Shown: piece by piece, positions 1-42,034 of the stretch
Layout of the letters: each line of letters opens with the position of its first letter
How positions within the stretch are numbered: position 1 is the first letter of the stretch
Source: a virus
Strand: one strand, 5' to 3'
Virus record (IMG/VR): IMGVR_UViG_3300002231_000758
Location: 4,496 to 46,529 of that record
DNA length: 42,034 nt
The notes under the pieces: model-generated
Database searches by the model: none
Told to the model about the DNA's origin: nothing
Seen by the model: the letters and a program-made list of their open reading frames with translations, nothing else
Program-made: the position numbers and the translations under genes

Positions 1-195
1 CTTCTGGAGGTTGCCTTTGACGATCTCCAGGGACTCCACCTTGTTCTTCAGGTGGTCTATCTGCTCGATGTTCACGCCGACAGGCAGGACGCGGAGCTGT
101 TGGCAGACGCATGTCTGGGTGGTGAACACACCCTCAGTCACGATCCAGCCGCGGCCACTGCAGAGATTACACTTTTCATATACGGGTCTACTCAT
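1..195 (-). CDS. Cysteine-rich zinc-binding protein, partial at left edge
   Basis: The gene starts with ATG at 195 and runs off the left edge, so only 65 residues are visible. A good ribosome binding site (CTGGAG) lies just upstream. The N-terminus has a DnaJ-like CxxCxGxG element (CNLCSGRG, residues 9-16) and a second Cys pair (TCVC, about residues 28-31), which together could hold one zinc ion. The part after residue 40 looks helical (IEQIDHLKNKVESLEIVKG). Small zinc-knuckle proteins like this are common in phage early operons and usually have no known function. It follows the DUF2303 gene in the same direction. I cannot tell its full length or role. Confidence 0.75.
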   Translation of the reverse strand, partial: MSRPVYEKCNLCSGRGWIVTEGVFTTQTCVCQQLRVLPVGVNIEQIDHLKNKVESLEIVKGNLQK

Positions 196-258
196 GGAGT
201 GCTCCAGGTGGCGCGGGCGCCCGTGTTGATGAGTGGCGCCCGCGCCTGGGGTTGGAGA

Positions 259-1110
259 TTAGTAGTTCCAGGTCCAGTGACGGCCACGGTAGACTGGGAG
301 CTTGGTTTCCGCGGCCACCTTGGCCAGGACCGAGTCCACGATGGCGGACTCAAACTCGTCCGAGCCCTTGATCGAGAACCAGAAGCTCACCGAGCCATCG
401 TGCAGGCGGTAGCGGAGCCGGAGCTCAACCTGATGGGGGCTTCCACCCTTGAACACGGGCAGAACCAGGGTGACCTCGTTTGGGATCTCGATGACGCCTT
501 TCTCACCGATGTTCCCCTGCTTCGTCTCCTGGTTGTACTCCAGTTTGACATTGCCGTTGTGCAGGTCCATGTCATTCCAGAATACACACTTCTTGGTGAT
601 TTGGAGGTTCTTGGCCATGTTCGCCAAGTCGGTCCCGTCAGGCTTCGCCACGGTGTGGACATAGTCTTCCAGGAGTTCCGCCAGGGTGGTCTGGCCCGTC
701 TTGGTCCCGATCACGTCCTTCCAGGCCGCGTACTCGGAGGAGTACTCCAGCTTGTGCTCGATCCGGAGATCGCAGTGCCCAGGTTCCTTCTGGCTGTGCG
801 AGTTCAGGACCGCCACCAGCTTGTGGCCATCGGCGTAGATCTCGGTTTCCTTGGACTTATGGGCGTTGACCAGGGAGATAAACGAGGCCAGATCGGTGAT
901 AACGGCCACGCCTTTCTTGCGATCCGGCCGGACCTTCTCCTGCTCTGGTAGTCCCTGTAGGTCATAGCCGTAGGGCACCATGACCACGGGCTTGTGCCCG
1001 TTGACCTTGATCGGGTCACGGTCCATGGATCCCAGGGCATAGCCCTTCTCGAGGATCGCGGCTTCCACGATCTGAGCGTCCTGGGCGTTGGGGGTTGGTT
1101 TCTCGGACAT
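259..1110 (-). CDS. DUF2303 family phage protein
   Basis: This 283-residue protein resembles the DUF2303 (YfdQ-like) family, found in the early regions of many phages and prophages and of unknown biochemical function. Features fitting the family are an N-terminal helix with an acidic start, the central stretch ITDLASFISLVNAHKS, then HSQKEPGHCDLR, and a beta-rich C-terminus ending in YRGRHWTWNY. The ATG at 1110 is preceded by AGGAG. It lies 15 bases after the frameshifted gene at 1126-1523, so the two are probably co-transcribed. The neighbourhood (DnaB, O-like protein, RecT) suggests a role in DNA metabolism or host takeover, but that is inference only. Confidence 0.8.
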   Translation of the reverse strand: MSEKPTPNAQDAQIVEAAILEKGYALGSMDRDPIKVNGHKPVVMVPYGYDLQGLPEQEKVRPDRKKGVAVITDLASFISLVNAHKSKETEIYADGHKLVAVLNSHSQKEPGHCDLRIEHKLEYSSEYAAWKDVIGTKTGQTTLAELLEDYVHTVAKPDGTDLANMAKNLQITKKCVFWNDMDLHNGNVKLEYNQETKQGNIGEKGVIEIPNEVTLVLPVFKGGSPHQVELRLRYRLHDGSVSFWFSIKGSDEFESAIVDSVLAKVAAETKLPVYRGRHWTWNY

Positions 1111-1125
1111 GTGGGTGCTCTCCTG

Positions 1126-1523
1126 TTACGCGGTTTTGTCCCGCTGTTCCTGTTTCTCTTCCTCGGTCATGGAGCTGGCGAAGAACTCGCCCTTCTCTTT
1201 AGGCGTCTCCTCCTGCTGGCCCACGATGGGGAGCTCGGGCTGTACGGGGTTGCGTTTGGATGGCTTACCGTCCTTGCCAACGAAGAAGAGTCCGGCCTCG
1301 GGCATCTTCTTCGGTAAGCTTCTCGTTCACTGCGCCTGCCACAGCGAACTGAGTCATCTTCCCGTCATCGTCGAAGCTGATCGGTGTGAGATCGAGCTTG
1401 ATGGTCAGGGTTTGCCTTGCCACGGGCTTTGCGCATGGCCTCCAGGGCTTTGACTACTGCGTCATCGAGATCGATGAGTACCTGTCCTCCTCCGGCCTGG
1501 GCGATGAGTTCTGCGGCGTTCAT
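1126..1523 (-). CDS. Conserved early phage protein, split by two single-base insertions
   Basis: As given, no single frame covers this gene. It starts at ATG 1523 with an AGGAGG site and reads MNAAELIAQAGGGQVLIDL, then a helical stretch. At 1411-1413 (an AAA run on the coding strand) the reading must skip one base to continue as LTIKLDLTPISFDDDGK. Near 1315-1318 it must skip a second base to continue as EKLPKKMPEAGLFFVGKDGK and on to TAA at 1126. The corrected length is exactly 396 bases, 131 residues. The parts fit together as a phage protein type I recall beside DUF2303 genes, with a basic beta strand, a KLP element and an FFV-DGK-PVQPELP tail. The function is unknown. Sequencing error is the simplest explanation, since both changes are extra bases. 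Confidence 0.7.
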
Positions 1524-1559
1524 GTGGTGTATTCCTCCTGTTGGTGGTTATCGTGAATG

Positions 1560-1667
1560 TTATCCGAATACGATTTTTACGAGCCAGCAGGCCAGCAGGC
1601 AGGAAACGCCGCCCCAGATGAAGCCTACCCAGTAGGCTTTCCAGTGTTCTCTGTCGGTGGAGTTCAT
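1560..1667 (-). CDS. Small single-span membrane protein (35 aa)
   Basis: The 35-residue frame starts at ATG 1667, overlapping the TGA of the upstream zinc-ribbon gene in an ATGA junction, so its translation is probably coupled. A short polar N-terminus (MNSTDREHWK) is followed by one hydrophobic segment of about 22 residues (YWVGFIWGGVSCLLACWLV) and a short basic tail ending KIVFG. This architecture predicts an inner-membrane micropeptide. It could be a holin-like or superinfection-exclusion peptide, but position alone does not decide that. The tight packing and the coupling support a real gene. Confidence 0.6.
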   Translation of the reverse strand: MNSTDREHWKAYWVGFIWGGVSCLLACWLVKIVFG

Positions 1668-1807
1668 TCCTCATCCTCCGGCTCGGGCGGGAGCTGGTCC
1701 TCGCCGTAGCAGTCTTCCTCCTCGCAACGAGGGCATTCGATTGGCTCTTCCCAGTCCTGGGTCCAGACGCACCCGCAGGCGGTGCAGACTTCTGTTGATT
1801 TACGCAT
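1664..1807 (-). CDS. Small acidic zinc-ribbon protein (47 aa)
   Basis: The frame begins at ATG 1807 with AGGAG about 8 bases upstream and lies just after dnaB. Two cysteine knuckles are visible: CTACGC near residues 8-13 and CPRC at 25-28. This is the spacing of a rubredoxin-like or RNA-polymerase-type zinc ribbon. The C-terminus is strongly acidic (PPEPEDEE). Such short ribbons often act as protein- or nucleic-acid-binding accessory factors in phages, but no specific partner can be named. Its stop overlaps the start of the membrane micropeptide downstream. Confidence 0.7.
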   Translation of the reverse strand: MRKSTEVCTACGCVWTQDWEEPIECPRCEEEDCYGEDQLPPEPEDEE

Positions 1808-1817
1808 GTGGTGTCTC

Positions 1818-3203
1818 CTAGAATTGAGTTGGATAGTGTATCTCTTCCGAGCGGAAGAGGGTGAACTGTGGGTAGAAGAAAAGCTTCGTCAGGCCACAAC
1901 GGCCGTTCCTGTTTTTGGCTATGATGGCGTCCACCTCGATGGCTCCGCCACTGTTCACTCGGCGCATGACGTTTTTGTCTAGTATGTTTTCCTTCCGGTG
2001 CAGGAGGATCACAGTGTCGGCATCCTGCTCGATGGACCCAGACTCGCGGAGCTGGGATAGCTTAGGCTTTGAAGGGGCGCCAGCGCCGGATCGGTTGAGC
2101 TGGCAGAGAACCATGACGGGGATGTCCATCTCCCTAGCGATCTGTTTGCATGTGGCGGAGAGCTCTGCCACATCCCGCTCGCGGCTGTTCTTCTTGTCGC
2201 CGGAGCCCTGGAACAACTGCAGGTAATCCACCACCATGAACTTGATCTTGTGCATCAGATGCATCGTCCTGGCCCGAGCCAGTAGCTTCGAAGGGGTGCC
2301 CGTGGCCGACTCCTCGATGAAGATCTCCGAGGTGTGCATCCGCTCAACCGCCTCACCAAGGTTAGGCAGGCGCTCAGACTTGAAGTAGTTTGGATCGATC
2401 AGGGCCTCGGCCGCCAGCATACGCTTGGCAATGGACTGGGCGCTCATCTCCAGGGATACCAGACCGACAGGGCCAACCTTCTGGCCGAAGTGGCTGACAA
2501 TGTTGTGGGCTAGGGCAGACTTGCCGACTGACGGCCGTGCCGCCAGGACGTAAACCTCTCCCTTTCGAAGCCCGATGATGTAATCGTCGATGCCGCGGAT
2601 CCCAGTGGAGTAGCCGCCGTTCTCCACATCCGGATTGGTGATCTCTCTCGCGGCTCCCTCCAGGATGCTGGAGATGGATGTGGTCTGGGCGTTGGATACT
2701 TCCTGTCCGGCCGAGGCCATGTTCCGCTCAAACTCTCCGACGATGTCGTCCAGGTCTTCTGTCTCCTCCCAAGCACGGCCAACCACATCGGTAGCCATCC
2801 GGATCAGGTTGCGGCGTAGGTTCGACTCCAGGACCGAGTCTAGGTAGCCCTCAAACCGCTGGGGCATGGCGTAGTTGTTGAAGAACTCCATGACGGCCTC
2901 CTCACCGCCTACCTCCTCCAGGGTGCCCTGCTGTTGCAAGTGGTCCATAATCACCACCAGATCGATACTGCTGGCCGCAGTGTGTTGGGCGATGGCGTGG
3001 AGCTCGCGGTAGAGAACACGGTGGGCTGGGACGTAGAAGACGTCCATGCTGGGTGCCTTCGTCATCATCTCGATCATCAGGTCCGGCCGCTGGAGTATAC
3101 AACTCAGAACGGCGCGTTCAGCTACGGGTGAGTGCGGCATCGGCTTGTCGCCCACCAGGAGGGGGCCTACGCGGGCCCTAGGCGGGGTAGTCCCAGTTGT
3201 CAT
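1818..3203 (-). CDS. dnaB: Replicative DNA helicase, DnaB family
   Basis: With the ATG at 3203 the protein has 461 residues, close to the usual length for DnaB. The N-terminal domain carries HSPVAERAVLSCILQRP (about residues 24-40), matching the DnaB N-domain. The RecA-like C-terminal domain has a Walker A loop (ARPSVGKSA, about 222-230), a Walker B strand (FMVVDYLQLF, about 322-331) and the loop LSQLRESGSIEQDADTV. It would unwind DNA at the phage replication fork as a hexamer. The frame is open 24 codons upstream, but that part overlaps the O-like gene and reads as low-quality protein. Even the chosen start overlaps that gene by 26 bases with only a weak upstream AAGGA. A later Met (3140) is a possible alternative start. 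The O-like gene directly upstream is the expected helicase-recruiting partner. Confidence 0.93.
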   Translation of the reverse strand: MTTGTTPPRARVGPLLVGDKPMPHSPVAERAVLSCILQRPDLMIEMMTKAPSMDVFYVPAHRVLYRELHAIAQHTAASSIDLVVIMDHLQQQGTLEEVGGEEAVMEFFNNYAMPQRFEGYLDSVLESNLRRNLIRMATDVVGRAWEETEDLDDIVGEFERNMASAGQEVSNAQTTSISSILEGAAREITNPDVENGGYSTGIRGIDDYIIGLRKGEVYVLAARPSVGKSALAHNIVSHFGQKVGPVGLVSLEMSAQSIAKRMLAAEALIDPNYFKSERLPNLGEAVERMHTSEIFIEESATGTPSKLLARARTMHLMHKIKFMVVDYLQLFQGSGDKKNSRERDVAELSATCKQIAREMDIPVMVLCQLNRSGAGAPSKPKLSQLRESGSIEQDADTVILLHRKENILDKNVMRRVNSGGAIEVDAIIAKNRNGRCGLTKLFFYPQFTLFRSEEIHYPTQF

Positions 3204-3888
3204 CGGCTTCTTTTTCCTTTTTGATTGTCTGCTCCAGTGCGACGAACTCTGCCACCAGTTTTTTTGGCTGTTCAATTGGACGAAAGTGGGCCTTTATCAC
3301 ATCATGTCTTTCAAAAACCTTCTGAAGACGTTTGTGTGTTATTCCGGCCGCACGTAGCTCGCCCATTGCGTTGGTTACCATGTCTATCTTTGGGACTTCA
3401 ATGCCGTAGACCTTATCAACCATATCAATGTATGCTTTGACCATAGGTCCGAGCTTTTCTCTACCCCCCTCAGACTCCCCCTCTTTGTCTTTATCTTTAT
3501 CCTTGTCTTTATCCTTACCCCCTTGTAAGGGGTGTTCTAAGCCCTTTGCAAGGAGCTTAAGGAGATGATACTTACGAAGGGACACTATCACAGAATTATG
3601 GACCCTGTTGCTCTCTCGCAGTTCACCATATTGGAAGTCGATGAACGAAGGGATAAACCACTTGCTTCCCTTATCAAAAACGTGGATCTTCTCTCCAAAC
3701 GCCTGGATAGCTTCCTGCTTGTCTAGCCTCATGCCAATGCGGATCGCGGCAACATCAATCTCAACTTCCCAGATTCCAGCATGATTACACTGGTCACAGA
3801 TGTAGAGCCAAAGGAGCTTGTATGGGGCGTCCAAAGACCTTATAAGCCCCTTGCTCCATTTTTCCGTGTCGGTGAATCTCTTAGCCAT
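3178..3888 (-). CDS. Lambda O-like replication initiator / helicase loader
   Basis: The 236-residue protein starts at ATG 3888 behind GGAGG. Its N-terminal half (KWSKGLIRSLDAPYKLLWLY, then CNHAGIWEVEIDVAAIRIG) matches the winged-helix domain common in phage replication proteins. A linker of alternating Lys-Asp (five KD pairs, about residues 125-135) leads to a C-terminal helical domain (PKIDMVTNAMGELRAAGIT...RLQKVFERHD). This two-part build, with dnaB directly downstream, is typical of origin-binding proteins that recruit helicase (lambda O, DnaD-like proteins). Its origin is not known. Lambda O binds iterons inside its own gene, while here the nearest unusual structure is the interleaved inverted repeats at 4193-4334. 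Confidence 0.75.
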   Translation of the reverse strand: MAKRFTDTEKWSKGLIRSLDAPYKLLWLYICDQCNHAGIWEVEIDVAAIRIGMRLDKQEAIQAFGEKIHVFDKGSKWFIPSFIDFQYGELRESNRVHNSVIVSLRKYHLLKLLAKGLEHPLQGGKDKDKDKDKDKEGESEGGREKLGPMVKAYIDMVDKVYGIEVPKIDMVTNAMGELRAAGITHKRLQKVFERHDVIKAHFRPIEQPKKLVAEFVALEQTIKKEKEADDNWDYPA

Positions 3889-4177
3889 TATGCATCCTCC
3901 GTGATGAGAATGCTATGCTAAGGCCACGCATGTATCGGGCCAGTTGGGCGAAGGCTTTTGCGTCTGCTTTAACGTTCTTGAGCTCCAGGACAACCAGCTT
4001 TCTGGTTTTCAGGTGACCAAATACGATGTCGGCAATACCGTAGATGTCAAGAGAAACCTGTCTCTGAACATATCGGGTAATACCGTAGGGGAATCCAGCT
4101 ACACGGAACATAAAAGCGGGATCGTACTTGAGGCCGTTGACAATCAGAGTCTCCATCTGTGCTTCACTGGTAAACAT
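3881..4177 (-). CDS. Small PD-(D/E)XK-type nuclease candidate
   Basis: The protein has 98 residues from ATG 4177, chosen because AGGAGG lies 5 bases upstream; an earlier in-frame Met has no such site. The sequence shows YGIADIVFG (Asp), then KLVVLELKNV (the E-x-K motif), then a helix ADAKAFAQLARYM with a conserved Gln. This order (D, ELK, QL) is the minimal core of PD-(D/E)XK nucleases such as NucS or VRR-NUC types, which cut branched or flapped DNA. The downstream O-like gene starts within its end (8-base overlap), which suggests a replication or recombination role. It is short for a stand-alone enzyme, so it may work as an oligomer. Confidence 0.6.
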   Translation of the reverse strand: MFTSEAQMETLIVNGLKYDPAFMFRVAGFPYGITRYVQRQVSLDIYGIADIVFGHLKTRKLVVLELKNVKADAKAFAQLARYMRGLSIAFSSRRMHNG

Positions 4178-4179
4178 AG

Positions 4180-4305
4180 CTACCTCCTGCTCCAGGCACA
4201 AATCGACCCCTCAACGCACTGGATGTGAGACTTTGCGAGAGAACAACCGTGAGGTGTTTCAGGAAAGTTCCAGATAGCTGAAGGGTCGATTTGTGCCTGA
4301 GTCAT
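4180..4305 (-). CDS. Possible 41-aa peptide overlapping inverted repeats
   Basis: A frame from ATG 4305 (or ATG 4311, two codons earlier) to TAG at 4180 encodes about 41 residues beginning MTQAQIDPSAIW and ending CAWSRR. No strong ribosome binding site precedes it, only GAGAG. The interval is also occupied by two interleaved inverted repeats, whose constraint may account for the open frame. I recognise no family. It is listed because the block is otherwise tightly packed and the frame fills the gap exactly up to the next gene's start region. Confidence 0.25.
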   Translation of the reverse strand: MTQAQIDPSAIWNFPETPHGCSLAKSHIQCVEGSICAWSRR

Positions 4306-4334
4306 TATCATTCTCTCGCTTTGGGCCGTCTCAC
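4193..4334. repeat. Two interleaved inverted repeats
   Basis: Arm A at 4193-4209 is a perfect 17-base inverted copy of arm A' at 4283-4299. A second pair interleaves with it: GTGAGAC plus GCGAGAGAA at 4225-4243 pairs with TTCTCTCGC plus GTCTCAC at 4311-4334. The order A, B, A', B' is that of a pseudoknot in RNA, or of paired protein-binding sites in DNA. Arm A ends just upstream of the AGGAGG that serves the nuclease gene at 4177, so folding could affect its translation. Alternatives are a replication origin bound by the O-like protein encoded next, or an operator for the XRE/sigma regulator. Confidence 0.7.
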
Positions 4335-4345
4335 TGGCCGCTCCT

Positions 4346-4594
4346 CTATCTTAACGGTTCAAGGTTCGGATTCAAGTGAATGTTGGACAAGAATTGTCGG
4401 GCTTCTGCAATCTCGGCCGTGCACTGCTCTACCAGGGTGAGATCGCCCACCTCCTGGCTGACGGCCAGACAGACCTGCCAGGACCGGATCATGGCCATGG
4501 CGTTGATGAGCCGGCGCTTCCGATCACATCCGCGGCACTGGACGAACTCCAGGTCGGCCAACGGGCAATGGCATGTGGTGCAGGAGCGGCTCAT
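4346..4594 (-). CDS. Small zinc-finger protein (82 aa)
   Basis: The gene starts at ATG 4594, overlapping the stop of the XRE/sigma regulator by an ATGA junction, so the two are translationally coupled. The N-terminus has two Cys pairs, CTTC near residue 5 and CRGC near residue 20, followed by a basic patch (DRKRRL). This could be a treble-clef or zinc-ribbon fold. The remainder is helical (AMAMIRSWQVCLAVSQEV...TAEIAEARQFLSNI). The coupling suggests it acts with the regulator, perhaps as a transcription accessory or anti-factor, but nothing in the sequence proves that. I recognise no named family. Confidence 0.65.
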   Translation of the reverse strand: MSRSCTTCHCPLADLEFVQCRGCDRKRRLINAMAMIRSWQVCLAVSQEVGDLTLVEQCTAEIAEARQFLSNIHLNPNLEPLR

Positions 4595-5124
4595 CGCAGT
4601 TTCCTCTTCAACTTCTTGAGTGCTTTCTTCTCTATCTGGCGGACCCGCTCAAAGGATCGGTTGATATTCCTGGCCACGGCCTTCAGCGATAGCCTTTCAA
4701 AGAACCGCGCCTGGATAACCGTCCGCTCATACGGGGCGAGGTTACTGATCTCCTGGCGTAGCTCCTCGCGGAAATCCTCTGCCATCTCCGCTTCGCCAGG
4801 GAGTAGCTGGCGGTTCTCGGCAAGGCCAGCGAGCTGGCGCTGTTCAGCGAAGACGAAAGCCTTATTGGTGGGCACCTCATGTTGCAGGTGCTCGGGGAAG
4901 AGATCGATAGGCTCGTAACCCAGGGTATTGCAGATCTTCACCACCGAGATTCGCCACCCTTTCTCCATGGTCATAGGGGAAATCTTGAAGTTAAGAAGTT
5001 TGCCTATCGTGGATTGGCACACCCCTGACTGCCTTGATAGCTCCGCGGCGTTCCATCCAAACTCAGCCATAGCCTTGGCCATGCGGCCGTTCTTAATCGT
5101 GGAGGTTACAAGATAGTCACTCAT
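4591..5124 (-). CDS. XRE-type helix-turn-helix fused to sigma-70 region 4
   Basis: This 177-residue regulator has two DNA-binding parts. Residues about 12-80 form a Cro/CI-like helix-turn-helix (AKAMAEFGWNAAELSRQSGV, then QSTIGKLLNFK). Residues about 117-177 form a sigma-70 region 4 domain (LAPYERTVIQARFFERLSL, then FERVRQIEKKALKKLKRKLR). A glutamine- and glutamate-rich linker joins them. In sigma factors region 4 binds the -35 element and the beta flap of RNA polymerase. A fusion to a repressor-like domain could redirect host polymerase to phage promoters. Region 2, needed to melt DNA, is absent, so it cannot be a complete sigma factor. Small membrane peptide and zinc-finger genes flank it with ATGA overlaps. 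Confidence 0.8.
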   Translation of the reverse strand: MSDYLVTSTIKNGRMAKAMAEFGWNAAELSRQSGVCQSTIGKLLNFKISPMTMEKGWRISVVKICNTLGYEPIDLFPEHLQHEVPTNKAFVFAEQRQLAGLAENRQLLPGEAEMAEDFREELRQEISNLAPYERTVIQARFFERLSLKAVARNINRSFERVRQIEKKALKKLKRKLR

Positions 5125-5222
5125 TTGAACAGATCCAAAAACATCGACGCAAAGGTTGCGACAGTTGCGATAAAAATCACGGCATACACGATTACCATAA
5201 GAATGCCACCCAGGTCACTCAT
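5121..5222 (-). CDS. Single-span membrane micropeptide (33 aa)
   Basis: The frame runs from ATG 5222, overlapping the TGA of the radical SAM gene, to a TGA that overlaps the ATG of the regulator at 5124. It therefore sits between two genes with ATGA junctions on both sides, which strongly suggests a real, coupled gene. It is nearly all hydrophobic: LGGILMVIVYAVIFIATVAT then FASMFLDLFK. It would be a single transmembrane helix with almost no soluble part. The function is unknown. Holin-like, toxin-like or membrane-tethering roles are all possible. Confidence 0.65.
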   Translation of the reverse strand: MSDLGGILMVIVYAVIFIATVATFASMFLDLFK

Positions 5223-6253
5223 TGGGCCCTCCCTTTCTGTTTACGCCAGCACTTCCATGCGTCCGTCTCATGTTCCTGCGCATCAGATTGCGCTCCACAG
5301 GATTGGCATTCGATGAAGTAGATAGTGCCGTCTCCGGCCTTATTGGACATCGCCACAGCCTTGCCGCCGCATACGCACAGGTCGCCATCCGGTTGCAGGT
5401 TCTCGGCGCGTAGGTAGGCATCCCAATGTGGAGGGCTTCCCCGGTGTTGGTAATAGTAAGCCATGATCCCCTTTCTTGCCGCATCAGTCCAACCGGCCGC
5501 GCGTTGTTCTTCGCTTACCTGATTCTTGTCAGTTGCATCAAGCCGATGAAACCACATAGGGCAAACCTGCCTGACCTTGCCCGCGATAAATTCACACCTT
5601 TCCCATGCTTCCCCTGGTCCATCTTTCCAGCCTATCAAAGCGTAGGAATTCAGCCAAGTCTTCTTGACGCCGCCGGCAATCATCCGGTCAACACATAAGT
5701 TCCATTCGGGCAAGTCGCTTCGCTTATCGCAGGCAAGCCGAACCTTCGGCGCCTTCAACCGGGCAAGTCTTTCAATGTGATGATCATTCACAAGCCGGAA
5801 GTCAAGCCCCTGATTGAAGTCAACTCCTTCGTGTTTTTCAAGTCGGTCAAACACTTTGTCAAGATGTTCGGCCGAAGCCTTCAAAATGTTGTTGTCACAA
5901 ATCACCGGCAAGTCGGGCCAATCTTCAAGTTCCCTGAATCCGCCTTCTATCTTGGGGACCGCGCAAAACCCGCAACGGTTCGGGCAACCTAAAGTTGTCC
6001 GGGTTGCCGCCGGATTGATCCGTTGAAGAACCCCCGGGCAAGAATGCCCGACGGTCACAAAGTCAAGGTCATTGAAATAGTCAGGGAACAGTTCAACCGC
6101 CGGGCCCCCAACCGTTGCCGACTCCCAAAAGAAGTCACGTTGCATCAGCCGAATATAGACTTCCTTCAGGTCCCAAGTGAACGGGATTGAACAATACAGG
6201 GTGTCCCCGTCTTGCCAGTATAAAGGACCTTTGGGCCATTGGCTTTCACTCAT
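5219..6253 (-). CDS. Radical SAM protein with C-terminal Lar-like zinc ribbon
   Basis: I start the 344-residue protein at ATG 6253, because the open frame upstream overlaps other genes and reads poorly; a purine-rich AAGGAAGGGGG precedes it. Residues 88-100 (LGCPNRCGFCAVP) carry the CxxxCxxC that holds the 4Fe-4S cluster of radical SAM enzymes (C90, C94, C97). Later strands (VDFNQGLDFRL, about 144-153; KVRLACDK, about 170-177) fit the partial TIM barrel. From about residue 290 a second domain begins with CVCGGKA, IECQSCGA and a WKCW ending, like the Lar restriction-alleviation zinc ribbon common in phages. The substrate is unknown; nucleotide or tRNA modification is only a guess. The gene is in an early operon and coupled to the micropeptide downstream. 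Confidence 0.75.
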   Translation of the reverse strand: MSESQWPKGPLYWQDGDTLYCSIPFTWDLKEVYIRLMQRDFFWESATVGGPAVELFPDYFNDLDFVTVGHSCPGVLQRINPAATRTTLGCPNRCGFCAVPKIEGGFRELEDWPDLPVICDNNILKASAEHLDKVFDRLEKHEGVDFNQGLDFRLVNDHHIERLARLKAPKVRLACDKRSDLPEWNLCVDRMIAGGVKKTWLNSYALIGWKDGPGEAWERCEFIAGKVRQVCPMWFHRLDATDKNQVSEEQRAAGWTDAARKGIMAYYYQHRGSPPHWDAYLRAENLQPDGDLCVCGGKAVAMSNKAGDGTIYFIECQSCGAQSDAQEHETDAWKCWRKQKGRAQ

Positions 6254-6428
6254 GACCCGGACCCCCTTCCTTGTTCTCTTGATCGATGACCGGCCCTTTG
6301 CCAGGGATACAGATACAACAGCTTTCAGAATATAGCTGACCGTCAATGCCGCACTTGCCATAGCCCGCCGGATAGTTTTGCCGCTCCCATTCGTTGCAGT
6401 TGATACACGTTTCCCCGGGTCCATTCAT
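6246..6428 (-). CDS. Small cysteine-rich protein (60 aa)
   Basis: The frame is open from 6494, but the first 22 codons overlap the upstream gene. I prefer ATG 6428 (MNGPGETCINCNEWE), 14 bases after that gene's stop. A TTG two codons earlier, preceded by GAGGCTGGG, is also possible. Cysteines are arranged as CINC, then KCG, then CCIC, enough for one zinc or a small iron-sulphur site. The protein ends GGPGHE and its stop overlaps the radical SAM start by 8 bases. Cysteine-rich partners next to radical SAM enzymes sometimes act as substrates or metal-handling helpers, but here that is speculation. Confidence 0.55.
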   Translation of the reverse strand: MNGPGETCINCNEWERQNYPAGYGKCGIDGQLYSESCCICIPGKGPVIDQENKEGGPGHE

Positions 6429-6441
6429 TGGCAACCCAGCC

Positions 6442-6882
6442 TCAACCGCCTCTTGCCGCAATGCAGTAAACCCCTGGCGCCCGCGCCTTCTCATATACCG
6501 AATCAGGCACTTCAGCCTTTACCGGCTTCCTGCAAGTCGGGCAATAGTTGAGGCCCTTCCCTGGCAAGGTCTTCAGGTGAATGAATGTATGCTCCCCGTT
6601 CGAACAGTAGGGATCCTGCCCGACCGCTATCATTGCCGCTTCAACCGCTTCCCTATATCGCGGGGTTGCCATATCGGGGAAGTATTCTTCAAGCACGAAG
6701 GGAAGAAGGTCTTTCAATGCCCTTTCAAGAGCCCCTATTCTGTTCGCCGCAGTGCTTAGAACAATGTCAGCGTCCCTTTCGGGTTCTGCCGGCACTCTCA
6801 TTGTGAATTCACGCAAAAGGGTTTCCTTTCCTTCTGTGATCGCAAGCGCAAGTTCCCGAAGTCTTGTTGTCAATACAGTCAT
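6442..6882 (-). CDS. Hypothetical early protein with zinc ribbon (146 aa)
   Basis: The start is ATG 6882, with GGAG about 10 bases upstream; an in-frame TTG one codon earlier is less likely. The N-terminal 80 residues are helical and charged (LRELALAITEGKETLLREFT, then RIGALERALKDLLPFVLEEY). The C-terminal part has YCSNGEHTFIHLKTLPGKGL followed by NYCPTCRKPVKAE, giving a partial ribbon of Cys and His residues. I recognise no family. It is the third cysteine-containing protein in this stretch and belongs to the same operon as the radical SAM gene. Confidence 0.65.
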   Translation of the reverse strand: MTVLTTRLRELALAITEGKETLLREFTMRVPAEPERDADIVLSTAANRIGALERALKDLLPFVLEEYFPDMATPRYREAVEAAMIAVGQDPYCSNGEHTFIHLKTLPGKGLNYCPTCRKPVKAEVPDSVYEKARAPGVYCIAARGG

Positions 6883-6918
6883 CAAAAAAGCTCCAATTGT
6901 GTTGTTTGCGGATTCGTT

Positions 6919-7280
6919 TTAAGGCGTTTTGCTGGCGTATCCTGGCCCGTTCGCCCTTGCCTTTCTCAGCGTATGCAATACGGCGACAACATCAGCCGCA
7001 TATTTGAATACCTTGCTTTCCGGGTAGTATTGCTGAACCCTTTTGTGGACAGCGGCCTTCTTTGCGTCTTTCTTCTTGGGAAGGCCCGGGTCAAACTAAC
7101 GGCTTCAGCAACTTTTTCATGCAGGATGGATAGTCCCTCATTCTTTGACCGAATTGCCGCCTTCGCCTCCGCAAGCTCCGCCTTGAGAGCGTCAGTCTCG
7201 TCTAATCTATCCAGAAGTTTGCCTAGTCTGTCAGCAATCTTCTCGGTTGACCTTGCTTGTATTTCCTTCCAAGTAGCCAT
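6919..7280 (-). CDS. Coiled-coil early protein, frameshifted near 7078-7095
   Basis: The gene starts at ATG 7280 (MATWKEIQARSTEKIADRLG) with AAGGAG upstream. About 60 residues of heptad-like helix follow (LDRLDETDALKAELAEAKAA, then EGLSILHEKVAEAV). Near 7078-7095, in a short run of G and C repeats, the frame must change. The continuation PKKKDAKKAAVHKRVQQYYP then YAADVVAVLHTLRKARANGPG, ending at TAA 6919, is clearly protein-like, whereas the unshifted frame is not. One missing base (121 codons with the stop) or two extra bases (120 codons) both repair it. The product is about 120 residues of unknown function with a lysine-rich C-terminal half. Confidence 0.6.
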
Positions 7281-7281
7281 C

Positions 7282-7782
7282 TTAAATCTCAAACTCCTTA
7301 TATTTTTCAAACAGTGGGTGCCCTGGCCCGATCAACTTGTGGCAGTGCTCGCAGGTGAATCCGCCGATGGTATCCTTGCCGAGCAGTGGGTAACCGCAGT
7401 GGCAGTTGCTATCACCCTCGGGCGTGGAGTAGAGCGTCCTGATCGCGTTGTTATCCACGGCATCAGAAATATCCTCGGCCGCATCGGAGATCATCTCTGG
7501 AATAGACTTGCCCCACTTGGGTACCTCAATAGGTATTTTGGCGCCCTCTTCCAGCCTCTTGTGGAAGTCCTTCATTATCTCTTTCATGTCCGGGAAGTTC
7601 TTAGGCGACTTCACCAGGATCATGTCCACGCGGTTATCATCCACCACCTTGTGCCGTACCCAGGCCGCACAGACGGGGCACTGGACCGTGCTCTTGTCGC
7701 TTCTCTTAGCGATGGTCAAGGACAGGTATCGGTTTTTATAGACACCTATCTGCTTGTGGCAGTATGGACAGTAGAGCTTCAT
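7282..7782 (-). CDS. Two-ribbon zinc protein (166 aa)
   Basis: The N-terminus MKLYCPYCHKQIGVYKNRY is followed by a second pair QCPVCAAW (about residues 34-41), making one four-cysteine ribbon. The C-terminus has a second set, SNCHCGYPLL and FTCEHCHKLIG (about 128-151). Between them lies a helical acidic segment (MKEIMKDFHKRLEEG, then EMISDAAEDISDAVDNN). Proteins with zinc ribbons at both ends often bridge partners or bind nucleic acid. I do not recognise a named family. The stop lies one base before the next gene's ATG at 7280, so the two are likely co-translated. Confidence 0.65.
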   Translation of the reverse strand: MKLYCPYCHKQIGVYKNRYLSLTIAKRSDKSTVQCPVCAAWVRHKVVDDNRVDMILVKSPKNFPDMKEIMKDFHKRLEEGAKIPIEVPKWGKSIPEMISDAAEDISDAVDNNAIRTLYSTPEGDSNCHCGYPLLGKDTIGGFTCEHCHKLIGPGHPLFEKYKEFEI

Positions 7783-7818
7783 GTCGGTCCTTCAGTTAGG
7801 GCCCAGTCCGAGTGGATT

Positions 7819-7845
7819 AACCAGTCACCACCTCAGTGGCTGGTT
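7819..7845 (-). other. Hairpin in the 7783-7950 gap
   Basis: Ten bases at 7819-7828 pair with 7836-7845 (AACCAGTCAC with GTGGCTGGTT, one wobble pair) around a seven-base loop. No run of T follows on the minus strand, so it is not a standard intrinsic terminator. It lies in the 168-base gap between the basic peptide gene (ends 7951) and the zinc protein gene (starts 7782), where I see no convincing gene. It may be a transcript-processing or attenuation element. Confidence 0.4.
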
Positions 7846-7950
7846 ACGTCCTGGGCTTTGGTGTACCAGGGAGGATTTCCACCTCTCACAGATGCATACG
7901 GCCTGATGAATTATGTAAGTAGTCTGAAACCGTTGCACTGGTACAAAAAT

Positions 7951-8091
7951 CTATTTGGACTCGGGCTTCTTAAGAGAACGTTGCAGGGCGGCGGCTGGGT
8001 TGACCAGCATCAGGTTCTTGCTCCTGGGTGAGTGAGTGGCGAACTCCCTCTTGCGCTTCCAGGACTTGCGCTCTTTGCGGTAACGTTTCAT
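7951..8091 (-). CDS. Small basic protein (46 aa)
   Basis: The frame starts at ATG 8091 behind AGGAG and ends at TAG 7951. The first 17 residues are almost all basic or aromatic (MKRYRKERKSWKRKREF), followed by THSPRSKNLMLVNPAAA and a lysine-rich end. The strong charge suggests nucleic-acid binding, like phage DNA-condensing or RNA-binding peptides. It follows recT in the early operon. No family is recognised, but its ribosome binding site and composition make it a convincing gene. Confidence 0.6.
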   Translation of the reverse strand: MKRYRKERKSWKRKREFATHSPRSKNLMLVNPAAALQRSLKKPESK

Positions 8092-8118
8092 TTGGGCTCC
8101 TTATAAGGGCGGGGGCAC

Positions 8119-9240
8119 TTAGGCCCCCGCCCAGGGGTGTGTGTGGGTGGGGATTTGTGCGAACTGGTTGTCAGCCCAGTTCTTGACTTTCTGCAGGCAG
8201 GCGTCCGTATCGTGGACCATCGCCCTGCGGATCTCCAGCGGGGCGTCCTGATATGTCTGGCCCACGGTGATGTGGTTAGCGTCGATCAGGTAGTCGTTTA
8301 TGATGTTATCGGGGATGCCGGTATCATTCATCTGCTTTGCGGCCTCTGCCACGGTGGTCTTGGTGACCCGCTTTACTTTCGGCTCTTCCTGCGTCTGATC
8401 AGGCTCCTTGGCGCTTCCCTCGGTGGATCCCTCTTCCACCTTGGGCTCGGGCTCGATGACCTCTACCGGAGCGGCCTCCGCGGACGGTTCTATGCCGAGA
8501 CGGTTGGCGAGATCTTCCGAGCGGCTGTCGGTCAGTGGCACTTCTTCGATGGTGGTGGCCATCTTTGGGCCGGACTGCTGGAGTTCGTCAGGGGAGTAGA
8601 CACCCATGATGACATCCGGACAGTGGAGACGGGCCCAACGCTTCAACGCGAGGTAGGCCAACTGCTGTTTGGGATCGCTGGCCCACAGGGTGGAGTTACG
8701 GACAGTCGCCTGGGAGAGCAGGAGCTCCAGCACCCGCGGCTCTGTCTCGGTCTTCAACTGGCAGGACACGCGGACACCACAGCCCTCTTCATCTTGGCCA
8801 CTCCAGGCCGGAACCTGATACTTATTACCAGTCTTTTGGCTGACCTTCCAGTTAAATTTGCCGATGACACGTTCCCAGGGGCCGTACCACTCGTACTGCG
8901 GACGGCCAAGAACCGGACCGACACTGTTGATGGCCGCGGCTACGAGCTGAGACTCGTAACCGAGCTTACCGGACACGATGTGGGTCTTCTGGGCCACAGC
9001 ATAGGGATCCATCTTCCAGCGCATTGCCTGGGTGATGACGGCGAAGCAGTCGCCAGGATTACCCTGCAGGTGGACCGGAACCGTGCATTTGCCGGACGCC
9101 ATGATGCTGGCACAGGTATTGAGGCGGTTAAAGATCTGCTCGTCCAGGAGGATAGCCTCTGGAGAGATGACCGAGACGTTGGGGGATAGGTTGGCCATCA
9201 CGGCTTCATCCCGATTGGTGGTTGTGAGTTCTTCAGACAT
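8119..9240 (-). CDS. recT: RecT-family single-strand annealing protein
   Basis: The 373-residue protein carries the RecT core at about residues 45-210: MASGKCTVPVHLQGNPGDCF, then AMRWKMDPYAVAQKTHIVSG, then KLGYESQLVAAAINSVGPV. RecT proteins coat single-stranded DNA and anneal complementary strands during phage recombination. They work with a 5'-3' exonuclease, and the YqaJ-type exonuclease is encoded directly upstream, so the two form the classic phage pair. After about residue 235 comes an acidic proline-rich linker (EPEPKVEEGSTEGSAKEPDQ), then a smaller helical domain near the C-terminus (PDNIINDYLIDANHITVG). This tail is longer than in E. coli RecT and may recruit partners. Confidence 0.92.
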   Translation of the reverse strand: MSEELTTTNRDEAVMANLSPNVSVISPEAILLDEQIFNRLNTCASIMASGKCTVPVHLQGNPGDCFAVITQAMRWKMDPYAVAQKTHIVSGKLGYESQLVAAAINSVGPVLGRPQYEWYGPWERVIGKFNWKVSQKTGNKYQVPAWSGQDEEGCGVRVSCQLKTETEPRVLELLLSQATVRNSTLWASDPKQQLAYLALKRWARLHCPDVIMGVYSPDELQQSGPKMATTIEEVPLTDSRSEDLANRLGIEPSAEAAPVEVIEPEPKVEEGSTEGSAKEPDQTQEEPKVKRVTKTTVAEAAKQMNDTGIPDNIINDYLIDANHITVGQTYQDAPLEIRRAMVHDTDACLQKVKNWADNQFAQIPTHTHPWAGA

Positions 9241-9260
9241 CTGAATGTCTCCTTCTTGGG

Positions 9261-10133
9261 TTATGCGCTCTTGCGCTTTTTGGTTAGAAAATTGCCGCGC
9301 TTCTCTTTGCCCATCTTCCAGGTGGCCAGGGTGAATCCATCGTCCGGAGCCAGGAGCATCTCGTTTTCGCCCATGAATTCTTTGACGGTGAACTCATAGG
9401 CCTCCTTCTGCTTTTCGAGCCCTTTGATCTCATCCTTGACCGAGATCAGACCATCAACGGATGCCACGATCTCGGGCGTGGCAGTGATGGTCAGGCCATT
9501 GCCTAGATCGTACAGAACCTTCAGGTCTGCCAGATCGACTGGTGGCGGCGGGACGCGCTTTTGTACATGGTCTTCCCAGAATGTCTTGGCGCCGGCAATC
9601 AAACCGTTGGCGAGGCGCTCGTTGTAGTTGACCTTGTACCAGCGGAACTCGCTTCCGGCGATCAACACGGCCACGTAGGCGATGCGGAGTCCAGTGACGG
9701 TCATGTAGTGGGTCACCTGCATAAGGTACTCATACGGGATCTCGTCAGTGCCGATCTCGCCCCACTCGTTACGCTTCGATAGGTGGGCTGTCTTACATTC
9801 CAGCAGGGCTTTCTCACCGATGACGTAGCGGTCAATGTTGGCCAACAGAAACGGGTGATCCTTATGCTGGAAGATACTCCAGCGATGTTGAACCTTAAAG
9901 CCGGTCTTGTGGGTGAAGAGTGTTGCTACTGTCTCTTCCTGGAGGGTGCCGATCAACTGCAGATCAGTCTGTTCCTCTTCCTCGGGAACCTCGGGATCGA
10001 TCTTGTCCAGGTAGAGCTGGAAGGGGGTGTCGTAGTTGGAGTAGCCGAAGACGGACGCGATGTCGGAACCGCCCAGGCCCATCTTACGAGCCTTAAGCCA
10101 TTCCTGGCGTGTCATGTTCTTGGTACTGAGCAT
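9261..10133 (-). CDS. YqaJ-type viral exonuclease (PD-(D/E)XK)
   Basis: The 290-residue protein matches the lambda-exonuclease-like YqaJ family. It has the early GLGGSDIASVFG (residues 19-30) with its conserved GGSD, then HPFLLANIDRYV with the metal-binding Asp at 101, and ALLECKTA with the E-x-K at 112-114. A helix with a conserved Gln follows (YEYLMQVTHYMTVTG). It would resect double-strand ends to give 3' single strands for RecT, encoded just downstream. The C-terminal 70 residues are helical and lysine-rich (IKGLEKQKEAYEFTVKEFMG), as is usual in this family. The catalytic residues appear complete. Confidence 0.92.
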   Translation of the reverse strand: MLSTKNMTRQEWLKARKMGLGGSDIASVFGYSNYDTPFQLYLDKIDPEVPEEEEQTDLQLIGTLQEETVATLFTHKTGFKVQHRWSIFQHKDHPFLLANIDRYVIGEKALLECKTAHLSKRNEWGEIGTDEIPYEYLMQVTHYMTVTGLRIAYVAVLIAGSEFRWYKVNYNERLANGLIAGAKTFWEDHVQKRVPPPPVDLADLKVLYDLGNGLTITATPEIVASVDGLISVKDEIKGLEKQKEAYEFTVKEFMGENEMLLAPDDGFTLATWKMGKEKRGNFLTKKRKSA

Positions 10134-10148
10134 TGTGGAGTGCTCCTC

Positions 10149-10400
10149 TTATAAGGGTTGGTCTTCTATTTTGATGACAATGTCATAGTCGTCGCAGATC
10201 TCCTCGGCCGAGTGGCGGAGACGCTCTGCGAATGGTTCAACGCTGGTGCCCTTGGCACAGCAGTGGTTGTCGATGATCAGGACCATCAGCTCCTGGATAG
10301 CCCACTCCTGCTTCTTACGCAGGCGGCGAGCCACGGTCAGGATGGCCATACAGATTACGAGGTAAGCGACGAACATCAGGAACACACACACATAGAACAT
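10149..10400 (-). CDS. Small membrane-anchored protein (83 aa)
   Basis: I start at ATG 10400 (MFYVCVFLMFVAYLVICMAI), with AAGGA about 9 bases upstream, rather than an earlier Met in the leader. The N-terminus is one transmembrane helix of about 25 residues, followed by a basic stop-transfer (ARRLRKKQE) and a soluble tail of about 50 residues with CC and acidic segments (EEICDDYDIVIKIED). It is the first gene after the terminator at 10438-10467 and leads into the exonuclease-RecT pair. The function is unknown. Confidence 0.6.
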   Translation of the reverse strand: MFYVCVFLMFVAYLVICMAILTVARRLRKKQEWAIQELMVLIIDNHCCAKGTSVEPFAERLRHSAEEICDDYDIVIKIEDQPL

Positions 10401-10437
10401 AGTACTTTTCCTTACACACACACTGGCAGAGAAAAGA

Positions 10438-10467
10438 GAGTGTCAGGCCAGGATTGACCTGACACTC
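10438..10467 (-). terminator. Rho-independent terminator after the RHH gene
   Basis: A perfect 10-base stem (GAGTGTCAGG with CCTGACACTC) encloses a 10-base loop. On the minus strand it is followed by a T-rich stretch (CTTTTC) at about 10431-10437. It sits 20 bases after the stop of the ribbon-helix-helix gene at 10487 and before the early operon begins. It would end transcription coming from the late genes or from the RHH promoter, separating the two halves of the window. Confidence 0.75.
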
Positions 10468-10486
10468 CTGGGGGGATGGGGGAGAA

Positions 10487-10660
10487 TTATAGCTTCCCTT
10501 TCGAGTTTGCCTTCAGAAAGTCGAGATGGTCTAGAGCGACAGGCACCAGCCTATCCAGGAACTTCTCGATACTGCGGCCGTCTTCCTTCGATGCGGCCTT
10601 CGTCCTCTTGTGGACAGGGTCGATCAGGGAGATTGAGACTCTTCCGCGTTTATCTGCCAT
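10487..10660 (-). CDS. Ribbon-helix-helix-like regulator (57 aa)
   Basis: The frame starts at ATG 10660 with GAGGG upstream. The short N-terminal strand RGRVSISLID is followed by helices with KRTKAASKEDGRSIEKFLDRL. This resembles MetJ/Arc-type ribbon-helix-helix repressors, in which a strand pair from two subunits enters the DNA major groove. The gene is the only one between the giant virion gene and the terminator at 10438. It has its own promoter with an inverted repeat over the -10 region (10707-10736), the layout of a self-repressing regulator. It may control the early/late switch, but its targets are unproven. Confidence 0.65.
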   Translation of the reverse strand: MADKRGRVSISLIDPVHKRTKAASKEDGRSIEKFLDRLVPVALDHLDFLKANSKGKL

Positions 10661-10706
10661 TGTTTGGCCCTCTTGGTTCTGGTTGATACCGAGAACCTAG
10701 AGCCTG

Positions 10707-10736
10707 AAATACACTATTGCAAATGTATTTTGGCAA
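10707..10736 (-). promoter_or_regulatory. Sigma-70-like promoter with overlapping operator
   Basis: On the minus strand TTGCCA (10731-10736) matches five of six -35 consensus bases. After a 17-base spacer, TGTATT (10708-10713) matches four of six -10 bases. A 7-base inverted repeat (AAATACA at 10707-10713 and TGTATTT at 10724-10730) covers the -10 region and spacer, so a bound repressor would block polymerase. Transcription would start near 10700, giving a leader of about 40 bases before the RHH gene. The RHH protein itself is the obvious candidate ligand. Confidence 0.6.
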
Positions 10737-10750
10737 AACTTTGCGGAAAG

Positions 10751-13700
10751 TTACTTAGACCGTTTGATTCGTAACCTGCGGAGCTTCTGGAGGCCCCTGC
10801 GGGTGACGGGTTTGTCCTTTTTGACATCTTCGCCCGAGCGTATCCGTTCCTTCCTTGGCGCCTTACTCATGCGCTTGATCTGGGACCGGATACTCTTGTC
10901 AGTGATGAACGGGATCGCCTTGTTCCGGTTCTTACGGACCTGGGCGTTGTAGTTCTCAATCATCTCCATGATCTCGTCCCAGTCGTCCATGCTACGCTCG
11001 TTACGGGGAGTCAGGTAGAAGCGCCGGATCTTGGCGTAGATATCGCCGCGGCGGTCTGAGAAACCCCGTTCCGATGTTCTCTCGTTCCACTGCTCTTCGG
11101 ACATAGCAGATGTCCTGGCGGGATTGAAGCCGAAGCCGCGAATCCATCGCTCACTCGTGGTCGGTTTGATCTGCTCATTCTTGTAGAAAAGAGGCTGGTT
11201 GTTTCTAGCTGTAACGCCTTCACTTGCTTCCCGCATCTGCCGGATCGGACCGGCCAGGATTCTCGGGGAGAGCTTCTCGGCACCCTTAGTCACATCACCG
11301 CGCAAAATACTCTCAGTGCCCTGCAGGATGTCCTTGGCCATTGAGGCCGGAGCACCCAGGAGGTCCATCGGTTTGGTGGGTAAGTCGGTGATACCAATCT
11401 GCAGTGAACCACCCAGGTTGAAGCCAGCCAGTCCGGCGAGGCCCTGACGGCTGAAACGCTCTCCTGGGTCGCCAAACGTGCGACCGGCCCACTGATGAAG
11501 AGCCTCTTCCGGCTCCTCGGGCGGCACCTGACCAACGGCCTTAAACAGGAACTTCGTCAACATCGAGATGATGGGCATCGCCACGGTTGCACCGGCTCCG
11601 GCGATCACGGCCGGAGACAGGAGCATGTAGGCAAATGCCTCGCCATTCTGGCGGGCTTGCTTGGCGTCTTTGTTCTTGGCCGACACCGCAGTATCATAGC
11701 CAAGTTGGGTCAGCACTTGCAGGTAATTCTGTGAGAAGGTCTTGTACATATGCCACGCACTCATGGCCTGTTGCGGGGCGCCACCGCCACGGGTCCACCA
11801 AGGCTTGTTGGTCTTACCGTAACTGGCGTGGGCGTCATCGCTGATCTCCTTGGCTTCTAGTAGTGTCGCTTCCTGGGTCGCTTTCGAGCCGTCCCAGGTT
11901 CCCTCTTTTTGCCGCTTTGCTTTCAGCCCGTAGTACGCACCTGCAATAGTGCTGGCCCTGTTGACCTTCTCAGTGACCGAGAAGACTCCCATAGCCACGT
12001 TCATGACCTTGGCCCAAGCTTTGCCGGTGTACCCCTGGAGCGCCTGCATGGCCTCCATGTTCTGGAGTGCATCGTCATAGCCGCGGTTCTTGATCTCGTT
12101 GTAGAGCCACTCTTTCTCCTGGCCCTCTTTGGTGTTCTCAAAGCCCTTGCCTTTGCCGTGCTTCTGGTAGAGCCAATTGCGGACGTAGTCCGTGCCGCCC
12201 TGAGCCATGAGCTTGAACGATGAGGTGATCGGGATGCCGTGCTTCTTAAACACGGCCGGAACACTCGTGACCAGGGCAGTCATGTTAACCATACCTGGGG
12301 CCACGCCGGACAAGTACTTCAGACTGGCCAGTCCCTTGATCTTGTTCATGATGCGCTCGCTACGCTCTTCGTTCCGGAGCACCTCATGCATGTAGGACTG
12401 GATGTCCTTGAACGCATGTTCCTGGGTGGAGGAGTCGATACGTTTCTCGCGGACCATCTCGCGGTAGTCCGTGTAGAGCTCGCCCATGGCCTCGTTGTAT
12501 TCCTTGGTGCCGCTCTCCAGGAGCTCGCCGTCTTCGTCCATCGGCGGGTACTTGGCTTTATACTCGGCCCAGGTTACGTCCGTGCCCATGAACAGCCGCA
12601 TCATGTTCTGTGCCGCGATCCGTTTGGCGGAGCCGCCAGCCACGGCCTTACCGGCCAGGATGACAGACCGGAGAACATCCTCGACATAGCCCTTGTAGAC
12701 CTCCTTGCCGGTTCCCTTGCGCCGGCCGATCTTCCTCGACTGACTGCCATGCTGGTGGTAGGTGTTCGCCACCTGACTGACCAGGAGATCTCCGAAGGCG
12801 CTGACAGACAGGGAGTCAACGAAGCTGGTGTCCAGGGCTTGCGCCAGGGTCTTCTCGATGTCCTTGCTCGGGTTCTTGATCCGCCATGCCTTATCGTTAG
12901 GGTCGCTCGGTGGCGCCCAGCGGCCCGCACCGAGTGATTTGATCGTTTGGCCCTGTTGGCTGTTGGTCTGGCCGCGGACGACGAAGTAAGGATCAGTCCC
13001 GCCGTCTTTCCTCGGGTAGTCCTCAAACGTACCTTCCAGGCCGAAGTCCTCCAGGGAGATCTCCCGTTCCGACTTGCGCTTCATCTCGGCCAGGGTGTTC
13101 TGGAGGAGATCGTTCATGGCCACCAGACTGGAGTCCATGTACGCCTTCTCAGACGGCCGGTTGGAGATCTGCTTCTCGATCTTATAGCCCTGGAGCTCGT
13201 AGTAGGCGCCAACGGCATCCCGCATTACCGTGCTGTCGAACAGACGGAGGATCGGGTTTGTGCCTTCCTTGGTGGCCTTGAGCATGAACTTACCACTCAG
13301 CCGGATACGTGGCATGTAGTGGCCGCGGCGATCACCCATCTGTTTGAGGGCTTCAAACAGGGAGATCTTCTTGATGACGGGCTTGTCGTTCTCGTCCTTC
13401 TCGCCAGTGTCGTACTCCACTTCCAGCTCGGGCAGACCGAGTTCCTCGCGGAGCTTCTGGTTCTCTATTGCCTCGCTGACCAGGACGCCGTACATGCGGT
13501 GGTTCATGTGGCGGATGGACTTCAATGCCTGACCGGCGGCTTCGGAGCCGGTGGTCTGCACGTACTCAGCCGCTTCGGCGTTGTAGGCCACCATCCAGGC
13601 GCGTTCCTCAGTCTCGTACTCGGCGTTGTTGACCGCGGAGTAGGTGACATCGCCATTGGCGTTGTACCTCGGCTTCATGACCTGATAGGTCTTCTTGCCG

Positions 13701-16700
13701 TCATCGTCTTCCACTTCGTTTACGGTGTAGCCGAAGGCTTCCACATCCTGGTTGATCAGGTACTGCTGGAGCGCCTTCCACTCCTTTCGCATCTTGCTGG
13801 CGAACTCGGTGATGAAGCCCAGGTCTGACGGGCCCTCTCCCTGATCGCTATTGAAGATGAAGTTTGAGAAGATGTGCTTATAGTCGTTGATCTTGGTGGC
13901 CTCGTTGTAGATTGCTCGGGCCACGGGGATCTTCTTATAGATGTGCTGTGGCGTTCCCAGAAGCAAGGTCAGCGGGTGGAAGTCGGGCCGCTTGTTCTTG
14001 TCCTTGATCTTACGCACGGACTTGTGGCTTGCGTACCATTCCTTGATGGTGTGGCTCGCGATTCGCTGGTACCACTCCTGGGCATCCTTCATGGAGTCGA
14101 TAAAAGATTCGCCGGCAGTGTTCAGGACGCCCTTATCCTTCATCTCATCGAACTCGTAACGGCGTTCCGGCCGCAGTGCGTAGCGTTTATTCCGCTCCTT
14201 CTTAGTCTCTTTCTTCTGGTCCAGGAGATTGTACTGAATCATATCTGGGTGTCTCGGCTGATCTGGCACCGGAGCGATCCGGAGTTCGTCAGCATTCGGC
14301 TGGCGCTTAATCCACTTCTCGGCCATACCGCGTTGCATAGGACCGTCCAGTCCATACACAGGGACAGACTCGCCCGTTTCTCTATTGACAACCATGACCA
14401 AGTTTTTGATCATAGGCATAGGAGATCCGGCATTGATGTGGTCCAGCACCATGTTGGACACCTTGTCGACCAGTTTCCTAGCACGGAGAACCATCTTCGG
14501 GAAGTTGGCCTCTTTGAGAACCTTCTTCATCAGACGATCCTGAACGAGCTTAGGCATACCATACAACCGCGCTCGGGCCTGACGGTCAAAGTCGGTGCGA
14601 AGCTGGGCTTCTGCTTCTTTCTCGGTGATCTTGCCGGCCGCAAGGTCCATGACCGCGTCCTCGACAGAGAACGAGAATCCATCAAATACGAGGTTCTCAA
14701 CCTGCTGGAACTCAGCTTCCATTGCCGCCAGGAACTTGTCTGTCGGAGTGCCGAGTCCATCTACCAGGGGCTCGCCACTGGACTTCAGTTGCGCAAGCGG
14801 AGATCGGCGTTCGGTGAATGCATTGTAGTCGTCGAACAGAGTCTCTGCGGCATGACTGGCCAGGACCATGATTCCACCATCCTGGTCCGCCTCGTTGTTG
14901 CCAATCTCTGTTTCTAGCCAGTTGGATGCCCCGCTGACTAGTGCCGCGTCATAGAACCGCTTCTCCTCCGGCGTCTGGTCCTGGCGCTTGAGGGCATATC
15001 GGATGTCGGGGGATTCCATGAACGGGCGGACCTTGTCTAGGACCGCCTTAATCCCAGCGCGGAACTGTGGCCGCAATGATGCATTGTAGTTGTCATCATA
15101 GATGGGCAGATAGCCCTCGGGCGAATTGAGGGAACCCTTGGGCAGGACTCCGCTCTCTATGCGCCTCGCCATGTTCTGTTGTAGATCTTTGGCGAAGTCC
15201 AGTGCCCTACCTGCCACGTTGGACGGGAAGTCGATGTCCTTGCGGATCTCAGCGGCGGCTATACGCTGGTTTTCTGTTGTCTGCTGGGCTCGGTCGTAGA
15301 ATCGCTTCTTTAATCCAGATAGTGCATACCTGATGTCCGGCTGGCTCCCTTTCGGCGGGTCCGAGAGCTTATGTAAAGAGTCCGTTCCGCCTTCAATAAA
15401 GAACGCGGCAATGTCGTTGCGCTGATGAACAACATTTAGCATCCGATCTAGTATGACCAGTTGATCCTCGGCAGTGTCTGCTTTGAAGTATTCATCTGTG
15501 AGATTGAACAGTGGATTCAGGCCGTAGTCCGATATAGGATCACCGTACTCGGACTCGAAAAATTCATTAAAGAATCGATCCTTATCAAACGAATCCGGAT
15601 CAATATTATTATCTTCAAGGATGTCTTCAATAGACCTAAATCCATGCTCGGCCAGATCAGTAGATGCGGACAACCTAGCAAGATTTTTAAATATTTGGTC
15701 TGCTATACCAGCAAGTCCACGCTCATCGCGCACAAACCCCATACGGGCCGTGTCATTCCAAATTTTCTGTACTCGTCCAAACGACACTGGTGACCAAGAA
15801 ATCTTACTACCTGGATCACTGTCTAGGAATTCGTCTAAGATGGTAGCTTCTTGTCTGGTTTGCTCTTCATAAACATCCGCGATGTCAGACATGCGGGCCA
15901 CAGAGTACCTCTTGCCGCCACGTAGGCGCTTGCCTTGGGCCTTGGCCGGACGGCTGAAGCCACAGAACACTTTACAGGAGGAGCAGACACCAGTCTTACA
16001 ACAGACCTTGTTGTCGGCCACCTTCTTGAACTGGGCCGGAGTGATGCCTTCTACGCCGGACTCACGCAGATCCTTCTCGGTCACGCGGTCAGAGAAGATC
16101 TCTGCAGACGGTGCCTGGAAGATCTCTGCGAGCTGGCGGAGTGTTTTCTCTCCGATATTCTTAAAGATCGCAGGATTGTTGAAGCGCCAGATGTCCATCA
16201 GCAGGTCGGGATTGGTCCGGCCGTGATAGATCGTGACCACATCGATGTCAGGGTTCATAGTCGCCCTGATCGCATCGCGGCGGTTGATCCCTACATACCG
16301 GATCTTGATCTGCTCACCGTGCTTCTTGCGTAGGGCTTTCGCCTGCTTCATAGACATGCCAAATGCGATGAGTCTACGGGAGTCCCTCATCCGTAGGGCA
16401 CTCTTAAGCCGCCCACGGTCCAGTTTGGAGTACTTCCGGACAGAGTCGCGGCCCATGACGATCCGGTCCAGGTTATCGGGAAGGAAGTCGGTGGACACGT
16501 TCACGCGGAGGTTCTTGTACTTTGGCACGAACTTCTTCACGAACTCAGCCTGCTTGGTGATCGCCTTGATCGTCAGGCCGCGCCTTTTGGCGTCAGTCAG
16601 AATGCGGTCAACGGTCTTCTCCATCTGCGAAGTGTAGTCGCCGCTGGCGAACATGCGCATACCGCCGATGCTGTTGAAGAACTTCACCATAGGCTCGGGC

Positions 16701-19700
16701 ATGTCGAGGATCTGGTTGTTGTACTCGACGTACTTGTGGACCTTCTTGGCTTTTGCACCTTCCATCTTCCGGCGCTGGAGATCAGCTTCTGCCTCATTGC
16801 CGGCCGCAATAGCCTTCTCCATAGCCGCCTTGGCCTTGAAGTACTGCACTCTTGGCGCTTCGACGTAGCAATATAGGCATACGCTACCCATCGCCCGCAG
16901 TGGGCAGTCGGTGCTGATATCGAATGGACATGAGGGTCTTCTGATTGGCGTGGAGCGGGGAGACGCCGGCTCGGGCCAGCTTCTCATGCTTATCGTGGAA
17001 CGCACGGATCTGGGGCGTGGTACGCCGCGATATCCTCGGTGTTGTACCGCTGGGCCAGCCAGCCCTCGATGTTGGCTCTGTTCGTCTTGGAGACGGCGAA
17101 CCTGGGCCCCTGGAACGTGTCAGCGTCAAGGGCGTCCTGTTGCAGGTCTGTCTGCGGTGCGGTGCCGTCCTGGGCCTCGCGGTCATAGGTTCTCTGCAGT
17201 GGCTCGCCTGCGGCTACTTTCTCGGCCAGACGGGCGCCCTGGGTCAACTTATCCTCCTGGACAGTGATACCCAGAGAGCGGAGAATATTGTCGATGAAGT
17301 CCTTTATCTTGTCCCAGAGCGACTTCGGCACTTCCTGCATGACATCGATCTTGCCGTCATAGAGATCCTGGATCATCTCAGCGATCAACTCATGGTTCAC
17401 ATCGTCATCGGTCTGGAGCTGTTGGCCTGCCGCTTCATAGTCGGCTTCCAGTTTACGGATGCCGCTGATCTTGGCACGGTCACGGGCGAGGCCAACGAGG
17501 AGATCCCACTCCTTGTCGTTGATCATACCCAGGTCGCGCATCAGGTGGGTAAGCTCATGGTTGAACACGCCGTCCAGACCAACCTGGATTGTACGGGTGT
17601 CAGCCTCTGCAGATGCCACTATTCCCTTCTTGAGTTCCTTAACGGGCACCACATGGAGAACCTTGTTGTCGGCCGTCAGGATGTCCACACTGCCGTCCGG
17701 CTGGGCCACTGCCTGGACGCCGGCTAGCTTGGCAATCCGCTTGAGTGCCGCCACTGTCCTGGGCGGGAGTTCGGTGAGCCCTTGCAGGGAACGGCCCGAG
17801 ACGAATGCACGGATGCCGCGCTTGCCCAGGATGGCTTCCACGGCCTTCTTGCGCTCGGGCTTGAAGTTGTGGAGTTCGGACATGATGATGTCGGACGCAA
17901 TCTTGGTGCCCAACTTTTCCTGGACATCGAGCAGGCGCTCCACCTCGGCGTCAGTCATCGTCTTGGCAGACTTCTCTTGAACGTCAGCTTCCTTGAACAG
18001 GCGCTTGATGTTCGGGGCCTTCATAGCGATGTTGCCGGACTTGGTCCGGATCCACCCGTCACCAGCCTTCGGTTTTGCTTTGGCCTTCTTCTTAGGCTTC
18101 GGCTTAGTCACTGTCTTCGGCTTGGTGGCCTTCTTCTTACGCTGTTCGTTGATCTCCTGGAGCTTCTTCTTCGGCTTGGCCTCGACGGCCGCAGGCTTTG
18201 TCTGAGTAACAAGGTAGCGCAACGCCACACCCTTGCCGTCTCGGCGGCGTTCGGCGCCAGTGATATACCATTTGGTGGCATCAAACTTCACATACGGTGT
18301 CCCGTCCTTCTCCATAAAGACGGTGCGATACCTAAATTGTGGCCCTGTCTCGATCTTGCCCTTGATGATGTAGTCAGATGATGGGAATCGGACCATGATC
18401 TTCTGTGCTTTCTTGACTTCAGGCATCTCGGCCGCAGGCACATCTTCGTATGTCGAAGTGAACGCCTCGGTCTTGGCCTCGACGGCCGCAGGCTTCTCTG
18501 CTATGATCCAGGTTTTGTATCCCTTGCCACCCTTCTTAGTGGCGCCCTTGAAGTGGCGCTTTTACCTCGTTCATGTACGACTGGATCGGGCGGTTGTTCT
18601 GCCAGGACTCTCCCTGGTTCGTTGATTTACCCTTACCAGAACTGTCACCAGGGTGGATGGTGATCATCAGTTTTCCCCCAGGCTTCAGTGCGGCCCAGGC
18701 TTGGCGGAGGATGCGTTCCCGAAGGGCCCGCTCCTTGATGACGTTCAGGGTGTTATGGATGGTGACCGTATCAACGCCCTTCTCTGCGGCGTTGGCGGCA
18801 TCGACGTTCTCGTCCACAGTCCGGTTCCATGGGTCATAAGTGTAGTTCTGGGCGCCGGCCTTGTTGATGGCCTCAGTGGTGTTGTCATAACGGCCACCGC
18901 CGATGTCCAGGTTGACCATACCCTCGGACCAGACACCTTCCTTTAGTGCCCTACTGATGCCGGACGGGAGCTTCTTGTCGTTGATGCTGGTCTTGGCAGA
19001 CCTATACTTCTGTTTCTCGGGGAGCTTCCACAGTTGTGGGTTCTTCATCCCTTCAAACTTGGCCTGATCCTCTGCAGAGACTTCGCCCGCGACTTCCTTC
19101 ACGGCCGTCTTTTTGGCCTTCGGCTTTGCTTTCGCTTTGGCTTTCTTAGGTTTTGCCTTAGCTTTCTTCTTGGGCTTCGCTTCCTGGGGCTGTCCAATGT
19201 TCCATTCCTTACGGATACGGGCGATCAGGTCGGCACCTTCGACGGTAACCTTCTTCTTCTTGTGTTCCTTGATCGATACCTTGCCGCCCTTGTACTGGGC
19301 TACGCCATTCGGTGTGGTCTTGCTACCCTCGCCTTCCAGGAATGGCTGGATCGCGGCCACAATCTGCCCATCGGTGGCGTCACCGTCACGGAGCTCGTTC
19401 AGGTCTTCGGCCACTGTGCCCACTTCGCTCATGGTCTTGGCCAGGATGGTCTGCTCACCTTCTGTGGAAGGAGTAGGAGCCTCGGGTTCAGCCTTTGGCG
19501 TAGCCTCCGGCTCCTTCTCTTCCTCCGCGGCCGGTTGTGCCTCGGGTTCCTGGGATACTTTAGGTTCTAGTACCCCATCCGGCGAGGCTTCCGGCTCTTC
19601 ACCTTCGGGCTCTGGGACTTCTTCGGGTAGCGTTTCTTCTTCGGCTTTGACTTGCGCTTCACTGGCGTTCTCCTGTTGGGTCTGTGCAAAGAAATCAACG

Positions 19701-22237
19701 AAGTTCTGGGCGGTCTGGTCGGTAAGGTTGAGGGAGTAGCCCACCAGATCGTTCTGTAGCTGGTCACGGGCGGCTTTCATCTCTTCCAACATCTGTACGC
19801 GGGACTGGTAGCTCGGGCTATTGTCCAGTAGCTCCTGTACCTGCTCAGGTTGCAGTTCCGGATTGGCCGCACCGTAGTCGGCCATCATGGCTTCCAGCTT
19901 ACCTTCTACGTCTGCGATTTCTGCGCCGAGCTGACCGTATTCCTCACTGGAGTCCAGGAGGGCTTGGTGCTGTTGCTCGGCAATGACCTCGCGCTTCTGG
20001 AGGAGGGCCTGATAGACCGGATCAGTGTCAGCGGCAAACTGGAATAAGTCGCCATACTGGGAATCATTCTGGCGCTCATCGATGATAGAGTCGATCTCTC
20101 TGATCAGCCGACTGGATTCGGCTATAGCGGCGGCATGGTCGCCAACGCGCATGTAGCGATGGAGGATGTCGAGATCCTCTTCGGACTTGGCGAGCTCCTT
20201 GGCCCTGGCGTTGATCTCTTGGAGCTTCTCTACGGTCAGCGCCTTCTGGATGGCCTCTTCCTGGTCTACCGTATTGGGGTCAGTGCCCCAGTCCATACCG
20301 GAGTTCTTCTGTACGTGGATCGCGGCACCCACCTGATTGCCGTGGTAGTCGTCTACCAACTCCTCCCATACATCAGGGTGGACGAGGGATTTAGCCCATT
20401 CGACTCGGGCGTTCTCGACTTCGGCTTCGGCCCGCCTCTCTTCGGACTGGTTCAGGGGATCCTGCGGGGCCGCGGATATGGGTTGCACCGGACCCTGGTC
20501 CTTGTCCTGGATCAGGTTGTGCATCTGGCCCTTGGCCACTTCGGCTGGATCCAGGACAGAGGCGTCTGCCACCATCCGGTTCATCTCGGCCATCTTTGCC
20601 TTGTGCTGGGCCTGACGGCTCGCACCGTGCATCAGGGCGCCGGCAAATGAGGTTGGCATGGAGCCGGCCGGAATGATTGAGAACCCTATGGCTTCTGCCA
20701 GGAACTCATCGCCGTCAGGGATCACATCGCCCCAGTCTTCCATGCCGAAGGTGGCCCGCATAATCGAGCCCAGGCGTTCCTCACCCATTTCCTCTAGGAT
20801 ACCGTCAAACCCGCCAGCTTTGAGCATATCGCGGAAGGCCGCGCCAGTCCGGTTTTGGCCCATGCGCTTCCAGCCTTCTTCGATGGCCTCCATCGCGGTC
20901 TTGCTGAAGGCCTTATGGGCGGCTTTGGTTCCCCATTTCCTGGCGATGTTCTTGATCGGGTCAGTGACCAGCCCAAGCTCGGCACCAATCTGGTTACCTG
21001 CCGTCTCAGAGAAGTTTTCAATGAACACATTGCCCTGGGCCTTGAGCATGGTCTTCCACGGTGACTCTTCCACCTCGCGGAGCATCAGCTCACGGTCTGG
21101 ATCCATAGTCACGCGGCGATTGAAGTAGCCCTCAAGAGCACGATGCTGGAAGTACGGGATACGGGCCACGTTCTGAACCGCTCCACGTTTGACGGCGCGG
21201 CCGGCCAGCTTGGCGGCGTGTTTGAACCCGCCGCGCTGGAGGTTCTTCTTGAACATGCCGCGGAACATAGACTTGACGATGGAACCAGTCTTTGCAGTTG
21301 GCGGCTTGATGGTTCCAGGCAGGGCCCCTGCTGTGGCGCCCATCTCCATCATGAAGGCGGGTACGTCCAGGAGGTTGGTTGCGGCCATACCACCAACGCT
21401 CATACCGCGGATACCTTGGACTTCCTGGCGGAGGGTTTGGTTCTGAACCTCTTTCAGGTCTTCCGAGCGGAGCGTGTCGCCCTCAGGGCTATCTTCGTAG
21501 TCATCATCGTTCAATCGGCTCATCGAGCGGTATATCTTCATTGCCTCAATCACACCGTTAAGCTGGAACGGTAGACGCCGAGCCATGCCTTTCTTCTCAG
21601 TCAGCGCCTGGGACAGGGACTCGCCCACGCCCATCTTGCCGGACTCCTCGGCAATGGACCGGACCATGTCGGTGAAGACAGGAACGTCCTCCTCATCGAC
21701 CAGATCACGGAAGTTCTTTGAGATATCCATGTCGGCCAAGCCCTGGAGCTTTTTGTACGCCGTGGACTTAGGGATGTCGGTGAACTTGCTCACCTTGTGC
21801 TCTTCCCTGGTGAAATCCTGCTCGGCCAGACCGCCAGTAGCGAACTGCTCCGCCGTCTCCCATAGCTTCCTGTATCGCAGGTAGTCCTTATTGTCGCGAG
21901 CCTCATCCTCACTGTCAGGAAGTCGGAGCCTCAGTCGCCGGACATCAGGGGCTGTGTGGGTGAGGTGCTCGTAGCGGGTGATGGTCATCAATTGGTTACG
22001 GCGTTCATCGGCTTTCTCTGCGGCCGCTACCGCCTGATCCAGTTCCTCACCATACCTCGATGTGGCGTATTCCTCTAAACTTGGAGCTGGTCCTGGCGTT
22101 GGCGCCTGGGCTCCCCATCGATCCGCTTCAAACTCTTCCTGGGTCTGCTGACGGTTTGGGTCGGGAACAATCATCTCTTCGTCTTCCAGGGCGAGATCTG
22201 GGTATCGTTCAGAGGCATATGTTTCGAGGTCTGACAT
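10751..22237 (-). CDS. Giant polyvalent virion protein (methyltransferase, metallopeptidase, radical SAM modules)
   Basis: Three open frames (22237-18536, 18441-16990, 17005-10751) become one of about 3,827 residues if single extra bases are removed near 18560-18563, 17025-17026 and 16926-16927; the corrected length divides exactly by three. The ATG at 22237 has GAGGAA upstream. Modules in order: a helical N-terminus; a Lys/Ala/Pro linker; a SAM methyltransferase (residues about 1084-1222: VNLDIGGGRYDN, YDPWNRT, LKPGGKLMITIHPGD); a second basic linker; a zincin with HELTH (about 1560; 17545-17559); a radical-SAM/GP88-like domain with CPLRAMGSVCLYC (about 1777-1789) and a late Cys cluster (about 2078); then some 1,700 residues including a hydrophobic segment (about 3535). 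Such polyvalent proteins are thought to be injected with phage DNA to modify or protect it in the new host. The position after the structural genes fits an internal virion protein. Confidence 0.8.
15330..15905 (-). other. AT-rich module inside the giant gene
   Basis: This part of the giant gene, about 190 residues, is visibly richer in A and T. By hand count 15541-15660 has 47 G or C in 120 bases, about 39 percent, while the flanking gene is clearly GC-rich. It encodes an acidic helical domain (SIEDILEDNNIDPDSFDKDR, FFNEFFESEYGD). It is bounded by KRYSV (about 15899-15913) and DIRYAL (about 15325-15342), short motifs that recur at other module borders. This suggests a recently exchanged domain. 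Its function is not recognised. Confidence 0.55.
18175..18495. repeat. 24-base direct repeat within the giant gene
   Basis: Positions 18175-18198 and 18472-18495 are identical over 24 bases. They encode the same peptide, KPAAVEAK, on both sides of the short domain that follows the methyltransferase. The copies lie next to basic low-complexity linkers. Such repeats at domain borders could come from module duplication and could promote slippage or domain deletion. Confidence 0.75.
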
Positions 22238-22246
22238 CGGTATTCC

Positions 22247-23527
22247 TCACTTAACCTTCTTCTGTGACATGCTGGACATAACCCGATTAATGAATATCTG
22301 CTCCTTTCTGGATAGCGGCTTGTCACTTTGTAGGCGCCTTTGTATTTGCTCGAGGTCCGCATCGATAAACTTGTCACCGCCTTTGTACTTCTCTCTGGCA
22401 ACCAGGAGGTTGAGGTACGTCTTTTCGTACTTCTTATTAACCTTTAGATTGGTCTTAGCACCCTTAAGACCCATTATGATACCAGCGGCTTTCTTGAATT
22501 TGCTGAAGGCCGTTTTCTTAGGAGTTCCAGCACCCTGCGCCGGCTGTCCCGTCTGGCCAAGACCAAACTGTTCCGCGGCGATCTTACCCAGTTCATTAGG
22601 GCTGGCCTTCGGGTTACGGCGGTAGGCCTCATAGATTGCGCCCTGCAATCCAGCTATCTGGTCGTCGTTGAGCTCACTGGTGTCATACCCTGCCCGTTTT
22701 ATCTGCTCCTCTACGTTGGAGACTTCGGCATCGCTCGGCTCATATGGCTTCCCTGGCTTGACCGGCGTGGGAACCTTCTTGGGGCCAACACTGGCAGTGA
22801 TGCCACCCCTGGGATCGACCGTCACAGATTCGCGGTTACCAATCTTACCCTTCAGCACACGGTCACGAACGCGATCCTTTACGAGGTCGTTCTTCTTGTC
22901 GAGCTCTTCCTTCCTGGCGCGGTCTTTGAGTTCGTTCTTAAAGCGGATACCACTGCGGTTGAACTTCGCAATCTTATCTTTGACATCTAAGCCAAACTCT
23001 TTCTGCTTGCGCTCTGCCTCCGCGTCGAACTCCTTACTCTCCTGGCCGCGCCTATGGATATCCCACTTGTCTCGGAAGCTACGATACTTGATATCCTGTT
23101 CACCCTTACGGATCGTTTGCCCATGGAGTTCGCCGGCCCGTTTCTCACCAGCCTGCGCCCTGCCCTCTCTGGCCTGCGCCCGTCTCTCATTTGCCATGGC
23201 GATCTTCTTGTCCAGGAAGAAGCGGCGGTCTTTTGCATCCATCTCTCTGTTAAAGCGGGTCATGATGTCGTCCATACCGCGCTTACGCAAGCCGAAGTCG
23301 CGATCCGCCGACTGACGGGAGTAGATATCCCTGGCCGTCTGGGCGGTCAATTTGTGGGCCAGGGCGGTCTGGGCCTTTTGCTGGCCGGCGCCGGCATTAC
23401 GCAGATCCTGCATATACCCAGCGACTGCCTCGGGCCCTGCCCCTGATTTCTGTTGCCAATACTGGGCGTCGGCCGCGGCCATACGGTGACCAGGGTTACG
23501 TCTGCGTACTACTTTCATCGCGGCCAT
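22247..23527 (-). CDS. Charged coiled-coil virion protein (426 aa)
   Basis: The start at ATG 23527 has GAGGAGG upstream. The N-terminal half is glutamine- and alanine-rich (YWQQKSGAGPEAVAGYMQDL). A long helical region full of Arg, Lys and Glu follows (about residues 90-230, for example ANERRAQAREGRAQAGEKRA). After a proline-rich hinge (PTPVKPGKPYEPSDAEVSN) comes a small helical domain. It lies 10 bases upstream of the giant gene, the position of internal virion proteins in podoviruses (compare T7 gp14-gp16). A role in DNA ejection or capsid-core assembly is inferred from position and composition only. Confidence 0.6.
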   Translation of the reverse strand: MAAMKVVRRRNPGHRMAAADAQYWQQKSGAGPEAVAGYMQDLRNAGAGQQKAQTALAHKLTAQTARDIYSRQSADRDFGLRKRGMDDIMTRFNREMDAKDRRFFLDKKIAMANERRAQAREGRAQAGEKRAGELHGQTIRKGEQDIKYRSFRDKWDIHRRGQESKEFDAEAERKQKEFGLDVKDKIAKFNRSGIRFKNELKDRARKEELDKKNDLVKDRVRDRVLKGKIGNRESVTVDPRGGITASVGPKKVPTPVKPGKPYEPSDAEVSNVEEQIKRAGYDTSELNDDQIAGLQGAIYEAYRRNPKASPNELGKIAAEQFGLGQTGQPAQGAGTPKKTAFSKFKKAAGIIMGLKGAKTNLKVNKKYEKTYLNLLVAREKYKGGDKFIDADLEQIQRRLQSDKPLSRKEQIFINRVMSSMSQKKVK

Positions 23528-23541
23528 TATAAGCCTCCTCG

Positions 23542-23961
23542 TTACTTCTTCTTGGGTGTCTTCGCCTCAGTGATGAACGGGAGTAGTCCCGTCACTTGGA
23601 CCGGCGTAATGTTTTTGGGCAAATCGCTTTCCTTGATGGTCATCAACTTGATGTCGATCTCCTGGTCGAATAGGTCAGCCACCTGCCTATTGACCTCACC
23701 CTCGTCCTCAAAGGTGAACAGCTCTGTCGGGCGCCCTTCGTCGTCCGTTCCGGCACGGAGGATAGGCTTACCGTCCTCGTCCTTCAGGCAGTATTTCGTG
23801 CAGATCGCTTCACGCTGTTCTTCGGCGGTCTTATCCTCTGGTACCACAGCCTTGAAGTTTCTGGCACAGGCTAGGGAGAACCTTACTGTCTGTCCAGTGA
23901 GTCCGCCGCACTTAGACAGGCTGATCAGCATCGGCTTCAGTTCTTTGAGTTTGAGCTTCAT
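23542..23961 (-). CDS. DUF1617-like phage protein (139 aa)
   Basis: The protein begins MKLKLKELKPMLISLSKCGG and continues FSLACARNFKAVV, with an acidic middle (DEDGKPILRAGTDDEGRPTE) and the ending LPKNITPVQVTGLLPFITEA. This pattern resembles DUF1617, a small phage family of unknown function often found among late genes. An AAAGGA site precedes the ATG. It is encoded between the candidate decoration genes and the coiled-coil virion protein, so a structural or assembly role is plausible. There is no motif for an enzyme. Confidence 0.6.
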   Translation of the reverse strand: MKLKLKELKPMLISLSKCGGLTGQTVRFSLACARNFKAVVPEDKTAEEQREAICTKYCLKDEDGKPILRAGTDDEGRPTELFTFEDEGEVNRQVADLFDQEIDIKLMTIKESDLPKNITPVQVTGLLPFITEAKTPKKK

Positions 23962-24012
23962 TCTGGTTGGTCCTTTCTGGTTTCTTTGGTTGGTTAAAGG
24001 TTATGAATTATT

Positions 24013-24045
24013 AATACACGGCTCAAGCAAAAATCCTAGTGTATT
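24013..24045. repeat. AT-rich gap with inverted repeat AATACAC/GTGTATT
   Basis: The gap 23962-24044 contains AATACAC (24013-24019) and its inverted copy GTGTATT (24039-24045), 19 bases apart. The second arm touches the stop codon of the gene ending at 24045. The TAGTGTAT core at 24037-24044 also occurs at the RHH promoter and in the terminase-portal gap. I see no convincing -10/-35 pair here. It may be an operator or a site for the same regulator. Confidence 0.4.
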
Positions 24046-24398
24046 TACACCGGCTTTGCTTCCGCCCACTCGTTCATCTGAGCGAGCAACTCATAGGTCT
24101 TGGCCATGGTGAGGGCTTCTTTTCGCCCAAAATCTAGCAGGGTAAGGTTCATGTCAACCTGCCCGATGGGGCCAAATAGCTGGTCCTTTGGCACGTTCTC
24201 TGGTGGGTCTGCGGTGAGCGCCGCCATAGCCAAGCTATCGTTATGGTCCGCATCTGCCTTGGAGCGGTATGCGTAGACAGTACACTTGATCGAGTTCCGC
24301 CACGCAAAGTTATCGTATGCCCACTTCTCTATGCGGTGGTAGGCGTCTGGGAACTCTTGTTGGAACTGCTTGAATGCTACTGGTTTTTCAAATGCCAT
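24045..24398 (-). CDS. Conserved-looking late phage protein, unknown (117 aa)
   Basis: The ATG at 24398 is preceded by AGGAG. The protein begins MAFEKPVAFKQFQQEFPDAY and has aromatic-rich helices (IEKWAYDNFAWRNSI), a DPPENVPKDQLFG loop and a C-terminal helix (KTYELLAQMNEWAEAK). There is no signal peptide, membrane segment or catalytic motif. I recognise no family. It follows the candidate decoration gene and precedes the DUF1617-like gene, which suggests a virion or assembly role. Confidence 0.6.
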   Translation of the reverse strand: MAFEKPVAFKQFQQEFPDAYHRIEKWAYDNFAWRNSIKCTVYAYRSKADADHNDSLAMAALTADPPENVPKDQLFGPIGQVDMNLTLLDFGRKEALTMAKTYELLAQMNEWAEAKPV

Positions 24399-24407
24399 TA
24401 GTTGCTC

Positions 24408-24974
24408 CTAATTTTTGTCTGTATGCTCATACCACTCAGCGTCCCAGCTTATGTCGTTGCTGTTTGCCAGACTGGTTATGCGCACTAAGTAAATAGTGTT
24501 TTGTTCGAGCATTATTTCATTCGTTCTTTTCGTATCACCGGCAACCCTGCCCGCACCCGCCAAATAACCAGCGGCACGATTGCCATCCGACGTGATGCTG
24601 GTTGGATCTTTGACGAGTGTTACGCCCGATGTATTGGCACTGTTCCCATTGTTGTTTACAGGTGTTATGCTTGTGCCCCCTGTAATACCAGATGCATCTT
24701 TGTATAGCTCTACCGTCGCCCCGTCCCCAGCGTAGACACTCCAAACCAAGTGAATCCATTTTGTGTTATTTGGTGTAGTCAGTACAAATTCACGAGTCGA
24801 ACCAGAGCTTTGGCTTAGTGCGTAGTCAGCGTAGAAATAATGGGCGCCTTCATGTATTTCATGATGTTCTTGAGCTATTGAAATCAGTGCATTTGTGACG
24901 GCATCCATTTGAACGTCGTCCGTCTCTCCAGCTCCACTGCCCCAACGAGCTGTAATAAGTTTCCAAAGTGACAC
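24408..24974 (-). CDS. Candidate capsid decoration or head fibre protein (188 aa)
   Basis: The start is a GTG at 24974, supported by GGAGG 9 bases upstream and a TAGTG overlap with the preceding stop. After a helical N-terminus (QMDAVTNALISIAQEHHEIH) comes a beta-rich jelly-roll-like region: FVLTTPNNTKWIHLVWSVYA, ATVELYKDASGITGGTS, VNNNGNSANTSGVTLVKDPT, then NTIYLVRITSLANSND. I recall this pattern from small phage head or tail decoration proteins. It would sit on the virion surface, perhaps binding host polysaccharide. There is no enzyme motif. Confidence 0.6.
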   Translation of the reverse strand: MSLWKLITARWGSGAGETDDVQMDAVTNALISIAQEHHEIHEGAHYFYADYALSQSSGSTREFVLTTPNNTKWIHLVWSVYAGDGATVELYKDASGITGGTSITPVNNNGNSANTSGVTLVKDPTSITSDGNRAAGYLAGAGRVAGDTKRTNEIMLEQNTIYLVRITSLANSNDISWDAEWYEHTDKN

Positions 24975-26412
24975 TAGAATATCCTCCAGCCGTCCGTGGC
25001 GTTGTAAGTGATTTCTATTGATTCTTCGTCTGAGAGCGTTTGGGTTGCGCTACCATTGATAAGCTCTGCGCCATCTGCCGCTATCGTTAGATCATTGCCA
25101 CTCGCTCCGCTGTTTGTGATCTTGTGTACTGCGCCTTCCACACCGGGCTCGAGTGTGATCGTGTACGCGCCACTGTCAGTATTGCCGAAAACCGTGTGGT
25201 CTGCGATTGTCAGTGTGGCCGTGGTGGTCTTGCGCGCCGTGTTGACTATGCGCCCTTCGCTACTTTTGATAGTGCCGTCAAAGCTATAATAACTGACGCC
25301 CGTGAACCCATACGTATCAGCCGCCACAATCCCCTGACTCACCGTCCGCAGCGCATCGCCTGCGTAGTAGCCGGATACGTCAAGAGTGGGAGTCTCGCCG
25401 GAGGAGGCGTTTTCACCAATCAACACGTCGCCTCCAGACGCTATACGAAATCTTACTGTGCCTGACCCCCACCTCCCCGCGCCCGTCAGTCCGTCCTCCC
25501 ATTGGAGTCCGTTAGTATTTGCCCCTAAATTCCCATAGTATTGACCATATTTCCAAAAAAAGATAGTAAGGAGTCGTTGAATTTTTCAACGTACAAAAAA
25601 GGCATTTCCAGCCCCGGATCAAACGTGAATCCGGCAATAGATTCTACTGTCATTTTAGCGTCCACGATACCGGATTTAAAGAAACGGAGTTCCGGGTTCC
25701 CTGACACATTGTATCTCATGGTGATGAAATTGTCAGGGCCTCCGGTGCCAGGGCTATACGTTTCATCCACCCCTAGCAAAAGTTCACCATCAATGTGCAT
25801 GGTGCGTAGCGGCGCAGTCGTACCTATACCAAGACGCTTGTTCGTGTCATCCCAGTAGAGTTCATCTTGGGCTGTTGCGGCCCATGCGGACCCGCCACCG
25901 TTCCAGAACGTAAGCACGCCGTCACTGCCGCCATTAGGCACATGAACAATTGTGGACGCAATGTGCGTGTCAATCGCCGCGTGGGTATTAGACCCCACAT
26001 TCAGCAAATGTGTGTTATGGTCCAGGGCGGTCCATGCCGTGGAGCCGTCTGTCTGCCCCAGGAGGGCCTGATTGTTGACAGTGGCCTTCGCGGCCGGCAT
26101 GATATAGTCAGCCACTGTAAGGTTCGCCGCCACCAACATCTCGGTAGTCGGGTTCCAAGAGAGCTTCGTCTCATCCCCTGGCCTCCACATTGCGGCCACG
26201 TTATCCCACCAGAGCATCTGGTAGTTGGCAGTACCTACGGCCAGACTAGACGGGTTGCCGCTCGGCCCAGGGGGGCCACCAACCACACGCTTGAGCAGGA
26301 CACGGTCATTGGTGTGCCGCATGACGGCCTGACTCGGGGCCTGGGCCTTCATAACAGCCACGCTTTGTGTCTGTTTCATTACTACGTGGGTCTGGTGGAC
26401 TTGTGCTGACAT
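24974..26412 (-). CDS. Tail fibre-like protein, frameshifted at a homopolymer
   Basis: Two open frames (26412-25525 and 25426-24974) are one gene. At 25555-25561 the coding strand has seven T; an eighth restores a single frame reading LLSFFWKYGQYYGNLGANTN and then GLQWEDGLTGAGRWGSGTVR. The corrected length is 1,440 bases, 479 residues. The N-terminus is Gln/Val/His-rich, with a collagen-like GGPPGPSG near residue 45. Repeated NHTHLL- and NTHAAIDTHI-like segments, then RLGIGTTAPLRTMHIDGELL, are typical of trimeric phage fibres. The end is beta-rich (HTVFGNTDSGAYTITLEPG). A host-contact fibre is the likely role. No chaperone or lyase motif is seen. Confidence 0.7.
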
Positions 26413-26750
26413 TACGCCTCTATGAGTTTTACGTGGCCCTTCAGAATATAGTCCTTGTTGCCAGAGCCGTCCGTGAGGAACAGGTGATGGACAAACTCGT
26501 AGTCCGTCATCCCAGATGTGTCGGCATCGGTGATGATGATCGTGATTGTCTTCGCAACCAGATCAAAGGTGATCTCACCGGCCGCACTGGTGAGTTCCAA
26601 CTGGCTGGCACCGCCATACTCGAGATACCAGTTGCTTGCGGCCGTGTAGCCGGTCAGATCCCAGTCGTCGTCGTACTCAAAGATGATATTGAAGTCCGCA
26701 GACTGGGGTACGTCATAGTTGAACGTAGCTGGGAGAACATTAAGTGCCAT
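26412..26750 (-). CDS. Small beta-sandwich tail-associated protein (112 aa)
   Basis: The protein is all-beta in appearance: FNIIFEYDDDWDLTGYTAAS, LELTSAAGEITFDLV, then a strand ending DYILKGHVKLIEA. This resembles the small immunoglobulin-like or BppU N-terminal-like domains seen next to phage fibre genes. Its stop overlaps the fibre gene start (TAATG), and its start overlaps the upstream membrane protein gene by 11 bases, so the three are probably translated together. It may attach the fibre to the tail. Confidence 0.55.
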   Translation of the reverse strand: MALNVLPATFNYDVPQSADFNIIFEYDDDWDLTGYTAASNWYLEYGGASQLELTSAAGEITFDLVAKTITIIITDADTSGMTDYEFVHHLFLTDGSGNKDYILKGHVKLIEA

Positions 26751-27237
26751 CAGAGGCCTCCGTTCGTCGTTTCTTGATAACCTTCACGGCCCTGTAGCCT
26801 AGGTATGTCAAGGCACCCGTAGGAAGGGCAACCTTCAGGATCCCGTAGATCATGAGGCCGGTAAAGCAGACGACCAGCGTGATCACAGAGATCACGCCTA
26901 CCTCATCCCACCAGGGTTGATGGTAATACCTACCAACCAGGGACACGATGCAACCAATGATGGAGAGCCCGAGTCCAGCTAAGAGCCCGATGGTGATCCA
27001 CTTATCAACAAAGTCACTCCTGGAGAGCACCTTCTTCACCTTCGTCCACAGTGTCATCTTCTTGCCGCCAAAGCCAAGCTCGGTCTTTGTCTCCTCGTAG
27101 TTGCCGCTCTGGTCATAGACACGGGAGCCGTCCTTCTTCAGGTTGAACCGTCTTACGTCCTTACTGATGCAAGACACCGTCATTGTACCCCAGGCCACAA
27201 CGAGAGCCAGGAGTAGAACGTTTACTACATACCTCAT
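26740..27237 (-). CDS. Putative lipoprotein with two further membrane spans (165 aa)
   Basis: The N-terminus (MRYVVNVLLLALVVAWGTMT, then VSC at about 21-23) looks like a lipoprotein signal with a lipobox-like cysteine. A soluble segment follows (VYDQSGNYEETKTELGFGGK), then two hydrophobic helices at about residues 82-103 and 114-140 (VISVITLVVCFTGLMIYGIL), and a basic tail (KVIKKRRTEASDGT). A lipid anchor plus two spans is unusual for virion proteins. It could be a lysis (holin/spanin-like) or superinfection-exclusion protein. No clear endolysin was found beside it. Confidence 0.55.
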   Translation of the reverse strand: MRYVVNVLLLALVVAWGTMTVSCISKDVRRFNLKKDGSRVYDQSGNYEETKTELGFGGKKMTLWTKVKKVLSRSDFVDKWITIGLLAGLGLSIIGCIVSLVGRYYHQPWWDEVGVISVITLVVCFTGLMIYGILKVALPTGALTYLGYRAVKVIKKRRTEASDGT

Positions 27238-27247
27238 AAGCCGATCC

Positions 27248-27595
27248 TTATTGAATTACGAGCTTCAGGCTGGTGACGGTGATCGCCGCGGCCCCGCCGT
27301 CTTCAGTAACCTTGATCTTGATGTAACGCATCAGCTCGGGGGTGATCTCGTAGATCGAGTTGCCGGCCGCAACCGTGGTGGCGACATCGCCATCGCCGCT
27401 CTCTACCCAGATGGAGTTGTCCGCCGACAGGAAGACTTCCAACTTTGCCGTACCAGTACCGGCGAGGACAAGCTGGAGGCCCATACGGTCCTTCTCTGGC
27501 TTGAATGCGTTCAGGTCCAGTACATCCGAATCGGCGCTTGCGCTTGCGAGGATCGCCTCGGCGCTCATAATAGTTTGGACAGTAATTTCTCTCAT
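27248..27595 (-). CDS. Small structural protein, unknown (115 aa)
   Basis: The ATG at 27595 has AAGGAG upstream. The sequence is beta-rich: DVLDLNAFKPEKDRMGLQLV, then TGTAKLEVFLSADNSIWVES, ending AITVTSLKLVIQ. It resembles small decoration or minor tail proteins that measure a response as a beta sandwich. There is no enzyme motif or signal peptide. It lies among other late virion genes with short gaps. A capsid or tail surface role is inferred from position. Confidence 0.5.
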   Translation of the reverse strand: MREITVQTIMSAEAILASASADSDVLDLNAFKPEKDRMGLQLVLAGTGTAKLEVFLSADNSIWVESGDGDVATTVAAGNSIYEITPELMRYIKIKVTEDGGAAAITVTSLKLVIQ

Positions 27596-27607
27596 CTTAT
27601 TTCTCCT

Positions 27608-27739
27608 TTAGGCGACGAATGTGCCATAGACGGTTTCTTCACCCGCTTCCAGACAGAGGACCACGCCCTCGCGATACTCGTCTGCGGCCAAGGCCTCAGA
27701 GGTGGTGGTGTTGACAGTGAGTTGTCCTACGATAGCCAT
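27608..27739 (-). CDS. Small acidic late protein (43 aa)
   Basis: The frame from ATG 27739 to TAA 27608 encodes 43 residues (MAIVGQLTVNTTTSEALAAD, ending EETVYGTFVA). AGGAG precedes the start, and its own stop lies within the ribosome binding site of the next gene. The composition (small, acidic, Thr-rich) suggests a structural accessory. I do not recognise it. Confidence 0.55.
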   Translation of the reverse strand: MAIVGQLTVNTTTSEALAADEYREGVVLCLEAGEETVYGTFVA

Positions 27740-27749
27740 TGTATTTCTC

Positions 27750-27992
27750 CTAATTTAGTTCGTTCTTCAGGTTATTGACGGCCCTTCTGATGAAGGAATG
27801 GTCTTTACAGGCAGACCTTACCTGCTCTTCTTCTTGAATCCTTGCGAGCTCAGCGGCGATAGCTTTTCGGTCTTTGATTTTAGGAGCGTCACACCCCTGG
27901 CAGACCCCACGATGCGGGAAGCCGCCAAACAGGCCCAGGCGGCACTGAACAGTCCCTTGTATATTGACATCAATTGCGTGGGGACAGGTCAT
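27750..27992 (-). CDS. Cysteine-rich late protein (80 aa)
   Basis: I start at ATG 27992 (MTCPHAIDVNIQGTVQCRLG), which overlaps the stop of the upstream gene by an ATGA junction; the open frame upstream is a shadow of that gene. Cysteines come as TCPH, QCRLG and VCQGC, a possible zinc or iron-sulphur site with the pattern C-x-H...GLFGG.P..GVC..C. I recall this pattern from other phage late regions. The C-terminal half is helical and charged (KAIAAELARIQEEEQVRSAC). The function is unknown. Confidence 0.65.
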   Translation of the reverse strand: MTCPHAIDVNIQGTVQCRLGLFGGFPHRGVCQGCDAPKIKDRKAIAAELARIQEEEQVRSACKDHSFIRRAVNNLKNELN

Positions 27993-28447
27993 GGGGTGTA
28001 CTTCTCGATCTCTAGGGTTGATGGGGTTGCGGCACAACCCGAAGTCCTGGTATATATTCCACATGGGCTCATGCAATCATTACAAGTCTTTTCGCCTAAC
28101 CACGCCGTAGTGGATTGTATCGCGGTTCTCTGTATCGTGACAGTCAAGTACCAAACGCTTGCGCTTAGGATGACCTGGGCCTGCACGAACTCTTTTGTGT
28201 CTATTTGCGTTGGGAACGGCGAATCACTGTCGAGCTGGAGCCATTGATTGACAAACGCTCTCTCTGGCATCTCTCCGTTCCACAGCGTACCAGAGCCGCT
28301 AACAATCGTTGTACATGTTGATGCAGGAATGTCTCCATCAGTATATCCTTTGATTCTCATCCCGTAGCCCTCACCCCAGATACGACGAGCAATTTCGCCG
28401 GCCGTGTCGCGTATCTTTACGCCGCTTGAATTTCGTAATAGAACCAT
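27989..28447 (-). CDS. Late virion-region protein, unknown (152 aa)
   Basis: The protein begins MVLLRNSSGVKIRDTAGEIA, then GYGMRIKGYTDGDIPASTCT, with beta-rich segments in the second half (QVILSASVWYLTVTIQRTAI). Several cysteines occur near the end (TCNDCMSPCGIY), perhaps structural. The gene is coupled to the cysteine-rich protein downstream. No family is recognised. Its place between the tail-related genes makes a tail or head accessory role likely. Confidence 0.5.
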   Translation of the reverse strand: MVLLRNSSGVKIRDTAGEIARRIWGEGYGMRIKGYTDGDIPASTCTTIVSGSGTLWNGEMPERAFVNQWLQLDSDSPFPTQIDTKEFVQAQVILSASVWYLTVTIQRTAIQSTTAWLGEKTCNDCMSPCGIYTRTSGCAATPSTLEIEKYTP

Positions 28448-28448
28448 T

Positions 28449-29516
28449 TTAGCAACTCGTCAGGATAGTCTTATCGGTGATGATTTGGCCATAGTGCAGT
28501 TGGGTGATTGTTCCTACGGATCCGCCAGAATAGGTCACGTAGGCCAAGGGCCAGTAAAGGGTCGTTGCAGTATGGGCAGGGACGCTGGCCGCATAGGCCG
28601 CGCTTGCCGCGACAGTGCCATCTCTGGTGATTGCATAGTAGATGTAACCGTTCCCGCTTATGGTCACATTCTCCTTCGTGCTCTTCGTGATTTTATCTGG
28701 ATGTACATGGATCACACCAGGGATACTGAGAGTGGTTCTCATGTTATCACCGATATTCACCCTGGCAGGGTAGGACGGGCTTGGGTCATCGGTCACGGCG
28801 AACGGGCCAGTATAGTCTCCAGCCCCTCCTGGCTCAAGCCAATCTCCCGCCCTATGCTGTTCAATAGACCAACGGTCCGATGTCCCGTCCTCGACTAGTT
28901 TGGCTATCAATCGTTTATACGTGCCAGCCCCGTCATCTGGAACAGGAGGAGTGGCCCCTGTCAGGCTTGCATAGGCATTGGTTGTAAATGCACCACCAGA
29001 AACCACAATGTGCTGGTATAGCCAAAGCGGCCCCGCTGTTGATGCTGGAAGATCAAAATCGGCCTCGGCAATCGCGGCCGTGGTGCCATCCTTCAGCCAT
29101 GCATTAGACGCGGTCACGGTGACCTTGCTGTCTGTGGAAATCAGAGAGTATGCGTCATCCGTAAAAAACGCCCTGGCTGACAGGATGTGGTCATGCCGCC
29201 ACTTCCAGGAAGTCTGGATGTACTTCCGGTTTCGGCGCGTCTCGCCCCAAACATACTTGATTCTCTCCCTGATCCGGTCAAAGGCGTCACTGGAGAGTTC
29301 GGGGTCATCCGCCAGGAGTTCCAGAATTCCGGCGATTGTATCTGTCTCGATGGAGTCTACCTGGGCGGTGAGTGATCCCTGAGCCTCATTCAGTTGCTGG
29401 ATGGCAACCTGGAGTTCATGCAACGCAACAGCGGTCCGCCGGTCTTCAATTTCCTGCGGACTTGTGAACCTGAAAGTTCCTTGACTAAGCTGAGTTGGTT
29501 TTTCACCAGTTGCCAC
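28449..29516 (-). CDS. Tail-associated or fibre-type structural protein (355 aa)
   Basis: The start is a GTG at 29516, placed by AAGGAG about 10 bases upstream; it overlaps the preceding gene by 14 bases. The N-terminus has a helical, coiled-coil-like region (ALHELQVAIQQLNEAQGSLT, then QVDSIETDTIAGILELLADD), typical of trimer-forming structural proteins. The rest is beta-rich with Gly/Thr repeats (AYASLTGATPPVPDDGAGTY; VTISGNGYIYYAITRDGTVA). It could be a short tail fibre or spike base. No hydrolase or lyase motif is visible. Confidence 0.55.
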   Translation of the reverse strand: MATGEKPTQLSQGTFRFTSPQEIEDRRTAVALHELQVAIQQLNEAQGSLTAQVDSIETDTIAGILELLADDPELSSDAFDRIRERIKYVWGETRRNRKYIQTSWKWRHDHILSARAFFTDDAYSLISTDSKVTVTASNAWLKDGTTAAIAEADFDLPASTAGPLWLYQHIVVSGGAFTTNAYASLTGATPPVPDDGAGTYKRLIAKLVEDGTSDRWSIEQHRAGDWLEPGGAGDYTGPFAVTDDPSPSYPARVNIGDNMRTTLSIPGVIHVHPDKITKSTKENVTISGNGYIYYAITRDGTVAASAAYAASVPAHTATTLYWPLAYVTYSGGSVGTITQLHYGQIITDKTILTSC

Positions 29517-31451
29517 TGGGGGTTAACTCCTTCATGTTTGTGGCGAGCTCTACGGTATAGACCGTGTAGTCGCTCTCAACCTCATAGGACCACTCAGAGC
29601 CGTTCGGCAGGTTGCGGAGCAAGAACGGGTTGGAGTCGGTCACGTATTGGCTCAGTACCTTGCGACCACGGTTATATAGCCGGAAGTGGACGGGGTAGTC
29701 GGCCGCGGCGATCCTGGCCGCTTTCGGATTGAACTTCACAGGGAACTGGAACCGGCCGGACTTCCACTTGAGCGTAGCATTCGGTCCCGTGGTGTCCCAG
29801 GTGGACACCCGCGCCAGGGACTCTTCGACATCGATCCGGAGGTTGGTGCCGCCGGCCACCGTCAGGAAGACCGACTTGTCCGCGGTCTTGGCGACCATGC
29901 TTCCTGGGGTCTGGTCGTTCCACTCGGTCCTGGTGAAGTGGTCCTTCGTCAGGTTGGTAATCTCCAGTCCGCCGCCTACGGCCATCAGCCCGTTATGGCT
30001 GGGCCAGATCAGCGTTTGCCCAAGACGGCAGAGCCCGAGCTTGTTCAGAAGCGGGTGGACATCGGGACTGGCGATCTCGTACAGCAAGAGCGCGGCTGGG
30101 TTGGAGCCTGTCACCATATACACCCTGCCGTCATCGCCAGTGGCTCCGGCAGTCCAGACAATGGCGGACGTACCACTGATCGCTACAGCAAGGATATTGG
30201 TATCGAACTCAATGGCGTAGTCCTCAGGCGTGACCCAGATCTTGCCGGTGGCCGTTGGGTACAGCATGTTGTCCTTGTAATAGAGCGCAAACTGGGCCGG
30301 ATGAAGGGCAGAACCTACCGCAAGGTTGGCCGGCGTGTCGGGGAGGGCGCCGTAGTCCTCCAGTTCGTCTGTGACCGGCAGGGTGACGGCGTCATAGAAA
30401 ACGTCTGCATCCACATTCGCCAGCAGGCGGAAACCGGATGACGCATCGGCCGAGCGATACAGGTTGTTTTTATTGTATGTGGCCTCCCTGGTTGTCGTCA
30501 ACTTGATCCCTTGGCCAGGGTCGAGCTGTACCACCGTAGACAGTTCGCTGACGGGCCCCTCGTACTCGTTCCCGCTATCTTCCTTGACCATAGACTGCAT
30601 GTAATAGAACACGCGGGTGCGAGGATCAGTGTAGTTCATCCTACAGATGAAGGTGATATTGATATTGACCACACCCTCAAACGGATCCCCAGGTCCAGTC
30701 CGGCACGGACGGATCGTAATGGTCCTCGTCCCAGTTGGGCCCCGATCACATCCACCACTTCCAATGTGGCATAGTTGATATCTATGGACCCTGCTGGCGG
30801 TGCGGCCGAATAATTTGACCAGTCCGTTGGCATGTATAGCGGGATCGCCGCCTTGATGAACTCGGGATCGCTCGGTGTCGCAGTATCTGGATGCTGAGAG
30901 GTGTCACTGGGGCCGCCATTGTAGTCGCCAGTTCCAGGGGAGAAGTCGAACTGGTACTTCGGGCCGCGAACGAAGAAGGGGCCCCCTCCTGCCATTGCCT
31001 TGGTGAATCGGGCCATCGAGAAGGTGACCTCAATGCCGCGTTTGGTGTAGCGGGTCCACTTGTAAGACAGGGGCTGCGCGGATGCCAGATCCTCATAGAC
31101 AAGCTCTTCGGCACCGGCTGTCCGGTCCATATAGCTCAACCACACCCTGGCCGTCACATCAAACCATGTAGCAGGCTGGGCGAACCGGAATTTATCCGTC
31201 TCGACGTAGGATGGGGCGTCAGGAACAGGGATGTCCCAGATCTCTGAAGAGTCTATATCGCCGTTCAAGTTGGCGCCATCATTCATCTGATTGAATGGAG
31301 TGTCCACATTGATTGGGACAAGGGCACCCGAAGTCAGGTCCACGTTCTCAGCGGTCTGGGCCATACCCAGCTCTGCGAGCCTACGGGTATCGTGGTTCCC
31401 CACGCGGGGCATAATCCCGCCGTGCTGTTCCGGACTGCGAATGATAGTCAC
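29503..31451 (-). CDS. Large late structural protein, frameshifted (about 648 aa)
   Basis: Two frames (31451-30636 and 30672-29503) are joined by removing one G from each of two GGGG runs on the coding strand (30740-30743 and 30687-30690). The bridge then reads IGPNWDEDHYDPSVPDWTW followed by DPFEGVVNINITFICRMNYT. The corrected length is 1,947 bases, 648 residues. The N-terminus (RLAELGMAQTAENVDLTSGA) and the later beta strands (LNKLGLCRLGQTLIWPSHNG; RVYMVTGSNPAALLLYEI) resemble podovirus tail tubular or nozzle proteins. I hold that only moderately. It is preceded by adaptor-type genes, which fits a tail protein. Confidence 0.6.
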
Positions 31452-31462
31452 CTTGCACCTCC

Positions 31463-31807
31463 CTAAATAGCCGCGTCGAACATGGCTTTCTGTTCCATGG
31501 CCTGTCTGGCTTCCTGTTCGTCGGCGGACTCTCCGCTCAATGCCCGATACGCAATGAAGTGGGCCAGTCGAAGCATCTGGTCTAGTCCTTCGGTGAGTGT
31601 TGTCTCATAGTCAGCCGTAGTCAACTCGGACAAGGCGGTCATGGTGTTGTCCGCCGCCAACCACAAGTCCGGCCGGCGCTTATACAGTTCCTGCCTCCCA
31701 AGGTTGAGCCAGCGTAGCATATCAACAGGATCATACCTGTAGGTGTCGGTGCCTGTAATGTCATGCAGGATATGTCTGGCCTCTGTGAAAACGTCTTCTG
31801 GAGTCAT
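31463..31807 (-). CDS. Head-tail adaptor-like protein (114 aa)
   Basis: The protein is helical: MTPEDVFTEARHILHDITGT, then VDMLRWLNLGRQELYKRRPD and GLDQMLRLAHFIAYRALSGE. This layout (an N-terminal helix, the RWLNLGRQE block, a long helix, an acidic tail) resembles small phage adaptor proteins that join the portal to the tail (DUF6682 type). It is immediately upstream of the large tail gene, as expected. Its ATG overlaps the end of the small membrane protein gene at 31804. Confidence 0.65.
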   Translation of the reverse strand: MTPEDVFTEARHILHDITGTDTYRYDPVDMLRWLNLGRQELYKRRPDLWLAADNTMTALSELTTADYETTLTEGLDQMLRLAHFIAYRALSGESADEQEARQAMEQKAMFDAAI

Positions 31808-32121
31808 TGCCGCTTTCTCTCCTCTAGCTTGTCTATCTTAGACTCTAGTTGCGCCAGGGTCTTCTCCATTCTGCCCAGTGTGGATGTGAGGTTGGCGTAC
31901 CGCTCATCTCTTATCGCTATCAAGTTGGAGTTTTTGAGGGCCGCTTTCTCTGCGGTCTGGGCCTGGGCCATCGTGCATCCCGTGAGGCTGATCAGGATTG
32001 TTACTCCAACGAGTATTACCGAAACCAGTACACCAATCATCCAGGTGATTGCCTTCAGTCTCCCCTGCTGAATGCAAAGCCCGCCCTCTTCGTGATGTAT
32101 GATGTGCTTTTCGTCTGACAT
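31804..32121 (-). CDS. Small membrane protein with coiled-coil tail (105 aa)
   Basis: An N-terminal soluble part (EEGGLCIQQGRLKAITW) is followed by one strong transmembrane helix (WMIGVLVSVILVGVTILISL, about residues 27-46) and a C-terminal coiled coil (TSTLGRMEKTLAQLESKIDK, LEERKRQ). This resembles XhlA-like or holin-associated proteins in overall plan, and also spanin-type anchors. The gene lies between head-tail genes, where lysis genes are sometimes inserted. Assignment to lysis is tentative. Its end overlaps the adaptor start by an ATGA junction. Confidence 0.55.
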   Translation of the reverse strand: MSDEKHIIHHEEGGLCIQQGRLKAITWMIGVLVSVILVGVTILISLTGCTMAQAQTAEKAALKNSNLIAIRDERYANLTSTLGRMEKTLAQLESKIDKLEERKRQ

Positions 32122-32135
32122 GGTTCGTTCCCTTC

Positions 32136-32930
32136 CTATAGTTCTGGTATGTCTACAATGAGATCCGCGGCCTTTCGGTCTGTAAAGACCTCCTCTTTGG
32201 CCTGATTGATCGCGTGGTTGAAGTCCCTTCGCAGTTCACGGGACCGATCCATGTCGGCCCATGGCTTGTCGCTCATCGCGAGAAGATAAGAGAGAGCACC
32301 GTCAGCGATATCCTGGTCATATTTGTCAAGCAGGATCTGAGGGTACTCCCAACAAGTGGCTTCCGGCCAGAGAACCACATTCACATCTAGGTCCAGGTCG
32401 TCCTCAACCGGCTCTGAGTCCAGTTCCAACAGGTAGTCCCTGGTGACTGTGTAGTCGGCGGGGTTGATGGTCGAGTCGTCGATCTTGACAACCTTGACGC
32501 GGTGGATTCTGGCGTCATAGGGATGAGTCCGGATCTCATAGACATCGTCGTCATCCCAGTCGTTGTCTGTGCCGTTTGCCAGGGTGGCAGTGATTGTGGT
32601 GGCGTCATTGTCGGTTATGATGCCGTAACTGCCATCCGTAATGTTGAATAGGTAGAACCCGATCCATGCGTCCACGGTCCATACCGCAGTCGAATCCGTA
32701 AGTATCGCCTGATCATCACCACCGTCATGCGTTCCTGTGGTCATCACCCGCAACTGATAATCCGTTTCATCGGTATCAGTCGGCTGGGCAACGAGGTCTT
32801 CCTTCCACCATTCAGACAGTCGGCAGAAGTTACGGGCCGCAAGGATGAGTTTCTGCTTGACGACAGGTACGGGACAAGCGCCTGCATATGGTGTGATCAA
32901 CGGATAGATTGTCGTAATGTCCGCAGGCAT
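32136..32930 (-). CDS. Head-tail connector-like protein (264 aa)
   Basis: The protein begins MPADITTIYPLITPYAGACP, then VVKQKLILAARNFCRLSEWW. It continues with beta-rich Asp/Thr-rich segments (IGFYLFNITDGSYGIITDND) and a C-terminal helical domain (ALSYLLAMSDKPWADMDRSR, ELRRDFNHAINQAKEE). The last domain is common in phage connector or adaptor proteins. An Asp-rich region (NDWDDDDVYE) may bind a metal. A structural role at the head-tail junction is inferred from position after coat and decoration genes and from the domain plan. Confidence 0.55.
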   Translation of the reverse strand: MPADITTIYPLITPYAGACPVPVVKQKLILAARNFCRLSEWWKEDLVAQPTDTDETDYQLRVMTTGTHDGGDDQAILTDSTAVWTVDAWIGFYLFNITDGSYGIITDNDATTITATLANGTDNDWDDDDVYEIRTHPYDARIHRVKVVKIDDSTINPADYTVTRDYLLELDSEPVEDDLDLDVNVVLWPEATCWEYPQILLDKYDQDIADGALSYLLAMSDKPWADMDRSRELRRDFNHAINQAKEEVFTDRKAADLIVDIPEL

Positions 32931-32945
32931 CGGGTTCTCCTCTGT

Positions 32946-33458
32946 TTACTTCTCAGCCAGGAAGGCGGTTTCGACTTCGGCCAGCTTCGCCCGCATCTTG
33001 TCCTCAGTGAGCTTCATCCTGAGAGCCAGACCGAGCTTCATCTCGGCGTACATAACCAGTTCGGCCTTGTACTCCAACTGGCCGTAACCGTGATCGGTCT
33101 TGAGCGCGGCTGTGACCTGCTTCTTCATCTCGGCTTCGGATCGCTTCGGCTTGAGGTTTTTCTTGGTGTCCTCGGCCGGCGCATCTTTGACTTTCGTCTC
33201 TTCGCCAGGATCGACCATCTTGATCGGCTCAGTCGGTGCGTTCGGCTTAACGGGCTCCGGCTTCGGCATGGGCGCCAGGATTTCGGTGTCTTTGATGTCG
33301 GGCGGATCCACCTTCGACGGCGCTTTTCGCTCATCGACGGGTTCGCCTTTCACAATCTTGTCTTCGGTCATGTCTGACCGTTTTGCGAGTGCTTCGGTCC
33401 AGGTGAAGACGGCTCCGTCATCACGCCGGAGGATTCGGACTGTTACTGGATCTGACAT
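32946..33458 (-). CDS. Proline/lysine-rich late protein (170 aa)
   Basis: A folded start (DPVTVRILRRDDGAVFTWTE) leads to a long low-complexity linker rich in Pro, Lys, Asp and Glu (about residues 35-105, for example PKPEPVKPNAPTEPIKMVDP). A helical C-terminus follows (AELVMYAEMKLGLALRMKLT, DKMRAKLAEVETAFLAEK). This resembles small capsid-associated proteins with a flexible tether. The function is unknown. It lies between the connector-like gene and the hairpin at 33503-33536. Confidence 0.5.
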   Translation of the reverse strand: MSDPVTVRILRRDDGAVFTWTEALAKRSDMTEDKIVKGEPVDERKAPSKVDPPDIKDTEILAPMPKPEPVKPNAPTEPIKMVDPGEETKVKDAPAEDTKKNLKPKRSEAEMKKQVTAALKTDHGYGQLEYKAELVMYAEMKLGLALRMKLTEDKMRAKLAEVETAFLAEK

Positions 33459-33502
33459 TGTAGTGGTTCCTCTGGAGGGTTCCGGTTCAGGTACGGGAGA
33501 AC

Positions 33503-33536
33503 CCTCTCGACCACAATCGGAGTAGTGGTCGAGAGG
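33503..33536 (-). terminator. Strong hairpin after the coat-proximal gene
   Basis: A perfect 12-base stem (CCTCTCGACCAC at 33503-33514 with GTGGTCGAGAGG at 33525-33536) surrounds a 10-base loop. It lies in the 99-base gap between two late genes, downstream of the decoration-like gene. The minus strand has GTTCTC after it rather than a T run, so it may stabilise or process the 3' end of the coat/decoration transcript, or attenuate it, rather than fully terminate. Confidence 0.5.
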
Positions 33537-33557
33537 TTATTCAGTCAACAGGGAGGT

Positions 33558-34058
33558 CTAGTCCTTGTTGGCGATCTCGTCTACGGTCATCTGTACGCAG
33601 TACAGGTAGAACTTCACCCGCGCCGTATCGGCGCTGGCGTTGTTCGACAGGACCGAGAAGTACGCGGCCTGACCTGGGAAATACCCCTGAGCGCCCGTGG
33701 GCGAGAAGGTATTCGGGGTCGCTTCCGCAAGGGCGCCTGGGCAGGAGCAACTGTCGCCCAGGGCGTTGTTCAGGTCCAGACCGTCGAAGAAACAGTCTGC
33801 ATCGATGGCGGTGGTGCCATCATCGGCCTGATACAGGCCAACGTCCACTGTCAGGGTCGCCCCCTCCAGCTTGACGATGTCCGCACGGACCGCCAGGATC
33901 AGCACATCCGCAGGGATGTAGAGACAGTTCGCGACATCGCCAGAACCCAGATTCTGTTCGTCCAGGTTGAAGTCGAAGCCGAGCATGAAGCCGCCGTCCA
34001 TGAGGCGGTTGGGCAGTTTGGCGCCACTGCCGCCAACAGTAATGTCATAAGAAGCCAT
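33558..34058 (-). CDS. Capsid decoration-like protein (166 aa)
   Basis: The protein reads MASYDITVGGSGAKLPNRLM, then DGGFMLGFDFNLDEQNLGSG, then YIPADVLILAVRADIVKLEG, ending YLYCVQMTVDEIANKD. It is beta-rich and, like the protein at 36410-37000, sits beside the coat gene, the position typical of decoration proteins. The ATG is close to the coat gene's end (96 bases). The high expression typical of this place fits the hairpins on either side. No specific family is certain. Confidence 0.6.
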   Translation of the reverse strand: MASYDITVGGSGAKLPNRLMDGGFMLGFDFNLDEQNLGSGDVANCLYIPADVLILAVRADIVKLEGATLTVDVGLYQADDGTTAIDADCFFDGLDLNNALGDSCSCPGALAEATPNTFSPTGAQGYFPGQAAYFSVLSNNASADTARVKFYLYCVQMTVDEIANKD

Positions 34059-34106
34059 ATTGATTTTCCTTTGGCTAGATTATGGTTGAGAAGGTTAAGA
34101 GCACAA

Positions 34107-34122
34107 GGCCACCGGAGTGGCC
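34107..34122 (-). terminator. Short GC-rich hairpin downstream of coat gene
   Basis: GGCCAC and GTGGCC form a six-base stem with a CGGA loop, 32 bases after the coat gene's stop at 34154. On the minus strand it is followed by TTGTGCTCTT, a weak T-rich tail. It could partly terminate coat transcripts, giving more coat than downstream products. A strong terminator would need a longer T run. Confidence 0.4.
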
Positions 34123-34153
34123 CCATGCAACCAGAGGACCAATTTTACCCGCT

Positions 34154-35077
34154 CTACTTCTTGATGTAGAGGTGGCCGATGGCTTTCGATTTAACGACCT
34201 TGTAACCGTAAACGTGCAGGGCACGGAGCAGGTCACCGAAGTCGTTCGGGTTCTTAAGGGTTTCTTCTTTGACGATCTGCGAGGCGAAGGTCAGGCCGAC
34301 CTTGTGACCGAAGATCGCGTTGAACACGGTGTCCGAGCCGTCCGTGGTCTTCGCAATGTTGTTGGACATGTAGATCGTGAAACGATCAACCATACCAACA
34401 CGGCCGTTACGCAGGATGGAGGTGCCATCGCCGGCCAGCGAGGCATCTTTAAGGTCAGAACGCTTAATCAGGCCACAGGCCCAGGCGGGGAGTACCATCC
34501 ACCGACCTTCTTCCGGCACGTTCTGCTCATCCAGGACCACGCCGCAGTTGACGATAATGTCGAGGATGTTGGAGGTAGTAGCCTGGAGCGGCGTACCGCT
34601 GACACCCAGGTTAATGTCACCGGACTCAACGCCGGCACTGGCGCCTTTGTTGGATGCGTGAGCATCGCCGTAGATGTTCGAGAGAACATCATAATCGACC
34701 TTGGGCTTCAGTTCCGAAGAACCGTGACGCGCCCACTGGCTGACAAATTCAATGTCAACCTGCTTGCGATCAACTTCATTGATCGAGAGCGCGAAGTATT
34801 TTCCCTTGTCGATCAGCAGGGAGATGCTGGACGGCTCGGGGTTGTCGTAGTTCAGGTTCTGTCCCTTCACGTAATCGTTGATCACGATCTCGGGGAGCAG
34901 GCGGATCTTGACCTCGGAGCCCATGTCCTTGATCATGCCTTCGTAGTCCGTATTGGCGATGACGCCAAACACGGTTGCCTTGTAGAACTCTACAAGGAGC
35001 TTTGCGGCGTACAAAATCGGGATGTACGCGGCGGTATCCAGATCTGGATGTTCGGCGGCGATGGGGTAATTAGCCAT
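34154..35077 (-). CDS. Major capsid (coat) protein (307 aa)
   Basis: The length and pattern fit an HK97-fold coat protein of podovirus type: MANYPIAAEHPDLDTAAYIP, then LLVEFYKATVFGVIANTDYE, GMIKDMGSEVKIRLLPEIVI and LNYDNPEPSSISLLIDKGKY, FALSINEVDRKQVDIEFVSQ, ending LHVYGYKVVKSKAIGHLYIK. Segments such as YKATVFGVIANTDYEG and the FVSQWARHGSSELKPKVD helix resemble coat proteins of this group. The order is also right: scaffold just upstream, portal further upstream, decoration downstream. AAAGG precedes the ATG. Confidence 0.82.
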   Translation of the reverse strand: MANYPIAAEHPDLDTAAYIPILYAAKLLVEFYKATVFGVIANTDYEGMIKDMGSEVKIRLLPEIVINDYVKGQNLNYDNPEPSSISLLIDKGKYFALSINEVDRKQVDIEFVSQWARHGSSELKPKVDYDVLSNIYGDAHASNKGASAGVESGDINLGVSGTPLQATTSNILDIIVNCGVVLDEQNVPEEGRWMVLPAWACGLIKRSDLKDASLAGDGTSILRNGRVGMVDRFTIYMSNNIAKTTDGSDTVFNAIFGHKVGLTFASQIVKEETLKNPNDFGDLLRALHVYGYKVVKSKAIGHLYIKK

Positions 35078-35134
35078 AGTGATAGCCTTTATGCTAGGCC
35101 ACTACCCCATCGTGCCGGAATCCTCTGGATTGCT

Positions 35135-36250
35135 CTAGCGGACTCGGCCTTCTTGGGTAGCGGCATTTAGTTCTTTTTCCAATGCGACTGCTCGTTCGCC
35201 TCGGACCTTGCCGGTAGTCAGGCTGATCATCGCGGCTTTCCACTCCTGGGGAGTGTAAATACGCTTCTGAGCAGGGCCCTGACCGTGCGGTGAGGTACTG
35301 GGAACGACCTGTGACTGGACTGACGGCAATGACACGTTCACCTGTTGGGGAACGGCCGGAGCCGGCAGAGCACCAGTCGATTGGCTGACACTGTCCATGA
35401 AGACCTTGAAGATCGCGGCAGTACGAACTGCGTTGTTGCTGTCGGCGGCATCGTTCAGCAGATCGCCATACGACATTCCGACAACCGGATCCTGTTCTGT
35501 CAGGAACCGTTCAAATTCGCGGCTGTTATTGATCTCTCTCCATTGTGGGACCAAACCGTCCATTGACGAGAAGAACGTGGCCTCCTCCTGACTCATTTGC
35601 TCAGGAGTCGCCTGCGCTTGTATCTGCGTCATCTGACTCTGTATCTGCATGGCCTGATTCTTCTGGATCGCGATCTGTTGCTTCCAGAACTCGGGCCCAT
35701 AGTCTTCCAGATTCTGCTCGGTCACACCGAAAGCGGCGAGCTCTTCGTCTGTGATCTGATCTGGTCTGACTATGTTTTGCTGGCCAGCGGGTGCTTCAGG
35801 AGTTGCGGATCGGGCCTTCTCCAGTTCTTCCTGGAGCAGTTCGACCTTGGCTCTCTCCTTGCGCAAGTCAGTCTGGAATACCGGCACTTCGGCCGAGTAC
35901 TTCCCCTTCAGCACATCATAGCCGTGTAACTGCTTTTGGATGTCCTCCGGCAGTGTACTACGGTCAGTAGCAACGGGTAGGTCACCCTGTTGTACTGGTG
36001 CCTGTGGCGGGGCTGGTTGCGGGTCCACTACGTCCGGCGGAGTTAACGGCTTGGCCTCGGGCGCTACGGGAGTCGCCAGATCCGGTATTCCCCTCCTGGG
36101 GGAGCCGGCTGTGCGTTATTCCCTTCGTCCGCGGCGGGCACTACACCTGGAGGCAACTGGGGCATCGGGATGCCGAGCCATGATTTGCTCCAGGTTCTGT
36201 TTAACAACGTCAGGTACGTGCGTTTCGTGTTCTTCGCTTACAGTGGTCAT
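35135..36250 (-). CDS. Scaffold protein, split by three homopolymer insertions
   Basis: As given, the best long frame begins at a GTG near 36028. A convincing start is ATG 36250 (MTTVSEEHETHVPDVVKQNL) with AAGG upstream. Removing one base from each of the runs at 36159-36162, 36098-36102 and 36090-36093 makes one frame of 1,113 bases (370 residues). The repaired N-terminus continues APQEGIPDLATPVAPEAKPL into the known part. The rest has a coiled coil (LRKERAKVELLQEELEKARS), Gln-rich helices (QSQMTQIQAQATPEQMSQEE) and a basic C-terminus, as in phage scaffolds. It lies just upstream of the coat gene. No protease motif is seen. Confidence 0.75.
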
Positions 36251-36396
36251 GTCAACCTTCTTTCGTTTGTATTTCCTGCGAGTCCTTGATGGATATTCGC
36301 ACCTCTAATTACCCCTGGAGCCGGTGTTGGTATTCCAGGGGCCTGTTCTGATGCCCCGACTGGCGTATCCGGCCAGCCGGAGCAATAGCACTCCAC
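36247..36396 (-). CDS. Possible small proline-rich protein (49 aa)
   Basis: A frame from GTG 36396 to TGA 36247 encodes about 49 residues starting with ECYCSGWPDTPVG and containing APGIPTPAPGVIRG. Its stop overlaps the scaffold start in an ATGA junction, which supports translation. The start lacks a good ribosome binding site and is not certain; there is no ATG in this frame. In this part of the genome a missed indel could also alter the frame. The function is unknown. Confidence 0.4.
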   Translation of the reverse strand: MECYCSGWPDTPVGASEQAPGIPTPAPGVIRGANIHQGLAGNTNERRLT

Positions 36397-36409
36397 ATGC
36401 TAGATTCTA

Positions 36410-37000
36410 CTAGACACCCCAGAGCTCGACAAGGAGCTTGCCAGCGTCATAAACGCCTGCGGTGTCGCCGCCCTTGGCGACGAGATACAGGTAACCGTTC
36501 GCGGGGATCATTGCGGTCAGCATGTCCGCACCGTCCAGTACCCAGGCGCCGTGATCGAGAACCAGTGTCTCGGTCAGGTCAGCGATGGCGGTGTCTTCGA
36601 CACCGGTCGCTTCGGTTGCCGAGTAGATCGCGATATCGTCGTCACCCGTGGTGGGCGTTTCCATGCAGGTCACGCGACCGGCAACAATCGTACCGTTCTG
36701 AGCCGCCAGGATCCGGCCCAGGTAGGCCGCGCCCGTGGCATCGACACCGATGATGTCGCCGTCAGTCGCGGAACTGGTCAGGCCGGTCAGATCGATGTAG
36801 ATCGAGGTTTTGAACAGGTCACCGATCTTCTCAATGCTTGTCTTGATGACCGTTCCGGTCCCGCCCGTGATACCGGCACCAGGGGTCATAACATCCAGGG
36901 GAATGGTGCCTTGCTGTGCGTCACCGCCGGCTTTCAGGGTCTTGACCCGAATTTCATTGGCATTGATGATGCCGAAGTCTGCGTTTTCTCTCCAACTCAT
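36410..37000 (-). CDS. Structural or decoration-like protein (196 aa)
   Basis: The sequence begins MSWRENADFGIINANEIRVK and runs through beta-rich Gly/Thr/Asp segments (AQNGTIVAGRVTCMETPTTG) to the end YLYLVAKGGDTAGVYDAGKL. There is no catalytic motif. It resembles small virion proteins made in amounts near that of coat protein, perhaps decoration or a minor head protein. It is encoded between portal and scaffold. Function is inferred from position. Confidence 0.55.
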   Translation of the reverse strand: MSWRENADFGIINANEIRVKTLKAGGDAQQGTIPLDVMTPGAGITGGTGTVIKTSIEKIGDLFKTSIYIDLTGLTSSATDGDIIGVDATGAAYLGRILAAQNGTIVAGRVTCMETPTTGDDDIAIYSATEATGVEDTAIADLTETLVLDHGAWVLDGADMLTAMIPANGYLYLVAKGGDTAGVYDAGKLLVELWGV

Positions 37001-37009
37001 AGTACTCTC

Positions 37010-37249
37010 CTACCTTGTGTTACTTATTTTTTCGAGTTCGTCTCTGGCTTTTTCGTGCAAATTCTTGATATCCTGTAGGACCACTGAAGACCCCTGGAGC
37101 CGGAACACGCGAGTCGGATCAGTCTCTGTCTGTAGTTGTTCTACAGTGAGATCGTGACTTTCTCTTACGAATGTCATAATCCGCTCAAACATATGGTTCC
37201 CTTGAAGCTCCGCAAATGCTCGGAGCACTTCGACGCTCGGAGTCCTCAT
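37010..37249 (-). CDS. Portal-adjacent small helical protein (79 aa)
   Basis: I begin at ATG 37249 (MRTPSVEVLRAFAELQGNHM), which overlaps the TGA of the gene upstream in an ATGA junction. The longer frame upstream is that gene in a wrong reading frame. The protein is all-helical and charged (FERIMTFVRESHDLTVEQLQ, DIKNLHEKARDELEKISN). I have a sense of this type near portal genes of related podoviruses, but I cannot name it. It may be a packaging or assembly chaperone. Confidence 0.55.
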   Translation of the reverse strand: MRTPSVEVLRAFAELQGNHMFERIMTFVRESHDLTVEQLQTETDPTRVFRLQGSSVVLQDIKNLHEKARDELEKISNTR

Positions 37250-37435
37250 GTGATTTTGAACCTCTTGAATACCAGCCTGATTCCGAGCCAGATCCGCCGC
37301 CACAGTGGCAACTCATTCATGACTTCCTGCATGATCCTGCAATGAACTTCGCCATCAGCTCTGGCGCTGTTGAAATTCTGCTGGAGTGTCTTCTCTGGCC
37401 TGACGCTCCTGGCCGCGCCTCAGTGATCTTGCCAT
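37246..37435 (-). CDS. Small basic portal-adjacent protein, one base insertion
   Basis: The gene starts at ATG 37435 just after the portal stop. The frame reads MARSLRRGQERQAREDTPAE, then at 37363-37364 an extra base must be skipped to continue RADGEVHCRIMQEVMNELPL, then WRRIWLGIRLVFKRFKIT to the stop at 37246. The corrected length is 189 bases, 62 residues. The ending (ELPLWRRIWLGIRLVFKR) is a basic amphipathic helix often seen after portal genes in this kind of phage. Its role is unknown. Confidence 0.6.
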
Positions 37436-37436
37436 A

Positions 37437-39446
37437 CTACTCAACGGGCATCTCCTTTCCTCCTTGCGGGCCGTCCGTCGCGGCCAGCTCTTGCATGGCC
37501 ATCTGCTGGTCAAGCTCATCCTGGACCCGTTGCCGCAGGGTGGCTTCATCCGGAACGACCTTGTCCGGATCGATATCGAGTCGGGCGGCTACGCGGCGAA
37601 GCACGTTGGCGCGGCCCTCCATCCCGATGATCTGCATATCAGTCGGGTTGTTGGTAAAGTTAAGAAATTCCTGCTGTCGAAGTAAGGTTTGATCCCGCAG
37701 GAGCATGGCGAGGGCCCCTTTCGGGACGATCTGAACATCGCCCTTGAGGTGTCCAAATTTGTCATTGTCCAGGTAGAGCATGTTCCAGACGTACAATTGG
37801 TACAACAGCGGCCGAAGTACCAGTCTGTCTACTTCGCCTACGAGGCGCTTAATTCCTTTGCTGGCCGCATTCATCAACATAGACAGTCCGGATGCTGTCT
37901 CAGCGGCTCCGCCGCCAGCGTCCTGGTTTCCGTAGCTGTACCGCGGGACCATGGTCCGGTCATCCGCCCGAGTCTCAAACGCGGACATGACGGCCAGGAG
38001 TTCATTGGCATTGGCGGTGGGCTGGAAGAAGTTGATCGGAAGCCGACCAGGAGTTTTGTCGCCGTAGTACTGCCAGACCTTCATCGGATGGATCTTCGTA
38101 GGATCGACACCTGGGGGGAGGGCCCCGATGTCAACCGAAACCTGCGGGCCCGCGGCCACGGCGATGTTATTCGCCATATTACGGCCGCAGGCATTAACCA
38201 TATCCTGGCAGTCCTTCATCTTCTCGGGAAGGGAGGTTCCCCAGATGGAGTCAGGCGAGTTGATGAAGCCACAAATATAGTAGGGCTTCTGTCCTAGAGG
38301 GCTTGGATTCAGTATCGCCTTGATTACATAGGTTCCTGCCAAGATGCCGCAGATGTCGTAGTATCGGTTGTCGTCGTCTATGCCCTTCATACCCCATGCT
38401 TTCAGCACAGAGCCCCGAGCCGGACCCCAGAACTCGATAGCCTGGAGAGTTGAGTCGGGAAGGTTTGTCTCGTCGGTATCGATATCTTCGATATCTTCAC
38501 GTTCATCGTTGCCAGGAAGGGTGATGTCGAGTTTTGGCAGGGAGTTGGCGTTCAGGAGCGCCTCGATGGCCTTAGTATTATAGCCGTCCACTCCGCGGAG
38601 GTCCGACAACTGCTTCTTGTTGAGGTGGACCACCTCGCAGATGTAGGCGTCCTCGACGTTCCTGGCGCTCGGGCCAGGGTAGAAGTCGTGCGGGCTCGGG
38701 GCGCACCATGTTGGAATCTGGTCCTCAACCACCTCAGGAACCTGTACGCCGCTGATCGGATCCTTAACGAACGTCAACCGGCGCTTCTTCTTGATGACGG
38801 GCCCTTTCATGATGGCGAGCTGGAATGTGGCCAGCCGCTGTTTGAATGCGTCCAGGGCAGTGAAGAAGTCGCCCTCGATCAACTGGTCCGCCATCTTCTG
38901 CTCCATGCGGGCGGCACGTTCCTTGGCCTCATTGACATCGTCCTTCAACATTTTGTCGTATGTCTCGGCCGCGAACTGGTAGTAGTCCTCTGGAGTCAGT
39001 TCCTGTCCTTGGTCCTGGGCGTCCTGGACTAGTAGGAGCATCTGCTCGACCACTTCGTCCTTTCGGTCATCGCCCAGATCTGGGATGGGTGTGGGCTGGA
39101 CGGCCCAGGGGCGGTCACCCACTGGAACCAACACATCCTGGAGCCATGCCTCTACGGCCTCAGCCTTGGTGTCGGTGATGTTGAAGTAGAGTCTCGAGCC
39201 ACCCTGTTTATTGATGGCGGCGATCTTGGTAGCGGAGTACATGCCTTTCTTTTGGCGGGCAGATTCGTTGAGGCGGTCAGTAATACCTTCGGTTTCGCGG
39301 TGGTCTTTCGCCGCCTCAAAGCAAGTGGAGATATATGCGGCGAGCTCCGTAGCGAACTTGGGCTGGTTCAATTCTTTGACCTTGGCCCTGTCTTTAGCCG
39401 CGTCTTCGTCAATCTGTGCGTTCGACTTGACCTGCAATAATGCCAT
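37437..39446 (-). CDS. Portal protein (669 aa)
   Basis: At 669 residues it is in the range of podovirus portals and lies directly after the terminase gene. An AGGAGG precedes ATG 39446. The early part has helices (ELAAYISTCFEAAKDHRETE) and the block RLYFNITDTKAEAVEAWLQD. The central region has PTWCAPSPHDFYPGPSARNV, and the C-terminal region has YSYGNQDAGGGAAETASGLS, MLMNAASKGIKRLVGEVDRL, as expected for a head-tail connector. It forms a ring at one capsid vertex, through which DNA is packaged and ejected. No frame break is seen. The C-terminal 30 residues are Gln-rich. Confidence 0.85.
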   Translation of the reverse strand: MALLQVKSNAQIDEDAAKDRAKVKELNQPKFATELAAYISTCFEAAKDHRETEGITDRLNESARQKKGMYSATKIAAINKQGGSRLYFNITDTKAEAVEAWLQDVLVPVGDRPWAVQPTPIPDLGDDRKDEVVEQMLLLVQDAQDQGQELTPEDYYQFAAETYDKMLKDDVNEAKERAARMEQKMADQLIEGDFFTALDAFKQRLATFQLAIMKGPVIKKKRRLTFVKDPISGVQVPEVVEDQIPTWCAPSPHDFYPGPSARNVEDAYICEVVHLNKKQLSDLRGVDGYNTKAIEALLNANSLPKLDITLPGNDEREDIEDIDTDETNLPDSTLQAIEFWGPARGSVLKAWGMKGIDDDNRYYDICGILAGTYVIKAILNPSPLGQKPYYICGFINSPDSIWGTSLPEKMKDCQDMVNACGRNMANNIAVAAGPQVSVDIGALPPGVDPTKIHPMKVWQYYGDKTPGRLPINFFQPTANANELLAVMSAFETRADDRTMVPRYSYGNQDAGGGAAETASGLSMLMNAASKGIKRLVGEVDRLVLRPLLYQLYVWNMLYLDNDKFGHLKGDVQIVPKGALAMLLRDQTLLRQQEFLNFTNNPTDMQIIGMEGRANVLRRVAARLDIDPDKVVPDEATLRQRVQDELDQQMAMQELAATDGPQGGKEMPVE

Positions 39447-39492
39447 GTGGATGCCTCCTACTTGCCGACTTTTTGCCGCCGGCCCCTTGGAG

Positions 39493-39521
39493 ATAACATA
39501 CGGGATAGTGTATGATTACAA
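39493..39521 (-). promoter_or_regulatory. Weak candidate promoter before portal gene
   Basis: On the minus strand TTGTAA (39516-39521) and TGTTAT (39493-39498) are separated by 17 bases; each matches four of six consensus bases. The spacer contains a TAGTGTAT-type element (39506-39513, plus strand), also found at the RHH promoter and at 24037. It could drive the portal-to-coat operon, but terminase read-through is equally possible. Confidence 0.35.
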
Positions 39522-39534
39522 GGGTTTTTCGGAG

Positions 39535-39555
39535 AAATCGGGTCAAAACCGATTT
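39535..39555 (-). terminator. Hairpin at the terminase stop
   Basis: AAATCGG (39535-39541) pairs with CCGATTT (39549-39555) across a seven-base loop. The stem overlaps the terminase stop codon at 39554-39556. No T run follows. It may slow or stabilise transcript ends rather than terminate. Confidence 0.35.
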
Positions 39556-42034
39556 AGGTCAGTCCATCCCACGCAACTGTTGAGGCAGTATCGGGGTGTG
39601 CGGGAGGTCGATTCGGGGATTCTGCAGTCATTGGGTGTTCTACACCCAGCATAAGGTACTGCAGAGCGTCATGCGGGTGAGAATATGCGTTCTTACAGGG
39701 CACATCTCGGTAGCGTTCGTCGCCGGATACCTGGACTCTGTCGAACTTGTAGCCGCCGTTGAACCCTTTTCGCAGAACTTGACAGCTCGGATCGAGCTGG
39801 AACGCGGGTTTCCCGTCCGCCAACTTCCCTAACATGGCCGTAACGGCCTGTCTCCTGGCCAGGAATGCGTTGGTCATCGTGGCCATGCATGGGAATCCTG
39901 CCTTGTTCAGCTCCTGGATACAGGTGGTTTCGTCCACCTGGGACCGCTGGTTACCGGCCGGATCGCCGTAGGACATGTGGTTACAGCCTGGAAACTCGTT
40001 AAACAGGGCCGGTTTGACCATGTTATTGGCAAATTCCCTGATTCCACCGTCCTCACAGATGTATTCCCGCAGGATATTGACCCCACCCCTGGGCGTGACC
40101 TGTCCCACAATACAAGCTGGCGTGAGTCCGAAGTCCCAGCCAAGAACCAAGGGGATCCCCCGATAGCAGGCCAGAGAGTCTGTGGCCACATGGGTGAGAT
40201 CATTCCAGATGTTCTGGTAGACGGGCTTGCCCTCAAACAGGCTACCGTACTCGCCCATGATGTAGACCTTGATCCAGTCCGGATCCTTACCTGGAATCTG
40301 CCTGGAGTAGTAGGCGTATCGGCCGTCCAGGTTGTTGATATTCTCGGCCTTCGGGTTGGCCCGATAGTCCACGGTCCTGCCTTCAGCGTCCTTGATGGCC
40401 ACCATGGCTCCTGGCTGACGGAAGAACCTGTAGTTGTAGGGCTTCTCCTTCTCTGCGAGGTTGTAGTACCAGTGATCGTCGTCGCACGGGTTGGTGTCCA
40501 TGATGATACCGCGCCACGTAGGCCCGCCGTCAGCCATCCTGGGGAAGCGGCCGACACGACCGGTCAGCATATCGATAGCCGCCTTGGAGATCTCTCGTAC
40601 CTCGTTCACCCAGGATCCGGTGATCTCCAATGACAGGAGCTTCTTCACATCACGCGGCTTATCCAGGGCCAGGAAGTAGATCTCAGCATCAACCGTGGTG
40701 CCGTCGCCCAACGGGAACCGCATGTGTCCAGTGATCGGGGAGCCGTACTTCAGCTTGCAGATATGCTCAGGGATCCACTCCTTCCAGGTATTCAAGGTTG
40801 TGGAGGTCAATTCGGGGTAAGTCTGAGAACACCACATGGCCTTGCCTTCTCGACGCACGTAGATCTTGTGGGTTGGCACCTCAATGCAGTATACTTTTCC
40901 GTGGTACTCTTCCTTATACCAACCGTAATCCTGAGAACACATCTTCTTATTGGAGTGGAGTATTGGCCTATATTTCTTTGTGGTCAGAAATGACACGGTG
41001 TACTCGATGTGATTTATTGTCGTCTCGATGCCGTTGATAACAAACTTTTTACCACGGCGATCTCTGTCTGAGACGTTCGCTACCTGACCAGCGCGGAGGG
41101 CGATCTCCTGGAGATCGTCAGCTAAACACTTACTGCTCGTATAAGCCGTTCGGCTATTGCCACGATGATGGCCGTCACCGTCGATAAAGCCGTTGATAAA
41201 CGCGCACAGGTGATCTTTCGGCGCGTTCTTTATCCAGTCAGGAACGGACTTGTTATGTGACTTACCGACAAGAGACAGACATTTGATCAGGGCCCGAGTC
41301 TCTTTGGTTACGGACAGGCGATATGTCATGCACTTACCTGGCCTATCTGAGACGCTGTAAGGCAAACCAGCATCCACGAACAAACTCTCAACGTCATAAC
41401 GATCTGGATCCTGGGTAATTACGAGCTGGTGTCGCCCACCATAAACACCACAAGTACCCTCGGCATACCAAAAGCCAAGCCACCTAAAGAAGGATACAGA
41501 ACGCTTTGGGTCGGTGCCAACCCACTTTGCATCGCGCATGACCCGATATGACCTGGAACCATAAACCTCGCTGGCGTGTTTGAATTTATACTCGCCCCAC
41601 ACCTTCTTACGGGTGCTGACCCTCGAAACAAGCATGTTGTGATCTGGGGTGACCAGGAAATTTGCTCCCTCGTTTCTGAAGCCAATCATCTCGCCGTCAT
41701 ATTGCTTCTGGTAGTAGTAGCTCGGGTGTACAAACTCCATGTACCCATCGTCGTTCAATTGAGCCACGCGCTCATCTTCAAGGAGATCCCTAAACAGCTT
41801 CCAGCCGTTCTCGGTCAATACCTCGGTCTTGTCATCGTAACAGTTACGGATGATCGCCCAGCGTGTCCGGCGCCGGCCCATTGCGTCCGGAGCCTGCTCT
41901 GTGGAGAGCTTAAACACCTCCATGCACATACCAACTGACTTGCCAGACCCGATTGGTCCCATGACGCCGCGGACGAAGGCTCGGTCCATGTGGAAGTCAA
42001 ACAGGGTGGGAGAGGGCGCGTAGTTGATCTGCAT
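39554..42034 (-). CDS. Large terminase ATPase/nuclease, intein-containing precursor
   Basis: The 826-residue precursor is a large terminase, the motor that cuts and packages phage DNA. Its start MQINYAPSPTLFDFHMDRAF and the Walker A loop GPIGSGKS (residues 26-33) are typical. After splicing out residues 65-404 the mature protein is 486 residues and the joint reads RWAIIRN-TYPELTSTTLN, as in intein-free homologues. Later motifs are LEITGSWVNEVREISK (Walker B and coupling region), then VLGWDFGLTPACIVG and MSYGDPAGNQRSQVDETT of the RNase H-like nuclease. The ATG is the last codon of the window, so its ribosome binding site cannot be seen. The small subunit, if any, would be upstream. Confidence 0.93.
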   Translation of the reverse strand: MQINYAPSPTLFDFHMDRAFVRGVMGPIGSGKSVGMCMEVFKLSTEQAPDAMGRRRTRWAIIRNCYDDKTEVLTENGWKLFRDLLEDERVAQLNDDGYMEFVHPSYYYQKQYDGEMIGFRNEGANFLVTPDHNMLVSRVSTRKKVWGEYKFKHASEVYGSRSYRVMRDAKWVGTDPKRSVSFFRWLGFWYAEGTCGVYGGRHQLVITQDPDRYDVESLFVDAGLPYSVSDRPGKCMTYRLSVTKETRALIKCLSLVGKSHNKSVPDWIKNAPKDHLCAFINGFIDGDGHHRGNSRTAYTSSKCLADDLQEIALRAGQVANVSDRDRRGKKFVINGIETTINHIEYTVSFLTTKKYRPILHSNKKMCSQDYGWYKEEYHGKVYCIEVPTHKIYVRREGKAMWCSQTYPELTSTTLNTWKEWIPEHICKLKYGSPITGHMRFPLGDGTTVDAEIYFLALDKPRDVKKLLSLEITGSWVNEVREISKAAIDMLTGRVGRFPRMADGGPTWRGIIMDTNPCDDDHWYYNLAEKEKPYNYRFFRQPGAMVAIKDAEGRTVDYRANPKAENINNLDGRYAYYSRQIPGKDPDWIKVYIMGEYGSLFEGKPVYQNIWNDLTHVATDSLACYRGIPLVLGWDFGLTPACIVGQVTPRGGVNILREYICEDGGIREFANNMVKPALFNEFPGCNHMSYGDPAGNQRSQVDETTCIQELNKAGFPCMATMTNAFLARRQAVTAMLGKLADGKPAFQLDPSCQVLRKGFNGGYKFDRVQVSGDERYRDVPCKNAYSHPHDALQYLMLGVEHPMTAESPNRPPAHPDTASTVAWDGLT
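40823..41842 (-). mobile_element. LAGLIDADG intein in terminase (340 aa)
   Basis: The intein starts at Cys65 of the precursor (CYDDKTEVLTENGWK) and ends at Gln404, before Thr405. Block B is NFLVTPDHNMLV, with the conserved TxxH. Block F is VYCIEVPTHKIYVRREGK. In the middle, a homing endonuclease of the LAGLIDADG class has two motifs, WLGFWYAEG (about 41450-41482) and FINGFIDGDG. The insertion lies next to the ATPase core, a favoured place in terminases. The C-terminal end is CSQ rather than the usual HN, so the last residue is Gln and the next is Thr. The endonuclease could spread the intein to empty terminase genes. Confidence 0.92.

What the first reader, a model, noticed from the sequence alone, without database searches (positions are those of the whole stretch)
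10751..22237. One giant polyvalent protein combining a methyltransferase, zincin and radical-SAM-like module
Three adjacent frames join into about 3,827 residues when three single-base insertions are removed, and the corrected length is an exact multiple of three. The visible modules are a class I SAM methyltransferase, a HELTH metallopeptidase and a CxxxxxxxxCxxC radical-SAM/GP88-like domain with a late Cys cluster. Polyvalent proteins with methylase and peptidase domains are known from phages and conjugative elements. The combination with a radical SAM module in one polypeptide is unusual and suggests a protein delivered with the DNA to modify or shield it.
Basis: partly seen in the sequence, partly recalled or inferred. 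Interest (0 to 1): 0.75.

Follow-up and report, generated by a model that had tools for sequence, protein, structure and literature searches.

The report
Giant phage multi-enzyme with radical-SAM module
A bacterial virus encodes one ~3,830-residue protein that strings together a methyltransferase, a protease and a radical-SAM-type iron-sulfur module; the contig's reading frame is cut in three places, but relatives show it is one gene, and the radical-SAM module recurs in similar giant and virion-type proteins of other viruses.

Summary
On the minus strand, 22237-10751 codes in four consecutive frame segments. Each change of frame falls inside a conserved domain. One open frame in an unrelated viral contig (L108, 38% identity) runs straight across junctions 2 and 3. 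A metagenomic-phage methyltransferase continues past junction 1. The closest phages by capsid protein have uninterrupted 4,328- and >=3,908-residue frames at the same type of locus. The modules are real: a class I methyltransferase (not the DarB N6-adenine type), an HExxH...E zincin, and a module with CX8CX2C plus a late CC..C..C..C cluster. That module folds, in a complete relative, like radical-SAM enzymes (Foldseek hits to viperin and PFL-activating enzyme, probability 1.00). It recurs in other viruses: 2,882- and >=2,478-residue proteins (one with polyvalent ART domains), and an 821-residue protein between tail and internal-virion genes. Best reading: a polyvalent protein, probably carried in the virion, processed by its zincin and ejected early in infection. 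The kind is known (Iyer et al. 2017). The radical-SAM cargo is not mentioned there and is the new part. Packaging, cluster binding and substrate are untested; whether the indels are sequencing errors needs reads. The 'exact multiple of three' argument has no weight of its own.

The parts
10751..22237 (-). giant polyvalent-protein gene, about 3,830 codons in four consecutive frame segments
   Evidence: relatives in one frame
22235..22250 (-). start codon of the gene (ATG at 22237) and SD-like GTGAGG before it; no clear SD precedes the GTG codons at 18441 and 17005
   Evidence: sequence read
20291..21598 (-). N-terminal helical region (residues 214-649) shared with the 4,328-aa protein of a related phage; contains a sub-threshold LPD14 match (residues 406-504)
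18492..19021 (-). class I SAM methyltransferase (LDIGGG), cut by junction 1 before its last strand
   Evidence: Methyltransf_23 2.7e-5 (below cut-off); phrog_14016 4e-9; 45% to LR745208
18538..18561 (-). junction 1, frame change interval
17164..17796 (-). zincin-like metallopeptidase: HELTH at 17545-17559, downstream HELIAE helix with the presumed third zinc ligand
16992..17213 (-). junction 2, frame change interval (codon usage points to about 17005)
   Evidence: crossed in one frame by L108
16886..17119 (-). junction 3, frame change interval (homology places it near 16925)
15950..16995 (-). radical-SAM-like module: CX8CX2C at 16868-16906, GGMRMFASGDY, AITKQ, late CC..C..C..C at 15962-16003
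17092..17103 (-). linker motif RFAV (candidate processing site 1, between zincin and radical-SAM module)
15899..15910 (-). linker motif RYSV (candidate site 2, just after the radical-SAM module)
15320..15331 (-). linker motif RYAL in PDIRYAL (candidate site 3)
14990..15001 (-). linker motif RYAL in PDIRYAL (candidate site 4, exact 7-mer repeat)
14174..14185 (-). linker motif RYAL (candidate site 5)
11114..12106 (-). C-terminal region shared with giant proteins of Rhizobium phage RHph_TM3_14A and of phages whose protein is annotated DarB-like
   Evidence: phrog_22591 2.4e-9
29503..30672 (-). internal virion protein gene upstream in the same late block
   Evidence: phrog_511 1.6e-33

Best explanation
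The locus is one gene for a phage polyvalent protein of about 3,830 residues, expressed with the late virion genes and most likely carried in the capsid and ejected with the DNA. From N to C: a helical packaging/LPD-type region, a class I SAM methyltransferase, a zincin metallopeptidase, a radical-SAM-like enzyme module with a second C-terminal cysteine cluster, further uncharacterised regions, and a C-terminal helical region shared with DarB-like giant proteins. The zincin probably cuts the precursor at the repeated R-[YF]-[AS]-[VL] linkers that flank the radical-SAM module, freeing it and the other parts. The freed methyltransferase and radical-SAM enzyme then act in the first minutes of infection, most plausibly by modifying nucleic acid or a host protein or nucleotide to blunt defence. 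Shown here: gene unity (by homology), domain identities, fold of the radical-SAM module, late-gene context. Inferred: packaging, cleavage, cluster binding and target. The frame changes are most simply single-base errors in this contig, though a recent real mutation is not excluded.
For: Junctions lie inside domains: L108 aligns at 38% (1.6e-75; 2e-78) in one frame across junctions 2 and 3; the LR745208 methyltransferase runs past junction 1. Capsid relatives carry uninterrupted 4,328-aa and >=3,908-aa giants; the first matches segment A at 1e-10. Codon usage follows the segments. Methyltransferase. Zincin: HExxH plus downstream AE helix as in the relatives. Radical-SAM fold: own module model pLDDT 78, viperin best by probability at 0.84-0.89 but E 0.1-0.2; complete relative pLDDT 82, viperin and PFL-AE probability 1.00, E 4e-4; sequence hit of that relative to viperin NF038283 7.5e-4. 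Virion context: phrog_511 neighbour; a relative of the module sits between phrog_376 tail protein and phrog_6651 internal virion protein; another is fused to ART-PolyVal. Linker motif 5 copies against 0.28 in shuffles.
Against: No proteomics and no reads. No Pfam, PDB-sequence or NCBIfam model recognises the window's own radical-SAM module by sequence. Its own fold match is weak by E-value (many TIM barrels rank above viperin), partly because junction 3 removes its first strand. The linker motif was chosen after looking, and an unbiased motif scan did not single it out. Closest capsid relatives carry other cargo at this locus (helicase, pyrophosphatase), so this exact architecture is known in only one record.
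Confidence: 0.72

Rival explanations
1. The frame changes are real: a giant gene in the course of decay, or already replaced by separate products, in this phage.
For: Other long genes of the window (portal, capsid, DnaB, terminase) look intact, so the three indels all fall in one gene, two of them within about 100 bases.
Against: No other stop in ~3,830 codons and codon usage is kept; the breaks cut the methyltransferase and the radical-SAM barrel, so separate products would be broken enzymes; no clear ribosome-binding site before the inner GTG codons.
Confidence: 0.15
2. Programmed ribosomal frameshifting at the junctions makes the full protein and shorter forms.
For: All three shifts are in the same direction.
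Against: Three programmed events in one gene have no precedent known to me; relatives have no such shifts.
Confidence: 0.02
3. The cysteine module is not an active radical-SAM enzyme but a structural or nucleic-acid-binding TIM-barrel with iron-sulfur or zinc sites.
For: Non-canonical spacing CX8CX2C; no sequence match to PF04055 or PF17338; generic TIM barrels also score in Foldseek.
Against: Invariant CxxC, GDY (probably at the GGE position), ITK and late CC..C..C across 19 sequences; best fold matches are radical-SAM enzymes.
Confidence: 0.2
4. The protein acts inside the producing cell during late infection and is not ejected.
For: No virion proteome is available; L113-type relatives of the module are separate proteins next to a tRNA nucleotidyltransferase.
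Against: Locus follows internal virion protein genes; a module relative lies in a T7-like internal-virion cluster; C-terminus shared with proteins annotated DarB-like, P1 DarB being a head protein (PMC5512222).
Confidence: 0.2

Closest known systems
Polyvalent proteins of phages and conjugative elements (Iyer et al. 2017, PMC5512222)
   Same: Very long multi-domain protein, zincin hub domain, methyltransferase, next to late virion genes
   Different: Carries a radical-SAM-like module, a domain type with no mention in that survey's text
DarB-like antirestriction proteins (phage P1 DarB; Skulduggery, PEp14, POI1126 proteins)
   Same: Shared C-terminal region with the annotated DarB-like proteins
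   Different: No N6-adenine methylase and no SF2/Strawberry-notch helicase in this protein, although phages with related capsids do carry the helicase at this locus
Rhizobium phage RHph_TM3_14A EVB41_084 (2,307 aa)
   Same: Same end of the late cluster, zincin motif, homologous C-terminus
   Different: Has an InPase domain and no radical-SAM module or methyltransferase match
Viperin / prokaryotic viperins and PFL-activating enzyme (radical SAM)
   Same: Best fold matches of the module; weak sequence match of a relative to NF038283
   Different: CX8CX2C in place of CX3CX2C, extra C-terminal cysteine cluster, scores far below the family cut-off
Moorella phage MTATph1 WPA89565.1 (231 aa, hypothetical)
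   Same: Same module as a free-standing protein, both cysteine clusters aligned
   Different: Not fused to anything

Membership tests
Polyvalent proteins | Several domains of unrelated biochemical activity in one polypeptide | tested here: met
   methyltransferase, zincin and radical-SAM-like module in one gene, given the frame evidence
Polyvalent proteins | Encoded next to virion (late) genes | tested here: met
   follows portal, capsid, internal virion genes
Polyvalent proteins | Carried in the particle and transferred with DNA | not testable with these tools
   no proteome
Polyvalent proteins | Known LPD or zincin domains | tested here: inconclusive
   zincin by motif only; LPD14 17.5 bits against cut-off 27
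Radical SAM superfamily | Partial TIM-barrel fold of the radical-SAM type | tested here: met
   complete relative L099: viperin, PFL-AE probability 1.00; own module 0.84-0.89 but E 0.1-0.2, first strand missing
Radical SAM superfamily | Three-cysteine [4Fe-4S] motif (CX3CX2C or accepted variant) | tested here: inconclusive
   CX8CX2C here; CxxC invariant, first Cys conserved with variable spacing
Radical SAM superfamily | Match to PF04055 | tested here: not met
   no match at E up to 1
Radical SAM superfamily | Reductive cleavage of SAM | not testable with these tools
   needs biochemistry
GP88 (PF17338) | Match to the curated model | tested here: not met
   no match at E up to 10; fold resemblance only, probability 0.99
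Viperin | Score over the family cut-off and CX3CX2C | tested here: not met
   18.7 bits against 180 for a relative; none for the window's module
DarB | EcoKI-type N6-adenine methylase fused to SF2 helicase | tested here: not met
   class I Methyltransf_23-like domain and no helicase match; PF01555 also absent
Class I SAM methyltransferases | Rossmann motif and family match | tested here: met
   LDIGGG; Methyltransf_23 2.7e-5, just below its cut-off; phrog_14016 4e-9
Zincin metallopeptidases | HExxH and a downstream glutamate ligand | tested here: met
   HELTH ... HELIAE; motif level only

The most novel reading that the evidence does not exclude
A previously unnamed family of radical-SAM enzymes is packaged in phage particles as part of giant or ejectosome proteins, cut loose by the protein's own zincin, and injected to carry out radical chemistry on a host or phage target at the start of infection.
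Probability: 0.45. Interest if true: 0.78.

Novelty: new variant of a known kind. Interest (0 to 1): 0.55.

Why it matters
Oxygen-sensitive iron-sulfur radical enzymes are not known to me as virion cargo. A recurrent module that links them to virion-type giant proteins would point to a new kind of early infection chemistry, with invariant residues and small stand-alone relatives (about 220-245 aa) that make it directly testable. It also shows that this phage locus swaps enzyme cargo (helicase, pyrophosphatase, methyltransferase, radical SAM) on a shared giant-protein plan.

Tried and rejected
Single-sequence scans of viral contigs with the 2,084-aa and 1,233-aa pieces found nothing, nor did the first two-sequence profile in viral or genome contigs; a degenerate DNA pattern for GG.R.F..GDY worked. 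A pattern for ITKQ..FV.KF gave one false match (not a relative). Pfam GP88 membership rejected. Direct sequence match of the module to solved structures rejected. The 2,084-aa piece found no match in 35 records, 34 of them capsid-related, so the radical-SAM module is not general at this locus. A search for other broken genes against relative G002 found none that is clear; the split of the phrog_511 region (28449-31451) was considered and left open. Separate genes and programmed frameshifting were considered and judged unlikely. An unbiased repeat-motif test did not support the linker motif by itself.

Full report
What the sequence shows. The window is 42,034 bases of a 55,245-base viral record. 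It carries a late gene block on the minus strand: terminase large subunit, portal, capsid protein closest to Rhizobium phage RHph_TM3_14A (44%), an internal virion protein, then the giant locus; downstream of it come RecE, RecT, a radical-SAM-like protein, a sigma-like regulator and DnaB. The three ORFs of the finding are exactly as described. Coding passes through four segments; the intervals that must contain each shift, from stop codons, are 18561-18538, 17213-16992 and 17119-16886, and codon usage trained on other genes switches at the same places. I put X at the junctions for searches and repaired no base. The multiple-of-three argument is empty: three equal shifts bring the last segment back to the first frame by arithmetic.

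One gene. The strongest evidence is homology across the junctions. A 2,882-residue open frame in an unrelated viral contig (L108/L183) aligns at 38% with joined residues 1720-2097, through junctions 2 and 3, without a break. A methyltransferase of an uncultured 485-kb phage aligns at 45% up to junction 1 and then continues into a last strand that only the next frame can supply here; this is the weakest of the three because the post-junction part is short. In phages with related capsid protein (61% and 54% identity) the giant gene is one frame of 4,328 and at least 3,908 residues; the first aligns with segment A at 1e-10. An SD-like sequence precedes the first ATG and none that is clear precedes the inner GTG codons. 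Whether the indels are contig errors or fresh mutations cannot be told without reads.

The modules. Methyltransferase: LDIGGG, Methyltransf_23 2.7e-5 (24.4 bits, cut-off 27), phrog_14016 4e-9, weak match to a phosphorothioation-associated methyltransferase model; it is not the N6-adenine type. Zincin: HELTH with a downstream HELIAE helix, the same arrangement as EEFVAEAF and VELYAEAW in relatives. Radical-SAM-like module: a pattern search brought in 18 further sequences that I aligned; all share CxxCY, GG.R.F..GDY, K.ITK, S, R, H and a late CC..C..C..C. The model of the window's own module has pLDDT 78 and pTM 0.77; Foldseek returns TIM barrels, with viperin highest in probability (0.84-0.89) but E only 0.1-0.2. 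Its first strand is cut off by junction 3. A complete stand-alone relative (L099, 37% identical in the alignment) gives pLDDT 82, pTM 0.83 and viperin and PFL-activating enzyme as top hits with probability 1.00 and E about 4e-4; among viral models a GP88-domain protein scores 0.99. That GDY stands at the GGE position is my reading of the fold, not computed.

Where the module occurs. Two giant proteins (2,882 aa; at least 2,478 aa with two ART-PolyVal stretches); 821-aa proteins, one between a phrog_376 tail protein and a phrog_6651 internal virion protein followed by a tail gene, the order of the T7-like internal core genes; about ten ~610-aa proteins, one of them near baseplate genes; and stand-alone proteins of 220-245 aa, and Moorella phage MTATph1. 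The top BFVD hit is inside another uncultured-phage protein of at least 1,313 residues. It is therefore a recurrent cargo domain. The 2017 survey of polyvalent proteins does not mention radical SAM or iron-sulfur. Of the two library papers holding both terms, the one I read does not describe such a fusion; the other was not opened.

How it may work. The C-terminal region is shared with the giant protein of the Rhizobium phage and with proteins annotated DarB-like in cultured phages; P1 DarB is a head protein that protects injected DNA (PMC5512222). Together with the late-gene position this favours packaging and ejection. The protein has five R-[YF]-[AS]-[VL] sites against 0.28 expected, all between residues 1711 and 2689, two of them within an exact PDIRYAL repeat; the first two flank the radical-SAM module. 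L108 has three VLYS/ILYS and L105 four LFQ sites. I suggest these are processing sites of each protein's own zincin; the motif was chosen after looking and an unbiased test did not pick it out.

Verdict. Observation confirmed; interpretation supported, with GP88 as a fold likeness rather than membership. A known kind of protein with a new kind of cargo.

Noticed in passing
39554-42034 (-): The terminase large subunit carries an insert of about 314 residues with a LAGLIDADG domain, absent from the relative's 510-aa terminase: most likely an intein.
   Followed up: partly
5219-6424 (-): A second radical-SAM-type protein (phrog_9298, 5e-21) with a weak Lar-like zinc finger match at its C-terminus.
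   Followed up: no
28449-31451 (-): Three ORFs overlap by 14-37 bases around the phrog_511 internal virion protein, whose N-terminal half in the family is not matched; a further frame change here is possible.
   Followed up: partly
4591-5124 (-): Sigma-factor-like or regulator protein between replication genes.
   Followed up: no
L091:5285-18268; L094:3-11726: Giant proteins of related phages carry Strawberry-notch-type helicases, one also an InPase and N6-methylase-like domain: cargo swapping at one locus.
   Followed up: partly
L113:9324-12577, L104: In a myovirus-like contig the ~610-aa radical-SAM-module protein directly follows a tRNA nucleotidyltransferase gene, a possible hint of an RNA target.
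   Followed up: no
L108 residues 1215, 1370, 1944; L105 residues 318, 531, 675, 1700: Each giant protein has its own repeated short linker motif (VLYS; LFQ), possibly protease sites with co-varying specificity.
   Followed up: partly
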